A stretch of DNA of 64,000 bases from Sulfurovum sp. TSL6 (GTDB taxonomy: Bacteria > Campylobacterota > Campylobacteria > Campylobacterales > Sulfurovaceae). The notes beneath the pieces were generated by a model. It was not told the origin of the DNA. It ran no database searches and was given only the letters and a program-made list of their open reading frames with translations. Both the position numbers and the translations under genes were made by a program. This document shows, piece by piece, positions 1-64,000 of this stretch; position 1 is the first letter of the stretch; every line of letters begins with the position of its first letter. The stretch lies in the NCBI RefSeq assembly GCF_019972115.1, contig NZ_BPFJ01000001.1:930001-994000 (forward strand), written 5' to 3'.

Positions 1-6801: not shown

Positions 6802-7572
6802 TTATAAAAAAGCTAAAAGTGAAGCGGTTACAGCGACATTGAGAGACTCAACTCCACGCTGCATAGGGATGGCGATGCTTTTATCACACAGATCTTCTAC
6901 ACGCTTGCTGACACCTTCGCTCTCGTTACCCAGTACAAAGATGGTCTTGTTGCTGTAGCTTTGCTCTGTATAAGAGTTTGAAGCGTGTGATGAAAGTGTA
7001 TAAAGCGATGCACCTTTACTTTGGAAAGACTTGAGCGTCTTGGCAAGGTCGGTCGTTTTAATGATAGGCATTTTGAAAAGTGTCCCTGCACTGGCTTTGA
7101 TCACCAATGGGGATATCTGTGCCGCACCTTTGGTAGGAAGCAAGATGGCATCCACATTACCCGCTGCACACGAACGGATGATCATCCCCAGGTTCTGAGG
7201 GTTCGTGACACCATCCAGTGCAATGATACGATAGGCTTTGTGTGCATCCAGAAAACTCTCTTCGTCACCAAAATGTTCCAGTACGATATCAAGGGCTACA
7301 CCCTGGTCCTGCTTGGCATTTTTAGAGATACGCGAAAGAGCCTGCTTATCGTGATAGGCTACTTCGATACCTCTTTTTTGGGCGATCTCTTTCATCTGTT
7401 CCAGAACAGCAGCATCTTTGTTGGATTTTGAAAAATGGAGTTTATGTATGGTGACAGCTTTATCTTCAAGTGCTTCCATCACGGCATTACGCCCGTATAT
7501 GGTAAGCACTTTGTCAAAGAAAGCTTTTTTTTCTAGATACTCGGGAGTATCCTCTTTAGAGGTTTTTGGCAC
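6802..7572 (-). CDS. rlmB: 23S rRNA 2'-O-methyltransferase RlmB/TrmH family
   Basis: The product is 256 residues. An N-terminal substrate-binding domain (about 25-100) precedes a SPOUT methyltransferase domain with the family motifs DGVTNPQNLGMIIRSC (about 120-135), FVLGNESEGVSKRV (about 212-225) and a C-terminal SLNVAVTASLLAF. These form the knotted SAM site. RlmB methylates G2251 of 23S rRNA. The close relative TrmH acts on tRNA G18, and I cannot exclude that alternative substrate. The gene follows fabI by 3 bases, which implies co-transcription. Confidence 0.88.
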   Translation of the reverse strand: MPKTSKEDTPEYLEKKAFFDKVLTIYGRNAVMEALEDKAVTIHKLHFSKSNKDAAVLEQMKEIAQKRGIEVAYHDKQALSRISKNAKQDQGVALDIVLEHFGDEESFLDAHKAYRIIALDGVTNPQNLGMIIRSCAAGNVDAILLPTKGAAQISPLVIKASAGTLFKMPIIKTTDLAKTLKSFQSKGASLYTLSSHASNSYTEQSYSNKTIFVLGNESEGVSKRVEDLCDKSIAIPMQRGVESLNVAVTASLLAFL

Positions 7573-7575
7573 GTA

Positions 7576-8397
7576 TTATTCGCCGTTCCAGGCTATTTTA
7601 GGTTTTCCATTCTCATTAAACTCAACAGCTGGCATACCCATGATGTTATATCCGGCATCCACATAATGGATCTCTCCGGTTACGCCTGAACTAAGGTCCG
7701 AAAGAAGGTACATACCTGAATTTCCTACCTGTTGGATGGTTACATTCTCTTTTAACGGTGAATGTGCGGCATTCCATTTAAGCATAAATGAAAAATCACC
7801 TATCCCCGCAGCAGCAAGTGTTTTGATCGGTCCGGCAGAAATAGCATTGACACGGATACCGTCTTTACCAAGATCTTCTGCAAGATACTTTGTAGTCATC
7901 TCTAATGCTGCTTTAGCTACACCCATGAGGTTATAGTTAGGGATGTATTTGACACCTCCATAGTAACTGAGTGTCAGTACTGAAGAGTTATCAGAAAGGA
8001 TCGGCTTTAACTCACGTACTATCTCGATGAGTGAATAGACAGAAATATCCATCGCTACATCAAAGGCTTCTTTAGAAATATCATAAAAACGTCCGCTCAA
8101 ACCTTCTTTAGGTGCAAAGGCTATAGAGTGTACGATAAAATCTATCTTACCCATGTCTTTTTCAAGTGATTCTTTCAGTGCTTTGATCTCTTCTGGCTTG
8201 CTTACATCACAAGGATGGAGTCTTGCTCCACACCCTAGATCTTCTGCGATAGGAGCCAGTTTTTGCTCAAATCTTTCATTTAAAAAAGTAATGGCCATTT
8301 CAGCACCCTGCTCTTGACAAGCTTTTGCGATACCATATGCGATAGACTTTTTGTTAGCGATGCCTAAAATGACACCTTTTTTACCCTTCATTATCAT
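7576..8397 (-). CDS. fabI: Enoyl-[acyl-carrier-protein] reductase (NADH)
   Basis: The product is 273 residues with an SDR fold. The NAD-binding start ILGIANKKSIAYGIAKA replaces the classical glycine motif, as is usual for FabI. The catalytic Tyr-x6-Lys is in YNLMGVAKAALE (about 156-163), and the substrate loop SAGPIKTLAA is typical. FabI completes each cycle of type II fatty acid elongation and is the target of triclosan. The first ATG (8397) sits 6-7 bases after GGGAG; a second ATG two codons later is possible. It is the first gene of a run that continues into rlmB. Confidence 0.95.
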   Translation of the reverse strand: MIMKGKKGVILGIANKKSIAYGIAKACQEQGAEMAITFLNERFEQKLAPIAEDLGCGARLHPCDVSKPEEIKALKESLEKDMGKIDFIVHSIAFAPKEGLSGRFYDISKEAFDVAMDISVYSLIEIVRELKPILSDNSSVLTLSYYGGVKYIPNYNLMGVAKAALEMTTKYLAEDLGKDGIRVNAISAGPIKTLAAAGIGDFSFMLKWNAAHSPLKENVTIQQVGNSGMYLLSDLSSGVTGEIHYVDAGYNIMGMPAVEFNENGKPKIAWNGE

Positions 8398-8483
8398 ATA
8401 ATGCTCCCAAGAAATTAATGGAGTAATTTTACCATTATTGCGTTAAAATGTAGAACTATATTTATTATAAATTGAGGCAATAG

Positions 8484-8975
8484 ATGAAAAAAATACTTAT
8501 TATGAGTACAGGTGGCACATTTAACAAGATTTATGACCCGATCAAGGGTGAATTTATCATAGATGTAGAGTCACAAGCCTTGAATGAGATCGCCAAAAAA
8601 TGGCTGTGTGAATTTAAAATAGTGAATATCATAGGCAAAGACAGTCTTGACATGACCAACCACGACAGACTCGAACTCCTGGCAACGATCAGTCAATCTG
8701 AGTATCATCATATACTTATCGTACACGGAACAGATACTATGGAGCTCACAGCTGAATATCTGGCAGATGCAGAACTGGAGAAATGTATTGTCCTCACAGG
8801 GGCTATGGTTCCCTACAGTGTGGACCCGGTAGAAGCCACTGCCAATCTCTGTTCAGCCTATGGATATATCAGTGCTTTGAATAAAGAAGGTGTTTTTGTC
8901 GCTATGAACGGCGTTATGGGAACGTATGAGCATATAAAGAAAGATAGGATCAAAGGGAAATTTACCACACTTTAA
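8484..8975 (+). CDS. Half-length asparaginase domain protein
   Basis: The product is 163 residues, only the N-terminal domain of L-asparaginase (full enzymes are about 330). Visible motifs are STGGTFNK (8-15) with the nucleophile Thr, IVHGTDTMELTA (about 79-90) with the second catalytic Thr-Asp pair, and TGAMVPYS. The C-terminal domain that completes the dimer interface in classical enzymes is absent, and the frame ends cleanly rather than by frameshift. Short proteins of this kind are common in Campylobacterota. Asparagine hydrolysis is possible but unproven. The gene is divergent from fabI, and its own ribosome site is GAGG. Confidence 0.85.
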   Translation: MKKILIMSTGGTFNKIYDPIKGEFIIDVESQALNEIAKKWLCEFKIVNIIGKDSLDMTNHDRLELLATISQSEYHHILIVHGTDTMELTAEYLADAELEKCIVLTGAMVPYSVDPVEATANLCSAYGYISALNKEGVFVAMNGVMGTYEHIKKDRIKGKFTTL

Positions 8976-9047
8976 CGAGAGCAGTATGTTTATCCTTCAT
9001 TAAATTTAAACTGCTATGATTAAATAAAAGCATAAGGTTAACATTTT

Positions 9048-10172
9048 ATGGAAAAAGAATTTGATGGAGTTTCACTACTACGCAGCATACGCATTCTGCT
9101 CTTGATCCTGATCACTTTGTTGGCGCTTTTTGTGTTTTTACCAATCATTGAAAATATATGGGCTTCCATGCACTCAGAACCAAGATCTGTGACTGCAAGA
9201 GGCGAACTTTCACCTACAGAAAAAACCAATATCGAGATCTTTCAGCAATCCAGTCCGTCAGTGGTTTACATCACAACACTTGAAGATACGCTCAACCTTT
9301 GGACACGTGACATTACCCGTATACCCCGAGGTACAGGGTCAGGCTTTATATGGGACAGGCAGGGACATATCATTACCAATTATCATGTATTGCAAGGTGC
9401 CTCTGCTGTAAGAATACGGCTCAGTGACCAGCGTACTTTTAATGCCACACTCATCGGAGCAAGTCCAGAGCATGATCTGGCTGTTTTACGTATACCTATG
9501 ACGACCAATATGCCAAAACCTCTTTCTATCGGTACGAGTCATGACCTGCAGGTCGGCCAGATCACTTATGCTATAGGCAATCCATTCGGGCTTGATCAGA
9601 CACTCACTACAGGTGTAGTCTCAGCCCTCAATCGTAGTCTGCGCAATAACTATGGTTCGTCTATTGAGGATCTTATTCAAACGGATGCAGCCATTAATCC
9701 GGGAAATTCAGGTGGTCCGCTGCTTGATAGTGCCGGTAGACTGATCGGTATCAATACTGCTATGTTCAGTCTCTCTGGCACCTATGCAGGTATCGGTTTT
9801 GCTGTACCGGTTGATACAGTGAATCGTATCGTACCGCAGATCATTCAAGAAGGTCACTACCAAAGACCGAAACTGGGTATCACGATCAATGAAAGCCTCA
9901 ATAAAGAGATCACCAAAGAGCTGGGTATCTCTGGTGTTGCCGTCATAGAGGTGCAACCAAACTCAGCCGCAGAGAGATCCGGTCTTAACGGGGTCATCAT
10001 AAAAAACAATACTATCGTATCAGGGGATGTGATCGTCGGGATAGACCAACATAAGGTAGAGAATACAAAAATGCTTCTCTCTACGCTAGAAAAATATCAT
10101 ATCGGTGACACAGTAGAGGTAAAATTTGTTAGGAACGATCAAGTAAGAGAAGTATCTCTTACCCTGGAATAA
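9048..10172 (+). CDS. Periplasmic serine protease, DegS/HtrA type with one PDZ domain
   Basis: The product is 374 residues. An N-terminal membrane anchor (about 13-34) precedes a trypsin-like domain with His in TNYHVL (about 107), Asp in HDLAVL (about 140) and Ser in GNSGGPL (about 222). A single PDZ domain covers about 265-372. The anchored, one-PDZ layout resembles DegS rather than the two-PDZ DegP. Such proteases degrade or sense misfolded envelope proteins. The gene ends 9 bases from the convergent hemF. Confidence 0.92.
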   Translation: MEKEFDGVSLLRSIRILLLILITLLALFVFLPIIENIWASMHSEPRSVTARGELSPTEKTNIEIFQQSSPSVVYITTLEDTLNLWTRDITRIPRGTGSGFIWDRQGHIITNYHVLQGASAVRIRLSDQRTFNATLIGASPEHDLAVLRIPMTTNMPKPLSIGTSHDLQVGQITYAIGNPFGLDQTLTTGVVSALNRSLRNNYGSSIEDLIQTDAAINPGNSGGPLLDSAGRLIGINTAMFSLSGTYAGIGFAVPVDTVNRIVPQIIQEGHYQRPKLGITINESLNKEITKELGISGVAVIEVQPNSAAERSGLNGVIIKNNTIVSGDVIVGIDQHKVENTKMLLSTLEKYHIGDTVEVKFVRNDQVREVSLTLE

Positions 10173-10181
10173 AGTTTTTTC

Positions 10182-11222
10182 TTAACTGTGGTTATCTACG
10201 GTTGGAGGAATGATCTCTCCTGAAGCTTGCATACTGAGTGCTTCTGGATATTTTTTATAGTGTTTGCGTACTGCTTGGGCTAAAGCTTTTTTAGTTTTTT
10301 CATCTACAGGTGTCGGCATTTCATTCGGTAAAGCTTTAAGCAGTGCCTGAACTAAAATGTCTTGAGGTGGAGGCATTTTTTCTACCCAGCTTTCCAAGAT
10401 ATCTCTGCTCACATGAGAAGGGATAGAACCCATGATACCTACATCATTCTGATCATGTACAAGAAGCCCTGATGTGGTACCTCTATCCAGTGTAAGTACC
10501 TGGAAAAGATAGAGTGTATGATACGCCAGTTGTTCTTCTTTTTCTTCCTCTGTAAAAGTAGGATAGTCAATTAATTTTTTCGAAACAATTTCAATATATT
10601 TGTCTATCACTCTTTCGCCTACTTCTAATACAAATGCTTTATCTTCTTCAAAATTTCCGCTATTGTAACCTTCAAGATAATAATGGCTTACACCACGATG
10701 TCGTCCCAGTACCGGGATATAAAAATATCTGTCACCCTGTGCAGCACCCTCTTCGTAAAGTTCACCTGTGACTTTTTTGAGCATTTCAGAAAAACGCTTT
10801 TTATCTGCATCAGATTCACCTATGATCGAAGGGTTTAGATCAGCCATGACACGCCAATATCCTTCTCCGTCTCGCATCTGTGTCCAAGAGATGTGCATAT
10901 GCATAGAAGGTGCATGGGGATTACGCGGGTGTATGATAGTAGAGATCGCAGTGGCTGAACCTAACTTTTTACTCTTGTCATCATCATAGTGTACTTGGGA
11001 AACATTGACCGAACCTCTGTCAAATACAACAGAGTCTCTGGCTTCATAACGTACACCTCCACCATGTTTACCTCCGTCACGTCCCCATGTCACAGCTTCA
11101 CATGACTTGCCTTCTCCAAACTGTAAAGCAATAGAGTTTAGTTTTGAGACAAAATAAGCCTGCAATCCGTCTACAAGAGTATAGGCTTCTTTTGCTTGAG
11201 GTGACTTTGCAGGGATGTTCAT
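10182..11222 (-). CDS. hemF: Oxygen-dependent coproporphyrinogen III oxidase
   Basis: The product is 346 residues. HemF signatures are visible: GGGVRYEARD near 55-65, IHPRNPHAPSMHMHI near 92-106, the WRVMADLNPS stretch and RYFYIPVLGRHRGVSHYYLEGYN, with RGTTSGLL in the C-terminal part. The enzyme converts coproporphyrinogen III to protoporphyrinogen IX using O2, so the cell makes haem aerobically as well. Many Campylobacterota rely on the oxygen-independent HemN. A HemF is therefore consistent with a microaerobic, respiring lifestyle. Confidence 0.93.
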   Translation of the reverse strand: MNIPAKSPQAKEAYTLVDGLQAYFVSKLNSIALQFGEGKSCEAVTWGRDGGKHGGGVRYEARDSVVFDRGSVNVSQVHYDDDKSKKLGSATAISTIIHPRNPHAPSMHMHISWTQMRDGEGYWRVMADLNPSIIGESDADKKRFSEMLKKVTGELYEEGAAQGDRYFYIPVLGRHRGVSHYYLEGYNSGNFEEDKAFVLEVGERVIDKYIEIVSKKLIDYPTFTEEEKEEQLAYHTLYLFQVLTLDRGTTSGLLVHDQNDVGIMGSIPSHVSRDILESWVEKMPPPQDILVQALLKALPNEMPTPVDEKTKKALAQAVRKHYKKYPEALSMQASGEIIPPTVDNHS

Positions 11223-11318
11223 AGATATTGGCCTTTATTTTTTATAGCATTATATCATAGTAATTTTTATTTCATTTCGTTACAATACCCACATAATAAT
11301 TTATAAGAAAGAGGTACA

Positions 11319-11714
11319 ATGAAACGACATTTTATAGTAACGGTATTAGTTGCATTAGGATTCTCTGGATGTACAAGTTCTATAGATCATCTCATAGAAC
11401 CAAAGAAACCAGTCCAACCGACTCAGCAAATGCAAGCAGCACAGGTACAGGACTATTATGAAGAGCCTACTCCTGAAAAAAAAGAGGCGTATGAAAAGAC
11501 TATGAGAAAAATAGCCTCAGGTATACAAGATGATCCTAATTATCAGAGACTTGCTCTTAATACATCTGAAAAAAAAGAGTGGTTTAAAAAGTTGACGTAC
11601 AGACTATGGGACAGACAGATCACTCGACAGCAATTTATTGCAGAGGGCCTAAAAAGATATCCGAATCATGGATATGAACTGAATTTTATTGTCAGAGGAT
11701 TTACCTTTAATTAA
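11319..11714 (+). CDS. Small lipoprotein of unknown function
   Basis: The product is 131 residues. The signal peptide ends in the lipobox FSGC (cleavage before Cys at about 18), followed by a Pro/Gln-rich linker (about 25-50) and a charged helical domain with two tryptophans (EWFKKLTYRLWDRQI). The product should be lipid-anchored in the envelope. It is monocistronic, with ribosome site AAGAGG, and convergent with queC. No family is recognised. Confidence 0.8.
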   Translation: MKRHFIVTVLVALGFSGCTSSIDHLIEPKKPVQPTQQMQAAQVQDYYEEPTPEKKEAYEKTMRKIASGIQDDPNYQRLALNTSEKKEWFKKLTYRLWDRQITRQQFIAEGLKRYPNHGYELNFIVRGFTFN

Positions 11715-11721
11715 ACCTCTG

Positions 11722-12384
11722 CTACGCATAAAGAATCGGGTCTACACTTCCCGCTTCTTCAAAACCTTTTAATCTCAATCTACAGCTGTCACAAACACCA
11801 CAAGCCTTCTCTTCGGATTTATAGCAACTCCATGTATCTTTCAATGGCACATTAAGCTCTAAAGACTTTTGAACTATCTGACTTTTTTTCAAAGCCACCA
11901 ATGGCATTTTTATCTCTAAGTTTGTTTCATCTTTTGTACCAAGATTGATCGCTTTTTGCATTTGTTCTATATAACTCTCACGACAATCAGGGTAGCCTGA
12001 ACTGTCTTCTTCTACCACACCGATAAAGAGTGCCTGTGCACCATGTTTCTCAGCCACAGCAGCCGCTATAGAAAGAAAAATACCGTTTCTGAACGGCACA
12101 TAGGTCACAGGGACACCCTCTTCCAACCCTCCGGTCGGTACATCGATCTTTTGATCTGTCAATGCAGAAGCACCTATCTGTTCAAAAAAAGGCAGATCGA
12201 TCTCATACTTTTCAGATGCATTCACTGCCGATGCAACCTTCCGGAAGCATTCAAGTTCTTTCTCCTGTGTACGTTGTCCATAGTTAAAATGCAAAGCGAT
12301 AATTTCATACCCCTCATTTTCCGCCATTTTAGCGCTCAAAGCACTGTCCATGCCTCCGGAAATAATACATACCGCTTTTTTCAT
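11722..12384 (-). CDS. queC: 7-cyano-7-deazaguanine (preQ0) synthase
   Basis: The product is 220 residues. The PP-loop ATP-pyrophosphatase motif is SGGMDSAL (9-16). The C-terminal zinc-binding cysteines are in CYKSEEKACGVCDSC (about 187-201). QueC converts 7-carboxy-7-deazaguanine to preQ0 using ATP and ammonia, a step of queuosine tRNA modification. No other que gene is nearby. The leader (about 12385-12475) folds into alternative hairpins, one of which ends at the ribosome site, suggesting RNA-level control. Confidence 0.95.
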   Translation of the reverse strand: MKKAVCIISGGMDSALSAKMAENEGYEIIALHFNYGQRTQEKELECFRKVASAVNASEKYEIDLPFFEQIGASALTDQKIDVPTGGLEEGVPVTYVPFRNGIFLSIAAAVAEKHGAQALFIGVVEEDSSGYPDCRESYIEQMQKAINLGTKDETNLEIKMPLVALKKSQIVQKSLELNVPLKDTWSCYKSEEKACGVCDSCRLRLKGFEEAGSVDPILYA

Positions 12385-12390
12385 AAAATT

Positions 12391-12475
12391 GTCTCCTTTT
12401 CACAGAGCAAAGCCCCGTGAAAATTGACCGAAGGGAATGCCTCCGGTGCCTTTCACTAAAGAATTGCTTTCACTC
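12391..12475 (-). promoter_or_regulatory. Structured leader of queC with mutually exclusive hairpins (candidate riboswitch)
   Basis: On the minus strand the segment 12412-12422 (TTTCACGGGGC) can pair with 12398-12408 (GCTCTGTGAAA), an 11-bp hairpin that abuts the AGGAG ribosome site (12393-12397). The same TTTCAC (12417-12422) can instead pair with an upstream GTGAAA at 12451-12456, enclosing a second hairpin ACCGGAGG/CCTTCGGT (12427-12447). A further GTGAAA is at 12468-12473. All non-Watson-Crick pairs are G-U on the minus strand but A-C on the plus strand, so the RNA is read toward queC. A -10-like TATAAA lies at about 12483-12488. I do not recognise a known riboswitch class. Confidence 0.5.
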
Positions 12476-12539
12476 AGGAATCTTTATAAGTATTCTAAAT
12501 TTTACTGCCATTTTACCAAGATTTGGGTAAACTTCGAGC

Positions 12540-12980
12540 ATGATAGACTTAGATAATCAAACATCACTGGCAGTTGATTTGGAAGCATTGGAGAAGATAG
12601 CAGCATCTCTTTCTGACAAAGAAGTAGAGCTGATCATCACCGATGATGAAACCATACAGGAACTCAATGCAGAGCATAGAGGGAAGAACAACACAACAGA
12701 TGTACTCTCGTTCCCTATGGAGGCACCTTTTACAGAACAATCTATATTTGGTATGCCCTTAGGTTCTATCATTATTGCAGAGTCATTTGTAAAAGATAAA
12801 GCAGCAGTATTTGGACACAGCATACAGGATGAACTCTCACTTTTGTTCATCCATGGTATGCTTCATCTGCTGGGCTTTGACCATGAGAATGATGATGGTG
12901 AAATGAGAGCAAGAGAAAAAGAGCTCATAGAACAGTTTGACTTACCAAAAAGTTTAATCGTAAGAACAGAGGAGTATTAA
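12540..12980 (+). CDS. ybeY: rRNA maturation endoribonuclease YbeY
   Basis: The product is 146 residues. The metal-binding signature HGMLHLLGFDHEND (about 101-114) matches the family H-x3-H-x5-H pattern, and the RGKNNTTDVLSFP stretch (about 49-61) is diagnostic. YbeY is a zinc-dependent single-strand RNase needed for 16S rRNA 3' end maturation and ribosome quality control. It is followed at once by an antiporter gene, probably co-transcribed. Confidence 0.95.
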   Translation: MIDLDNQTSLAVDLEALEKIAASLSDKEVELIITDDETIQELNAEHRGKNNTTDVLSFPMEAPFTEQSIFGMPLGSIIIAESFVKDKAAVFGHSIQDELSLLFIHGMLHLLGFDHENDDGEMRAREKELIEQFDLPKSLIVRTEEY

Positions 12981-12981
12981 T

Positions 12982-13914
12982 TTGAGTTTTGTTATTTTTG
13001 TTATCGCCATGGGGGTATTGATATGGGGTGCGGACCTGCTTATTGATCAGAGTGAACGCATCGCGTTAAAGTTCAATATACCGGAATTCATCATCGGTGC
13101 AACGCTCATAGCACTTGGTACTTCCTTACCTGAAATGGCAGCAAGTATCGCTGCAAGTCTCAGCAATAAACCTGATATAGCCATAGCCAACGTGATAGGA
13201 AGCAATATACTGAATATCACCCTTGTATTGGCCTCTGTTTTTCTTATAGCCACAAAGATCAATCCAAGCAGAGACTTTTTTGCCAAGGACAGTACCTGGG
13301 CACTGGTACCGGTATTGGTCTTTATATTGATGATACTTGATGGTATGATCACAAGATTCGATGCTGCGCTGCTCTTACTTTTAATGGGTGCCTACCTTCT
13401 CTTTCTTCTTCAAGATGCCAAAAATATGCCTGAAGAGGATTTTGAGGACCTTGATATAGGTACGTTCTCCTGGCCGAAAAGCATACCTATACTCTTAGGA
13501 GGATTTGTTCTTGTCATCGTTGGTGCACATTTTACCGTAGAAAGTGCTTCAGACATCGCTAAAAGCTTTGGGATCTCAGAGTGGATTATAGGTATTATCA
13601 TGGTTTCATTAGGTACATCATTGCCGGAATTGGTTGTAAGTATCTCTGCAGCGGCCAAAGGAAAAGTGGATATGGCCATAGGAAACATCATCGGTTCCAA
13701 TATGGCAAACACGACTGTGGTCCTTGGTGCGGCAGCCTTCACAAAACCTATGAGCATAGATGCACCTGCATATATCTTTGATATCGCTACCATGATCGTT
13801 GCAACGCTTATTCTTGTATTTATTACAGCAAACAAACTTTACACCAAATCAGCAGGTATCAGCCTCATCATTCTTTTAGGACTCTTTTTAGATAATACTT
13901 TACAAAGCATGTAA
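12982..13914 (+). CDS. Calcium/sodium antiporter of the YrbG type
   Basis: The product is 310 residues with about ten membrane segments. The two inverted alpha repeats are clear: GATLIALGTSLPEMAASI with IANVIGSNILNITLVL in the first half, and GIIMVSLGTSLPELVVSI with AIGNIIGSNMANTTVVLGAA in the second. The acidic Glu of each LPE(L/M) motif binds the cation. A TTG start at 12982 is used, with GGAG 7 bases before it, just one base after the ybeY stop. The transporter exchanges Ca2+ or another cation for Na+. Confidence 0.9.
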   Translation: MSFVIFVIAMGVLIWGADLLIDQSERIALKFNIPEFIIGATLIALGTSLPEMAASIAASLSNKPDIAIANVIGSNILNITLVLASVFLIATKINPSRDFFAKDSTWALVPVLVFILMILDGMITRFDAALLLLLMGAYLLFLLQDAKNMPEEDFEDLDIGTFSWPKSIPILLGGFVLVIVGAHFTVESASDIAKSFGISEWIIGIIMVSLGTSLPELVVSISAAAKGKVDMAIGNIIGSNMANTTVVLGAAAFTKPMSIDAPAYIFDIATMIVATLILVFITANKLYTKSAGISLIILLGLFLDNTLQSM

Positions 13915-13918
13915 CGTA

Positions 13919-15745
13919 TTATCTTGAGCTGTTATTACCCACCTCTTCTGTAGCTGCTTCTCCTGTAGAAAAGTATCCTTCCCGGTAAAGCCATTTGTAG
14001 ATATCTGCCACGATAGGACCTGCCGTACTACCACCATGACCTCCATGTTCAACCAGTACTGTGACAATGTATTTAGGATCTTCATACGGAGCATAGGTCG
14101 TGATCCAGGCATGTGAACGATGATAATAGGCTAACTCTTCCTCTTTCAGACGTTTCTGCGTAGATTGAGGGATGGAAGTGACTTGTGAGGTACCTGTTTT
14201 ACCGGCAACAACAATAGGCAGTTTACTCATGGTTCTATATGCCGTTCCGCCTCTTACATTACATACATCATACATCCCTTTTCGAATCTCGTTCAAATAG
14301 TAAGTGTTAAAATTCAAAGACTTTAATTCAGGCTCAATTCTCTTACCATCTACTTCCCTTGCAATAAATGGCTTAGCAAGTGATGAAGTAGCGATCATAC
14401 CTGTATAACGTGCTACCTGTAAAGGTGTGACCAGGTCGTATCCCTGTCCTATGGCTGAGATGACTGTCTCACCCATATACCATGGCTGTTTATAACGTTT
14501 CATCTTCCATGCTTTATCTGGTATAACACCTGAATATTCACGAGGCAGATCCACACCTGTTCTTACACCCAGACCAAACGTACGCAGATGTTTTGCCATC
14601 GCATTAATACCCACTTTTAAACTTTTGTTGTAAAAATAGACATCACAACTCTCTCGTATCGCTTTTCTCAGATCTACTTTACCATGCCCCCATCGTGACC
14701 AACATCTAAACTTATGTTTACTCGTACCCAGTGTGATATGTCCATTACAATATTCTTCTGCACCAAGTGAATTAGGCAGCGCTTTAGAAAATGCCAAGGC
14801 CATACCCATTTTAATCGTTGAGCCCGGGGGATAGGTTCCGTGTATAAATTTGTTGGTAAAAGGATGAGCGAGATCATCCTGTAAGGCATTCCAATCTTTA
14901 AAACTGATACCTCCCACAAAAAGATTAGGGTCATACGAAGGATAACTGACTGCAGATAACACTTCACCATTGGTTCGCATGACAATGGCTACACCCGTCG
15001 CATCTCCAAAACGTTCATAGATCATCTTTTGGAGCTCTATATCTATATTGAGACGTATATTTTTATTGTCCTTTGGAAGTTTTTTTTCAAGTACTTCTAT
15101 GGCTTTGTTCGTTGCAGTGACTTTACTGATCTCATAACCTAGTTCACCCTCGAGTACTTTATTATAAAAGCGTTCTAAACCACTCTTACCTATTTTTCCC
15201 ACTTCATTGGCCACCGGGTCTTTTTCATTTTCTTTTTTATTGGATCTTCCTGTATAGCCGACGATATGCGCTGCATACTTTCCATAAGGATAGTAACGCT
15301 TTGTTTCAGCTTCTATTTTAATATTATCTATTAAACTTAACTTTGGATAGGCACCCATCATATCTGAGTAATGTATAAAATCAACGACCTTTATATAGTT
15401 ATGATTATAAGGTGAATTGTGTTTTTTATAGACTTTGAGCATCACTGTTTTATTGAGATCTGGAAACGTTTCAAGCAGTGTATCGATGACATTTTCCAGC
15501 TGATGGTTCTTTACTTTTAAGTGTGGTGCAATAGAGAGTGAAAATCCGATCTGGTTCATGGCTAAGAGGTTTCCACGGACATCTGTTATCTCCCCTCTTA
15601 CAGGTTTGATAAACTGTTTTCTTTCTATATTCTCTTTTGCTAATCCCTCATAGTAAAAATTGGATTTAATACTGACATGATAGAGTCGTGTGATCATTAC
15701 ACCCCAAAAGATAAGGAAAACCAATACGATAAACTTATATCTCAT
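13919..15745 (-). CDS. mrdA: Penicillin-binding protein 2
   Basis: The product is 608 residues. The N-terminal membrane anchor is at about 4-22, the dimerisation/pedestal domain follows, and the transpeptidase domain carries STIK (nucleophile Ser, about 308), SCD (about 365) and KTGTS (about 510). PBP2 is the elongation-specific class B transpeptidase that works with RodA and MreBCD. It overlaps the upstream mreD-like frame by 4 bases and is the last gene of a long envelope cluster. Confidence 0.93.
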   Translation of the reverse strand: MRYKFIVLVFLIFWGVMITRLYHVSIKSNFYYEGLAKENIERKQFIKPVRGEITDVRGNLLAMNQIGFSLSIAPHLKVKNHQLENVIDTLLETFPDLNKTVMLKVYKKHNSPYNHNYIKVVDFIHYSDMMGAYPKLSLIDNIKIEAETKRYYPYGKYAAHIVGYTGRSNKKENEKDPVANEVGKIGKSGLERFYNKVLEGELGYEISKVTATNKAIEVLEKKLPKDNKNIRLNIDIELQKMIYERFGDATGVAIVMRTNGEVLSAVSYPSYDPNLFVGGISFKDWNALQDDLAHPFTNKFIHGTYPPGSTIKMGMALAFSKALPNSLGAEEYCNGHITLGTSKHKFRCWSRWGHGKVDLRKAIRESCDVYFYNKSLKVGINAMAKHLRTFGLGVRTGVDLPREYSGVIPDKAWKMKRYKQPWYMGETVISAIGQGYDLVTPLQVARYTGMIATSSLAKPFIAREVDGKRIEPELKSLNFNTYYLNEIRKGMYDVCNVRGGTAYRTMSKLPIVVAGKTGTSQVTSIPQSTQKRLKEEELAYYHRSHAWITTYAPYEDPKYIVTVLVEHGGHGGSTAGPIVADIYKWLYREGYFSTGEAATEEVGNNSSR

Positions 15746-16197
15746 AAGATCACCACCACCAACATATCTACTATAAGTGTATAGAGTAATATTTCATCTA
15801 AAATAATACTCTGGGTCTGAAAGATAAAATCATAAGAAAACAGGCACCCCAGATACATAAGATCTAAAAAAAGTACACTTAAAAGTGCTCTACATATGGT
15901 ACATCTTCGGAAATGTTTTAAAGACGGATAGACAAGTATATAAAACAATAAAGAAGAGATCACTGTAAGAAAGATCGGCAACGAAAGATTGACTTCCAAA
16001 TTTACCATATAGACGATAGCAAGTAAAATAAAGGATGCTTTTTCTCTCTCTAATCCCTGGACCAACATATACCCCATAGCACCTATCAAGAGAGGTAAAA
16101 AAACATAAATAGAGATAAGCATAGGATAAACAAAGATAAATATACTGGCGAATAACCAAAAAAAGAGGCCATGCTGGGCTTTTGTTACATGATCCAT
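15742..16197 (-). CDS. Small polytopic membrane protein in the MreD position
   Basis: The product is 151 residues, very hydrophobic, with about five membrane segments and little else. Length, topology and position directly upstream of mrdA with a 4-base overlap match MreD, the rod-shape protein. The sequence itself is too divergent for me to confirm by motif. If correct, it would help hold the elongasome at the inner membrane. Downstream coupling to mrdA is certain from the overlap; the name is inferred. Confidence 0.6.
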   Translation of the reverse strand: MDHVTKAQHGLFFWLFASIFIFVYPMLISIYVFLPLLIGAMGYMLVQGLEREKASFILLAIVYMVNLEVNLSLPIFLTVISSLLFYILVYPSLKHFRRCTICRALLSVLFLDLMYLGCLFSYDFIFQTQSIILDEILLYTLIVDMLVVVIL

Positions 16198-16209
16198 AAA
16201 AAACTCAGA

Positions 16210-16674
16210 TTAAGCTAATTTGTAGACCAAGGCTACTTCATTACAAATTGGGAAATGAATACACTTAATACAATCCGCCCAGATCTTATGTTCAGGTATC
16301 ACCTCTTTATCGATCTCTTTAAAGTTTAAGTTTAGGAAGAACTGGGGAAGATAGGTTAAAACGAGTACATCCTCTTCTACCCCTAGATTTTTAGCTTCAT
16401 CCAGTGTAAACTGTACCATTCTCTGACCTATATTTTGTCTACGATAGGCTTCAGCTACGATAAGACTTCTTATCTCTGCTAATCTTCTAGAGTGTATATG
16501 CAAGGCTGTATATCCAACAAGTTTGTCACCATCTTTTGCCAAAACATAGGAGCGTATATTGGTTGCCACTTCATCTTCTGTACGATTCAGAATGATTCCG
16601 TCTTTTACTTCAGAGACAACCAATGCCTGCATTGCAGGGATATCACTCAATTTTGCTTTTACAAGTTCGATCAC
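16210..16674 (-). CDS. GNAT N-acetyltransferase, ArgA-like
   Basis: The product is 154 residues, one GNAT domain. The acetyl-CoA loop is in EAYRRQNIGQRMV (about 73-85). The C-terminal cysteine-containing stretch WADCIKCIHFPICNEVAL (about 131-148) resembles the tail of short, GNAT-only N-acetylglutamate synthases. If so, it would catalyse the first step of arginine synthesis without the usual amino-acid-kinase domain. A protein or metabolite acetyltransferase is the alternative. It overlaps engB by 4 bases. Confidence 0.75.
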   Translation of the reverse strand: MIELVKAKLSDIPAMQALVVSEVKDGIILNRTEDEVATNIRSYVLAKDGDKLVGYTALHIHSRRLAEIRSLIVAEAYRRQNIGQRMVQFTLDEAKNLGVEEDVLVLTYLPQFFLNLNFKEIDKEVIPEHKIWADCIKCIHFPICNEVALVYKLA

Positions 16675-17327
16675 TCTTTTTCCTCATTCTCTTGTACGGT
16701 ATCACTCTTACTTTTGGCTTCATCCTCTACACCGAAAATTGTTTGCAGTATGATTTGATGTACTCTGTCATGGCCATTCTTTTTCAAGTTTGAGAGTGTG
16801 ATAGAACCGGGAAATTCTCTTTTGAGCTTTGCTCTCTCTTTTTGATTGAGTTTATCGATCTTCGTAAATACTGTCAGGTATTTCTGATCAGGACGAATAA
16901 ATTCAGAGATATAGTGTTCAACATCATCATCTATCTTGGCATGAGGATGGCGGGCATCACGAAGATGGATAAAAAGACGTATAGAGACACGATGTTGAAT
17001 AAATTCGACAAGGTTCTTCTGCCAAACTTCTTTTAGTGACTTGGAGACTTTTGCATACCCGAACCCCGGTAGATCTACAAAACGTACAGGGTAACTCTGT
17101 TCGTTGTACAGATATCTCGTTTCAAAAAAGTTGATCAGTTGTGTTTTCCCTGGTGTAGCTGAACTTTTGGCCAAGTTCTTTCTTTGTGTTAATGAATTAA
17201 GTGTGGAACTTTTACCTACATTTGAACGTCCCAAAAAAACCACTTCACTCATATTTTCAGGTAAAGAATCAGCAATACTTTGTGCTGATTTAATAAATTC
17301 TGCTTCTACTACACGAGGTATACTCAC
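16671..17327 (-). CDS. engB: Ribosome biogenesis GTPase EngB/YsxC
   Basis: The product is 218 residues. G1 GRSNVGKSS (about 32-40), G2 around TPGKTQ, G3 DLPGFG (about 83-88), G4 TKID (about 155-158) and G5 SNLK are all present. The protein helps assemble the 50S subunit. The C-terminal tail is short and acidic. It overlaps both lptA and the acetyltransferase gene by 4 bases, which points to translational coupling. Confidence 0.93.
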   Translation of the reverse strand: MSIPRVVEAEFIKSAQSIADSLPENMSEVVFLGRSNVGKSSTLNSLTQRKNLAKSSATPGKTQLINFFETRYLYNEQSYPVRFVDLPGFGYAKVSKSLKEVWQKNLVEFIQHRVSIRLFIHLRDARHPHAKIDDDVEHYISEFIRPDQKYLTVFTKIDKLNQKERAKLKREFPGSITLSNLKKNGHDRVHQIILQTIFGVEDEAKSKSDTVQENEEKE

Positions 17328-17803
17328 TCTTTATCCTCCATATCAAAAATAAATTTCACAGGTTTTTTATTACTCCCCTGAACATCTACACTTCCCGTAG
17401 ACATGTCAAGCATGATCTCATCACCATCTACATGTCTTTTCTTGACCACATCATCTATCACTGCTTTTCCTTTTAAAACATAAAGTGATTTAACCATATC
17501 ATATATCACTTTATCGGCACTGCCTTTGAAATGTTTTTCATCCTTTTTAAACTCAAAAGAGACTGATCCTATAGCTTCATATTTACTTGTTTCATTATTG
17601 TCACCAAAGTAGACGATGACTCTATCCGCATGCAGCCAGTCACCACCTTTGATTATTTTCGCATCACCTATAAAATGTACTTCTTTTTTTAACTCTTCTG
17701 CCTCCATAGAGGTAGAGGTTATTTTGACCTTTTCTGCAAAAAGCGCCTGTGTTAACATAAGTACAAGTATTATTTTCAAAAAATTCAAACTAACCCTTTG
17801 CAA
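17324..17803 (-). CDS. lptA: LPS transport periplasmic bridge protein LptA
   Basis: The product is 159 residues. The signal peptide (about 1-23, ending ALFA) precedes a beta-jellyroll OstA domain with the repeating EAIGSVSFEF and GDEIMLDMSTG type strands. LptA bridges the periplasm and carries LPS from LptC to LptD. It lies directly after lptC and overlaps engB. Confidence 0.88.
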   Translation of the reverse strand: MQRVSLNFLKIILVLMLTQALFAEKVKITSTSMEAEELKKEVHFIGDAKIIKGGDWLHADRVIVYFGDNNETSKYEAIGSVSFEFKKDEKHFKGSADKVIYDMVKSLYVLKGKAVIDDVVKKRHVDGDEIMLDMSTGSVDVQGSNKKPVKFIFDMEDKE

Positions 17804-17832
17804 TCTATTTAGTTAAACATTGTACCATGATA

Positions 17833-18345
17833 TTACTTGTCTGGTGTATAAAATACTGTACCTACAGTCGTACCTGTAGCCTTTTTTTTACGTATATCAT
17901 ACTCCATACTTTCTCCCTCAATGATATTTTGCCCCTTCACACCGGTAAAAGGTGATGTAATATGCAAAATTTCAGTTTTTTTATTGTAAACAGCATGTTC
18001 TGTTTTATACGTATAGCCATCTTTCTCCCGTAGAATAACATTACCATCCAAGTAAAGTAAGTCACCGTTAAATTTAGCTTTATTGGAAGAAAGAGACTCT
18101 ACTTTGTCACTTAAATAAACGACGTCATCTAATGTTAAAACATTTTTGTCCATCACACCATGCGTAGCATATACCCGACTTTTAATGTTGTCTGTATCTA
18201 CTTCTATCACAGTGGTATTGGTAAATTCAACTTCTTTGGTCAATGCTTTAGTTGGTGCCGGCGTATTACGTAATTTTAGCATGAGAGATCCTGCTATGAT
18301 CCCGACGATCGCAATGGTCAATACATATTCTAATTTTATTCCCAT
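17833..18345 (-). CDS. lptC: LPS export protein LptC
   Basis: The product is 170 residues. A single N-terminal membrane anchor (about 8-25) is followed by a periplasmic LptC domain with repeated strand motifs such as LLYLDGNVILREKDGYTY and the glycine-rich FTGVKGQNIIEGESM. LptC receives LPS from the LptBFG ATPase complex and hands it to LptA. It overlaps kdsC by 10 bases and lies between it and lptA, the usual order. Confidence 0.87.
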   Translation of the reverse strand: MGIKLEYVLTIAIVGIIAGSLMLKLRNTPAPTKALTKEVEFTNTTVIEVDTDNIKSRVYATHGVMDKNVLTLDDVVYLSDKVESLSSNKAKFNGDLLYLDGNVILREKDGYTYKTEHAVYNKKTEILHITSPFTGVKGQNIIEGESMEYDIRKKKATGTTVGTVFYTPDK

Positions 18346-18833
18346 AGCTCCAGATACTTCTTTTCAAGACCTTCTTTAACGATGAGATGTTCTATCATTT
18401 CACGTACAGCACCATCTCCACCTCTTTTAGAAAGCACTACAGTAGCGATCTTATCTACATAAGCACTTGCATCTCTTGGAACAAATGAAATTTTGGCTGC
18501 TTTTAACATTGTCAGATCATTAAGATCATCCCCTATGGCTGCCACATTCTCCATCGTGAGGTCAAGCTTTTCCAAGAGTGATTCCAAAACCTCTTTTTTA
18601 TTATCTATCCCCTGATAAAAGTGTTCTATATGTAACTCTTTTGCACGTCGTGCTACAATCGATGAAGATCTTCCCGTAATGATAGCTACCTGCTTACCAA
18701 GTTTTCTCCATGAAGCGATAGCCAAACCATCTTTCACGTTAAAAGACTTGATCTCATCACCTTGTTCACTGTAAGTGATATGACTGTTCGTCATCGTACC
18801 GTCTACATCTAGTACAACCAATTCAATACTCAC
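18336..18833 (-). CDS. kdsC: 3-deoxy-D-manno-octulosonate 8-phosphate phosphatase
   Basis: The product is 165 residues, a C0-type HAD phosphatase. Motif I DVDGTMT (8-14) has both catalytic aspartates, motif II Thr is in ITGRSS (about 53-58), and motif IV is GDDLNDL (about 101-107). It frees Kdo for LPS core synthesis, which fits its operon with lptC and lptA. It overlaps hisB by 4 bases. Confidence 0.92.
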   Translation of the reverse strand: MSIELVVLDVDGTMTNSHITYSEQGDEIKSFNVKDGLAIASWRKLGKQVAIITGRSSSIVARRAKELHIEHFYQGIDNKKEVLESLLEKLDLTMENVAAIGDDLNDLTMLKAAKISFVPRDASAYVDKIATVVLSKRGGDGAVREMIEHLIVKEGLEKKYLELWE

Positions 18834-19402
18834 AGTACACCCTTTGTACTTGGAATACCAGCATTTTCATTCACAGTGACCGCTCTACGAAGCGCCACAG
18901 CAAGTGCTTTAAATGCACCCTCAATAATGTGATGTTTGTTTTTACCACGGTTATAGATAAGGTGAAGTGTTAAAGGAAGATTAAAAGCAAACGCTTTAAA
19001 GAACTCTTCCACAAGCTCCACATCGAAGTTCCCTACTTTACCACCGATAGGAAGTTCAAATACAAGATACCCACGGTTAGACAGATCTATGTCGCAGGTG
19101 ATACTTGCCTCATCCATCACCACCGTTGCATTACCGAAACGCTCTATACTCTGTACAGGGTAGATCGCTTTTTTAAGTGCCTGACCTATAACGATACCCA
19201 CATCCTCAACCGTATGGTGGTCATCTATATGTGTATCTCCCGTACAATGCACGTCCATATCTATATGTGCATGTTTTGTAAATGCTTCGAGCATATGGTC
19301 ATAAAAGCCCACACCAGTGTTGATGTTTGCTTTCCCTGAACCGTAAAGGTTGAGTTTGACTGAAATTTGTGTCTCTTTGGTTTCTCTTGTTACTTCTATC
19401 AT
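18830..19402 (-). CDS. hisB: Imidazoleglycerol-phosphate dehydratase
   Basis: The product is 190 residues, the monofunctional form. The two metal-binding HHxxED-like sites are visible: DDHHTVEDVG (about 61-70) and KNKHHIIEGAFKAL (about 154-167). The enzyme removes water from imidazoleglycerol phosphate in histidine synthesis. It is not next to other his genes. Location within an envelope gene run is a known Campylobacterota habit. Confidence 0.95.
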   Translation of the reverse strand: MIEVTRETKETQISVKLNLYGSGKANINTGVGFYDHMLEAFTKHAHIDMDVHCTGDTHIDDHHTVEDVGIVIGQALKKAIYPVQSIERFGNATVVMDEASITCDIDLSNRGYLVFELPIGGKVGNFDVELVEEFFKAFAFNLPLTLHLIYNRGKNKHHIIEGAFKALAVALRRAVTVNENAGIPSTKGVL

Positions 19403-19419
19403 CTTTCTTCCTATATTGA

Positions 19420-20202
19420 TTAATTTCTTACGATAAATGCGCCTTCTAAGTCATTATGCGCTTTAAAGTCCCTCGCTTCTTCTTCAGACCTGAATCCCAT
19501 GAGCCATACGCGGTTTAGCGGTCCCCCATTTATATCATCAAAACGTCTTATGATGGTATTATAGCGTCTATAGATAGCGCTGTATTTTCTTTGATATGCT
19601 TTGGCACCCTGATAGCGTCTAAATGCACCCACTTGCACACCGAAATTAGAGAGCACCATACGTTGTTGCGTATGCTCTCTTTTCTGTCTAGCTATCGCTG
19701 CAGGTGACTCAACTTTTCCTGCAAATCCGACCACCTCTAGAGACACTTTAGCGATCCCCATTTTATCCAGTCCCAGCTCTTTACCCGCAGTATAACTACA
19801 GTCGATGACCCGGCCTCTCACAAAAGGTCCTCTGTCATTAATTCGTACGATCGTGCTTTTACCATTGACAAGGTTATTGACTTTTACCATCGTATCCATA
19901 GGCCATGTTTTGTGTGCTGCGGTTCTTGCATGCATATTATAGACTTCACCGTTACTTGTCTGTTTACCATGGAAATTAGGTCCATACCAACTTGAGATCC
20001 CATGCATGACCTGTCCCACTTCTACATATGTTGGATTGTAACGTTTGCCCAAGACCTTATAGGAACGCATGGTAGCTTTATGTCTCGCCGCACTTGTATA
20101 TTTTGTGGATTTAGCCCCTTTAGGTTCCGGTCCACACCCTGTAAAAAGAGTACTAGCCCCTAAAATAATGATCAATAATATTGGGGATGTAAGTCTCTTC
20201 AT
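19420..20202 (-). CDS. rlpA: RlpA-type septal lytic transglycosylase lipoprotein with SPOR domain
   Basis: From the ATG at 20202 the product is 260 residues. This start follows CGAGG by 4 bases and begins the signal peptide; a longer frame from 20220 is less likely. The lipobox is FTGC (about 21-24). The double-psi beta-barrel domain has GISSWYGPNFHGKQTSNGEV, the INDRGPFV catalytic stretch and DCSYTAGKELGL. A C-terminal SPOR domain (about 190-260) binds denuded peptidoglycan. It should act at the septum or envelope on glycan strands. Confidence 0.9.
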   Translation of the reverse strand: MKRLTSPILLIIILGASTLFTGCGPEPKGAKSTKYTSAARHKATMRSYKVLGKRYNPTYVEVGQVMHGISSWYGPNFHGKQTSNGEVYNMHARTAAHKTWPMDTMVKVNNLVNGKSTIVRINDRGPFVRGRVIDCSYTAGKELGLDKMGIAKVSLEVVGFAGKVESPAAIARQKREHTQQRMVLSNFGVQVGAFRRYQGAKAYQRKYSAIYRRYNTIIRRFDDINGGPLNRVWLMGFRSEEEARDFKAHNDLEGAFIVRN

Positions 20203-20273
20203 AGTACCTCGGTGATGCATTTATATTTAGGGAGATATTATCACTTTATTTGACTTTGTTTTTGCTTGATATA

Positions 20274-22148
20274 CTAATAGTTACAATGCTCTGTGATAAT
20301 CATTTTTAAAGCTTCTATATCTAGCGGTTTCACGGCATAATCATCCATACCTTTAGCCATATATTTTGCTTTGTCTCCTGAGGAAGTATTTGCAGTTAGT
20401 GCAATGATAGGGACATGTTTCAAATGATGTTCTGCTTCATGGCCTAAAATATGCATACAGGCTTCGACACCATCCATAACAGGCATTTCGATATCCATAA
20501 ATATAATGTCATAGGCATTTTTTACAGCCATATCAACAGCTTCATTCCCATCATTCACCACAGTCACCTCTAAACCAAGGTTTTCCAAAATGATCTTTAT
20601 GAGTTTACAGTTGATCTTATTGTCATCTGCGACCAGTGCATGAAGTCCTTGAAACTGTTCGGTATTTTCTACAGTATCTGAGGTCAGTATTTTTTCTTTC
20701 TTTTGCTCACTTGCATTCGTTAAAATTCTGATCGTTTTTGCCAGGCTGATAGGCGTCAGAACCACATCAGTAAAATGATGTTGTTTGGGATTTATACGTG
20801 CTCTTAAACTCCCATTTGTCAAAAGTACAGATTTGCACTCCAAAGCAGCACACTGTTCCAATTCACCTGGCAACCTCGCATAGTGATGATCAAATATCAT
20901 AATATCAGGTAAAGCTGCAGGTTTGTCAGATTCAAAAATCTCTTCATAATAGTAGAATGAAAATGCTGCACCCAAGTGTTGTATATAGGTTTGGAGATTG
21001 GTATCTAACTGACGGTTGATACTCTTTACAGGAAGGGCAAGACCTACAGAAAGATCAGAAAAATCTGTATAGACACTAGGTTCATGGTCTTTGTTTTTTT
21101 CCAATGGTAAGGTAAAGAAGAAAGTCGTTCCTTCATTTTCTTTACTTTCAACTTCAAGTTCTCCACCCATAAGCTGAACCATTTTACGTGATATGGTAAG
21201 CCCAAGTCCCGTGCCGCCATATTTACGACTTGTGCTTGCTGTAGCCTGTCCATAAGCTTCAAAAATCGTCTTTTGTTGTTCTTCACTCAGACCGATACCG
21301 CTATCACTCACAGAAAACTTTAACTCTACATGATCTTTGTCACTGCTTACACCTTCAACAAAAAGATTGATCCTACCATAAGCATCCGTGAATTTAATGG
21401 CATTCCCTATAAGATTTGTCAATATTTGAGATAGTTTTGTAGGGTCTCCCATGACATAAGGTGATGAAGTCGGATCGACCAACACACCGAACTCAATATC
21501 TTTTTGATCTGACATTTGTGCAAAAGATGCCACGGTCAGATCGATGGTCTCGAATAAATGAAAAGGTATATGTTCGATCTCCATTTTTTCTGCATTCATT
21601 TTAGAAAGGTCCAAAACATCATTCACTATAGCTATAAGATTGTTAGATGAATTTTCGATCAAAGAGATGAACTCATTCTGGTCTTCTGTGGTCTCCATCT
21701 GTTTAAGCAGTTTTGTAAACCCTATAATACCATTGAGCGGGGTACGAATTTCGTGAGACATGGTAGATAAGAATTGACTTTTTGCCTCGGCTTCCTCTTC
21801 AATTTCTTTTCCCCTTTCCTGTAAAAGAGAAAAAATATGAGTAATATAACTATAAATTTCTTCTCTTTGTTGTATATTTATCCCCTTGTCATCATCTGCT
21901 AAATGATTGATACTATCTAGTACAGAAACAAGTGCTCTGTTTTCTCTTTTTTCTTTACGATGAGCAAACCATACATATCCTATGGACAACAGACTCAACA
22001 CTACGATCACCAACAAAGAGATAAAAAGCCCTGGATCAGTAGCATCGAACTTTTCCCATTCTCTATAACTCCAATAACTACTAAGCATCAACAATAAAAC
22101 AAGAGGTACTATACGGATAGACATATCTGGCAGATTTTTTTTCAACAT
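20274..22148 (-). CDS. Hybrid sensor histidine kinase with two receiver-like domains
   Basis: The product is 624 residues. Two N-terminal membrane helices (about 13-30 and 39-62) enclose almost no periplasmic loop. A short coiled coil leads to HisKA with the phosphoacceptor in STMSHEIRTPLNG (about 130-142), then HATPase with N-box IGNAIKFTDA, DSGIGL and GGTGLGL motifs. A degenerate receiver (about 350-475, DIMIFDHH) and a canonical receiver (about 500-620, DDNKIN, DIIFMDIEMPVMDG with the phosphorylated Asp) follow. No Hpt or output domain is present. With an Hpt protein encoded nearby at 24187, a phosphorelay is likely. The gene interrupts an otherwise envelope-biosynthetic run, suggesting it was inserted there. 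Confidence 0.92.
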   Translation of the reverse strand: MLKKNLPDMSIRIVPLVLLLMLSSYWSYREWEKFDATDPGLFISLLVIVVLSLLSIGYVWFAHRKEKRENRALVSVLDSINHLADDDKGINIQQREEIYSYITHIFSLLQERGKEIEEEAEAKSQFLSTMSHEIRTPLNGIIGFTKLLKQMETTEDQNEFISLIENSSNNLIAIVNDVLDLSKMNAEKMEIEHIPFHLFETIDLTVASFAQMSDQKDIEFGVLVDPTSSPYVMGDPTKLSQILTNLIGNAIKFTDAYGRINLFVEGVSSDKDHVELKFSVSDSGIGLSEEQQKTIFEAYGQATASTSRKYGGTGLGLTISRKMVQLMGGELEVESKENEGTTFFFTLPLEKNKDHEPSVYTDFSDLSVGLALPVKSINRQLDTNLQTYIQHLGAAFSFYYYEEIFESDKPAALPDIMIFDHHYARLPGELEQCAALECKSVLLTNGSLRARINPKQHHFTDVVLTPISLAKTIRILTNASEQKKEKILTSDTVENTEQFQGLHALVADDNKINCKLIKIILENLGLEVTVVNDGNEAVDMAVKNAYDIIFMDIEMPVMDGVEACMHILGHEAEHHLKHVPIIALTANTSSGDKAKYMAKGMDDYAVKPLDIEALKMIITEHCNY

Positions 22149-22186
22149 TTCTTCCCTTTTATATATAATGCAAATATAATATATTA

Positions 22187-23290
22187 TTATTTTAACATAT
22201 TATCAAATATTTTCTTCTTTACCGGAATCACTAGCAAACTATCTAAGACAAGAAAATCATTTTTTAAATGATTAGTAGTGATGATCTCCTCTGCATCTAC
22301 TTCATATAATGCAGCAATACTTTCGACAGTTTCTCCAAGTGCGACATTGTGAGAGATCATATGTGACTTAAAGACTTTCTTTTTGTCAGGTAACTGGTAT
22401 CGTAAGTAAAAAGCATACACCTTTTCTATAGGAATCGTGATCTTGTAAGTGGATTTCTCTTGAGGTACCCTACCCTCTTTTAAACTTTTGTTCAGACTTA
22501 AAAGTGTTTCTTCCTTCATTTTTAATAAGCTTGCAATCTCTTTTAGTGGTGTTCCGGGAAGTACATTTACCTGTATGAGAGTATTTTCCAGCATATCATC
22601 TGTGTTATTGCTAAAGCCTAAAGTGGAATTTTCACCTATCATAGCAAGAAGAAGGATTTTCTTCATATACTGACGTGTTTCATGAGGCAGATATTTCAAA
22701 TTTCCATCAATCAAAACACTTAATTCATCTGTTCTAGCACGTTTAATGGCCCTGCTTACACAGCCTTCTCCACAATTGTAGGCCATTGCTGATAAATACC
22801 ATTTGCCAAACTGTTTATGAAGTGTATTGAGATAATCTATCGCTGCAGATGTAGCATTGACAGGATCACACCGTTCATCATAGCTCTGGCATACAGTCAA
22901 ATTATACTCTTTTGCCGTTGCAGGCATGAACTGCCATAGACCTACAGCTTTTTTAGGAGAAACTGCATCTGTGGAAAACCCGGATTCTACCATAGAAAGA
23001 TAGATAAACAGATCACTCACACCATCCTCTACAAGAAGTCCCTGCATTGTTGGCAATAACTCTTTACCTCTAAGTAAGGAACGCTTGTAAAATGATTTTA
23101 ACTTCTTTTCATTTTTTGAGACAAAAGAGATAAACTCTTCATTATACAGATAAGATTCATCTACATCAAATTCATGAAATACATATGTATAGCTGGGGTA
23201 CTTATGTTCCAATGAGATTGCATAAACGGAACTTACACATAGAGTATAGAAAAATAAAATACTTTTAAAATATCTTATCGTTCTATGCAT
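22187..23290 (-). CDS. mltD: MltD-type lytic transglycosylase with LysM
   Basis: The product is 367 residues. After a signal peptide (about 1-24), the SLT domain carries the catalytic Glu in SMVESGFSTDAVS, followed by KAVGLWQFMPATA and AMAYNCGEG. C-terminal LysM-type modules include MISHNVALGETVESIAALY near 310-345. It cleaves glycan strands to give anhydro-muropeptides. It sits 5 bases downstream of tatD and upstream of the hybrid kinase. Confidence 0.9.
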   Translation of the reverse strand: MHRTIRYFKSILFFYTLCVSSVYAISLEHKYPSYTYVFHEFDVDESYLYNEEFISFVSKNEKKLKSFYKRSLLRGKELLPTMQGLLVEDGVSDLFIYLSMVESGFSTDAVSPKKAVGLWQFMPATAKEYNLTVCQSYDERCDPVNATSAAIDYLNTLHKQFGKWYLSAMAYNCGEGCVSRAIKRARTDELSVLIDGNLKYLPHETRQYMKKILLLAMIGENSTLGFSNNTDDMLENTLIQVNVLPGTPLKEIASLLKMKEETLLSLNKSLKEGRVPQEKSTYKITIPIEKVYAFYLRYQLPDKKKVFKSHMISHNVALGETVESIAALYEVDAEEIITTNHLKNDFLVLDSLLVIPVKKKIFDNMLK

Positions 23291-23295
23291 ATAGA

Positions 23296-24066
23296 TCAGA
23301 ACCTAAAAAGTCTTTGGGCATTTTGTGTACTTAACGTTTCGATCTCATTTCTGCTGATCGAAGAGAGTTCAGACATTTTATCTGCTACAAGGGTCGTATA
23401 ACTAGGCTCATTTCTTTCACCACGATGAGGATGAGGCGTGAGATACGGTGCATCTGTTTCTATCACCAATTTATCTTGAGGAATTTTAGGATAGACATTG
23501 ATCAGTTTTCTGGCATTTTTAAATGTCAATACGCCACCTATACCATAATAGAAATTCTTTTTAGCAAGTTTGAGCAAAGACTCATCGGCATTATAACAGT
23601 GTAATACACCTCCCTCTTCACCTGCATATTCATCAAGCAAAGCCAGACAATCCGCACTGGATTCTCTTACATGGACGATCAGTGGCTTTTTCAGCTCTTT
23701 TGCCCAAAGTATCTGATCTATAAAAACCTCTTTTTGCAATTTTTTCTCTATTTCAATTTCATCTTCTGACTCTGGCAATCTGAAATAGTCCAACCCGCAT
23801 TCACCAATTGCAACACATTTTGGATGCGTCACATAAGGTTCCAAATACGTTCTGTCATATGCACGGGCATCATAAGGGTGCACCCCCACAGCAAAATAAA
23901 TATTTTCATGTTGTTCAGCCAGCTCAACTGCCCTCTGCAATGTTTTAGGATCCGCCCCTGGTATAATGAACTTTTCTACACCTTTTTGTCTGGCATTTTC
24001 CAAAACCTGCTCTATATCGTCATTATACCGTTCATCATCCAAATGACAATGTGTATCTACTAACAT
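23296..24066 (-). CDS. tatD: TatD-family metal-dependent hydrolase
   Basis: The product is 256 residues, a TIM barrel amidohydrolase. Metal ligands are visible in DTHCHLDD (about 4-11), IGECGLDYFR (about 87-96), PLIVHVRES (about 128-136), HCYNAD and ETDAPYLTPHPHRG (about 203-216). TatD proteins are 3'-5' exonucleases or deoxynucleases involved in DNA repair and quality control. It is the first gene of the minus-strand run and is divergent from the Hpt gene. Confidence 0.93.
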   Translation of the reverse strand: MLVDTHCHLDDERYNDDIEQVLENARQKGVEKFIIPGADPKTLQRAVELAEQHENIYFAVGVHPYDARAYDRTYLEPYVTHPKCVAIGECGLDYFRLPESEDEIEIEKKLQKEVFIDQILWAKELKKPLIVHVRESSADCLALLDEYAGEEGGVLHCYNADESLLKLAKKNFYYGIGGVLTFKNARKLINVYPKIPQDKLVIETDAPYLTPHPHRGERNEPSYTTLVADKMSELSSISRNEIETLSTQNAQRLFRF

Positions 24067-24186
24067 ACCTATACCCTGTATTTTTGTTACATTATAACAA
24101 AATTCTATTTTTTCATCTATGTTTCAACACAGCTGTAATATTAAATAAGATATAGTTAAGTCAAATTATAATTGAGAAAGGCAATT

Positions 24187-24828
24187 ATGCATTCATTAAC
24201 TATCATCTCTATCTTTGTTTTTATCGTCGTTTTAGTTATCTTTCTCGAATATAGAAATGAAAAAAAATATCAGGAAAATAAATGTCAAAAACGTCAAGCA
24301 CCAACTACTAGTACTAAACGTACCACTTCTTCAGAAGAACCTAAAGTAGTCACTCCTAAACCTACACGAGTACCAAAACCTGAACCAGAAGTAAAACCCG
24401 AACATGTAGTGGAGGTCAAACCAGAACCAGAGGTAAAAGAAGAACCAAAACCTGAACCTAAAAAAGAAGTACCTGCAGAAACAAAAAAATTGCCTGAGGC
24501 GAATTATCCTCAGTTCACCCATGTTCGTCTAATAGAAATGGGACTTTCAGATGAAGAAGCACAAGAGTTTGTCGGTGAACTTATACCGCAGATTGAAACA
24601 GAGATCCCTCTTATAGAAGCAGCCATACAAGAAGGAGATTTTCATAAAGTAGAAAAATTGACACACGGGATCAAAGGTTCAGCAACCAACTTGGGTACAG
24701 GTGGCGTCGCAGACCTTTTGAGTGATTATAATACCTATGTAAAAACCGGGACAGATGCTGACATAGCCAAAGCGTACCTCGAACATCTCAAACACTATAA
24801 TAATGAGCTCAAAGCACAATATGCTTAA
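24187..24828 (+). CDS. Membrane-anchored Hpt phosphotransfer protein
   Basis: From the ATG at 24187 (AAAGG 5 bases upstream; a TTG further up is unlikely) the product is 213 residues. The N-terminal membrane helix (about 3-23) is followed by a Pro-Glu-Lys-Val repeat linker (about 45-115) of low complexity, then an Hpt domain (about 125-210) with the phosphorylatable His in KLTHGIKGSATNLG. The linker resembles TonB-like spacers. No kinase is fused. The hybrid kinase at 20274 lacks an Hpt, so this protein is its likely phosphoacceptor. The stop codon shares TTAA with the convergent recN stop. Confidence 0.85.
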   Translation: MHSLTIISIFVFIVVLVIFLEYRNEKKYQENKCQKRQAPTTSTKRTTSSEEPKVVTPKPTRVPKPEPEVKPEHVVEVKPEPEVKEEPKPEPKKEVPAETKKLPEANYPQFTHVRLIEMGLSDEEAQEFVGELIPQIETEIPLIEAAIQEGDFHKVEKLTHGIKGSATNLGTGGVADLLSDYNTYVKTGTDADIAKAYLEHLKHYNNELKAQYA

Positions 24829-26354
24829 GCTCTTAACTTTTTAGCAAACTCCAATGCTTCATCCGTAGGATTTTCTCCTGCAATGATCCTCGCTATTTCA
24901 GAAATACGACTCATATCATTGAGTACTTCTACCTTACTGTTCTGCCCTACTTTTGTTACGACAATATGTTGTCCCGCTTTTGCCGAAAGATGCGGCTGAT
25001 GAGAGATCGCAAAAACCTGGTACACAGATGAGAGTTTATGTATCATCTCTGCTATCGCGATGGATTCATCACCACTCACATTGGCGTCTATTTCATCCAG
25101 AATAAGCACACCTTGCTTACTCTTATCCGCAGGGATCGTCGTTGCCATCAGAGCCAAACGTACACGGTTAAATTCTCCTCCACTCAGTGTGGCTGTTTTT
25201 GAAGATCCAAGCATCACCTCTATACTGTCCATTCCGCTTTCTGCTAAAGTTCCAGAGGAGAATACAAACGTCAGTGGAGGGAGTTTGAGAGTTCTCAAAT
25301 ACTCTGCTAAAGATTTTTCTAGCATCTTTGCTTCTTTTTGACGTGACTGAGAGAGTTTTGAAGCGATGATCTGTAACTCTGAAAACTCCAAAGCTAAAAA
25401 CGATTCCAACATACTCTTGTCTTTTTCTATATTTTGATATCCGGAAAGTTCTTTCTCTTTAGATTCTTTATAGGCTAAAGCTTCTTCTATACTTCCATAA
25501 CGGTTTTTCAGTGTTGTAAGGTCAGCTAGACGATCCAATACTTCTTCTACATTGACCTCTTCGAGTTCATCTGCAAGATTTTCTGTCTCTTCAAAATCAG
25601 CACGAAGTTGATTCATTGCATCACTAAATAGTGACCCGTCTTTATCTAAAAGCCTATAGACCTCTTCAACACTTGCTTCTAAAGAAAAAATGTCTGTGGC
25701 GCTTGAAAGTGCATCTTTTATCTTGTCAATACGAGAAAGCTGCTGTTTGATCTTGAGCAACTCTTCTTCTTCCCCTGCTTGCGGGTTGATAGAAGCTATT
25801 TTTTCTACTTCATACGTAGCATACTCTATGAGTTCAGCAAGCTTTGCTTCATCTTCTTTTATCTTTGAGAGCTCTGAAACTTTTTCTTTATAATTTCCAT
25901 AACGTTTTCTATACTCTTTTAAAGACTTTTTAAACGTTTTATCTTTAGTTGTAAGCTGATCATCGATCATCTCTAACAGTGTTTCAGACTCAAAGCCGCC
26001 TTTGTCACGTACAGACAGATACTTGACATAAGGCAGAAACATTTCACTCAAAGCCTTTTTAGAGATATTTTGCCCATCTATAAAATAACGAAGCTTCTCT
26101 TTTTTAAGTGTTTTTAATGTCAGATCATTCTCAAGTTCATAAGCATCACTTTCTAATCCGAGTGGCTTAAGCAAATTCACTTCGCACAGTGCTGCCGCAC
26201 CTTGCGTAGTGTATCCAAAACTGGAAAGTATCGCAGACATCAGTACAGATTTACCTGCTCCACTGGGTCCGGTTAAAACTACCAATCCATTTTCGAACTC
26301 TAATTCTACTTCATCAAAAGTAACAAGTTCACGCATATATAAACGTTCTATCAA
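24825..26354 (-). CDS. recN: DNA repair ATPase RecN
   Basis: The product is 509 residues, slightly shorter than usual (about 550). The Walker A GPSGAGKS is at 29-36, a long coiled coil occupies the middle (about 140-340), and the C-terminal ABC half carries the signature LSGGEFNRVRLAL and Walker B GVLILDEIDANVSG, with the H-loop in ISHQPHLS. RecN is an SMC-like protein for double-strand break repair. It overlaps nadK by 4 bases, an association common in bacteria. Confidence 0.95.
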   Translation of the reverse strand: MIERLYMRELVTFDEVELEFENGLVVLTGPSGAGKSVLMSAILSSFGYTTQGAAALCEVNLLKPLGLESDAYELENDLTLKTLKKEKLRYFIDGQNISKKALSEMFLPYVKYLSVRDKGGFESETLLEMIDDQLTTKDKTFKKSLKEYRKRYGNYKEKVSELSKIKEDEAKLAELIEYATYEVEKIASINPQAGEEEELLKIKQQLSRIDKIKDALSSATDIFSLEASVEEVYRLLDKDGSLFSDAMNQLRADFEETENLADELEEVNVEEVLDRLADLTTLKNRYGSIEEALAYKESKEKELSGYQNIEKDKSMLESFLALEFSELQIIASKLSQSRQKEAKMLEKSLAEYLRTLKLPPLTFVFSSGTLAESGMDSIEVMLGSSKTATLSGGEFNRVRLALMATTIPADKSKQGVLILDEIDANVSGDESIAIAEMIHKLSSVYQVFAISHQPHLSAKAGQHIVVTKVGQNSKVEVLNDMSRISEIARIIAGENPTDEALEFAKKLRA

Positions 26355-27223
26355 TTTTCATCACCCCATGAAAGTTTTTCTCTCAATACAGAGAAATAAT
26401 TGCGTTCTTTTCTATGCAAAAGTTTTGCACCCCGTTTTGCACCCCTGATCACCAGTACATCTTCCGGAACCATCTCATAATCATCTTGTCCGTCTATCAC
26501 TGCAATGACACGTTCTTCAGGGGAAGAAAGCTCGATCGTAAAATCAGCAGGAACAACTAGAGGACGCTGTGTTAAAGAATGTGCCAATATGGGTGTCATA
26601 ATGAGTGCCTGTGTCAATGGATACATGACAGGACCGCCTGCTGCAAGATTATATGCAGTTGATCCTGTTGGTGTCGCAATGATCAGTCCATCCCCTTTAT
26701 AGGTATTGAATCTTTCACCATCAATAGATGCATATATGGTTGCGATCTTCGAGACTACAGGACGTGTGATAACCACATCGTTAAAAGCAAAAAATGGCTC
26801 TTTTTGACCATTTTTTCTTTCTATATACCCTTCTATCATCATACGTTCATCTATGCGATATTCATCTCTGATCAGTTGTTCCAAAAACAACTCTACATCA
26901 TCGATGGTCACATCAGCCAGAAAACCTAAATTGCCTGCATTAATACCCACAACAGGTTTATTATGTCCATGAGAACGACGCACCAGTGAAAGTAAAGTAC
27001 CATCACCGCCCAAAGAGACTAAAAAATCTGATTTTTCACACATTTTTTCAAAAACCATCCCTTCTAGACCTACCCTCTGCGCTGAACGTTCTGCTAAGAT
27101 CACAGAAATTCCTTTAGATTCGAACTGTGCCTTGATCCGTTCATAAAGTGTTTTTATCTCTGGGTCATTGGGTTTTAAAATAAACCCTGCAGTTTTTATC
27201 TGTGATAATTTTTCATTACTCAT
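26351..27223 (-). CDS. nadK: NAD kinase
   Basis: The product is 290 residues. The GGDGT motif (about 72-76) is followed by the NAD-binding NAGNLGFLADV, and the conserved GDGLIIATPTGSTAYNLAAGGP stretch is in the second half. The enzyme phosphorylates NAD to NADP. The first gene of a two-gene operon with recN, it is divergent from aspS, with an upstream region of about 157 bases shared with the aspS promoter. Confidence 0.95.
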   Translation of the reverse strand: MSNEKLSQIKTAGFILKPNDPEIKTLYERIKAQFESKGISVILAERSAQRVGLEGMVFEKMCEKSDFLVSLGGDGTLLSLVRRSHGHNKPVVGINAGNLGFLADVTIDDVELFLEQLIRDEYRIDERMMIEGYIERKNGQKEPFFAFNDVVITRPVVSKIATIYASIDGERFNTYKGDGLIIATPTGSTAYNLAAGGPVMYPLTQALIMTPILAHSLTQRPLVVPADFTIELSSPEERVIAVIDGQDDYEMVPEDVLVIRGAKRGAKLLHRKERNYFSVLREKLSWGDEN

Positions 27224-27346
27224 CTTTTTCCTGACTCTATTTAAAAAATATAATTGTTAGAGTAGCATAAATGTACTGTTAGTTTTTGAAAATATTTCAT
27301 ATTGCCATATTTTTAAGAGTGAATTTAACCCTAAACTACTTTTTGA

Positions 27347-27352
27347 TATAAT
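27347..27352 (+). promoter_or_regulatory. -10 box of aspS-adk
   Basis: TATAAT in the context TTTTTGATATAATCG lies 28 bases before the aspS ATG. This extended, T-preceded form is characteristic of Campylobacterota sigma-70 promoters. Confidence 0.65.
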
Positions 27353-27380
27353 CGCGCCATTATAAACAGATAGGATAGTC

Positions 27381-29132
27381 ATGAGAACACATTATTGTGC
27401 AGAAGTAAATGAAGAACATATTGGACAGGAAGTTACCGTTGCAGGTTGGGTCTCTTCCCGTAGAGATCATGGTGGACTTATATTCATCGACCTTAGAGAC
27501 AAAGATGAAGTAGTACAGCTTGTTTGTGATCCAGCAGACAATGCGAATGCGCATAAAATAGCTGAGGAAGTCAGAGATCAATTTGTATTGATAGCTAAAG
27601 GTAAAGTACGTGCCAGAGGTGAAGGGCTGGAAAACCCTAAACTTAAAACGGGGAAGATCGAGATCGTAGTTGACGATCTTACTATAGAAAACCGTTCTAA
27701 ACCTATGCCTTTTGACCTCAATGATGAGAAAGTAAATGAAGAGATCAAACTTAAACACCGTTATTTAGAACTGCGTACACAAAGATCTTACGATATCTTC
27801 AAACTTCGTTCAAAAGCAACAATCGCTGCACGTAACTCACTTGATGAACTGGACTTCCTTGAAGTTGAAACACCTATCATTACCAAATCTACACCTGAGG
27901 GTGCGAGAGATTACCTTGTACCTTCGCGTGTACACCCTGGTGAATTTTATGCACTTCCGCAGTCACCACAGCTTTTCAAACAACTTTTGATGGTTGGTGG
28001 TTTCGACCGTTACTTCCAAATAGCAAAATGTTTCAGAGATGAAGACTTGAGAGCAGACAGACAACCTGAGTTTACGCAAATAGATGTTGAAATGTCTTTC
28101 TGTGATCAGGAAGACGTAATAGCAGTTGCTGAAAAACTGATACATAATGTATTTTCAGCATGTGGTTTTGACATTCCTACTACATTTAAACGTATGCCTC
28201 ACTTTGAAGCGATGGAAAAATACGGTTCAGATAAACCAGACATGCGTTATGATCTGGCAATGGTAGATGTGATAGACATTTTTGAAAGATGTGATAATGA
28301 GATCTTCTCAAAAATAGCAAAATCTCCTAAGAAAAACCGTATTAAAGCACTAAAAGTGCCAAAAGGTGATGAGATCTTCTCAAAACGTCAAATGAAAGGT
28401 TTTGAAGAGTATGTACGTAAATTTGGTGCCTCTGGTCTTGGTTACTTCCAAATGAAAGAAGATGGTCTTAAAGGTCCACTTGCCAAATTCTTCACTGAAG
28501 AAGACATTCAGGCTATCATCGACAGATGTGAGCTTGAAGTAGGTGATGCTGTCTTCTTTGGTGCAGGTGAGAAAAAACTGGTATGGGATTATATGGGTCG
28601 CTTCCGTATCTATCTTGCAGAAACGATGGATATCATTCCTAAAGATACGTTTGAGTTCTTATGGGTGATGGACTTCCCTATGTTCGAAGTGGAAGAAGGT
28701 AAGGTTAAAGCACTTCACCATCCGTTTACACAGCCAAAATCACTGGATTATGAAGATATCGAAGAGATTGAGTCTATCGCTTATGACATCGTACTTAATG
28801 GTACAGAGCTCGGTGGTGGGTCTATCCGTATCCATAAAGAAGAGGTTCAATCAGAGATCTTTAAATTGCTGGGTATCGATGAAGAAGAGGCTCAAGAGAA
28901 GTTTGGATTCTTACTTGATGCACTCAAATTCGGTGCACCGCCACATGGTGGTTTTGCCCTAGGTCTTGACAGACTGATCATGCTTATGACCGGTGCTTCA
29001 AGTATCCGTGAAGTCATCGCATTCCCTAAAACACAAAAAGCACAGTGTCTTCTTACACAAGCACCAAGCTTTGTAGATGCAGAACAGCTTAAAGACCTGA
29101 GCCTTAGAATCAGACAAACACCAACAGCATAA
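27381..29132 (+). CDS. aspS: Aspartyl-tRNA synthetase
   Basis: The product is 583 residues, a bacterial-type class IIb synthetase. The N-terminal OB anticodon-binding domain has [19 protein letters not shown] (about 22-40). Motif 2 is in [19 protein letters not shown] (about 217-235), the GAD insertion lies about 280-410, and motif 3 is in [13 protein letters not shown] (about 524-536). Many Campylobacterota lack AsnRS and use a non-discriminating AspRS with GatCAB; this window cannot show that. adk follows 19 bases downstream. Confidence 0.96.
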
Positions 29133-29151
29133 AATAAAGGAAAAAGAAACT

Positions 29152-29745
29152 ATGAAAAAACTATTTTTAATCATTGGCGCACCAGGTTCAGGGAAAACAA
29201 CTGACGCAAGCATCATCGCTGAAAAAAACAGTGATACTATCGTACACTACTCTACTGGTGATATGCTAAGAGAAGAAGTGGCAAGCGGAAGCGAACTGGG
29301 TCAAACGATAGAAAGCTACATCTCTAAAGGTGCACTTGTACCACTGAACATCATCGTCGATACCATCGTATCTGCTATCAAAAATGCTCCTGTAGACAAT
29401 GTTCTTATCGATGGTTACCCAAGAAGTACAGAGCAAATGACAGCATTTGATGAACTTGTATCTAAAGAAGATGACATTGAACTTGCATCAGTGATCGAAG
29501 TAAGAGTAAGCGAACAAGTAGCTAAAGACAGAATCCTTGGCCGTGCTGCAGAAGCTAAACCAGGTGAAGAGCGTTCAGATGACAGCGTAGAAGTATTCTT
29601 CGACAGAATGAAGATCTATACTGATCCATTGGCTGAAATTCAAGCATTTTACACTGAGAAAAACTTATTAGAAGTGATTTCTGGTGAAAGAACGCTTGAA
29701 GAAGTCGTTGCAGATATGGAAGCATTCGTAAAGAGCAAAATCTAA
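29152..29745 (+). CDS. adk: Adenylate kinase
   Basis: The product is 197 residues, a short-lid form without zinc cysteines. The P-loop GAPGSGKTT (8-16) is followed by AMP-binding STGDMLRE and IDGYPRS motifs and DRILGRA before the lid. It interconverts AMP, ADP and ATP. It is probably co-transcribed with aspS and is followed by a hairpin at 29753. Confidence 0.95.
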   Translation: MKKLFLIIGAPGSGKTTDASIIAEKNSDTIVHYSTGDMLREEVASGSELGQTIESYISKGALVPLNIIVDTIVSAIKNAPVDNVLIDGYPRSTEQMTAFDELVSKEDDIELASVIEVRVSEQVAKDRILGRAAEAKPGEERSDDSVEVFFDRMKIYTDPLAEIQAFYTEKNLLEVISGERTLEEVVADMEAFVKSKI

Positions 29746-29752
29746 AACAAAC

Positions 29753-29773
29753 TACCCACTTCTCTAGTGGGTA
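29753..29773 (+). terminator. Hairpin after adk
   Basis: TACCCACT and AGTGGGTA form a perfect 8-bp stem with a 5-base loop seven bases after the adk stop. The following sequence has only scattered T runs, so it is a moderate intrinsic terminator. The rest of the gap to 29988 is AT-rich promoter sequence with no gene. Confidence 0.55.
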
Positions 29774-29987
29774 AACCAGCATCTTTTAACTTTTAGACTA
29801 TATACAATTTCCCTCCAATTTTCTCAAAATATAACTTAATTTTATTTATTTTATATTCTAAAATTATAAAACAAGATAATATTATACAATTATTAAAAGA
29901 GATAATATAAAATAGTTAAATATCCTTTAACATTCAATATAATTTAGATACTATAAAAAATCTACATTAACTAACAAGGACAAGGTA

Positions 29988-31253
29988 ATGAACATAAGAA
30001 CAACAAGAACATTAGGGAAATTGATCACACTTTCACTCATCACTTCAACGATGATACATGCAACAAACGGAGATAATCTTATCGCTGTAGGTACTAAAGC
30101 AAGAGGTATGGGTGGTGTTGGCATTGCTATGAGTCATGGTGCAGAATCTGCATTAAGCAATGGTGCACTTATAACAAGTGTGGAAAGCAATGAAATCGGG
30201 TTTGGTGGTACGGTGTTTATGCCAGATATTAAAACAGAAATTAAATCTAGTTTTTTTGCTGATGGTGAGCTCACAAGTGATGCAGATATGAATATGATTC
30301 CAGAAGTATCACTTGCACATAAGATCGATGAAAATTGGTACATAGGTGTTGGTATGTGGGGTACTGGTGGAATGGGTACTGATTACCAAGACAATGAGCC
30401 ACAAAATGCTTCTACTGGAACATTTGGTAACTTTAGAATGGTTACAAACCTTCAACTTATGCAGTTTGGTATACCTATCGCCTATAAAACGGGTGGATTA
30501 AGCCTTGCCATCACACCTGTACTTCAATATGGAAACTTAGATATTAATTACGTCATACCAGCAAATGGATTTGGAGCGGGACCAGCTACCGATCAACATA
30601 TAGGTGCTGGACTGGCACAGGACTTTGGTTTTGGATATAACTTGGGACTTGCCTATGACTTATCAGCAAATGGAGTAGACGGTCTTACTTTAGGTGCAAT
30701 GTATAAATCTGCCATAGAGATGGATTATGATTATCAACTCACTAATGCTGTTGCTCCATTTCAAGCATTTGGTCCAGCTCTTCCTATAACAGATACACTT
30801 GAACAACCTGAAGAATTTGGTGTAGGTATCGCATATAGTATGGGTCAGCACACTTTAGCATTTGATTACACAAAAATAAAATGGTCTGATGCTAAAGGCT
30901 ATAAGGACTTTGGTTGGGATGATTCTGATGTTTACGCAGTAGGTTATCAATATACAGAAAACGAATGGACCCTAAGACTAGGCTATAATCATGCAGATTC
31001 CGCGGTAGTAGAAGTACCGGAGGCAAGACTAAACTTCTTTAACCTTTTAGGATTCCCTGCAACTGCAGAAGACCACTATACAGTGGGTGCTAGTTACGAA
31101 TTCAGCAGACAGTTTTCTCTTGATCTAGCCTATGTGTATCAAGACAATAATAATGAAACATATGATGTAAGTGCCTTATTTGGACCAGATGCAACTGTAA
31201 GCACTGATCATGCAGAAGACAGTGTTTCTTTCCAGTTAGCCTATAAATTTTAA
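29988..31253 (+). CDS. FadL/OmpP1/TodX-type outer membrane protein
   Basis: The product is 421 residues. The signal peptide (about 1-26, ending IHA) is followed by the N-terminal hatch region NLIAVGTKARGMGGVGIA typical of the FadL family. Alternating beta-strands run to a terminal aromatic residue (AYKF). FadL channels take up long-chain fatty acids or aromatic hydrocarbons by lateral diffusion. No catabolic genes are adjacent, so the substrate is unknown. The ribosome site is AAGGACAAGG. Confidence 0.9.
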   Translation: MNIRTTRTLGKLITLSLITSTMIHATNGDNLIAVGTKARGMGGVGIAMSHGAESALSNGALITSVESNEIGFGGTVFMPDIKTEIKSSFFADGELTSDADMNMIPEVSLAHKIDENWYIGVGMWGTGGMGTDYQDNEPQNASTGTFGNFRMVTNLQLMQFGIPIAYKTGGLSLAITPVLQYGNLDINYVIPANGFGAGPATDQHIGAGLAQDFGFGYNLGLAYDLSANGVDGLTLGAMYKSAIEMDYDYQLTNAVAPFQAFGPALPITDTLEQPEEFGVGIAYSMGQHTLAFDYTKIKWSDAKGYKDFGWDDSDVYAVGYQYTENEWTLRLGYNHADSAVVEVPEARLNFFNLLGFPATAEDHYTVGASYEFSRQFSLDLAYVYQDNNNETYDVSALFGPDATVSTDHAEDSVSFQLAYKF

Positions 31254-31274
31254 TCACTGATCTAACTTTTAGAT

Positions 31275-31295
31275 AGAGATGCTTTAAGCATCTCT
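31275..31295 (+). terminator. Hairpin after the FadL-type gene
   Basis: AGAGATGC and GCATCTCT form a perfect stem with a short TTTAA loop 22 bases after the stop codon, followed by TCTAACCTCTTATTT. It is likely the intrinsic terminator. Confidence 0.6.
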
Positions 31296-31438
31296 TCTAA
31301 CCTCTTATTTGCATTTAATCTTTATTCTTCTCAACTTCAATGTTAGTATCTATGTTCTTACTTTGTATTGTTTAACTTGTTTTCTACATCTAATATTGTC
31401 ATCACATCCTGATCTTGAGTGGAAATCATAAGTTGTAG

Positions 31439-31461
31439 ATCCCCGTGTCAAGCACGAGGAT
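31439..31461. repeat. REP-like palindrome downstream of the FadL-type gene
   Basis: ATCCCCGTG and CACGAGGAT pair with one G-T position around a TCAAG loop. ATCCCCG...GGATGAC palindromes are a common dispersed REP-type repeat in proteobacteria. The motif AGGAT(G/A)A recurs once more near 31490. The 270-base gap 31254-31526 otherwise holds only a terminator and no gene. Confidence 0.45.
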
Positions 31462-31526
31462 GACGTAAATGTACTTTGTTCGCAGAGCAAGGATAATGTA
31501 GATCGAAATAAATCTGAAGCAAATCC

Positions 31527-33992
31527 TTACTCTTTATCGTCTTTTTTCTTTTTAGACTTTTTCTCTTTTTTAGAATCTGACTTATCTTTATTTTTTTCTT
31601 CTTTAATACTATCTTGTATTTTTTGATCTTTTGTAGTGTCTAATTGCTCTTGTTTCTTTTCTTCTTTTTCTTTCTGTATCTTAGCCAATTCAAGTTTGAA
31701 ACTTGTGCCTTTATCTTCTTTGATCTTTAACGCTTTTTCATACGCTTCAATAGCTCTATCCAGGTCTTTTTTCTGAAACTGCTTGTTACCCATGTTATGT
31801 AGGTTTATGAAATCACGTTCAGCTTTTGCTTTTTCATATTCGTGATCTATGGCATCTTCAGTCTTTAAATTTAACAATGCTTTTACTTTATCGATCAAGC
31901 TGCTTAATGTCATCTTATGCTTCTCATCAGTCTCTGTTTCAGATTTATTAGGGAAGAATGACTTGACCTTATCTATAAATGTAGTAGTATACCCTGTTAC
32001 TTTATTTTCTTCTTTACTCTCATCTTCTTCATACTCCGAAGTACCTTCTGTCTGTACGAGTTTCTTCTCTTCATCTTCTGTTTCTTTTTTGCGAGGGAAA
32101 TATGACTTGACATTATCTATCAGAGTGCACCATGTAGTCCTGTCTGTTTCTTCACACTCATATCCTTCGTATAGCAGCGTATCATCATGATGTGTTATTT
32201 CTTTCTTATCCTCATCCTTTTCTTCTTTTTTTCTAGGGAAAAGTGACTTAAGATTATCCGTCAAAATACACCATGTACTACTCCGATCTTTATCTTCAAA
32301 TTCATGGTCATGTGGCATCAAGGCCTTTGCATTATCCATCAATACAGGGATGAAGTACAATGAAACCAGTGTAGCCGCTATACTTCCAAAAATAAGTGCT
32401 ACACCTAATCCACCGAAGATAGGATCTGTTGCCAGCAATAAACTACCGAGGATGATGGCAATAGCAGTAAGCATGATAGGTTTTGCACGTGTAGCTGTTG
32501 CAACGGCTATGGCTCTTTTCTTCTCAAGACCTTCATGGGCGATCAAAGACTTTGAAAAGTCTATCAGCAGTAATGAACTTCTAGCACTGATCCCCATCAG
32601 TGAGATAAAACCTATTAGAGATGTCGCCGTAAGAAAGAAATGTGTATCTGCTGCATAGAGTGATATCTTATCAGTGATCCAATGCCCTACAATAACCCCT
32701 ATTATAGAAAGGAAACTCCCCACAAGAACAATACCGCTTAAAGCAAAAGATTTATAATACACAACCATCAGCAAAAACATCAACACCAAAGCAGCGATAA
32801 ATGCACCACCCAGATCCCGGAAGGTATCAAGAGATACTTTCATTTCACCATCCCAGCGTATAAGTACTTCATCCCCAGTCTCTTTGTCTACTGCGATCAA
32901 ATCAAACATATAAGTGTTGATTCCTGGCACTTTACTCAAAGTATATTCATCTTTAAGTAACTCTAGCATCTTTTCTCTGGCTTCAAGTAAAGGATATACT
33001 TGACTTACCATATCACATTCTGCAGTGATCGTCACCATATTTTTAAGGTTTTTTCTAAAAATAGTAGGACTGGAGTCCGCACTTTTTACCTCAACTACTT
33101 CACTTATAGGTACCATCATTCCTTTATCATTCATAAGCTCTAATGAAAAGAGTTTATTGAGCAAAGAAGTTTCTGTATCTTCGTCAACTACACGTGTTTC
33201 ATCATCAAGTCTCAGAAATATAGGAATTTGGTCTTGCTGGTTTTTTGTATTTTTCTCAGCTATGGGCATCCCTTTGAACGCAAGATAAATGATCTGGTTG
33301 ACCTGCTCCACATTAAGTCCGCTTAATATGATCTTTTCCTTGTCCGGTACAAGATTATATTTGGTATAGATGTCATCCTGCATTACATCGACATCAACCA
33401 GTCCTTCTGTATCTTTAAGTATCTTCGCGACTTTAGCGGACATTTTTCGTAATGTACTCTCATTTTCATTATAGAGTTCCACAACGATCGTTGCTAAAGT
33501 TGGAGGACCCGCAGGCATCTCAATGAATTTGATAGAAGTATGAGGGACTATATTTCCACATTCATTTTGGATAAGAGGCCGTAAACGATGTGCCATCATA
33601 TACGTAGGTTCATCACGATCATTTTTGTTTGTAAAATTAAGGACTATCTCTGCCTGGTTCTTCATCCTTTTAAGTGCACTTCCCTTGACCAGTCCTGCAT
33701 AATCAAGCGGTGCCCCCTGCCCCAGATACACCTCCATATCTGTGATCTCTTTTTCTTGTTTCAAATAGTTGACAATACATGTTGTAACGGATTGTGTTTC
33801 TTGAATAGATGCATTTGTAGCAGTATCGACATAGATACTCATAGTATTAGCACTCTTCCCTGGAAGCATACGGGCAAGTACCAGTTTCGTAGGTATCATC
33901 ATGACTGCAGCTCCCATAGAGAAAAGAACAATGAGAGTCACGATCCACTTGTTACGTTTGCTGTTAATGATGTTATAGACAATTTTTTCCAT
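31527..33992 (-). CDS. RND permease, C-terminal half, with a tandem-repeat and lysine-rich cytoplasmic tail
   Basis: From the ATG at 33992 the product is 821 residues. The first 550 or so equal the second half of a full RND pump: TM7 (about 17-36), the porter domain with PTKLVLARMLP and AGPPTLATIVVELY, then TM8-TM12, with GISARSSLLLIDF in TM10, where the usual proton-relay Lys is Arg. The tail (about 550-821) has five degenerate repeats around L(I/T)DN(V/L)KS-FPRKKE, a TPR-like stretch (about 730-760) and a Lys/Glu-rich end. It follows the N-half with a TGATG overlap. No adaptor gene is next to it. Confidence 0.88.
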   Translation of the reverse strand: MEKIVYNIINSKRNKWIVTLIVLFSMGAAVMMIPTKLVLARMLPGKSANTMSIYVDTATNASIQETQSVTTCIVNYLKQEKEITDMEVYLGQGAPLDYAGLVKGSALKRMKNQAEIVLNFTNKNDRDEPTYMMAHRLRPLIQNECGNIVPHTSIKFIEMPAGPPTLATIVVELYNENESTLRKMSAKVAKILKDTEGLVDVDVMQDDIYTKYNLVPDKEKIILSGLNVEQVNQIIYLAFKGMPIAEKNTKNQQDQIPIFLRLDDETRVVDEDTETSLLNKLFSLELMNDKGMMVPISEVVEVKSADSSPTIFRKNLKNMVTITAECDMVSQVYPLLEAREKMLELLKDEYTLSKVPGINTYMFDLIAVDKETGDEVLIRWDGEMKVSLDTFRDLGGAFIAALVLMFLLMVVYYKSFALSGIVLVGSFLSIIGVIVGHWITDKISLYAADTHFFLTATSLIGFISLMGISARSSLLLIDFSKSLIAHEGLEKKRAIAVATATRAKPIMLTAIAIILGSLLLATDPIFGGLGVALIFGSIAATLVSLYFIPVLMDNAKALMPHDHEFEDKDRSSTWCILTDNLKSLFPRKKEEKDEDKKEITHHDDTLLYEGYECEETDRTTWCTLIDNVKSYFPRKKETEDEEKKLVQTEGTSEYEEDESKEENKVTGYTTTFIDKVKSFFPNKSETETDEKHKMTLSSLIDKVKALLNLKTEDAIDHEYEKAKAERDFINLHNMGNKQFQKKDLDRAIEAYEKALKIKEDKGTSFKLELAKIQKEKEEKKQEQLDTTKDQKIQDSIKEEKNKDKSDSKKEKKSKKKKDDKE

Positions 33993-35632
33993 CAATTCTC
34001 GTCCTCAACACTCTTTGGATGACTTTCAAACTTAATAAACTTACGGGCTAGATATGGAGCAAAAACATACGCAACAAAGAGTGAAATAGCAAGTGCAACC
34101 GGTACATTCAGAGGAATAGGCTTCATAAATTGTCCCATCATACCTCCAACAAATCCCATAGGGATCATCGTAAGCATAATAGCGATAGTTGCAATGTTTG
34201 TTGAAGGACCTATCTCATCAGTTGATTGGATGATGATCTCATCAAATTCAAGTTCTTCAGATTCTTTAAGATGCAGTCTTCTATGTATGTTCTCAATCAC
34301 AATGATCGCATCATCAACGATCAGTCCCAAACTCAGGAGGAATGCAAACAGGGTGATACGATTGATCGTCTGATCGGTCATTAATGCAATAAAAAGTGTG
34401 GTCGCAAGTATCATAGGTACGGCAATGGTCACAACCAATGATTCTCTCCAACCAAGGAAAGGTACCAGGATCAATGCAATAATAAGTATAGTGATCTCTA
34501 AGTGATGTACAAGTTCATTGACCGCTTCATTCGCCCGTGTACCATAATTACGTGTCACTATAAACCCAACGCCATGGTTCAACAACTTTTCTTTATTCTT
34601 TTGTATCTCCTCTATCGCTCTTTGTGCTATATTTACGGCGTTGGTTCCTTTCAGTTTAGCTATGGTCATAGTGATCTGGTCCCCAGCATCACGAAATAGA
34701 ATCGGTCCAGGTTCTTCTTTATCCTCACCAGAGGCATCTTCTTCTCCTGGCGTATATTCCTGGTAAGTAATGGAAGCTGAATCATAATTTTGGATATCGT
34801 AGTTATATTCCACTTTGGCAATATTTTTCAGATAAATAGGTGATCCTCTATACTGGGCAATGATTAATTCATTAAGATCTTCCACATTATCCAAGGCATT
34901 TTGCACACCAAAGACGATAAGCTTGCCTTCTGAAGTTCTTGTGTCTATCTCCGGTGCATTCGTGGAAATAGACCTGACAGATTGTGTCACCTGCCCTAAA
35001 GAGATGTTATAAGCAGAGAGTTTATGCAAGTCTATCAAGATATTGAACTGTGGTTTCTTCACACCTTTGAGTGTGGTTTTTGCTACATTATCAAGAGCAT
35101 TAATATCTTGTTGAAGCTCACGTATGATCTTATAAAGATTGATCGTATCGATCTCTTTATTGCCTGCTTTATAAAATGCTACGGTAAGTATAGGGATATC
35201 GATATCGATGTCAAAAGGTTTGACCAACGGAGGCATGGTACCTTTGGGAAGTTGATCCATGTTTTGCATGACTTTATCATAAAGTTTGAGGTTGGATTCT
35301 TCCCTGTTTTGACCGATAAAATACTGTACGTTGATCATACCAACATTATTCATCGCAGTACCGTAAACATGTTCTACACCTTTAATCTCACGTATACGTC
35401 TTTCAAGAGGTTTGATGATAACATTGGTGATCTCACTAGGTGTAGCCCCAGGTATAGCAACGATGATAGAACCACCGCTCACTTCTATCTGAGGATCTTC
35501 TTCCCTAGGCATGATCTGCAAAGAGAGAAACCCCAAAAGTAAAATAGCAACAGCTAATACAGGGGTAAGAGGATTACTTAAAAATCCTTTTGCAAGATGT
35601 CCGGCAATATTATTTATTTTATACACTTCCAT
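33992..35632 (-). CDS. RND permease, N-terminal half
   Basis: The product is 546 residues with TM1 (about 18-37), the signature IMPREEDPQIEV, a porter domain and TM2-TM6. The proton-relay acidic pair is in GLIVDDAIIVIENI of TM4. It stops after TM6 at KFIKFESHPKSVEDEN, exactly where a full-length relative would continue into TM7. The downstream gene supplies the remainder, so two polypeptides probably make one protomer. The family exports drugs, metals or lipids. No TolC or membrane fusion partner is encoded nearby. Confidence 0.9.
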   Translation of the reverse strand: MEVYKINNIAGHLAKGFLSNPLTPVLAVAILLLGFLSLQIMPREEDPQIEVSGGSIIVAIPGATPSEITNVIIKPLERRIREIKGVEHVYGTAMNNVGMINVQYFIGQNREESNLKLYDKVMQNMDQLPKGTMPPLVKPFDIDIDIPILTVAFYKAGNKEIDTINLYKIIRELQQDINALDNVAKTTLKGVKKPQFNILIDLHKLSAYNISLGQVTQSVRSISTNAPEIDTRTSEGKLIVFGVQNALDNVEDLNELIIAQYRGSPIYLKNIAKVEYNYDIQNYDSASITYQEYTPGEEDASGEDKEEPGPILFRDAGDQITMTIAKLKGTNAVNIAQRAIEEIQKNKEKLLNHGVGFIVTRNYGTRANEAVNELVHHLEITILIIALILVPFLGWRESLVVTIAVPMILATTLFIALMTDQTINRITLFAFLLSLGLIVDDAIIVIENIHRRLHLKESEELEFDEIIIQSTDEIGPSTNIATIAIMLTMIPMGFVGGMMGQFMKPIPLNVPVALAISLFVAYVFAPYLARKFIKFESHPKSVEDEN

Positions 35633-35702
35633 ATATAAAGTATATCAGTTCTACGCATAAATATAAGTAGTATTAATCAAATTAGTTATGATTAATCAAT
35701 GT

Positions 35703-36617
35703 TTAATTCATAATTATTTCTTTTAGAGTCACTTTAACATTTTCCCCTAAGGCATTTACATTATAACCACCTTCTAAAAAAAATACAAAAGGAACATCTG
35801 CACTATCCAATATGAGCCTGACTATGCGTCTTATACCTTCAGTCGTGATGTTAAGCTGTGCCAAAGGATCACTTTCATGCAGATCATACCCTGCTGAAAC
35901 TAAAATGACGTCAGGGTTAAAGCCTTTGACAAAGGTAGGCAGATCATTTTCATAGATATCGAGTAATTCGATGTCAGTGCTTCCTGCCATCACTGGAAAG
36001 TTCGCAGTATATCCACTGCCTTTACCCTCACCTATATCTGATTTGGCACCTGTACCAGGAAATATATAAGCCTGGTGTGAAGAAAAATAAAATACTGAAT
36101 CATCATCATAAAAAATTTCTTGTGTTCCATTGCCATGATGCACGTCGAAATCTATGATCATCACTTTTTCATACCCTATACTCTGTGCATATCGTGCAGT
36201 TATAGCGATGTTATTGAAAAGGCAAAACCCCATGGCTTGTTCTGGTCTGGCATGATGTCCAGGAGGTCTTACGGCACAAAAAGCCCGTTCGAATTCTCCA
36301 GATCTTATACCATCCAACGCCACAACTCCTGCCCCTGCAGCCATTCTTGCTGCATCAAAAGAATCACTACTGCAAACAGTATCAGAATCTATACTTCCAC
36401 CATATGCACATATATGCTTTATATTTTCGATGTGATCAGCAGAATGTACAAGTTCCAGCATATCTTCTGAAGTACTTATAGGAGATTTTAATACCAATGA
36501 TGGATGCAATGGTTCAATGGCCTTATTAATAGCCTTCAGACGCTCTGGAGACTCGGGATGCATTGCACCCGTATTATGCTGTAGATAGATATCATCAGTT
36601 ATATATGCTACTTTCAT
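35703..36617 (-). CDS. Histone-deacetylase-family hydrolase
   Basis: The product is 304 residues, an arginase/deacetylase fold. The catalytic His pair is in RPPGHHARPEQAMGFCLFNN (about 114-133), and zinc ligands are in IDFDVHHGNGTQ (about 155-166) and SAGYDLHESDPLA (about 242-254), with FFLEGGYN near the end. Bacterial members deacetylate polyamines, acetoin-related or other amides. A role in acetylpolyamine use is possible. It is convergent with nothing and lies upstream of the RND halves on the same strand, 70 bases apart. Confidence 0.9.
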   Translation of the reverse strand: MKVAYITDDIYLQHNTGAMHPESPERLKAINKAIEPLHPSLVLKSPISTSEDMLELVHSADHIENIKHICAYGGSIDSDTVCSSDSFDAARMAAGAGVVALDGIRSGEFERAFCAVRPPGHHARPEQAMGFCLFNNIAITARYAQSIGYEKVMIIDFDVHHGNGTQEIFYDDDSVFYFSSHQAYIFPGTGAKSDIGEGKGSGYTANFPVMAGSTDIELLDIYENDLPTFVKGFNPDVILVSAGYDLHESDPLAQLNITTEGIRRIVRLILDSADVPFVFFLEGGYNVNALGENVKVTLKEIIMN

Positions 36618-36624
36618 GACACTA

Positions 36625-36909
36625 TTATACTCTATTTTTCAGTAGTGCTATCTCCTCTTTTAATGTTTCTATCTCTTTTTTAAGTCTTGCATTCTCTTTC
36701 TTTAAGCTATAGGGTTCTTTATTTTCTTCTTGAACGATAGAATTTTTTACCTTTTTCTCAACATCATCATCTAGTAAAATATAGACGACATCTTTACCGT
36801 TTTCTACTACTGTCTCTGTTGGAACTTGACCTGATTTGGTCATTTTCACCACATTGAATATACTTAATTTATGTTTTGCCGCATATGCTTTAATACTTAA
36901 TTTTTTCAT
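36625..36909 (-). CDS. Small coiled-coil protein with a possible helix-turn-helix
   Basis: From the ATG at 36909 (94 residues; GAGG 6 bases upstream, with another ATG one codon earlier) the N-terminal half reads KLSIKAYAAKHKLSIFNVVKM, which looks like a degenerate helix-turn-helix of the MerR/excisionase type. The C-terminal half (about 60-94) is a regular coiled coil of Leu, Lys and Glu heptads. It is predicted to be a small DNA-associated or scaffold protein. It precedes the deacetylase gene by 8 bases and is divergent from the first SYLF gene. Confidence 0.65.
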   Translation of the reverse strand: MKKLSIKAYAAKHKLSIFNVVKMTKSGQVPTETVVENGKDVVYILLDDDVEKKVKNSIVQEENKEPYSLKKENARLKKEIETLKEEIALLKNRV

Positions 36910-36942
36910 CATGATCCTCACAATTTATTTACTTTACTAAGA

Positions 36943-36948
36943 TATAAT
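36943..36948 (+). promoter_or_regulatory. -10 box of the first SYLF gene
   Basis: TATAAT in the context AAGATATAATAGG lies 26 bases before the ATG at 36975; AAGGA at 36963 is the ribosome site. Confidence 0.6.
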
Positions 36949-36974
36949 AGGACAAATTTCATAAGGATTACCAC

Positions 36975-37526
36975 ATGTACATTAAAAAATTAAACCCAAT
37001 GATGCTATTACTTCTCATCTCTCTTTCTTTTACTCAATTTTCATTTGCAAAACCAGCTGTCCAACTCAATGCAGATGTTGATGCAGCCATCAAAAAATTT
37101 GAAAAAGAAGTGGTAGGGGGACCAGAATTTCTTTCAAAAGTCAAAGGTTATCTTGTCTTTCCTTCTGTCATAAAAGGTGGATTTATCTTTGGAGGTGAGT
37201 ATGGAGAAGGTGCCCTACGCGTAAATGGGACTACAAGACACTTTTATAGTATGACATCCGCTTCCATAGGATACCAAGCAGGTGTGCAAGAGCACTCGGT
37301 CCTCATTGCCTTCCTTTCAGAAGCCTCTTTAAACAATTTTATTCAAAGTAACGGATGGGAAGCCGGTGTAGATGGTGCTATCACTGTGGCAGACTGGGGT
37401 AAAAATAAAGATATCTCCTCTATCAGTTATGAAAAACCTATTGTTGCATTTATCTACGGTGCAGAAGGCTTAATGTTAGGTGTCAGTATAGAAGGTACAA
37501 AATTCCAAAGAATCATACCTAATTAA
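36975..37526 (+). CDS. Secreted SYLF/YSC84 lipid-binding protein, copy 1
   Basis: The product is 183 residues. The signal peptide (about 1-25, ending SFA) precedes a SYLF domain: KVKGYLVFPSVIKGGFIFGGEYGEGALRV, then SMTSASIGYQAGVQEHSVLIAF and a C-terminal AEGLMLGVSIEGTKFQRI. SYLF proteins bind membranes or phosphoinositides in eukaryotes. Bacterial secreted copies are of unknown function. This copy is the most divergent of three in tandem and is separated from the next by a hairpin. Confidence 0.9.
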   Translation: MYIKKLNPMMLLLLISLSFTQFSFAKPAVQLNADVDAAIKKFEKEVVGGPEFLSKVKGYLVFPSVIKGGFIFGGEYGEGALRVNGTTRHFYSMTSASIGYQAGVQEHSVLIAFLSEASLNNFIQSNGWEAGVDGAITVADWGKNKDISSISYEKPIVAFIYGAEGLMLGVSIEGTKFQRIIPN

Positions 37527-37542
37527 ATTTTTATTTCATTCT

Positions 37543-37568
37543 TTTGATGGAGATACTCCTCCATCAAA
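37543..37568 (+). terminator. Hairpin between SYLF copies 1 and 2
   Basis: TTTGATGGAG and CTCCATCAAA form a perfect 10-bp stem 17 bases after the first SYLF stop codon. A long T-rich stretch follows. It separates the first copy from the second, which has its own TATAAT-like promoter near 37680. Confidence 0.6.
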
Positions 37569-37712
37569 CATACTTGCATTCTCTTATCCATACATTTTAA
37601 ATTCTTCTCATTACCTTCTTTATATGCCTGTTTCTTTTTTATACATTCGTTCTACTTACTTTAATTATCTTTTGTGTTATAATAATATAATACCAATAAA
37701 TAAGGACAAGTG

Positions 37713-38267
37713 ATGAAAATATTGAAGTATATACCTATGTTATTTGTAATACTTTTAGCATTTACAACTACCTCTATGGCGACACTAAATTCTAAAAGTG
37801 AAATTGACAGGGATGCAAATGATGCACTCAGAACATTTTATAAAGAAGTCAAAGGTTCCAAAAAATATTTGGAACATGCGAAGGCTTACCTTGTCATCCC
37901 GGACATTAAAGAAGTAGGATTTTTTGTGGGTGGGAAATATGGTGAAGGTGCACTGCGTGTAGGTAACTCCACTAAAGCATATTACAGTATCACCTCTGCC
38001 TCTGTTGGTTTCCAAATGGGAGCACAAATGTATAATATGATCATCGCTTTTACTTCTGATGCTGCACTTAATAAATTCCTTCTATTAGACGAAGATGAAT
38101 GGGAAACAGATGTAGATGGTAAAATAGCTATCGCAGAGTGGAACTCTAAAGAAGAGCTTGATGATGTTGATTATGATGATGATATGGTTGCTTTTATCTA
38201 TGATTCAAAAGGAATGATGGGTAGCTTTACAATGGAAGGTACCAAATTTGAAAGAATCAAACCCTAA
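37713..38267 (+). CDS. Secreted SYLF/YSC84 lipid-binding protein, copy 2
   Basis: From the ATG at 37713 (AAGGAC 5 bases upstream; a GTG one codon earlier is less likely) the product is 184 residues. The signal peptide ends SMA near 23. The core GFFVGGKYGEGALRVGNSTKAYYSITSASVGFQ is shared with copy 3. An acidic loop, DVDYDDDM, precedes the conserved KGMMGSFTMEGTKFERI end. It is followed 26 bases later by copy 3, with which it is probably co-transcribed. Confidence 0.9.
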   Translation: MKILKYIPMLFVILLAFTTTSMATLNSKSEIDRDANDALRTFYKEVKGSKKYLEHAKAYLVIPDIKEVGFFVGGKYGEGALRVGNSTKAYYSITSASVGFQMGAQMYNMIIAFTSDAALNKFLLLDEDEWETDVDGKIAIAEWNSKEELDDVDYDDDMVAFIYDSKGMMGSFTMEGTKFERIKP

Positions 38268-38293
38268 TGAAAACTACACCTGAAGGACAAATA

Positions 38294-38851
38294 ATGAAAC
38301 TATTGAAAACTCTACCCCTTGTATTGGCTATGCTTCTGGCATTGACTGCTAACTCTATGGCTTTAGATGACACAGCTGAAGAAATTGATAATGATGCGAA
38401 TGAAGCACTCATAGTGTTCTATAAAGAAGTAAATGGCGGTAAAAAGTTTTTAGACAATGCAAAAGGCTACGTCGTATTTCCTGAGGTAACCGAAGGAGGA
38501 TTTTTTCTTGGCGGTAAATATGGCGAAGGAGCACTGCGTGTAAATGGTGTGACTGAAGGGTACTACAGTATTACATCTGCATCGATGGGAATGCAAATGG
38601 GGGTGCAACAATATTCTTTGATCATAGCCTTTACATCAGATCAGGCACTCAAAACTTTTATGCGGGATGATGATTGGGAAACTGAAATTGATATAAATGT
38701 CGCTATGGCTGAATATAATGCTGAAGAAGAAGCAGATGATGTTGACTTTGGTTCCAATATGGTTGGATTTGTATTTGATTCTAAGGGGATGATGGGTAAC
38801 TTTTCATTTGAAGGTACTAAATTTGAAAGAATAACACCTGATAAAGACTAG
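38294..38851 (+). CDS. Secreted SYLF/YSC84 lipid-binding protein, copy 3
   Basis: From the ATG at 38294 (GAAGGAC ribosome site identical in layout to copy 2; an in-frame upstream ATG lies directly after the copy 2 stop) the product is 185 residues. The signal peptide ends SMA. The SYLF core GGFFLGGKYGEGALRVNG and the ending GMMGNFSFEGTKFERI are nearly the same as in copy 2, so this pair is a recent duplication that includes the translation start region. It is convergent with the radical SAM gene, with a 4-base overlap of stop regions. Confidence 0.9.
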   Translation: MKLLKTLPLVLAMLLALTANSMALDDTAEEIDNDANEALIVFYKEVNGGKKFLDNAKGYVVFPEVTEGGFFLGGKYGEGALRVNGVTEGYYSITSASMGMQMGVQQYSLIIAFTSDQALKTFMRDDDWETEIDINVAMAEYNAEEEADDVDFGSNMVGFVFDSKGMMGNFSFEGTKFERITPDKD

Positions 38852-39717
38852 TGGTTAAAACGATCTTTATAAGAACACTTCTGGCAGAGCTCTTCCACCG
38901 CTTTGCCTTCTTTGAAACCCTCTAACATATTTACCGCACGTTTTGAAGTTAAAATTTCATACAGCGTATTTTTATGCAAGTCTCCAAGTTCTATGATCCC
39001 ATCACAATCCAAACAACAGGGTACCACTTTCCCACTGGCCAGGATAGCCACATGTGATTGTAAGCCCTGGCATGTGCCATGACCGTATACTTTATTGTTT
39101 AAAGAGGGCCATTCAAAGTAGTTGTCAAAATGTACAAGGATTTTAGAGGCTAGACGCAGTGACTTCGGTTTCTCTTCATAAATAGTGTGTAGATCAAGCT
39201 GGGTATCAAAAGCAGACGCAAGTTTTTCAAAGAGTGTTTCATTAAATGTTCGTTCACTCATCATCTCATCTAAATTCCATACACGCAAATTAATAAAAAG
39301 GTCTTCTTTCCTGTTCAGCTTAGCTTCACATAACGCAAGTACGGGATTCATGTACTGTTCAAATGTAATAGAAGTATCATTTTTATTGTAACTATTGAGT
39401 GAAATGTTGATCTGTTTGACACAAGGATGGAAAAGTGTATCATAAGAGTGTTTCTTTAAAAAGTATCCGCTGGTTGTCAGCATCGCTTTAAGCCCATGTT
39501 TATGGATAATATCTAAATAAGCATCCAAGTTAGAGAGTGTAAGAGGATCACCTACCACATGACAAGCGATCTCTTTGGTATACGATTTGGCTTGGTTGAC
39601 CATGGATTCAAAAAAGTCCAGATCCATCTCTTTAGTGGGTAACGCTTTTGTAGGACAAAAGCTGCAGGAGAGTCCACATACATTTGTAAGCTCGATGTAA
39701 ATACGGTAAAACTTCAT
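38848..39717 (-). CDS. Radical SAM protein with SPASM-like C-terminal cysteines
   Basis: The product is 289 residues. The 4Fe-4S motif CGLSCSFC is at about 14-21, followed by a TIM-barrel-like core with the GDPL motif. The C-terminal part has CQG, CCLDC and CQKC (about 220-285), a SPASM or twitch arrangement for auxiliary clusters. SPASM enzymes usually modify peptides or proteins, but other substrates are known. It is the last gene of the minus-strand unit and starts 6 bases after a secreted cysteine-containing protein, a possible partner. Confidence 0.85.
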   Translation of the reverse strand: MKFYRIYIELTNVCGLSCSFCPTKALPTKEMDLDFFESMVNQAKSYTKEIACHVVGDPLTLSNLDAYLDIIHKHGLKAMLTTSGYFLKKHSYDTLFHPCVKQINISLNSYNKNDTSITFEQYMNPVLALCEAKLNRKEDLFINLRVWNLDEMMSERTFNETLFEKLASAFDTQLDLHTIYEEKPKSLRLASKILVHFDNYFEWPSLNNKVYGHGTCQGLQSHVAILASGKVVPCCLDCDGIIELGDLHKNTLYEILTSKRAVNMLEGFKEGKAVEELCQKCSYKDRFNH

Positions 39718-39723
39718 AGAGGG

Positions 39724-40761
39724 TTATTTCATACAGATAGAAAGGTCAGTGATATTTTTTGCACGATTCACACAGGGTATGCGAGATTGCAGATCTATAA
39801 GTTCATCTTCTATTTTATCGAGTAATATATTTTTTCGTTTCTCATCCCAAAGTATAATGTCCTCATCCTTCTCTCTTCCCATTTGAGCCTTCATTTGACT
39901 AAAATGTTCCATACATTGATTGGCTGTAAAAGGGTCTTCAACTGTCTGTAGACATTCTCGTGTTTTCATCATAGATCTTAAGAGCTTAGGTAAGAGTTTC
40001 TTTTGTCTTTTATAAATATCTTTAGAAATGTGGTTAATAAACTTTCTCCTCTCTTCATCTTTTATCTCGCTGCTACTGTAACTTTCATTCATATCACTGA
40101 GACCAAAAGCAGTTTCTTTTAACATTTTATAAAAATTTTCAGCTTTATGTACATTCTTGGTTTTAATATCATGTTTAAAAAGCGCAAACTCTTTTACAGG
40201 GAAATCAGGGACGCCACACGCTTCATTGGAAGTATTTATATCAAAAATGACTTTAGTTGCCTCTTTTACATACAAAACATCTAGTACATGGGACTCTAAC
40301 TTAAGAACAATATTTTTATAAATGCATTTTTTTATACTTGCTCCCTCCCACACATCACAAAGAACACCGGCAACAGTTTCCTCTCCTGTTTTAGTAAAAG
40401 AAGCTGTTTCATCATGACCATGGATATCATAAGAGCTTTTTTTACGTTCCAATAGGTGTTCTTTTGTATAATCAGCAGTGATGACTGTATCTTTTGTATG
40501 TTTTTCCAATCTCTTTACATGCTGTTTATGTTTTATGGCGCCCGTAGTCAATACTACTCCGCTCTCTTCTTCCAGCTTCACTTTACCCCAGTCCTTAAAA
40601 CGCAATTTTGCCTTACCTTTTATACTGAGATTTGTTTCAGGGGTCAATTGTGTTCCGCCACTGATCTCATAAAGAACCATACCTGATTCTACTTCAAATG
40701 GATGTGTTGTCACTTCTGCTTGCAGAAATGTAACCCCTCCAATGAATAAAATCTTTTTCAT
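39724..40761 (-). CDS. Secreted protein of unknown function with seven cysteines
   Basis: From the ATG at 40761 the product is 345 residues. It starts with a signal peptide (MKKILFIGGVTFLQA), while earlier ATGs add an unlikely N-terminal extension. The mature part has a beta-rich N-terminal half (about 20-170) and a charged helical C-terminal half. It holds seven Cys, several near the C terminus (RECLQ, NQCME, IPCVN, SICMK). I recognise no family. It lies between an outer-membrane DUF1302 gene and a radical SAM gene, so a periplasmic role in the same pathway is likely. Confidence 0.75.
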   Translation of the reverse strand: MKKILFIGGVTFLQAEVTTHPFEVESGMVLYEISGGTQLTPETNLSIKGKAKLRFKDWGKVKLEEESGVVLTTGAIKHKQHVKRLEKHTKDTVITADYTKEHLLERKKSSYDIHGHDETASFTKTGEETVAGVLCDVWEGASIKKCIYKNIVLKLESHVLDVLYVKEATKVIFDINTSNEACGVPDFPVKEFALFKHDIKTKNVHKAENFYKMLKETAFGLSDMNESYSSSEIKDEERRKFINHISKDIYKRQKKLLPKLLRSMMKTRECLQTVEDPFTANQCMEHFSQMKAQMGREKDEDIILWDEKRKNILLDKIEDELIDLQSRIPCVNRAKNITDLSICMK

Positions 40762-40828
40762 ATGATGCCCAATAGACATAAGCTTCCTTATCTGCAGATG
40801 ATACATTAATGAGAGTATTGTAACATAA

Positions 40829-42220
40829 TTAAAAACTATAAGAGATATCTACAAACAACATGTCGTTATCTTTAATAGCATCAAAACTTAAAGTCCCACC
40901 TATATAATCTACAGCTCCGATATTCGTATTGATCCCCTCACCTAGTTCATACTTTATCCAAGCCCTCTGAAAACCACCTTCATCAAATTTTTCACCGTTC
41001 ATAAATATAAGATAATTTGCCGTCAGTGTTGCATGCATAAAGTCAGAGCTTATACGAAATGCATGTTGATAACTATGTTTATTTAATGGATTGAGTTCTT
41101 TCATAACTCTTTGATCATACTCACCGATATCTTTATGCACCAAATCATAGGAGATCATTGTATCGGCTATACCTTTATATTCAAACCCCAAAAGCAAGTC
41201 TCTTCTAGTGAATTCCTCCTCACCTGTTGTTGAATATTTGAGTCCATCAAAATATGCGAATTCTGTTTTTAATAACCAAGATCCATGAAGTACATTCAAT
41301 GCCGTACCAAACATATTGATTTTATCATGTTCTATGATGCTTGTTTGACCAGAGGAGACAATATATCCTTCATCATCACGTATGCGTGCTGCATAAAAAT
41401 TGATGTCCCAGCCTGTAAATTCACCACCTACAGAAAGTGCATAGCTTACATCAGAGTATTCTTTATCATCAGGAGCGGGTAATGGTGCAGGATAAAAAAC
41501 CGAGCCAAAAGGCGGTCTCTTAGTAAAACGTTGTTCCAGTATCGCAATGGGTGTTACTCGCCAATCTCCTATGAAATAGTCAAATTTCGCCATACTTACA
41601 GGTAGACGCAGGTTTTCTATATCTACCATACCTGGTCGACGGTTATCCAAGGGGTTAAGTATATCTGTTACCCGTATAGTATCACTTCTCCCCCATACAA
41701 CAACCTGACGCCCTAGTTTCATGTCAAAATTATCTGTAATGGTTCCTTGAATGTAGGCATCAAAAAGCTCTACTTCACTTCTAAGTTCATTTAACTCGTC
41801 TTGTGAGAACTTATCACTTCCCCGAATGTCATACATAGCATCATAATAGGCTTTAGCATTCGTTTTAAATTTAAAACCATTTTCAAACTTATGTTCATAA
41901 TCCAACTGAAATGAACTTTTGAAAGATGAGATATTGTCATGAGGTTTATCCGTATAGAGTGAATATACTGCTTGTTGCGTTAATTTTCCGGTAACTCCTG
42001 GCAATGAATATGTCGTATCTTCTACTTCCATCTCAATACCTGCGGTGGAAGTATCATCAAAACCATCTAGTAATGCATCTTCATCTGTATTTTCTTTTTC
42101 ATCCATACTGTCAAAAGGAGTATCATCAAAACCACTTAATGCTTCATCCAGCTCATTTGCGTGACCTCCAAGGCTCAATAGGACTATGGCTGTAAATACT
42201 GAAAAACGTATGCTATACAA
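40829..42220 (-). CDS. DUF1302-type outer membrane beta-barrel protein
   Basis: The product is 463 residues. It begins at a TTG preceded by AAGGGG; the preceding gene's stop abuts it. A signal peptide (about 1-21) is followed by an acidic segment with two GFDDT repeats (about 25-60), then a beta-barrel with the DUF1302 stretch DAYIQGTITDNFDMKLGRQVVVWGRSD and a terminal aromatic residue (SYSF). In other bacteria DUF1302 proteins are encoded with LolA-like and RND genes, as here. A channel or receptor for hydrophobic compounds at the outer membrane is inferred. Confidence 0.85.
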   Translation of the reverse strand: MYSIRFSVFTAIVLLSLGGHANELDEALSGFDDTPFDSMDEKENTDEDALLDGFDDTSTAGIEMEVEDTTYSLPGVTGKLTQQAVYSLYTDKPHDNISSFKSSFQLDYEHKFENGFKFKTNAKAYYDAMYDIRGSDKFSQDELNELRSEVELFDAYIQGTITDNFDMKLGRQVVVWGRSDTIRVTDILNPLDNRRPGMVDIENLRLPVSMAKFDYFIGDWRVTPIAILEQRFTKRPPFGSVFYPAPLPAPDDKEYSDVSYALSVGGEFTGWDINFYAARIRDDEGYIVSSGQTSIIEHDKINMFGTALNVLHGSWLLKTEFAYFDGLKYSTTGEEEFTRRDLLLGFEYKGIADTMISYDLVHKDIGEYDQRVMKELNPLNKHSYQHAFRISSDFMHATLTANYLIFMNGEKFDEGGFQRAWIKYELGEGINTNIGAVDYIGGTLSFDAIKDNDMLFVDISYSF

Positions 42221-43021
42221 CTACAGCCCCTTCTCTAGTCTACGCGTGGTAAACATATTGTCATCAATGGCCCTATTGAGTTTTATGTTAGAAAACTTCA
42301 AGAGGGTTTTGTGTAGAGTACTTTTACCTTTTTTTGTTGTCATCGTCATCTCATCAATAAGCCAAACTCCACCTTGTTTATGAAGTTTCTTAACATCCAG
42401 ATATTTTTTCCTGTTATTTTTCATAAACCCGATAGAACGAACCACTACATAATTATCCTGTCTTACAAGTGCTATACTTTTTGTATATCCTGACTCTTTC
42501 ACTACTTCAGATGTACGAGGTATGGCTTGTATCATCCATGCCTTGTTTCCTCTTACCTTTGTCTCTTTGAGTAATTTAAAATCATAATCTTCCAAATCTC
42601 TATCAGTCATATCAAAATAGGAAAAGTCTGATCCCATAAAGCTCGAACTTTTGTCTGAAGTCGGAATACGTTTCACTTTTTTAAGCGCTGGAAGGTAAAG
42701 CCACTGGTCGTCATCTCTACTCGAATCATCATAATCATACGTCAAAAAAGCTGTGTTCTTTACATCTGCGGGACTCTTAAAAAACATGATACGGTATTCA
42801 TCTTCTCCAAAATCTTTTCCATAGGATTTGATATCTCGATCTCTTGTATTACCATTTTTATCTATAAGTACCATAAGCATATCTTGTTCCAATGTTTGAC
42901 CATCATCTCTGGCATCTACTTTTTCCATAATGGCTCTTGCTTTTGGATCATCTGCAAAAAGATTGGTTGTTAGTAGTGTAGCCCCTAATGTAAGTGCTAA
43001 TAATATTTTTTTTCCAGTCAT
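42221..43021 (-). CDS. Outer membrane lipoprotein-sorting (LolA-like) protein
   Basis: The product is 266 residues. The signal peptide (about 1-23, ending LFA) precedes a LolA/LolB-fold half-barrel with LYLPALKKVKRIPTSDKSSSFMGSDFSYFDM (about 105-135), a diagnostic stretch of the PF17131-like family. Such proteins shuttle hydrophobic molecules across the periplasm. The gene lies between the RND permease and the DUF1302 barrel, so it could bridge the two membranes. Confidence 0.88.
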   Translation of the reverse strand: MTGKKILLALTLGATLLTTNLFADDPKARAIMEKVDARDDGQTLEQDMLMVLIDKNGNTRDRDIKSYGKDFGEDEYRIMFFKSPADVKNTAFLTYDYDDSSRDDDQWLYLPALKKVKRIPTSDKSSSFMGSDFSYFDMTDRDLEDYDFKLLKETKVRGNKAWMIQAIPRTSEVVKESGYTKSIALVRQDNYVVVRSIGFMKNNRKKYLDVKKLHKQGGVWLIDEMTMTTKKGKSTLHKTLLKFSNIKLNRAIDDNMFTTRRLEKGL

Positions 43022-43035
43022 TTATTCTCCTTTGA

Positions 43036-45438
43036 TTATTTGATCCATCCGCGTTTTGCGATCACGATCATGAGTGCAGGAGCAAGTAACAGGTCAGCTA
43101 AAAGTGCCAATACGATCACAGAGCCTGTAAGCAGTCCAAAGTTTTGTACAGAGATCATATTTGCCATCATGTATGCGTAAAAACCTAATGATAAAACTAT
43201 CGTGGTGATCACCATCGCTTTACCTGTTGTAAAGAAGGTTTGCTCTATGGCTTTGGCACTGTCCCCGCTCTCCAGGTAGTATCTTCTAAAATTGTGTAGG
43301 AAGTGTATAGTGTCATCCACCGCAAGTCCTATAGCAATAGAACCGATAAGCAGTGTGAACATATCGAGTGGAATATGGGCAAAATACATCAATAATAATC
43401 CCATAATGATAGGTGTTAAGTTCGGTATCATACTGATAAGCCCTATGCGCACGGAACCCAAAATAAGCATCATCATAAAAGTAATACCAACAAAGGCGAT
43501 GAAATAACTTGTCACTGATGAACTTACGGCATGAGAGAAAGTATTGATCAGTAGAGGGATCATCCCTGTGGTCACAATGACATCATCAGGAAATGTTTTT
43601 GTTGCTATTTCTTTGACATATCCCAACACTTGCGTAGCACGTACAGCATCTGTCCATGGAAGTTTAATACTGATACGTGCTTTAGAAATCTGGCTGTCTA
43701 CCACATCTTCCAAATCATCTGAACCTGAGTTTTCAAACAGTAACAACTCTTGAGAAACAAGGTCAGCATTGTCTGGAATTGTATAATAGGTTTCTTTATT
43801 TTCATGCAATGCTCTGTTGGTCTCTTTAACAATCGTTGCCAGAGAGACCACTTTTCCTATATGTGTATAGTTATCCACATACTGTTCCATCTCTTTAGAA
43901 AGCTTATTGAGTTTTTCAAGTCTTATCGGGTCATTCCAGCCATTCTCTTTTTGTGTATCTATGATCAGCTCTATGGTCACTGAGCCGTTGAGTTTTTCGT
44001 CTATCGTTTCTGTAGAGATGCGGTCATAACTGTCCGGTTGGAACCATTTAAGTGGATTATGTGAAAGCTCTATCTTTATAGCCGCAGCCAATGCCACGAA
44101 TACCAATACGGTACTAACTACAATAATACTTTTATAATGATTAACAGGAATCACAGCAAGTTTTTTCATAAATCTATCTAGTTTACCCGCTTCAGTTTTC
44201 ACCTTTTGTTTCATTTTAGTAATACTTAAAAGTGCAGGAAGTAAAGTAAGTGTTAAAAATAATGAGATCATCACTCCAAGTGAAGCAAACCTACCCAAAT
44301 CTGATATAGGCGCTACTTGAGAGCCAGAAAATGATCCCACACCGATCGCAGTGGTCACAGATGTCATGGCAATAGCCAGTCCCGAGTGTTTCAGTGTGTA
44401 TATAATGGATGCTTTTTTATTACCAGATGTATTGAACTTATCAAAAAAGATAGAGAGTATGTGTACTGTTGCACCAATACTGACAGCTAAAAGAAGTGAC
44501 GGAACAATTTGTGTAGGAAGCTTAAAGGCTACCCCGCTCCATGCCATGGTACCTACCGTTGCGAGCAAAGAAAGAATGATCACGATCAGTGGATAAAATA
44601 CTGCTGAGGCACGTCGAAACATGACAAATAAAAAAACAAGTATGATAAGAAAAGTAATACGCATGAACTTTTGCATATCTGCCTGCATTTGCGATTTGAG
44701 AGCATGGTTCACAGAGGGGGAACCTGCTACGTATATCTCCACTCCCTCTTTTTTATACTTTTGGGTTATGGCTAATACTGCTGAGACCAACTGTGCATTT
44801 TCTCTATCGGTTAAAAATGCTCTTTCTTTGGTTTCACTTGCTCCTATTCCTGCATCTTCTTCAAAACCTTCATCAAATGCATCAATATCTGACACCTTTT
44901 CTTCACCTTCATGAGAGTAAGCATCAGTCTCTATGATCAACGTAGTCATCTTTCCATCTCTACTGATAAAAAGATCTTTATAAAAGTGTGATGTGAGTGC
45001 ACGCTGTTTAATAGCCTCTACTTCTTCTTGTGTAGTAGGAAAAGGTTCTAATAGATCATCAGTGATAAGTTTATCTCCCTCTCCTCTGGTATTTCTTACG
45101 TTATACAATGAAGTGATATCATCTACAAAAGGTACATTTGATTCAATCTCTTCATGCAGTGTTTTAAGTGTTTCAAAAAACTGTAGCGTAAAGATATTAT
45201 CACTTTTAAGGGCCACAATCACTCGCTCATCACGTCCAAACTGAGCTCTGAAATCATTATATTCCAAAAGTACAGGATCGTCATCATGCATAAACCCTTC
45301 TGTAGAAGTGTCCATCTTTATCTGTGGAACATGAGAGAGAGGGAAAGCTAAAAGTATGACAATAAACATGATAACTTTTAGGGGATTGTCATATATAAAT
45401 GCTCCCATCTTTCCCATGAGATTTTCTAGCTTGTTATG
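43036..45438 (-). CDS. MMPL/HAE3-type RND permease
   Basis: From the ATG at 45438 (AAAGGAT 5-6 bases upstream; an earlier ATG at 45459 lies before the ribosome site) the product is 800 residues. Two halves each have one helix, a periplasmic domain and five helices: LLAVSIGATVHILSIFFDKF in the first and GSIAIGLAVDDTIHFLHNFRR in the second, which has the acidic pair DD. At about 800 residues it is shorter than HAE1 pumps and resembles HpnN or MmpL transporters of lipids and hopanoids. It is the first gene of a five-gene unit with LolA-like and DUF1302 proteins. Confidence 0.88.
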   Translation of the reverse strand, partial: HNKLENLMGKMGAFIYDNPLKVIMFIVILLAFPLSHVPQIKMDTSTEGFMHDDDPVLLEYNDFRAQFGRDERVIVALKSDNIFTLQFFETLKTLHEEIESNVPFVDDITSLYNVRNTRGEGDKLITDDLLEPFPTTQEEVEAIKQRALTSHFYKDLFISRDGKMTTLIIETDAYSHEGEEKVSDIDAFDEGFEEDAGIGASETKERAFLTDRENAQLVSAVLAITQKYKKEGVEIYVAGSPSVNHALKSQMQADMQKFMRITFLIILVFLFVMFRRASAVFYPLIVIILSLLATVGTMAWSGVAFKLPTQIVPSLLLAVSIGATVHILSIFFDKFNTSGNKKASIIYTLKHSGLAIAMTSVTTAIGVGSFSGSQVAPISDLGRFASLGVMISLFLTLTLLPALLSITKMKQKVKTEAGKLDRFMKKLAVIPVNHYKSIIVVSTVLVFVALAAAIKIELSHNPLKWFQPDSYDRISTETIDEKLNGSVTIELIIDTQKENGWNDPIRLEKLNKLSKEMEQYVDNYTHIGKVVSLATIVKETNRALHENKETYYTIPDNADLVSQELLLFENSGSDDLEDVVDSQISKARISIKLPWTDAVRATQVLGYVKEIATKTFPDDVIVTTGMIPLLINTFSHAVSSSVTSYFIAFVGITFMMMLILGSVRIGLISMIPNLTPIIMGLLLMYFAHIPLDMFTLLIGSIAIGLAVDDTIHFLHNFRRYYLESGDSAKAIEQTFFTTGKAMVITTIVLSLGFYAYMMANMISVQNFGLLTGSVIVLALLADLLLAPALMIVIAKRGWIK

Positions 45439-45672
45439 CATTACTATCCTTTTTTTCATAAATATATAGTCATATTATTTACTGTTTATGTATTTTATTA
45501 TTATTACTTTATAACTATGTTATAAGTGTTACTAATTATTATTTTATTTTTTGATACTCTTTATCTTGATAAAATATCAGTGCCTCACTGTATGTATCAG
45601 AGCCTTTAACCATAAAACTCATAGATATCAACATACTGCATAAGCTCACACTGAATATCTAGTTACGTAATA

Positions 45673-48600
45673 TTAAACTTTTCCTTTTTCATACCATTTT
45701 CTAAGCCATGCATCCATCGGGTACATGATACGGTAAATAGCAGGAACCACTAAAAGCGTCAAAATAGTAGAACTCATTAATCCTCCAATGATCGCCAGTG
45801 CCATAGGTGCATTACTCTCATGCCCTGCGCCGCCTCCAAATGCCAAAGGAAGCATCGCACCTATCATGGCAAAAGTGGTCATCAAAATAGGACGAAGTCT
45901 TTTTTCACCCGCTTCCAAAATGGCTTGATTCACCTCTTTACCTTCTTTGATCGCCTGATTAGCAAAGTCAACGACCAAAATAGCATTCTTCCCGACCATA
46001 CCCAATAAGAGGATGATCCCAATCATTACAAAGAGACTGAAATTGTTTCCCGTCAAATAGAGTGCCACGATAACCCCTGTAAATGAAAGTGGCATCGCCA
46101 CCATGATAATGAACGGTTGAATGATCGACTCATACAATGCAGCAAGGATCAAATAGATCAAAATGATCGCCAAAAGTACTGCAGCACCGAACGCTGCATT
46201 GGTATCAGCCATATTCTCAATATCACCCGTATAGCGGTAGTTATACCCCGCAGGTAGTATGTCTCCTATTTTCTCATCCACAACTTTCATGATCACATCC
46301 AAACTGGTCTCAAACATTCCTGATGTCACCATTACTTTTCGCTCGCGATCATAACGGTTAATAGATGATGTACCCGTATGTTCTTCAAAAGTGATCAAAC
46401 CTTCAAGCGAGACAAATTCACCATCACTGTTTTTGATCTGCAGTTTTTTAATATCATCAATAGAACTGCGATATTTATCTTCAAAACGCAAGGTAATGTC
46501 AAACTCTCGTCCATTCTCTTCGTAATATGAGATGGCTCTATCACTGGAATATGCACTCGACAGGATACCTGCTATCTCGTCGGCACTCACACCGGAACGC
46601 TGTGCATTTTCTCTTAAGATATTTATTTTTATCTCAGGTTTTCCACTCTCATAATCTCTATCTATACCTACCACCCCTTTGGTCTGTTTAAGCAGATCCA
46701 TGAGCTTTTGGGTTGTTTCGTTCAGTACATCAAGATCATCCCCTGTGACAACGATCTGTACGGGTGCATTACTGCTTCCCGTATCAAAGGGCGCAACTTC
46801 TTCAACCGTAACGACCATATCTTTGATCGTTTTAAATGCATTGGTATATTGCTGCACGACATCTTCTTGTGAAACGGACCTCTGTGCTACGGGCTTGAGT
46901 TTCGCATAGATCTTGGCTTTATGGATCTCCTTGGCACTGTTATAACCAATGGACAATACTGAATATTCTATATTCTCATCACTCTGCATCTTCTCAAGCA
47001 TAGGCATCATTTTTTTCTTCATTTCTTCCAGACTTGTTCCAACCGGAGCTTTGGTAAATACCTGAAACTCACTGTTGTCCTGCATCGGTACGAAGTCCAT
47101 ACCTGTAGAGAGTTTGGTTGAGGCAACCAATACGCCTATCGTTACCAAAATAGTGATCCACTTAAAACGGATCAATGGTTTAAGCAGAGCTACATACGCT
47201 CTGTCAAGTCCAACAAAAATTGGCTCTGTCAAATGGAAAAATTTACTTTCCTTGGAACTTAAAACACGTGCCCCAACCGTCGGTATGAACATGACCGCTA
47301 CCAAATAGGAAAGTACAACACCTGCAGCTACCGTCATGGCAAAAGAATTAAAGAACATACCCACAATACCATCCATAAAGGCAACAGGTACAAACACGGC
47401 AAGCAACACTGAAGAGATCGCTAAAATAGAAAATGACACCTCTTTGATCCCTTCAAGAGAAGCTTGAAACGGCTCCATTCCTGCTTCCATCTTTTTAGTG
47501 ATATTTTCAATCACAACGATCGCGTCATCAATAAAGATACCAATGGCAAGTGTAAGTCCTATCAGTGTGAGTTTATTTAAGTCGTACCCCATCCAGTCAA
47601 TAATAGCAAACGTACCAATGATGGATGTTGGAATGGCAAGCGCTGAAACAAGGGTTGCAGTAACATTTCTAAGGAAGAAAAATACGATGATGATCGCCAG
47701 GATCGATCCGTAAATAAGATCGAAGGTTACATTATCAATATTCACCATGATCTTATCGCTCTGATCTTGAAGCAATTGCAATGTGTAATTATCCCCGGCA
47801 ATGGTTTCAAGACGAGGCATCACCTCTTTTACCCCTTTAATGATATCCAGTACATTTTCACCAGAGATCTTTTTCACTTCAAGCATCACACCTTGATTCC
47901 CATTGTACGAAGAGTAACTGCTACTGTCACTCAATCCATCTACAACACGTGCCACATCTTTCAGTTTAATTCCCGGTTTAATGATCAATTCTCGAAGATC
48001 ATCTACACTGATAGCATCCGCTTTCACTTTGATCACTGTCTCTTTTTGATCACTGATAAGCTTACCTGCTCCCTGGTTAATATTCTGAGCAGCAACAATA
48101 TTTTGAACATCAAGTGCTGTGAGATCATATTTATTGAGTTTAAACGGGTCAACAAAGATCCGTACTTCTCTATCTTGATACCCAATGATATTGACTTCAC
48201 CTACCCCTTTGATCCGCTGCAGTTTGGGTTTGAGCTTTTCATCTGCCATTCGCATGAGTGCAGTGACATCACCTGTTTTCGTCGCAACAAAAAGGTTAAT
48301 CACCACACCACTTGCACCCAATTTTTTCACGATAGGTTTCTCAACTTCATTGGGCAGCAGTACAGAACCTATCTTGTCACGTACATCATTGGTTGCTTCA
48401 TCGATATTCTTAAAAAGTTCAAACTGTATGGTAACCGTACTAAAACCTTCATAGGAGGTTGACATCAGTTTATCGATCCCATCGATCCCGCTGACAGCTT
48501 CTTCCAGTTTATCGGTTACTTTGGTCTCGACTGTACTGGCATCAGCTCCATCATAGGTGGTTTGAATGGTGACCACAGGAAAATCAACATTGGGAAAAAG

Positions 48601-48699
48601 ATTCACTGGCATCGTGTTATACGACATCAATCCAAATACAATAAAGGACAATACGCCCATCAGTGTTGTGATGGGTCTGTTTATAGCAAATTTATACAT
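45673..48699 (-). CDS. HAE1-type RND multidrug efflux permease (AcrB-like)
   Basis: The product is 1008 residues with 12 membrane segments. The N-terminal TMPVNLFPNVDFPVVTIQT, TM4 GIFIDDAIVVIENI with the acidic pair and TM10 GMVGKNAILVVDF with the proton-relay Lys are all intact. A complete pump with the preceding adaptor (48706) and TolC (49401) genes is encoded in order. It should expel drugs or toxic hydrophobic molecules. A 234-base gap with no gene follows before the next minus-strand operon. Confidence 0.94.
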   Translation of the reverse strand: MYKFAINRPITTLMGVLSFIVFGLMSYNTMPVNLFPNVDFPVVTIQTTYDGADASTVETKVTDKLEEAVSGIDGIDKLMSTSYEGFSTVTIQFELFKNIDEATNDVRDKIGSVLLPNEVEKPIVKKLGASGVVINLFVATKTGDVTALMRMADEKLKPKLQRIKGVGEVNIIGYQDREVRIFVDPFKLNKYDLTALDVQNIVAAQNINQGAGKLISDQKETVIKVKADAISVDDLRELIIKPGIKLKDVARVVDGLSDSSSYSSYNGNQGVMLEVKKISGENVLDIIKGVKEVMPRLETIAGDNYTLQLLQDQSDKIMVNIDNVTFDLIYGSILAIIIVFFFLRNVTATLVSALAIPTSIIGTFAIIDWMGYDLNKLTLIGLTLAIGIFIDDAIVVIENITKKMEAGMEPFQASLEGIKEVSFSILAISSVLLAVFVPVAFMDGIVGMFFNSFAMTVAAGVVLSYLVAVMFIPTVGARVLSSKESKFFHLTEPIFVGLDRAYVALLKPLIRFKWITILVTIGVLVASTKLSTGMDFVPMQDNSEFQVFTKAPVGTSLEEMKKKMMPMLEKMQSDENIEYSVLSIGYNSAKEIHKAKIYAKLKPVAQRSVSQEDVVQQYTNAFKTIKDMVVTVEEVAPFDTGSSNAPVQIVVTGDDLDVLNETTQKLMDLLKQTKGVVGIDRDYESGKPEIKINILRENAQRSGVSADEIAGILSSAYSSDRAISYYEENGREFDITLRFEDKYRSSIDDIKKLQIKNSDGEFVSLEGLITFEEHTGTSSINRYDRERKVMVTSGMFETSLDVIMKVVDEKIGDILPAGYNYRYTGDIENMADTNAAFGAAVLLAIILIYLILAALYESIIQPFIIMVAMPLSFTGVIVALYLTGNNFSLFVMIGIILLLGMVGKNAILVVDFANQAIKEGKEVNQAILEAGEKRLRPILMTTFAMIGAMLPLAFGGGAGHESNAPMALAIIGGLMSSTILTLLVVPAIYRIMYPMDAWLRKWYEKGKV

Positions 48700-48705
48700 T
48701 ATTCC

Positions 48706-49404
48706 CTACTTTACTGTTATGTATCCGTCACCAAAGAGTCCTACAGGGAAACTCTCAGCTCTGACCTCAGCCAACATCTTTCGTGATTTTGCATCTATGG
48801 TCGGATAAATCTTATAAATGGTTCCATCATACACTCTGTCATCCCCATCTATCTTGTATTTAAAACTATCACCAACCTTCACTTTGCCATGATATTTTTG
48901 ATCAAACTTGAGTATCAGTTTTCTTGCTTTCAGACTTTGTATATCATATACTTCCGTGATCATTTGGCCACTGACCACATCACCGATCTCTATACGCTTT
49001 GCAGTAATGATACCATCAAAAGGGGCACGTAAATAGGTTTTAGCTAAAAGTGCCTCCTGATACTTGAGTTGCACTTTTGCATTATCATATTTGTAGGCAT
49101 AACTTTCAAACAGGGAAACATTAATATGCTGCTGAACCTTTTTTTGTCTCTCATAATCACTCTTTGCATATTTCAATGCTACTTTTGATACCTCAACCAT
49201 CGCTTCAATGTCATCATTGAGTAACTCAGCTAAAAGTTCATCTCTTTTTACTTCAGAACCGATATCCACATGCATCTGTCCCACAATACCGCTGCTGCTG
49301 AATGCCAAAGAGGCACTCTTCTCCGCTTTTACATCAAATGTTGCATAGATCTCCTCTGCATTCAAATGCAGCACCGCCAATAATAAAACTACCATCTTCT
49401 TCAT
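48706..49404 (-). CDS. RND periplasmic adaptor (membrane fusion protein)
   Basis: The product is 232 residues. The signal peptide ends NAEE-like near 18. Then comes a lipoyl/hairpin region (VGQMHVDIGSEVKRDELLAELLNDD, about 38-62), a helical hairpin of about 60 residues and beta-barrel strands. It is short for the family (usually 350 or more), because the hairpin and distal domain are reduced. It overlaps tolC by 4 bases and precedes the permease by 6. Confidence 0.88.
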   Translation of the reverse strand: MKKMVVLLLAVLHLNAEEIYATFDVKAEKSASLAFSSSGIVGQMHVDIGSEVKRDELLAELLNDDIEAMVEVSKVALKYAKSDYERQKKVQQHINVSLFESYAYKYDNAKVQLKYQEALLAKTYLRAPFDGIITAKRIEIGDVVSGQMITEVYDIQSLKARKLILKFDQKYHGKVKVGDSFKYKIDGDDRVYDGTIYKIYPTIDAKSRKMLAEVRAESFPVGLFGDGYITVK

Positions 49405-50648
49405 CTAATAAACTCCTTTGGGTCTTTCCCTGCATAGTAATAATAGATCGATTTGCCGATCTCATAATCATAAAGTGTCTCTTTGTAGCGTGACTGAGCC
49501 AGTGTTTTTTGCGTCAGTGCATCAAGAAAAGCAATATTGTCGATCAAACCGACTTCAAATTTCTTTTTGAGCACATCATACGTACTTTTTGCAGCGCGCA
49601 AAGCACTTTTGGCACTTTTCAGTCTGGTACGTATGGTCTCCAAACTTTTTTGTGACAGGTTATAATTCATCTTTTGTTCATTTTTTGCATAATCGATTTC
49701 AGAAAGCAGTGCCATTTTCTGATATTTCACTGCTTCACTTTCTTTAGACATTCTGTCATTATCAAAAAGCCTCATATTGACTGAAATCATTAATTTGTTC
49801 TGATGGTCTAGCAATAACCCATCTCCAGAAAAGTCTCCCATAGAAACGGTATCATCAAAATGTGATTTGTTATAGATATCAGATATATTTACCTGAGGTC
49901 TATAGCCTGCATGGATCGCCTTAGAGTTTTCACCTACCGCATTGGCATTGGCTTGAAGCATTTTGATGTTTTCAAAGATTTCAAATCGCACATTATCCGG
50001 TTCTTTGAAATAATTCTTTTTTAACTGTATCACAGGCAAACCGCTAAGAAGTTCCAGGTTTCTTTCACTTGTTAAAAGTTCCAGCTTTGTGTTAGCCATC
50101 GTGTAATTATTACTGTCATACTCTGCTTGAAGTTTATCTACCTCTTCTTGCGTAGAAAGACCTGCACTTTTAAACTTTCTTATACGTTTTATCTGTTCTT
50201 TCAGTTCAATAGAACGCTCATTTAATGCTTCCAATGTCGCTTTGAGTTTCTGTAATCCATAATAATAGCGCACTATCTCTAATGTAATACTCTTTTCAAA
50301 AGCACGTTTTTCAAACTGAGCTGCCTCATGTTCATAGCGTTTGGCACTCAGTATGGCACTTTTCCTACCCCCGTCATAGAGCTCCAGGTTCACCGTTGCA
50401 AAAGCTGTCGACGTTTGTCCTGGATTCACAAGATTATTTGGAGAGACATAACTGTGATTTGCTCCAACATCCACTGTCGGCCAGTAAGCACTTTTAGCCG
50501 CATCCACTTCTTCTTGTTTGGCTTTGATCCGTATCTCTTTCGCTGTGATCAACCCATTCTCTTTATTGGCATTCTCTACCAATGTTTTTAAACCATAACT
50601 TTGTGCAAAGACAAACAAAGGTAAAAACAATCCTAACACTATTCTCAT
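49401..50648 (-). CDS. TolC-family outer membrane efflux protein
   Basis: The product is 415 residues. The signal peptide (about 1-15) precedes two repeats of the TolC fold, long helices with the FEKSITLEIVRYYYGLQKLKATLE and LLSEIDYAKNEQKMNYNLSQKSLE type heptads. It forms the exit duct of the pump. It overlaps tetR by 4 bases (ATGA). Confidence 0.92.
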   Translation of the reverse strand: MRIVLGLFLPLFVFAQSYGLKTLVENANKENGLITAKEIRIKAKQEEVDAAKSAYWPTVDVGANHSYVSPNNLVNPGQTSTAFATVNLELYDGGRKSAILSAKRYEHEAAQFEKRAFEKSITLEIVRYYYGLQKLKATLEALNERSIELKEQIKRIRKFKSAGLSTQEEVDKLQAEYDSNNYTMANTKLELLTSERNLELLSGLPVIQLKKNYFKEPDNVRFEIFENIKMLQANANAVGENSKAIHAGYRPQVNISDIYNKSHFDDTVSMGDFSGDGLLLDHQNKLMISVNMRLFDNDRMSKESEAVKYQKMALLSEIDYAKNEQKMNYNLSQKSLETIRTRLKSAKSALRAAKSTYDVLKKKFEVGLIDNIAFLDALTQKTLAQSRYKETLYDYEIGKSIYYYYAGKDPKEFIR

Positions 50649-51244
50649 CTAATATCCTTCTTTTGAATAAGCGTAAAAAAGGCTTCAACAAATTGATCGA
50701 TATGCATTTTGGCATCAATGCAATCAACTTTTGATTCTACCACCATACCTATAGAATACGTATGCAACATCCCGACCAGATCTTTGGCCTCTGTTTTGAT
50801 CTCTCCCTTGATAACAGCATCATCTATGATCTGAGCCAATATGGTCAGGAACTTTTCACGACATGCCCTACTGAACTCTATCATCTCATCTACATTTGAT
50901 GTCAGTGAAATAGCTAAAAATTCTCTATAGATAGATAACTGTTTTTCATAATACGGATCACTGTAGAGTAGAGACAAAGATCTTTTGATCTTTTCTTTGG
51001 TACTTATATCTTCATCGATAAGTTCATAAAGCCGCTTTTCATGTTCCGAAATAAACACTGAAATGATCTCAAAAACGATATCTTCTTTATTGCTGAAGTA
51101 CTCATAGATCGTACCTTTACCTACGCCTGCGCATTCTGCTATTTTGGAAATTGTAATATTTTTTATACCATGTTCAAGTAACAAGCTTTTGGAAGCAAGC
51201 GCTATAGAACGGCGTTTTTCTTCTTTATTTACAACAATTGGCAT
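50645..51244 (-). CDS. TetR/AcrR-family repressor of the efflux operon
   Basis: The product is 199 residues. The N-terminal HTH (about 10-60) carries ISKIAECAGVGKGTIYEYFSNKED, which is classical TetR. The C-terminal ligand-binding domain is helical. It is the first gene of the tolC-adaptor-RND operon, and a palindrome is placed just after the predicted start of transcription. Autoregulation and ligand-induced release are inferred. Confidence 0.93.
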   Translation of the reverse strand: MPIVVNKEEKRRSIALASKSLLLEHGIKNITISKIAECAGVGKGTIYEYFSNKEDIVFEIISVFISEHEKRLYELIDEDISTKEKIKRSLSLLYSDPYYEKQLSIYREFLAISLTSNVDEMIEFSRACREKFLTILAQIIDDAVIKGEIKTEAKDLVGMLHTYSIGMVVESKVDCIDAKMHIDQFVEAFFTLIQKKDIR

Positions 51245-51262
51245 ACTGCTCCTTTATATGAC

Positions 51263-51275
51263 TGACCGTCGGTCA
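51263..51275. promoter_or_regulatory. TetR operator: TGACCG-T-CGGTCA
   Basis: The perfect 6-base inverted repeat with one central base, 19-31 bases before the tetR ATG, matches the usual GACCG-CGGTC style of TetR-family operators. It follows directly the -10 box at 51284-51289, covering the first transcribed bases, so binding would block transcription. Confidence 0.75.
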
Positions 51276-51283
51276 ATTAAAGA

Positions 51284-51289
51284 AGTATA
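51284..51289 (-). promoter_or_regulatory. -10 box of the TetR-TolC-MFP-RND operon
   Basis: TATACT on the minus strand, start near 51277, just upstream of the TGACCG palindrome and about 33 bases before the ATG. No clear -35 is seen. Confidence 0.5.
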
Positions 51290-51382
51290 GCACTTTTTGT
51301 TTAGAGTGACATTTGGATCACTTGTTTATTTTCACTCTTTTTTGATTTTTTAAAGCATGGAAAGTTAATACGCAGCTTCATT

Positions 51383-52024
51383 CTAACTGTTCTTCAACCT
51401 ATGTATCAGTACGACCAAAGTGACCCAAAAGAGCCCCAGCCCTATTCCCGCGATCACGTCACTCAACCAATGTACATTTAAATACACTCTGGAAAAAGCA
51501 ATGATGACCGGCCACACTATACAACCCATCCATAACAATAACTGCAAACTTATGGAATGCACTCTTTTAGCAAAGATCAAATAGACAGCCAGTGACATTG
51601 CCGTTGCCATTGTTGCATGCCCTGAGGGAAAAGAATGGGTTGCTATCGTAAGTAACTCTGAACTCGGTCTGGCACGCTGCACGATCATTTTGATAACAAC
51701 AAAAGATATATTTGCACCAAAGACAGAAAAGATATAGAATAAAAGATCGTTATACCATTTTTTATAGATCAAAAAGAATATCATGAAGATTGAAAAAACA
51801 AAAATGCCCATGGCACCGTTGAAGTTGGTCAGTGCCACCATAAACTTAGTTAATAATGGGGTCTGAACAGCATTAATATAAGTCTCTATCCATCGATCTA
51901 TCACCAGAATATATTCTTTTTCTATCACATCTTCGGCCATTTTTGCAAACAGATAAAAGCCTAGAATATTCATCATGATGAGTGCTTTGTTTTTTAAAAG
52001 AAATGTGAGTATTTTAGTTTTCAT
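51383..52024 (-). CDS. PAP2-family membrane phosphatase
   Basis: The product is 213 residues with about six membrane segments. The three PAP2 motifs are complete: KMIVQRARP (about 109-117), HSFPSGHA (about 128-135) and SRVYLNVHWLSDVIAG (about 178-193). Family members remove phosphate from undecaprenyl pyrophosphate, phosphatidate or lipid A. It stands next to the Pqi cluster and might act on lipids in the same envelope. It is monocistronic. Confidence 0.92.
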   Translation of the reverse strand: MKTKILTFLLKNKALIMMNILGFYLFAKMAEDVIEKEYILVIDRWIETYINAVQTPLLTKFMVALTNFNGAMGIFVFSIFMIFFLIYKKWYNDLLFYIFSVFGANISFVVIKMIVQRARPSSELLTIATHSFPSGHATMATAMSLAVYLIFAKRVHSISLQLLLWMGCIVWPVIIAFSRVYLNVHWLSDVIAGIGLGLFWVTLVVLIHRLKNS

Positions 52025-52048
52025 GACAACCCTTCATCAAAAGGAAAA

Positions 52049-52061
52049 GTACTGTCAGTAC
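52049..52061. promoter_or_regulatory. Palindrome GTACTG-T-CAGTAC upstream of the PAP2 gene
   Basis: A perfect 6-base inverted repeat with one central base lies 25-37 bases before the PAP2 ATG. Symmetry resembles an operator, but no regulator gene is adjacent. The remaining gap up to 52200 shows no gene. Confidence 0.3.
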
Positions 52062-52200
52062 CAATGACATTTTTATTTATGCGTTTCATCATTTTACACT
52101 GTCTCACTGTCATTCAAAGGTATCATAACTTTCCTTCTCATCCATAGACTCTTATACAAAATTCGAACCCTATACTCAGTAAAGAAGCCAGCAAAACATA

Positions 52201-52764
52201 CTAAAGTTTCTTCACTCCTCTGGCCACATCTTCTTCCAACTGTCCAAATGCTCTGTTCATAGCATCTACGATACTGCTGGCATCGGCTTTCGTTGGGACT
52301 ATGGTATTGAACAATTTAAGACTTCTTTGCTCTGTACGCATATTTTTCACTTCCCAACTAGCATCAAGATATACGCTATCTCCTTGTGCAATGAAACGTG
52401 TTACCTGCACTTTTATCTTGATGTCTGGCTGCGTGTCTGTACCCCAAGGATACGCATAGACACTTGGCTGTTTAAACTTTTTCTGTAAAAAAGCGATCAG
52501 TCTGTGGGTTAATCCTGTATCCATATCTTCAGCCCATTGTGAACCGCTTAGAAATGTAACCTGACTTGATGATTTTGCTACGGCGATCTCTCTTTTAAAA
52601 AGGTACTTAGGCACTGTGACCTTCTCTACTCCTATAACGTGATTTGTGTGCGCATAGCTCACTGTGGGTTGAGAAGCTGTTGAAAGTACATAGTAGTTAG
52701 AGAGGGTACAGCCACTGACTATAAATAAAGTACCCCATGTTAATAATAGTTTGATTCTACTCAT
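52201..52764 (-). CDS. pqiC: PqiC-like outer-membrane lipoprotein
   Basis: The product is 187 residues. The signal peptide has lipobox VSGC (about 17-20), followed by a DUF330/ABC-type auxiliary domain with VIGVEKVTVPKYLFKREIAVAKSSSQVTFLSG near 45-75. PqiC anchors the PqiB tunnel to the outer membrane. Its start overlaps the pqiB stop by one base (TAATG). It is the last gene of the cluster. Confidence 0.88.
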   Translation of the reverse strand: MSRIKLLLTWGTLFIVSGCTLSNYYVLSTASQPTVSYAHTNHVIGVEKVTVPKYLFKREIAVAKSSSQVTFLSGSQWAEDMDTGLTHRLIAFLQKKFKQPSVYAYPWGTDTQPDIKIKVQVTRFIAQGDSVYLDASWEVKNMRTEQRSLKLFNTIVPTKADASSIVDAMNRAFGQLEEDVARGVKKL

Positions 52765-54356
52765 TATTTATCTCCAAAAATAAGTGAATTTGGTTTACGG
52801 TTCATCAGTTTTAGGAACTCTTGCATCTCTTGAGAGGTCTCTGTCACCTCTTTAAGTGTTTGAGAAACTTGATGTGTTAAGAGTGAATTACTGTCATATT
52901 CCTTGAGCACTCTTTTAGCTGTACGGAGTGTTTTTGTCAACTCATTCATCGTTTTATTCAGTTCATCCGGCATCGTTTTAAATGATTTTGTACCTGTCAT
53001 TGCATTAAGATTATTCACTGTCTTTTGCAGATCTGCCACGATTTTCTGTATAGGCTCTGTATTCTGATCAACCACGTTATTGAGAGAGGTAACCAGCTTT
53101 TCAACCTTATCTACTATCCCTACTGCATCATTAGGAAGGGAAGGGAGAAGGACATAATGTGCTCCTTGCAGTATATTTCTGTGTGTCGCATTGGTATCGA
53201 AAACCAGATCAACAAAAAGTGTACCGGTGAAAGGATCTGTAGAAGATATTTTCGCACTTAAGCCGTCTTCTAAAGCCTTATAAAATTTTTGTTTGCAAGT
53301 TTTCATATTATCTTTTTCAGAAGCAAAAGAGGATAAGTCTATATCTACCAGGACTTTACCAAGTACCTTATGTGTATGCTTATTATACGAAAGCGAAATA
53401 TCTTTTACACGACCTACTTCATATCCTTCATACTGTACCAATGCACCTTTTTTGAGTTTAGCAATAGAGTCCTCAGTCAGGATCTCAAAAGTATTAATAA
53501 AATCCCCACCTCTTCCAATGATCTGTCCTTCTGCAAGGTTGGCATTTTTGTAAAGGCGGAAAACAAATTTCTTAGGTACTGTGTCAGAGCTATCCTCCCC
53601 CGTAGAAGAGAATTCTATACCCCCTTGTACCAAATGCGTCACAGGAGCTACATTGACATCCAGCCTGCCATGTACAAAACTTACATCAACCGCACTCTTA
53701 ACCCAGAACTTGGAACTTCTATGCACATAAGGTACATAGAGTTTGTTGATAAATACTGCAAACTCTACACTCTGCCCATCAAGAGAAATGTTCACATGTT
53801 CCACTTTACCCGCCATAATATTTTTAAAATACACCGGTGTACCTTGTTTAACATTATAGCTTGAAGGGGCCCTAAGCTGAATATAGGTACCCTCTTCCGT
53901 ATATCTATACGCTTGGTTCAAGCCCTGAAAAGAATCTTTTGGCTCTCCGCCTTTGGTAGCAAACATATCAATATAGGTTCCGGAGATCAACGTCTCCAAG
54001 CCTGAAACACCGGAGATCCCTACTTCAGGTTTCACGATCCAAAATTTCGCATTGGTATTAAGGTATGGAGTTGCAAATTTCTCCATTCTTGCGATCACCG
54101 TCACACCCTCACCATCTTCTTGCAATACGATCTTTTGTACTGTTCCTATAGGGACATTTCTATATTTGATCTGACTCTGCCCTGCATTCAATCCTTCATT
54201 TTCCGGAAAAACAATTTTTATTTCAGGTCCCAACTCAGAGAAATATTGATAGGCTAGCCAGCCGGCTATAATGAGTGCAATGAAAGGTACGATCCATATG
54301 GAAGTGATCAAATTGAATTTACTGGATTCTTCTATCTTTGGTATCTCTGTTGACAT
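52764..54356 (-). CDS. pqiB: PqiB-like MCE lipid-transport tunnel protein
   Basis: The product is 530 residues. One N-terminal membrane helix (about 17-36) is followed by three MCE domains (about 40-140, 155-250 and 275-390), which carry NEGLNAGQSQIKYRNVPIG, TPVYFKNIMAGKVEHVNI and GALVQYEGYEVGRVKDI. A C-terminal coiled coil with Leu/Asn heptads (about 425-525) follows. PqiB hexamers form a needle across the periplasm for lipid traffic. It is preceded directly by the two pqiA genes. Confidence 0.92.
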   Translation of the reverse strand: MSTEIPKIEESSKFNLITSIWIVPFIALIIAGWLAYQYFSELGPEIKIVFPENEGLNAGQSQIKYRNVPIGTVQKIVLQEDGEGVTVIARMEKFATPYLNTNAKFWIVKPEVGISGVSGLETLISGTYIDMFATKGGEPKDSFQGLNQAYRYTEEGTYIQLRAPSSYNVKQGTPVYFKNIMAGKVEHVNISLDGQSVEFAVFINKLYVPYVHRSSKFWVKSAVDVSFVHGRLDVNVAPVTHLVQGGIEFSSTGEDSSDTVPKKFVFRLYKNANLAEGQIIGRGGDFINTFEILTEDSIAKLKKGALVQYEGYEVGRVKDISLSYNKHTHKVLGKVLVDIDLSSFASEKDNMKTCKQKFYKALEDGLSAKISSTDPFTGTLFVDLVFDTNATHRNILQGAHYVLLPSLPNDAVGIVDKVEKLVTSLNNVVDQNTEPIQKIVADLQKTVNNLNAMTGTKSFKTMPDELNKTMNELTKTLRTAKRVLKEYDSNSLLTHQVSQTLKEVTETSQEMQEFLKLMNRKPNSLIFGDK

Positions 54357-55013
54357 CTATTTATTTTCCTTAATGAGTCGTTCGTCGAATGCATGGGCTG
54401 CCAAAAGGGTAAAAAATACTGAAATGGCAAATGCCGTTGCTGCAGTTCCTGCAATGATCTCAATATTGGCCAAATGTATTAACGCTGCAAGTATAGCTAC
54501 GACAAAAACATCGATCATGGACCATGGGCCTACTGCTTCAGTCATAAAGTAAAGTTTATATTTATTAATTCTTTTATCTTTCCCTATAGGGTATTTTACA
54601 CTAATAAGCAAATAAATCAAAACAAGAAATTTTAACACAGGAATGAGAATAGAGGCAAAAAAAATGATCAATGCTATCGGATAAGAACCTTGCTCCCATA
54701 ACATGACAATACCACCAAGTATCGTACTGCTATGCACTGCTCCAAACTGCTTCGTGATAAGCATAGGGTAAAGATTGGCAGGAATATAGGCGATCATAGC
54801 GGTAATCAGATAGGCCCAACTTTTTTCTGTACTGAAACCACGATGTCTATAGATAGAAGAACCACAGCGTCGACACTTATTCTCTTTACCTTTATCTATA
54901 TTGACAGCCCCGCATATGGGACAACTTATGAGTTTATCTTTACTTACTTCTATCATGACTGATTCTCTTTCACACAGCTGACACCTGAAAAAATTCTTTT
55001 TCGTAGTCTCCAT
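54357..55013 (-). CDS. pqiA: PqiA-like membrane protein, second half
   Basis: The product is 218 residues from the ATG at 55013; the internal ATG at 54956, which would give a 4-base ATGA overlap with the upstream gene, is also possible. Cys pairs CQLC, CPIC and CRRC in the first 50 residues form a zinc-ribbon-like domain, and four membrane segments follow with the family stretch YIPANLYPMLITKQFGAVHSSTILGGIVMLW. E. coli PqiA is one protein of two such domains. Here they are separate genes. It ends one base before pqiB. Confidence 0.88.
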   Translation of the reverse strand: METTKKNFFRCQLCERESVMIEVSKDKLISCPICGAVNIDKGKENKCRRCGSSIYRHRGFSTEKSWAYLITAMIAYIPANLYPMLITKQFGAVHSSTILGGIVMLWEQGSYPIALIIFFASILIPVLKFLVLIYLLISVKYPIGKDKRINKYKLYFMTEAVGPWSMIDVFVVAILAALIHLANIEIIAGTAATAFAISVFFTLLAAHAFDERLIKENK

Positions 55014-55612
55014 ATCTCAGTAACGTGTATACTTTTAGTAAGATACAGATCGATCAGTACAAAAGCCATCAACGCCCAAAAAGCAATACCCATATGTATC
55101 TGTGCATATCCTATCAATTTTACCAATGCCACAAGAATACTGATCAAAAAGATGTCACTCATATTCCATGGCGTGATGTGTGAAATCAATAGAAGCAACT
55201 CTTTGCTGAGCTTCTCTCCTCGTTGACGCTTTAAAAGTATAAAAATAAGCATGTTGATGGTAAATATCATTAACGGAAATATAAAGATCAGAAAACTGCA
55301 AATGAGTCCGACCACATAAAAACCACTGTCGAAGAGGCTGATGAATGTCTGCGTAATAGTAATAAACTGTTCATGTCCCAATATCTCTATTTTGACCAAG
55401 GGAAATAGATTGGCAAGCATAAAAAAGATAAGCCCTGTCATACTTAGAGCCAGTCCATGATCGATAAGCTTACTGTCATTCCTATAAAGTATCGCTCCGC
55501 ATTTGGAGCAACATGCTTTTATACCATCTTTGATAGGCACTTCTTCATGCAGGGTATGACACTCTTTACATAGTATAAGGTTATCTAGTTCATCTTCATT
55601 TTCAAGTTTCAT
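54953..55612 (-). CDS. pqiA: PqiA-like membrane protein, first half
   Basis: From the ATG at 55612 (an upstream GTG at 55645 is unlikely) the product is 219 residues. CKEC and CSKC in the first 35 residues form a zinc-binding ribbon, and four membrane segments follow with LANLFPLVKIEILGHEQFITITQTFISLF. It corresponds to the N-terminal domain of full-length PqiA. The downstream gene supplies the second domain. It is the first gene of the Pqi cluster and is divergent from a lipid kinase gene across 35 bases. Confidence 0.87.
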   Translation of the reverse strand: MKLENEDELDNLILCKECHTLHEEVPIKDGIKACCSKCGAILYRNDSKLIDHGLALSMTGLIFFMLANLFPLVKIEILGHEQFITITQTFISLFDSGFYVVGLICSFLIFIFPLMIFTINMLIFILLKRQRGEKLSKELLLLISHITPWNMSDIFLISILVALVKLIGYAQIHMGIAFWALMAFVLIDLYLTKSIHVTEIWRLRKRIFSGVSCVKENQS

Positions 55613-55615
55613 AGA

Positions 55616-55625
55616 TATAATTATA
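55616..55625. promoter_or_regulatory. Palindromic TATAATTATA shared by two divergent genes
   Basis: The 10-base palindrome contains TATAAT on each strand. On the plus strand it would start transcription near 55628, 20 bases before the kinase ATG at 55648. On the minus strand it would start near 55613, at or one base before the pqiA ATG at 55612, which would be a leaderless mRNA. The two promoters would exclude each other. No other -10 is visible in the 35-base gap. Confidence 0.4.
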
Positions 55626-55647
55626 GCTGATATAACTAAGGACACTA

Positions 55648-56328
55648 ATGCGCATTCTTTCTATTGGTAAAACATTGCAACATGACAAACTCGATATTGT
55701 CTCTATAGAAGAGTCCTCCTTACATACATTGCCTGATATAGAAGCATTTTCCTATATTATCATCTCTGGAGGGGATGGTACGATCAGACGTGTCATCAAA
55801 CAACTCCATAAGATGGCATACTCGGCACGTTTCATACTCAACCCTACAGGCTCTTTTAATGTCGTTGCAAAACTGCATCAAGTAGCAAAGGTCCAATCTG
55901 TACTCGATGCCTTAGCGAACAATAAAACACTTCAAACAAAAAAACACCACTACTTTACACTCAATGATGAAGTCTTTCTCTTCTCTGCAGGGAATATGGG
56001 TGATCTACAGCATATCTTTCTTGCTGAAACACTGCGTTTTGGTCTGCTAAAGAACAATATGGGCAAATATTTGCTTGCTTTACTTTTCTTACTGCCATTG
56101 CACCTCATCATGACCCCCTTCATGCTACTGAGTTCTAACCGTTTTTTCATCTTCACCCCTGCATCATTCATCAAAAAATTCGGTAGTTTTTACGGAGAGG
56201 TCAAAGAGATGAAGATCGAGTTGGAAGATACCTATAATCATATAGAACTAGATGGTGACATTGTCACTATAAGAGATAATCTCCTTCATATTAAACCAGC
56301 AGGATTCATAAACATTATCACGAAGTAA
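55648..56328 (+). CDS. Diacylglycerol kinase-like lipid kinase
   Basis: The product is 226 residues, shorter than the usual 290-300. The nucleotide motif IIISGGDGTIRRVI (about 37-50) and the LNPTGSFNVVAK stretch (about 69-80) are present, and the C-terminal domain ends with the typical ELDGD...PAGFINII. Such kinases phosphorylate diacylglycerol or related lipids. With the PAP2 phosphatase and Pqi genes close by, a joint lipid-recycling role can be proposed. Its end overlaps the convergent helicase by 11 bases. Confidence 0.85.
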   Translation: MRILSIGKTLQHDKLDIVSIEESSLHTLPDIEAFSYIIISGGDGTIRRVIKQLHKMAYSARFILNPTGSFNVVAKLHQVAKVQSVLDALANNKTLQTKKHHYFTLNDEVFLFSAGNMGDLQHIFLAETLRFGLLKNNMGKYLLALLFLLPLHLIMTPFMLLSSNRFFIFTPASFIKKFGSFYGEVKEMKIELEDTYNHIELDGDIVTIRDNLLHIKPAGFINIITK

Positions 56329-57604
56329 CAAGATTCTCGTAATATTCTACAACACGTCTATCTACATTAATGGCCCTTTGCAGATACTGTGTCAGATCGC
56401 CTCTATTGAAATCTATTTTCAGATTTTTTGGGTTGATCGCACGCGATATGGCCACATAGAACTGGCTTGGTGCGAAGATGTTATCTACGTTACATACAAG
56501 GTTGTCTATGCTCATCCCCTGAGACTTATGTATGGTCACGGCATAGGCCAGTTTCAGAGGAAATTGTGAAAGTGTGGCAAGTGACATGGTCTCAACGGTA
56601 CCGTCATCTTTTACCTGCATATCAACCATATCGAAGTCATGTCTTTCGACACGCACGAATTCATCCTCTTTCTCTACGATGAGATGGTCCTCTTCTATTT
56701 TTCTTAGTATCCCTCTCTCTCCGTTCACGAACTTCCCCCATTTGTTCACCGTAAAAAGGATGGGAACTCCCTCTTTGAGCGTCAAATGTTCGGAGATAGG
56801 CAGCATGTTTTTCCAGCCTGCCAGCTTCTTTTCATGGACGGAACCGAACATTTCTATGTTTGCAAAGAGTATGGTCTCTTCCGTATCCAATTCATTGATC
56901 TTTGCTCTGTTGGTCTGTTCCACTTCCATGTTACGTCCAAAAAGATAGGTTGGGTCTTTCTCCATACCTTCTGTATTCCAAAGTTTTGTCATATAATTGA
57001 CTACTTCCTCATCACATTGACCTTTACGGACCTTGGAGAGGATATGGGTGAACTCTGCATCCGTGGTACGTTTCATCTTGGTAAGTTCAATGACTGTCAG
57101 ATCAAATCGTTCCCAAGCCATACTCTCAAAAGCATAGAGTTTTTCCCCGAAAACATCAGATCTATTTTGCTGTTTTTGCACCGGTGGCAGCTGAAAAAAG
57201 TCTCCCACAAAAAGTACTTTTCCCAGATATCCATAATGGTTCAGTCTGTAGGCTATCATATCCATCAGTTCAGTACTCACCATGGAAATTTCATCGATAA
57301 TAATAAGATCCGTAGCTTTGAGTATTTTTTTCAGGTCTGAAAGGCGGCTCTTAGCACGTTTGTCTCCCGCAGCCAACTCCTCAAAATTCTTGGCGATACC
57401 AAACACAAAAAAACTATGTACCGTAAAACCTCCGATGTTCACTGCACTCACACCCGTAGAGCCTAAAGAGACTACCTGTTTTCCTCTTTTTCGGTAGTCA
57501 GAGATTACCTCGTTGGTGATGTAGCTCTTTCCAACCCCTGCACCACCTGTTAAGAAAACATTGGAATGTTTCAGCGCTTCTAATACATCGACTTTATCGC
57601 TCAA
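56318..57604 (-). CDS. Pif1-like DNA helicase
   Basis: From the TTG at 57604 the product is 428 residues. AAGG lies 7 bases upstream; an ATG at 57634 has no ribosome site. Walker A GGAGVGKS (about 20-27), TVHSFF, Walker B in IIIDEISMVS (about 103-112), VGDFFQLPPV and the C-terminal motif TIHKSQGMSIDNLV are the SF1B Pif1/RecD signatures. It likely unwinds DNA 5' to 3'. It follows a small secreted-peptide frame with an 11-base overlap. Confidence 0.88.
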   Translation of the reverse strand: MSDKVDVLEALKHSNVFLTGGAGVGKSYITNEVISDYRKRGKQVVSLGSTGVSAVNIGGFTVHSFFVFGIAKNFEELAAGDKRAKSRLSDLKKILKATDLIIIDEISMVSTELMDMIAYRLNHYGYLGKVLFVGDFFQLPPVQKQQNRSDVFGEKLYAFESMAWERFDLTVIELTKMKRTTDAEFTHILSKVRKGQCDEEVVNYMTKLWNTEGMEKDPTYLFGRNMEVEQTNRAKINELDTEETILFANIEMFGSVHEKKLAGWKNMLPISEHLTLKEGVPILFTVNKWGKFVNGERGILRKIEEDHLIVEKEDEFVRVERHDFDMVDMQVKDDGTVETMSLATLSQFPLKLAYAVTIHKSQGMSIDNLVCNVDNIFAPSQFYVAISRAINPKNLKIDFNRGDLTQYLQRAINVDRRVVEYYENLVTS

Positions 57605-57752
57605 GATCCAGCCTTGTATCCAAATGTACACCATGTGTATTTTGCGTATGTTTCATGTGATTAAATGCAGAGTATTCCTGAATAGAGAAAAGTACTTCTC
57701 TTGCCAGAAGAGAAACAGTAAGAAGTATAAATGTGATGATGTATTTATTCAT
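57594..57752 (-). CDS. Possible 52-residue secreted peptide upstream of the Pif1-like gene
   Basis: The frame runs from an ATG at 57752 to a stop at 57594 and encodes MNKYIITFILLTVSLLA, which looks like a signal peptide, then about 35 polar, His-containing residues (HMKHTQNTHGVH). Its end overlaps the helicase TTG start, an arrangement that suggests translational coupling. The ribosome site is weak, and I see no family. It could be a chance frame. Confidence 0.35.
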   Translation of the reverse strand: MNKYIITFILLTVSLLAREVLFSIQEYSAFNHMKHTQNTHGVHLDTRLDLER

Positions 57753-57839
57753 ACAGTAATGCCCGATATTTTTTGAGTATTATACTGTAACAAACTTTTG
57801 AGGGTTATCAAAGCTCTTATGTGGTCGTTTAATATCCCA

Positions 57840-58340
57840 TCAAACATACAACCCTCCAAATCTATCACTATAGGTTAGATAAAGTCGCAGATCAAATTCA
57901 AACTGATGGTATGCCGGTTCGATATGGGTGCAAAGTTTGTAGAACGCTTTATTATGTGCTTTCTCTTTCATATGTGCCAATTCATGTGTCACTATCATCC
58001 GTAAAAAAGATTCAGGGACTTTTTTAAAAACATGTGAGATACGTATCTCATTTTTGGCTTTAAGCTTCCCTCCTTGTACACGTGATACAAAGGTATGTGT
58101 TCCAAGCGAAGCGTGGATATCACGTATCTTCGGATCATAAAGTACTTTGGAAATAGGTGAAGCATTGCGCATGTGGGTATTTTTGAGTTCCTGTACATAA
58201 CTGTAAAGACTTTTATCGGTAGTATAGTCATGTGTTTTGGGATATTTTGAGAGAAGATACTCTCCGAGTTTATTTTGATCTATGAGGGTTTGCACCTGTA
58301 CTTTTAACTGGGTATCGTAACCATTAAGGTATTTTAGCAT
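57840..58340 (-). CDS. YgjP-like M48-type metallopeptidase domain protein
   Basis: The product is 166 residues. The zinc site is in IVTHELAHMKEKAHNKAFYKLC (about 115-136), with HExxH and a further His in the AHNKAFYKLCTHIEP stretch that resembles the YgjP/WLM family. No signal peptide. Related proteins are small cytoplasmic metalloproteases of unknown target. It is divergent from the citrate-lyase-like gene across 45 bases. Confidence 0.85.
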   Translation of the reverse strand: MLKYLNGYDTQLKVQVQTLIDQNKLGEYLLSKYPKTHDYTTDKSLYSYVQELKNTHMRNASPISKVLYDPKIRDIHASLGTHTFVSRVQGGKLKAKNEIRISHVFKKVPESFLRMIVTHELAHMKEKAHNKAFYKLCTHIEPAYHQFEFDLRLYLTYSDRFGGLYV

Positions 58341-58385
58341 GAAGAATTATATCTCTTTTGAGTTAATTTTAGATACTATAACAGT

Positions 58386-59282
58386 ATGATATTTGATAAT
58401 TTAGATACACTGCCTACAACGTTTGGAAGTAAAAGAAAGCCCCCTGCAGTACAACGTAACTACCGTTCAAACATGATGCTCAATCCACTTAACCTCAAGC
58501 ATTTAAACCGCATAGATGAGCATGATGCAGATATGATAACCCTCAACCTTGAAGATGCCATTGCACCCTCACGTAAAAAAGAAGCCCTGCAGAACATCGC
58601 TTTCTTCCTCTCATACATGGAACACTCGAACTCCTTCATCATCGTGCGTACCAACCCTTTAGATGAAGGTGGAGCAGAAGAGATAGCATTTTTGAATGAT
58701 TTTGGCTTTGATGCAGTGCGTGTGGCCAAGGTAAAAAACCAAACTGAGATAGCTCAGGCTCTTGCACTTCTCAGCGCAGATAAAGAGTTGCATATTTCAC
58801 TGGAGACAAAAGAAGCCTTTGAAAAGTTAAGTACATTGCGTATAGATGAACGCCTTACCACAGCGAACCTGGGTATTTTGGATCTTCTTACTTCACTTGA
58901 TTTACCCCAGTCATTAGTGACACTGGATAATCCAACCATAGACTACATTCTCTCAAAGTTTTTAGTAGATGCAAAAACTGCAGGTATACACCCCATCTCA
59001 TTTATGTTCCAGGAGTACAATGACACAGAAACCTTTAGAGCCTGGTGTGAACGAGAAAAGATGATGGGTTTTGAAACCAAAGCATGTATGGGTCCGAAAC
59101 AGGTCCAGGTAGCCAATGAAATATTTAGTAAGAACAGCTATGAAATAGAAAGGGCTTTGCATATTAAAGAAGCTTTTGAAACCCATACTGCAGAAGGCAT
59201 CAATGGATTCATGGATGATAAATACGGATTTATAGACGAACCGATCTATCGTGACAGCCTATTGGTTCTCAATAATAGTTAA
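58386..59282 (+). CDS. HpcH/HpaI aldolase or citrate-lyase-beta-like protein
   Basis: The product is 298 residues, a TIM barrel of the CitE/HpcH family. The metal-binding Glu is in MITLNLEDAIAPSRK (about 46-60), Arg and Glu are in IIVRTNPLDEGG, and a second acidic site is in AGIHPISFMFQEYN. It may cleave or form malyl-CoA, citramalyl-CoA or a similar thioester, as in side pathways of the reverse TCA cycle. No CoA ligase is adjacent, so the substrate is open. Confidence 0.85.
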   Translation: MIFDNLDTLPTTFGSKRKPPAVQRNYRSNMMLNPLNLKHLNRIDEHDADMITLNLEDAIAPSRKKEALQNIAFFLSYMEHSNSFIIVRTNPLDEGGAEEIAFLNDFGFDAVRVAKVKNQTEIAQALALLSADKELHISLETKEAFEKLSTLRIDERLTTANLGILDLLTSLDLPQSLVTLDNPTIDYILSKFLVDAKTAGIHPISFMFQEYNDTETFRAWCEREKMMGFETKACMGPKQVQVANEIFSKNSYEIERALHIKEAFETHTAEGINGFMDDKYGFIDEPIYRDSLLVLNNS

Positions 59283-59291
59283 GGGTAACAA

Positions 59292-60278
59292 TTGAGATTT
59301 ATTAAACTGTTATTGCTTACACTTCTTTTACCTTATTTTCTAGTTGCAAATGATGATCGTCCTCCTGTTCCTTATGATTTTCTAGCCAAAAAAGAGGTCA
59401 AAAACTTTATCAATATGATGGTTAAAAAACATCATTTCACACGCAGCTATATGACTGATGTACTGGAAAGTGCAAAACTTGATCGTGACACACTCGCCCG
59501 ATATACAGGAAAATATAAAGTAGGTACCACCAATGGTCCATGGGAACGATACAAGGCACATGTTCTTGATCCTGTCAGTCTAGACAAAGCGAAACAGTTT
59601 AAAAAGAGATATTATCAGACATTGCTAAAGGCAAGTAGACAATATCAGGTTGACATGGGTTACATTGTTGGATTTATAGGAGTGGAAAGCAAGTTTGGAG
59701 AATATAGTGGAGACTACAATGTATTAGATGCTTTGAGCACCCTCGCCTTTCATAAAAACCGTATGAAAAAGTTTTTCAAGTCTGAGTTTGAACATCTCTT
59801 TTTAATGGCTAGAGAACAAGGCTATGATATCACAAAACTGCAGGGTTCTTTTGCCGGAGCCATGGGTATGGTACAACAAGTGCCTTCTGTATTCAGAAAG
59901 TATGGTATGGACTATAATCGTGACGGGAAAAAGGACCCATGGGATTTGGAAGATGCCATTGGAATCATAGCAAAGTTTATGCAGAAAAACGGTTGGAGAA
60001 AAGGTGCACCTGTTGCTGTACCAAGTAAATTTAAAGGAAAACGCTATACGAAGCTTAAAACAAGTCACAGACGAACATTACCATTGAGCACTATAATAAA
60101 ACATGGTATTACGCCTTTAAAGCCTTTTAATGAGCCTAAAGCCTATCTGCTTAAAAATCGTAACCTTAGCCATGATGATATCTGGCTAGGCGCAAAAAAC
60201 TTCCGTGTACTTACACGTTATAATAATTCAACAAGCTATGGTATGGCCATACACCTCATTGCTGAAGAAGTCAAGTAA
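59292..60278 (+). CDS. mltB: MltB-type lytic murein transglycosylase
   Basis: From the TTG at 59292 (ribosome site AAGGG 5 bases upstream) the product is 328 residues. After a signal peptide (about 1-19) the catalytic Glu is in VGFIGVESKFGEYSGDYNVLDALSTLAF (about 127-154). GAMGMVQQVPSVFRKYGMDYNRDGKKDPWDLEDAI follows, with an EF-hand-like acidic loop. It cuts glycan strands in the periplasm. It is convergent with the GGDEF-EAL gene with 8 bases of overlap. Confidence 0.93.
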   Translation: MRFIKLLLLTLLLPYFLVANDDRPPVPYDFLAKKEVKNFINMMVKKHHFTRSYMTDVLESAKLDRDTLARYTGKYKVGTTNGPWERYKAHVLDPVSLDKAKQFKKRYYQTLLKASRQYQVDMGYIVGFIGVESKFGEYSGDYNVLDALSTLAFHKNRMKKFFKSEFEHLFLMAREQGYDITKLQGSFAGAMGMVQQVPSVFRKYGMDYNRDGKKDPWDLEDAIGIIAKFMQKNGWRKGAPVAVPSKFKGKRYTKLKTSHRRTLPLSTIIKHGITPLKPFNEPKAYLLKNRNLSHDDIWLGAKNFRVLTRYNNSTSYGMAIHLIAEEVK

Positions 60279-62124
60279 AAATATATTTTTCCTCAAAAGT
60301 AATTCTAGGGATTGACTCCTCGAAATAAAACCCTTGAAAGACATCACAGTCTATCTTGATTAGAAAAACAAGCTGTTCAAATGTTTCCACGCCTTCAGCC
60401 ACAATATTCAGATCAAAATTCTTTGCTATTGAGATAATGGTGCTGATCATTTTCTTATCATCTTTACTGTCATTCAAATGTAATATGAACGATTTATCTA
60501 TTTTTACTTCATCTATAGGTAACACTTTTAAATAACTAAGTGAAGAATACCCTGTGCCAAAGTCATCAATGGAAAATGAAATACCGACTTTTTTTAATCT
60601 ATTCATCACACTAATCACTTTTTTCATATCTTCTGCGAAGACATGCTCGGTGATCTCAAAATATATTATTTGTTCATTCTCTTTTTTCGGAAAATAGATT
60701 TTGATCAAATTATCTACTTCATCTACAAATGTGTCACATAACAGTTGTCTCATACTAATATTTAGCGAAATAGATTTTAATTTCTTACCTTTTTGGTTCC
60801 ATCTATTTACACTTTTAAATGTTTCTTTTAGCACATAGCTACCCACCTCTAAAATCAATCCTGTATTTTCTGCTATGGGTATGAACTCTTCTGGATCAAC
60901 TACACCTAACTCATAATCATACCATCTGATGAGGGATTCACAACCTACAAGTTTTTCATCTTTATCAAACTGCGGCTGATAAAATACATCTATTTTATTT
61001 TCTTTTAATGCATAATGAAGTTTCTGTTCTATAAGAAGATGTCTTTCAACCCTCTGTGCAAGATCTTTATTAAATACTATAACCCCATCTCGTCCTTGGG
61101 CCTTTGCTTCATACATAGCTATATCTACTTCTCTAATAAAATTTGAACTATACATAAATGAAGGGTCAATTTTATGTACTCCAATGCTTGCACTGATATG
61201 AAGATGATGACCATCAATAATATAAGGTTTTCGAATGACATTTAGCAATCCCTCTGCAAAACTACATGCAGGATCCCTATTAAATTCGTCTTCATTTAAC
61301 TCTTTGCTTATCAGGATAAACTCATCACCACCTAAACGTGCCACCATATGTGTATCTTTTACATACCGTTTAAGACGTTCGGAGACGTCTATCAATAACT
61401 TATCGCCAATATCGTGTCCCAGCGAGTCATTAATGGTTTTAAAATGATCCAGATCTATCAGGAATATACATGCAGTTTTATGGTTCACTGCCAATCTTTC
61501 ATTCAAAGACTCCATATACTCCATAAAATACCGTCGGTTATAGAGCCCCGTCAAGATGTCATGTTGGGCTTGGGAATAATTCTTCTGAAGTAATTGATTT
61601 GTATTATAGGAGGCATACAATAACACAGACAAAAATATAAGAGAAAAAATGGACAAAACGTATCCATACCATGTATCGATAAGTGCAAAATAGATGGTCA
61701 AAGGCAACATCAAAGTAACTAAAATAGGGACAAATAATTTTTTATCAGAAATAAGCAGGGTTGATGCTACAACAGAAGCACCCAACTGTGTAAAAATGGC
61801 TATATAATGTAAATGATACTCATCATGTCCGACATACATCACAAATATCAATGACCAGGAAGAAAAAATGACATACATGAACCATGTAAGTTTTCTATAC
61901 CATTTTCTTAAATGGTCTTCATCCATTTTATGTGTAGCAAATTCTTTATAAAGTCTCCACCCATAATATGAAGTACATAACAATATACCATACCATACTA
62001 ATGCGGGACCAGCAATATTAAAAATCCAACCAACTATGACATAAACAAGCCCTGGTATAAGGGAAAGCCCAACCATTACAAGAATTTGTTTCTGAAGAAA
62101 AGTATAATATTTTTGATGCTTCAT
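60271..62124 (-). CDS. Membrane GGDEF-EAL protein (cyclic-di-GMP turnover)
   Basis: The product is 617 residues. Six N-terminal membrane helices (about 15-185) replace a periplasmic sensor. The diguanylate cyclase domain has RLGGDEFIL (about 265-273), intact. The upstream KDTH shows no RxxD inhibitory site. The EAL domain reads ESL rather than EAL (CESLIRW, about 390) but retains the catalytic residues in NISMRQL, EITEHV, DDFGTGYSS, KIDKSF and VAEGVE. Both activities therefore look possible. A protein with both domains would link motility, surface attachment and membrane signals. Confidence 0.9.
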   Translation of the reverse strand: MKHQKYYTFLQKQILVMVGLSLIPGLVYVIVGWIFNIAGPALVWYGILLCTSYYGWRLYKEFATHKMDEDHLRKWYRKLTWFMYVIFSSWSLIFVMYVGHDEYHLHYIAIFTQLGASVVASTLLISDKKLFVPILVTLMLPLTIYFALIDTWYGYVLSIFSLIFLSVLLYASYNTNQLLQKNYSQAQHDILTGLYNRRYFMEYMESLNERLAVNHKTACIFLIDLDHFKTINDSLGHDIGDKLLIDVSERLKRYVKDTHMVARLGGDEFILISKELNEDEFNRDPACSFAEGLLNVIRKPYIIDGHHLHISASIGVHKIDPSFMYSSNFIREVDIAMYEAKAQGRDGVIVFNKDLAQRVERHLLIEQKLHYALKENKIDVFYQPQFDKDEKLVGCESLIRWYDYELGVVDPEEFIPIAENTGLILEVGSYVLKETFKSVNRWNQKGKKLKSISLNISMRQLLCDTFVDEVDNLIKIYFPKKENEQIIYFEITEHVFAEDMKKVISVMNRLKKVGISFSIDDFGTGYSSLSYLKVLPIDEVKIDKSFILHLNDSKDDKKMISTIISIAKNFDLNIVAEGVETFEQLVFLIKIDCDVFQGFYFEESIPRITFEEKYIFT

Positions 62125-62176
62125 ACATCTATTATATAATAATTTTGATATTTATTATATAAGTATGACTTTTATC

Positions 62177-62548
62177 TTAATCCTCAAAAATTATAATATC
62201 ATATGAACTTTTCGTAACCAATGCTTTGCTTGAATGTACAGAACCATGACGGTTTACTTTACTCAGTTCTTCACGTAATTGGTCTATCTCTTTTTGCATT
62301 TCATCTATCTGTTCTTTAAGCTGCAGAACAATATCAACCCCCGCAAGGTTCACACCCATTTGACGTGTTAATCGTAAAATGAGTTTCATACGTTCAATAT
62401 CACGCTGCGAATAAAGACGCATGCGCCCCTGAGTACGTGAAGGTTCAACCAAACCTTCACGTTCATACTGTCTCAATGTTTGGGGATGTATGTCTAACAT
62501 GGTAGCTACTACAGAGATTAGGTACACGGGTTCGTCATAACTATGCAT
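62177..62548 (-). CDS. hspR: HspR heat-shock repressor, MerR family
   Basis: The product is 123 residues. The MerR HTH with PVYLISVVATMLDIHPQTLRQYEREGLVEPSRTQGRMRLYS (about 7-47) leads to a dimerisation helix. HspR represses chaperone operons by binding HAIR inverted repeats, and dnaK-linked chaperones act as co-repressors. It follows cbpA by 10 bases, the usual Campylobacterota order, so the operon is self-regulating. A HAIR-like element lies upstream at 63468. Confidence 0.94.
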   Translation of the reverse strand: MHSYDEPVYLISVVATMLDIHPQTLRQYEREGLVEPSRTQGRMRLYSQRDIERMKLILRLTRQMGVNLAGVDIVLQLKEQIDEMQKEIDQLREELSKVNRHGSVHSSKALVTKSSYDIIIFED

Positions 62549-62558
62549 ATAAAATCCT

Positions 62559-63416
62559 TTAGAGTTTTGCTTCGATCATCGCTTTTAGTTCATCATCCAA
62601 TGTCTCTACATCAGGTAAAACCACATTGGCAACAAGATACAAGTCACCTTTTAATGCTGTTTTTCTGTCAGCGACACCTTTACCTTTTAGCCTGAATTTC
62701 TGACCATTCTTCGTATTCTTAGGTACTTTGAGTGAAACCTCTTTTTCTGGTGTATCTATGGCGATCTTACCTCCAAAAAGTGCTTCTTTCAAAGGAACAT
62801 CAAATGTTTTATAGAGGTTATCACCTTTTCTTTCATACTCATCCGAAGCTGCAACTTCTACCTGTATAAGAAGGTCTCCTACATGTCCTTGGTATTGTTT
62901 ACCTTTACCGCGTACACGCATGGTTTCACCGCTTTTAATGCCTGCCGGGATCTTAATGTCAAAATTCTGACCATTGGCAGAAACATTGTGTTTACCGCCA
63001 TTGATCGCCACCATAAAAGGTACGGTGATACGTGCTTGCATATCGAGGTCAGGAGCACCAAACCCGCCAAAACCGCCTTGCGCTCCACCAAAACCGCCAC
63101 CGAAGCCACCACCGCCTCCACCGAACATTTGTCTGAGTATCTCATCGAGGTCAACACCTCCGCCTTGTCTCTGTGCAAAATCATGGAAATTCTGTCCCCC
63201 GAACATTTGATCACCAAATTGGTCATATTGCGCTTTCTTCTCTGGATCTGAGAGTACTTCATAGGCTGCATTGATCTCTTTGAACTTCTCTACAGCACTC
63301 TCTTCTTTGTTAATATCCGGGTGGTATTTTCTTGCGAGTTTTCTATAAGATTTTTTAATTTCGTCGGCAGAAGCGTTTTCACTGACACCGAGCGTTTCAT
63401 ATAAACTTTTTGACAT
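62559..63416 (-). CDS. cbpA: CbpA-like DnaJ co-chaperone without zinc finger
   Basis: The product is 285 residues. The J domain (3-70) has HPD in YHPDINKEE, followed by a very Gly/Phe-rich linker (about 95-130) and the DnaJ C-terminal beta domains (about 135-285) with no Cys zinc module between them. It works with DnaK to protect proteins. The first gene of the cbpA-hspR operon, it has a -10 box at 63454-63459. Confidence 0.94.
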
Positions 63417-63453
63417 AGTATTCCTAAAATAATGGTTTTCTTTATTTTAAAAA

Positions 63454-63459
63454 ATTATA
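63454..63459 (-). promoter_or_regulatory. -10 box of cbpA-hspR
   Basis: TATAAT on the minus strand in the context CTGATATAATTTT, about 38 bases before the cbpA ATG; transcription would start near 63447. Confidence 0.65.
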
Positions 63460-63467
63460 TCAGAAAA

Positions 63468-63488
63468 GTTTAGTCAATGTCAATCAAG
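63468..63488. promoter_or_regulatory. HAIR-like operator for HspR
   Basis: On the minus strand CTTGATT-N7-ACTAAAC matches the HAIR consensus CTTGAGT-N7-ACTCAAG at 6 and 5 of 7 positions of the two arms, with the right 7-base spacing. It spans the region from about -21 to -41 relative to the predicted start, over the -35 area, as expected for repression of the operon that encodes HspR itself. Confidence 0.6.
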
Positions 63489-63498
63489 TTGGATGAAA

Positions 63499-63894
63499 TT
63501 ATGGTTGATATGGTACTGTTTTATAGCCTTCATGTATCATCTTCATAATGCCACCTTTGAGGTTAGTGACCTTATAGCCTAGCCTGTCTGATAAAAATTC
63601 AGAAACAATACCCGTACGACTGCCTACTCTACATATGAGTGCAAAGGGCTCATCTTTCTTAACAACCATATCTAATTGTTTCAAAAAAGTCTCAACATTG
63701 AAATTGCCTTTTTCATCAAAAAACATAATGGTATAAGAACCTTTTACGATCCCTGTTTCTCTCCACTCTGCAGGAGTACGAATATCGATGATCTTTATAT
63801 TTTTTTCAGCAAACTGAGGTGTTGCCCACACTTGCGTTAACTCTGCCATCAATGATGCTGTCATAAGGCATACACCTATAAATAGTTTCTTCAT
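63499..63894 (-). CDS. Secreted rhodanese-like protein
   Basis: The product is 131 residues. The signal peptide (about 1-17, ending LMA) is followed by a single rhodanese domain with the active-site Cys in ALICRVGSRTGIV (about 86-98) and the DIRTPAEWRETG stretch (about 36-47). It may bind or transfer sulfur in the periplasm, fitting a sulfur-oxidising lifestyle. AAGGAAT precedes the ATG. A TATAAT -10 lies at 63938-63943. The last 100 bases of the window hold no further gene. Confidence 0.9.
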   Translation of the reverse strand: MKKLFIGVCLMTASLMAELTQVWATPQFAEKNIKIIDIRTPAEWRETGIVKGSYTIMFFDEKGNFNVETFLKQLDMVVKKDEPFALICRVGSRTGIVSEFLSDRLGYKVTNLKGGIMKMIHEGYKTVPYQP

Positions 63895-64000
63895 CTCTAT
63901 TCCTTATAGTAATGATAATATGAGTTAAATCTTTTACATTATAACCAATTACAGTAAAGTAATCGTAGATTTCACACCCTTTAGAGTACAATACATGATG

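Follow-up and report, generated by a model that had tools for sequence, protein, structure and literature searches.

The window, a stretch of 64,000 nucleotides from Sulfurovum sp. TSL6, encodes an RND permease whose second half continues far past its last transmembrane segment: about 260 of its 821 residues lie beyond TM12 (Table 1). Where does such a tail come from, and what might it do?

Concerning the permease itself, Pfam ACR_tran matched the N-half with an E value of 8.1e-72, profile positions reaching 497 of 1021, and the C-half with an E value of 1.5e-42. The C-half ORF was listed from a TTG at 33995, and its likely start is the ATG at 33992, which gives 821 aa. The two ORFs overlap by one base, the stop codon TGA of the N-half sharing a base with the ATG of the C-half (TGATG). 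A permease in two ORFs was found at 49/49 loci for which the junction was compared (the window and 48 further loci), with the break between TM6 and TM7 and either a small overlap (TGATG or TAATG) or a gap of a few bases, and the split is kept across Sulfurovum, Sulfurimonas and other Campylobacterales. The window permease is not a single 12-TM polypeptide; more distant paralogues are single proteins of ~1,100 aa. Our search of open-licence papers did not find a split RND permease described in Campylobacterota, and for RND specialists this split across the order is perhaps a better lead than the tail. C-half orthologues are 53-90% identical in the core. In a Foldseek comparison with the PDB, AcrB, CmeB and AdeB were the best matches to the C-half model (E about 1e-16); the low confidence of the model kept the TM-scores at only ~0.33. 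Against the NCBIfam RND subfamilies, the window permease fell far below the cut-offs. By eye, in AcrB numbering of the proton-relay positions, the window C-half has Arg at the K940 position (SARSSLL) and Lys at R971 (TRAKPIM) near TM10-TM11, a charge-keeping swap, and TM4 in the N-half retains its Asp pair (VDDAI). The pump family is an ordinary one, but the tail, composed of helix repeats and a piece of BatC, is a clear example of a transporter that has acquired an additional domain on the inside of the cell.

Table 1. Features of the split permease and its tail (positions in the window)
Feature	Position	Strand	Remarks
RND permease N-half, 546 aa	33992..35632	-	TM1-6 and first periplasmic loop
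RND permease C-half with long tail	31527..33995	-	TM7-12 and second periplasmic loop
Unit 0, VLMDNAKALMP	32313..32345	-	End of TM12, FIPVLMDNAKALMP; ancestral RND ending
Unit 1, TWCILTDNLKSLFPRKKE	32223..32276	-	The one helix common to genus orthologues
Unit 2, TWCTLIDNVKSYFPRKKE	32082..32135	-	Tandem copy of unit 1
Unit 3, TTTFIDKVKSFFPNKSE	31938..31988	-	Copy of unit 2
Unit 4, LSSLIDKVKALLNLKTE	31857..31907	-	Most diverged copy; adjoins BatC junction
BatC-derived fragment with one TPR motif	31677..31856	-	TPR at 31713-31799
Lys/Glu-rich end, probably also BatC-derived	31530..31676	-	BatC alignment continues

Past TM12, four copies of an amphipathic helix, roughly WCxLxDNxKSxFP followed by basic residues, occupy positions 31857-32276. 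The initial annotation had listed five repeat peptides here, and all five were located in frame on the minus strand at the place it gave. The internal similarity that it had noticed also stood up to shuffling. When residues 545-705 were compared with themselves, the best off-diagonal score was 112, while 500 shuffles had their median at 30 and never exceeded 56. At the DNA level the best score was 43, with 62/81 bases identical at an offset of 141, and the maximum in 100 codon shuffles was 16. The long diagonal of the self-comparison defined a duplicated block of ~47 aa (141 bp), consisting of an acidic linker and then the helix TWCxLxDNxKSxFPRKKE; the unit 2 block (31998-32138) is a copy of 32139-32279. 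Short repeats copied from the last permease segment had been proposed. The repeats are real, but the block is ~47 aa long instead of 14 aa, and units 1-4 resemble one another far more than they resemble unit 0. Spacings between matching residues of units 0 to 4 are 78, 141, 144 and 81 bases; of the values first given (80, 141, 147 and 80), 141 matches and the others are near. Unit 3 shares 44/57 bases with unit 2 at an offset of 144. The protein similarity of unit 4 is weak (amino acid scores of 37 to unit 2 and 31 to unit 3), and its DNA match (19/26 identical, score 12) lies inside the codon-shuffle range. Judged by these alignments, units 1 to 3 are certainly copies, with unit 4 weak and near the noise level. 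Tandem Repeats Finder did not list the array on the DNA because the copies are too diverged.

The TPR-like stretch and Lys-rich tail that had been described after the repeats were both recognized, the former by Pfam TPR_1 (E 1.9e-6, residues 732-760) and the latter in the last ~50 residues, which are rich in lysine. In a protein search, nearly every genome of the genus gave a single additional match, confined to residues ~700-820; in each case read, this was BatC, a TPR/Lys-rich protein with a signal peptide in a Bat operon (MoxR AAA, DUF58, two VWA proteins, BatC and BatD). The window genome carries an intact BatC in its own Bat operon at G000:C2, which matches NCBIfam TPR_BatC_Lepto below the cut-off. 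Against this BatC, residues 713-772 gave an alignment score of 169 (shuffle maximum 64). The TPR segment with the start of the charged region is 50-65% identical to BatC, the fragment also matching BatC in relatives, and the fused segment aligns from YDEAIKAYEKAEG across the TPR to LELAKKQKQKEE. The Lys-rich end scored 108, a value that shuffles of its composition also reach (99th percentile 110). These alignments indicate that the tail from about residue 713 is a captured, in-frame internal fragment of BatC, to which the Lys-rich end probably also belongs by contiguity. Since the intact batC is still in its operon, this was a copy and not a move. The captured fragment has no signal peptide, begins inside the TPR region and lies outside any Bat operon.

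The proposal that the domain arose as duplicated copies of the permease end therefore holds for the tandem helix block beside that end but not for the TPR part, which is a BatC fragment. A BatC origin of the helix block was also considered and rejected (score 56, shuffle mean 59); with no relation to BatC, the helices lie outside the captured piece. We likewise rejected a mobile-element route of capture. The palindrome-like CCCCGTGTCAAGCACGAGGATGAC downstream (G000:C1:961441) is single, apart from one near match with three mismatches, and without a repeat family there is no mobile repeat to explain the capture. In one relative (L040, G019:C1:76.5-77.7 kb), BatC contains an internally repeated Lys/Gln-rich sequence, interrupted by a run of N, a hint that slippage may lengthen the charged region within batC.

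We then consider how widely the tail occurs. Genus orthologues of this permease copy are about 600-616 aa long and have a single helix bearing WC[VI]L, so that the repeat number in relatives is lower (one copy); the conserved pattern of these single-helix orthologues is WC-[VI]-L-x-[DN]-[NH]-[IL]-[KR]. Private tail extensions are present in L005/L041 and L080. A paralogous copy (for example G000:C1:21625-23307) and the orthologues outside the genus end shortly after TM12. Most single-helix tails (L077, L079, L085, L010 and others) carry cysteines, two or three per tail (C, WC, C), that are separated by acidic and basic stretches and for which a metal site or a disulfide-type role is conceivable from the sequence. 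The full tail, beyond the BatC part, was found in 2/78 genus genomes: the window genome and Sulfurovum sp. S2D-Bin_1_1 (G003, JAPHUJ010000200.1). No further helix array in an open frame was met among 299 genomes of the order, many of which are incomplete, so that further long-tail members may exist. In the permease-core tree the two proteins are sisters (100/99), with the one-helix G011 next, and in the BatC-fragment tree the two fused copies group (SH-aLRT 98), the 62 columns of the latter being too few to name a donor species. The limitation of the long tail to these two genomes indicates a single, recent origin. The end of the S2D-Bin_1_1 tail has a younger, private 78-bp duplication (68/78 bases identical) spanning the last helix and the start of the BatC piece, and so the tail region is still changing. 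A BatC- or TPR-fused RND permease was not found described in the open-licence papers searched.

The second genome also bears on whether an assembly artefact or chance low-complexity similarity could account for the tail. Lys/Glu-rich sequence does inflate scores, and the Lys-rich end, taken by itself, does not match BatC significantly. On the other hand, the independent S2D-Bin_1_1 genome shares this architecture, and repeats and TPR both exceed composition-matched shuffles, which leaves this explanation a negligible chance.

We now turn to the source of unit 1. Unit 0 is present in every orthologue and paralogue, tail-less ones included, and [VI]L[MT]DNxK[AS] is common to units 0 and 1 in every relative with a single helix (p 0.0004 in a joint column permutation). 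This shared short pattern, together with the true tandem copies of units 1-3, would suit the view that the entire tail, TPR included, was built from the TM12 end of the permease. We regard that view as highly improbable: the TPR part resembles BatC at the identity given above and has no match in the permease. In most relatives, moreover, some other window fits unit 1 better than unit 0 does. Unit 0 is the top-scoring window of its own protein in 5/13 relatives and ranks 2 to 15 of ~560 elsewhere, which leaves room for convergence on a short amphipathic helix. The outgroups have unit 0 and lack the helix, so direct copying of unit 0 is not required. The resemblance of unit 0 to the helix is weak, and unit 1 may either derive from the TM12 end or resemble it by convergence.

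Selection on the tail was estimated from the window genome and S2D-Bin_1_1. The dN/dS values were 0.07 for the core, 0.23 for the whole tail, 0.15 for the TPR, 0.34 for the Lys-rich end and 0.38 for the stretch between unit 2 and the TPR, which is 32% identical between the two species; these values are rough, coming from one sequence pair in which the synonymous sites of the tail are near saturation. Unit 2 gave a pN of 0.08 with a pS of 0.75. The tail frame is open over ~270 codons in both species, at a core dS of ~0.7. The low dN/dS suggests that the tail is made and kept, under a constraint looser than that of the core and far from neutral. A serious rival, and a real possibility although we do not favour it, is that the tail is tolerated baggage, produced by neutral replication slippage and gene fusion and without function beyond sparing the pump. 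Its rate of evolution, roughly threefold that of the core, the poor conservation between unit 2 and the TPR, the additional duplication private to the sister species and the lack of a long tail in most of the genus all agree with this. The long open frame and the constraint on the TPR and unit 2 argue against it.

The explanation that we consider probable on balance is a lineage-specific chimeric tail, helix array plus BatC piece, that may act as a flexible, membrane-touching cytoplasmic tether. The sequences show that the genus-wide state is a short cytoplasmic tail with a single amphipathic helix after TM12. In the ancestor that the window genome shares with S2D-Bin_1_1, tandem duplication of the ~141-bp helix block produced three or four copies, and a second copy of an internal batC piece (the TPR and part of the charged region, without the signal peptide) became joined in frame behind the helices. 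Most of our confidence lies in this anatomy and origin; the functional steps, taken alone, are put forward tentatively.

As for function, each half of an RND permease begins and ends in the cytoplasm, six TM helices following a cytoplasmic N-terminus. By this topology the tail should be on the cytoplasmic side, whereas BatC is exported. The description of the repeats as amphipathic stretches ending in basic residues proved apt, as the helix units have hydrophobic moments of 0.37-0.48 and basic residues follow the helix, which suits a helix on the inner membrane face. In the AlphaFold model of the C-half a short helix appears at each unit and the TPR has a pLDDT of 73-80, but residues 561-696 are below 50 throughout, and the helices are for this reason weakly predicted. 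We suppose that the hydrophobic side of each helix and the basic residues next to it would bind the inner membrane face, with disordered acidic linkers between the helices. Such a multivalent, flexible tether might hold or position either the N- and C-halves of the permease or the trimer of the pump, and the TPR with the Lys-rich end might offer a weak cytoplasmic docking surface.

In a stronger version, the tail would specifically dock a partner that controls the pump, either a cytoplasmic protein or the Bat machinery. TPRs commonly bind proteins, and MmpL3 provides a precedent for a disordered cytoplasmic C-terminal domain (PMC10171966). However, BatC has a signal peptide and the VWA domains of Bat proteins are periplasmic (BB0173 in Borrelia, PMC5700661; see also PMC3557215), so that the usual partners of BatC cannot meet a cytoplasmic tail, and binding to Bat partners is unlikely. 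Only a single TPR motif is retained, fewer than is usual for a binding groove, and our analysis identified no co-occurring partner gene. Specific docking is an unlikely role overall.

The neighbourhood of the permease differs among relatives. Many have a HlyD_D23 membrane-fusion protein (MFP) gene between a FadL-like gene and the permease (L077:7941-8795). No MFP gene adjoins the permease in the window genome (31254-31526 checked), where two more distant ones lie on the same contig (C1:19190 and C1:32491), and tblastn matched no remnant between FadL and the window permease. The gene is also missing beside the permease in the near clade of S2D-Bin_1_1 (G006, G009, G011, G021). It is a distinctly improbable idea that a periplasmic TPR module was co-opted to the cytoplasmic side as a control or anchoring domain, tail growth and loss of the adjacent MFP gene being one rewiring of the pump.

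With both the one-helix relatives and the donor gene surviving for comparison, the locus presents the gain of a domain by a transporter in two ordinary steps: a short helix block was duplicated in tandem, and a fragment of an unlinked gene was captured. The tail can be seen as a small natural experiment on how a cytoplasmic C-terminal domain of an RND protein begins, the best-studied such domain being that of MmpL3, which serves localisation and regulation.

Among known systems, the HAE-type permeases AcrB, AcrD and AcrF are like the window permease in that the ACR_tran profile covers both of its ORFs, and the fold of the halves matches AcrB and CmeB; the window permease differs from AcrB, AcrD and AcrF in consisting of two half-proteins and in its long cytoplasmic tail after TM12. 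With BatC the tail shares the TPR segment and the start of the charged region, but the window piece is a fragment lacking the signal peptide, outside the Bat operon and on the opposite side of the membrane. In spirochaetes, BatB-BatC and BatD-TPR gene fusions are known (PMC3557215, PMC5700661). There too batC/TPR coding regions became fused to neighbours, within one operon, whereas the Sulfurovum piece moved to an unlinked transporter gene. Cytoplasmic C-terminal domains, rare in canonical RND proteins, occur in the mycobacterial RND proteins MmpL3, MmpL11 and MmpL13, where they are disordered and concerned with localisation, protein contacts and phosphoregulation; MmpL13 is likewise split into two genes (PMC10171966). 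Like the window permease, these are RND transporters whose cytoplasmic C-terminal domain is long and for the most part disordered. They belong to another RND branch and have no apparent sequence relation to the Sulfurovum tail, which is made of helix repeats and a BatC piece, and the likeness to MmpL3 concerns layout and not ancestry.

Follow-up and report, generated by a model that had tools for sequence, protein, structure and literature searches.

The five co-directional genes described here, in a window of 64,000 nucleotides from Sulfurovum sp. TSL6, are rather likely to be two neighbouring units within a larger, layered envelope-lipid transport island, and not a five-gene modification system. 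Unit 1 comprises an RND transporter, a LolA-like protein, and a DUF1302 protein, and unit 2 comprises a secreted protein (P2) and a radical SAM/SPASM enzyme (rSAM). On this reading, envelope-lipid genes would have accumulated repeatedly at this chromosomal site in marine sulfur bacteria. The association of unit 2 with PqiAABC would be older and wider than that with unit 1. In an ancestor of this genome, unit 1 and an efflux operon would have come to occupy the slot between PqiC and P2, which in relatives would have been emptied or refilled.

Genes of the window

The ORF list bore out five reading frames in the order given by the first-pass annotation (38848-45438), all on the reverse strand: the inner-membrane RND transporter of the MMPL/HAE3 type (43036..45459, 807 aa), the periplasmic LolA-like protein (42221..43021, 266 aa), the outer-membrane DUF1302 beta-barrel (40829..42220, 463 aa, TTG start), P2 (39724..40806), and rSAM (38848..39717, 289 aa). 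The outer boundary was corrected, as there is no start codon at 45438; the RND frame opens with the ATG at 45459, and an alternative ATG lies at 45441. The gaps of 14, 0, 67, and 6 nt hold with the P2 start at the ATG at 40761, and the in-frame ATGs at 40779 and 40806 change the third gap to 49 or 22 nt. The earlier domain calls (MMPL RND, LolA-like, DUF1302, radical SAM/SPASM) were confirmed by Pfam profile search. The description of the secreted protein as cysteine-rich applies only mildly (345 residues with approximately 7 Cys, of which six are conserved).

Further upstream on the same strand, and absent from the first-pass annotation, is a complete PqiABC set (52201-55645), all components of which scored over the cut-offs: two PqiA copies (54953..55645, PF04403, E 5.4e-37; 54357..55013, PF04403, E 3.2e-45), PqiB with three MCE/MlaD domains (52764..54356, PF02470 in 3 stretches, E 3.7e-29), and a PqiC-type lipoprotein (52201..52764, PF03886, E 1.6e-30). 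Between the Pqi genes and the five genes, also on the reverse strand, are a PAP2-family phosphatase (51383..52024, PF01569, E 2.6e-21) and an efflux operon assigned by Pfam as TetR, OEP/TolC-like, HlyD-like MFP, and AcrB-type RND (45673..51244). At the other end, three tandem SYLF (Ysc84) proteins (36975..38851, forward strand, PF04366 each) are convergent with rSAM, the 3' ends overlapping by 4 nt. The third SYLF protein reached 143.7 bits with the lipoprotein model NF049970, under the cut-off of 200. In most relatives, rSAM is likewise followed by between one and three SYLF genes.

The RND, LolA-like, and DUF1302 genes

As their domains show, the three proteins of unit 1 make up a hydrophobe-transport module of a known kind, and the earlier view of them as a recurrent set of this type was supported. 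The RND protein matched MMPL over the cut-off (PF03176, E 1.5e-34), and its best NCBIfam match was HAE3 (TIGR00921, E 2e-62, 211 bits, below the cut-off of 351.9). Assignment to the hopanoid transporter HpnN was rejected (TIGR03480, 116.7 bits against 751.85; NF052374, 54.6 against 1100). The LolA-like protein matched PF17131 (LolA_like, E 2.3e-52, 177.7 bits, over the cut-off), DUF1329 (PF07044, 41.9 bits, cut-off 23.1), and, by phmmer, 9tp6, titled P. gingivalis LolA3 (E 8.3e-46). The DUF1302 protein matched PF06980 (E 2.2e-29, 103.4 bits, cut-off 23.2). In other genera, the same three genes were found at loci apart from P2 and Pqi (L057, L059, L061, L065), and the set is therefore portable.

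The RND protein retains the Asp pair of its second half (...GLAVDDTIHF). The pair was kept in all nine RNDs adjoining LolA and DUF1302 and altered in all four adjoining P2 without them. In the RND tree, used solely for this point, the P2-adjoining RNDs of G067 and G137 were on very long branches and are, as judged from these, fast-evolving.

The same three components, an HAE3-type RND, a periplasmic protein of the LolA superfamily, and a DUF1302 protein of the outer membrane, are co-encoded as part of AmeABCD of Castellaniella defragrans (PMC6394551). Compared with that cluster, the gene order is reversed here, with the RND gene first, and unit 1 is joined by P2-rSAM and, further upstream, by PqiABC. 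The AmeC (COG4447) partner is missing from the cluster: no AmeC-type gene was found among the neighbours, and PF14870, which we take to stand for COG4447, had no match in the whole genome. In Pseudomonas putida, a DUF1302 protein, a LolA-superfamily (DUF1329) protein, and an RND (PP_0765/PP_0766/PP_2018/PP_2019) were proposed to transport a hydrophobic substrate, in connection with growth on Tween 20 (PMC10866462). By locus tag that set is split over two loci, whereas unit 1 is kept together, and the LolA-like protein here is of the shorter PF17131 type. The Pqi genes resemble the PqiABC MCE pathway (PMC10897342), with two PqiA, a three-MCE PqiB, and PqiC on the same strand of the window. In the open-licence PMC literature, only AmeABCD and the P. 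putida set were found as printed precedents of the gene combination, and Pqi was not found described together with either RND-LolA-DUF1302 or a partner of LolA fold.

By analogy with AmeABCD and PP_0765/0766/2018/2019, the RND protein would lift a hydrophobic molecule from the inner membrane or pass one in, as transport may run in either direction. The LolA-like protein would shield the molecule while it crosses the periplasm. The DUF1302 barrel, placed in the outer membrane from its family (AmeA/PP_0765), would be the outer-membrane end of unit 1.

Neighbourhood of P2 and rSAM in relatives

Matches to P2 were obtained in 95 genomes, and the P2-rSAM-pqiB table covers 50 of the 51 from genera g1 and g4 (G062, with a partial match, was omitted; in G074 the piece adjoining rSAM was taken over the best match, and in G043 two pieces were merged). 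The other 44 are from other genera; in the nine of these that were inspected (L119-L126, L128), the neighbours of the P2-like genes were different. The relatives are not independent samples, and all counts reflect shared descent.

The slot upstream of P2-rSAM differs among relatives, holding PqiABC directly, RND alone, RND-LolA-DUF1302, the efflux operon, or phospholipase genes, and in most relatives LolA-like and DUF1302 genes are not alongside. In many relatives, P2-rSAM lies about 80-190 nt downstream of PqiC. The order is PqiABC-RND-P2-rSAM in G067 and PqiABC-RND-(RND)-LolA-DUF1302 in G135, G102, G136, and G143 (in G135, RND-LolA-DUF1302 starts 28 nt after PqiABC), and in this window it is PqiABC-PAP2-efflux-RND-LolA-DUF1302-P2-rSAM. 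The same efflux block adjoins P2 in G122, G124, and G142, and one gene lies between them in G133.

With remote paralogues of pqiB (about 30% identity, e.g., G092, G104) excluded, pqiB was at most 12 kb upstream of P2 on the same strand in 27 of the 50 genomes, this window included. In the remainder it was far away (2 genomes), on another contig (13), or without a match (8). Linkage to Pqi is not shown to be universal, because in seven named genomes pqiB was found in every one but could not be placed beside the P2 locus.

This variation bears on passive co-localisation, i.e., chance synteny with no substrate common to PqiABC, the RND set, P2, and rSAM, to which we give about one chance in a few. 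Unrelated efflux pumps, histidine kinases, and OmpA/VWA genes among the neighbours would fit it, as would the separation of pqiB and P2 by about 0.4-0.5 Mb in G024 and G042. Against it, one slot was entered by various lipid-related genes: PqiABC, MMPL RNDs with or without LolA/DUF1302, an outer-membrane phospholipase A gene (G133), and a patatin gene plus a weak, sub-cut-off fatty-acid-desaturase match (L107).

The secreted protein P2

No Pfam family was assigned to P2 (best E 0.086, far under the cut-off), and no Pfam LolA-clan match was found at E 0.1. Two sub-threshold matches from Pfam and NCBIfam (Evr1_Alr, 0.086; choice-of-anchor L, 0.066) were dropped. The full-length AlphaFold model was modest (mean pLDDT 68.7), and its Foldseek matches had TM-scores below 0.5 and rmsd of about 7-15 Å. 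In the N-terminal half (residues 26-172), a LolA/RseB-like antiparallel sheet was predicted, with LolA-LolB (8orn, E 1.3e-5) as the best Foldseek match. The N-domain gave VIA Z 10.3 with DUF1849 (6ntr; 3.3 Å, 153 aligned), 9.3 with RseB (3m4w; 3.7 Å, 142 aligned), and 8.3 with LolA (1iwl; 4.0 Å, 137 aligned). A LolA-type fold class is only likely for this domain, because the model is modest and VioE and PNGase domains scored in the same range as LolA.

The C-terminal domain alone gave a confident helical model (pLDDT 91.3) and has two conserved CX12C pairs. It had no Foldseek match at 1e-3, which was not taken to indicate a new fold, and its VIA Z values (at most 7.8) were among unrelated helical bundles and were not interpreted. 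In the alignment, C270, C283, C330, and C135 were invariant, and C343 and C146 varied little or not at all. P2 would have the predicted sheet in common with the LolA/RseB/DUF1849 fold family but differs from it in having no sequence-profile match and an extra helical domain with the two CX12C pairs. By these models, P2 is probably a second periplasmic LolA-fold protein that carries or senses lipids or lipoproteins; its C-domain is predicted to be helical and disulfide-braced. The earlier suggestion of a carrier was a fair guess in this respect.

The radical SAM enzyme and its link to P2

The rSAM protein has Radical_SAM (PF04055, E 1.3e-10) and SPASM (PF13186, E 9.4e-12) domains. Its cluster motif CX3CX2C (C14, C18, C21) and C-terminal cysteines C216, C234, C235, C278, and C281 were conserved in 72/72 homologues. 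It was present in 185/298 Campylobacteria genomes, mostly without P2, and full-length P2 was confined to one family (f1; 13/298). No conserved neighbour of rSAM was found in 23 loci outside those with the P2-rSAM pair. The enzyme would be an ancient, free-standing one of the Campylobacteria, not dedicated to P2. In Sulfurovum it is probably co-transcribed with P2, judging from the short gaps: rSAM was directly downstream of P2 on the same strand, 2-34 nt apart, in 41/50 genomes of genera g1 and g4.

This adjacency is also what a substrate-maturase pair would give, in which rSAM modifies P2 (e.g., near CX12C) before export and independently of the transporter. Peptides or proteins are frequent targets of SPASM enzymes. 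Among the P2 positions at least 90% conserved across the 41 rSAM-linked rows, two (K166 and S341) were changed in all three rows without rSAM; these rows, however, seem to come from a single lineage, and several rSAM-linked rows also have A or N in place of S341. The pairing is further weakened by the much wider distribution of rSAM, by the survival of P2 without rSAM in G102, G110, G114, G136, and G143, and by the closest solved sequence, BtrN (E 1.1e-8, a partial match over residues 3-105), a small-molecule enzyme. LolA-DUF1302-rSAM was found without P2 in G130. As a RiPP precursor check, P2 is 6 nt upstream of rSAM, approximately 345 aa long, and of two predicted domains, and there is little room for a short precursor beside rSAM (the ORF list covers frames of at least 80 aa). 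We regard a maturase pair as unlikely, and nothing in the data points to P2 in particular as the substrate of rSAM.

One operon or two units

A 46-bp block (40806..40851, reverse strand) spans the last codons and stop of DUF1302 and the P2 leader, with an extended -10-like element (TGTTACAAT). In G122, G124, and G142, DUF1302 is absent and the efflux gene is directly before P2. The block was nevertheless 42/46 identical in G124 and G142 and 37/40 in G122 (the L093 row begins from a later start than the others, placing its upstream comparison out of register). It is probably a P2 promoter and/or a DUF1302 relic in relatives that lost DUF1302, and because it survives in genomes lacking DUF1302, P2-rSAM probably has a promoter of its own. 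A scan of the region for promoter-like sites gave no excess over shuffles (38 sites versus 37.5), so conservation is the ground for this claim. Terminator-like sites (10 versus 5.5 expected, sd 2.9) were uninformative.

It is improbable that all parts form a composite lipid route, in which the PqiABC MCE bridge and the HAE3 RND-LolA-DUF1302 set would serve one lipid pool, and P2 would be a new LolA-type shuttle, or a sensor of lipoproteins, braced by disulfides and either matured by rSAM or carrying an rSAM-made lipid. If this were true, G135 would represent the minimal form and this window the complete one.

The search for the five-gene order elsewhere found it in further Sulfurovum genomes, complete in 4 of 26 named loci (L092, L093, L099, L106) and reaching the contig end in two more (L097, L115), and because of this recurrence the order is not due to chance. 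A dedicated five-gene operon exporting the product of rSAM acting on P2 is nonetheless very improbable despite that order and the short gaps, since the modules separate in many combinations, the block in front of P2 is older than DUF1302 or has survived its loss, and RNDs beside P2 without LolA/DUF1302 lost the Asp pair while P2-rSAM persist. The first-pass annotation had itself named independent occurrence of the last two genes in relatives as counting against a single system, and this was largely what was observed.

Significance

The passage of phospholipids and other hydrophobes through the periplasm is an open question, and work on it usually treats the MCE, RND, and LolA-type routes separately. 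In this window the three are at one locus, contiguous in some relatives, which offers a natural test of a shared substrate. The analysis separates a class-wide orphan rSAM from a misleading "operon" context, and P2 is a predicted new LolA-fold family at an MCE/RND/LolA locus.

Gene content of the locus

The five genes were located on the minus strand (window 38848-45438) in the order MMPL/HAE3-type RND transporter, LolA-like protein, DUF1302 protein, secreted protein (P2), and radical SAM/SPASM enzyme (rSAM). The positions and order in the first-pass annotation were borne out by an ORF check, the gaps that it gave (14, 0, 67, and 6 bases) were correct when P2 starts at 40761, and its domain calls agreed with Pfam (MMPL, LolA_like with DUF1329, DUF1302, and Radical_SAM with SPASM), in which P2 matched no family. 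Its gene list held for these five genes and overlooked those upstream on the same strand, where Pfam identified an AcrB-type efflux operon with MFP, OEP, and TetR genes and, beyond it, a PAP2 phosphatase followed by PqiC, PqiB (three MCE domains), and two PqiA genes (PqiC to PqiA, 52201-55645). The TSL6 genome was searched with a relative's PqiB, because PqiA-PqiA-PqiB-PqiC adjoin P2-rSAM in many relatives, and the match lay inside the window.

Three tandem SYLF-domain genes (36975-38851) were convergent with rSAM; relatives usually had one, and some two or three. A gene with a histone-deacetylase domain, together with a small coiled-coil gene ahead of it (35703-36921), was kept beside SYLF in many Sulfurovum loci. 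A further envelope-lipid cluster (16210-18833) contained LptA-like and LptC-like genes in a run with HAD hydrolase, GTPase, and GNAT genes.

Arrangement in relatives

Among 26 named loci with P2, mostly from Sulfurovum, the five-gene order was complete in four (in one, the RND was cut by the contig start) and present as far as the contig end in two. P2-rSAM was directly preceded by PqiC in eight loci, by the RND without LolA or DUF1302 in four (one with PqiABC upstream of the RND), by an efflux RND in one, by a patatin-type phospholipase and one more gene in one, and by other genes in three; the contig was cut at P2 in the remaining three. Convergent SYLF genes lay 3' of the pair in nearly all of the 26 loci with a long enough contig.

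Among 50 genomes from two genera carrying the pair, 41 had rSAM following P2 after a gap of 2-34 nt. In the same 50, pqiB was found on the same strand at most 12 kb upstream of P2 in 27, far away in two, on a different contig in 13, and without a match in eight. The RND, LolA-like, and DUF1302 genes began 28 nt after PqiA-A-B-C in one genome (G135, locus L129), and in three others (G102, G136, G143) pqiB was followed by these three genes and then by a two-component pair and P2. Genome G130 had RND-RND-LolA-DUF1302-rSAM twice, without P2; the copies (L070, L071) were on different contigs, and two strains in one bin are possible (3% contamination listed). In genome G133, the slot between the efflux RND and P2 held a gene for a Sel1-repeat and outer-membrane phospholipase A1 protein (L033 8207-9472; phospholipase A match to PF02253, E 2e-79).

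P2-rSAM as a probable separate unit

The three-gene set of RND, LolA-like, and DUF1302 was absent from genomes G122, G124, and G142, in which an efflux gene ended about 100 nt before P2. The 40-46 nt before P2 in these genomes were 91-92% identical to the window (42/46; 37/40), where this block comprises the final DUF1302 codons and stop, plus the P2 leader, and holds TGTTACAAT, an extended -10-like sequence; over 25 nt of this block, 23 were kept in G133. A general promoter scan of the region gave no site above chance. The set was present in G148 (L032/L092), which is outside the G122-like group by rSAM identity (86% vs 92-93%). The simplest account would be that the set was once present and then deleted in the G122-like lineage, and that the DUF1302 end was retained because, judging from its conservation, it carries the P2 promoter.

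The second-half Asp pair was altered (DN, ET, AN, EG) in all four relatives with the RND alone beside P2 (MMPL genes at L095 5495-7894, L096 5521-7959, L098 5633-7903, and L104 5379-7754), compared with DD in 9/9 RNDs still accompanied by LolA and DUF1302. The former are possibly de-energised or repurposed. Two of the four were fast-evolving. P2-rSAM thus outlives the transporter. The proposed single five-gene system was not upheld, as its modules are separable in relatives and P2-rSAM probably forms its own unit.

Distribution of rSAM

rSAM was present in 185/298 genomes of the class (E 1e-30) and in 87/150 of the family (E 1e-15), and its cluster cysteines were invariant in 72/72 homologues. 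At 23 loci where rSAM stood apart from P2 (eight from the TSL6 family and 15 from other families), no neighbour recurred in more than a few; judged by eye, a short HIT-like gene was seen in 4/23 and an ABC-ATPase group in 6/23. Because of this class-wide spread and the lack of a widely shared neighbour outside the pair, rSAM is, by sequence comparison, specific neither to P2 nor to the transporter. At L144 and L145, from two members of a different family, rSAM adjoined a gene resembling a LolC/LolE permease by eye.

Structure and spread of P2

The AlphaFold model of P2 (24 input sequences; mean pLDDT 68.7) had 11 antiparallel strands at residues 26-172, and its C-terminal part was helical. Modelled alone (pLDDT 91.3), this C-domain formed two helical hairpins with one CX12C pair each (C270/C283, C330/C343, counted from the ATG at 40761). 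With Foldseek, LolA proteins were the best solved matches (8orn, E 1.3e-5), and VioE and DUF1849 were also matched. The top VIA-align matches included DUF1849 6ntr (Z 10.3, 3.3 A, 153 aligned), RseB 3m4w (Z 9.3, 3.7 A, 142 aligned), and LolA 1iwl (Z 8.3, 4.0 A, 137 aligned); VioE gave Z 9.3.

Full-length P2 was confined to the TSL6 family, with both halves matched in 13/298 class genomes; partial matches occurred in one further genome of the family and, as one part only, in nine outside it. TSL6 also has a shorter paralogue with the LolA-like half and no C-domain (L002 1399-2106; C1:307968-308537), adjoining flavin-oxidase-like and quinone-reductase-like genes (named by eye). Tandem divergent paralogues stood beside P2-rSAM at L049 752-1885, L072 6767-7900, and L101 5170-6339; at one of these loci an OmpA-domain gene intervened and a VWA gene lay upstream.

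Proposed function

By analogy with AmeABCD of Castellaniella defragrans and PP_0765/0766 of Pseudomonas putida, as described in PMC6394551 and PMC10866462, respectively, RND-LolA-DUF1302 would transfer a hydrophobic molecule from one membrane to the other, in either direction. PqiABC is termed a putative phospholipid transport system in PMC10897342. The predicted fold and gene company of P2 suggest a possible periplasmic role in binding a lipid or lipoprotein. The locus is a variant arrangement of known kinds of transport together with one undescribed protein family, P2.
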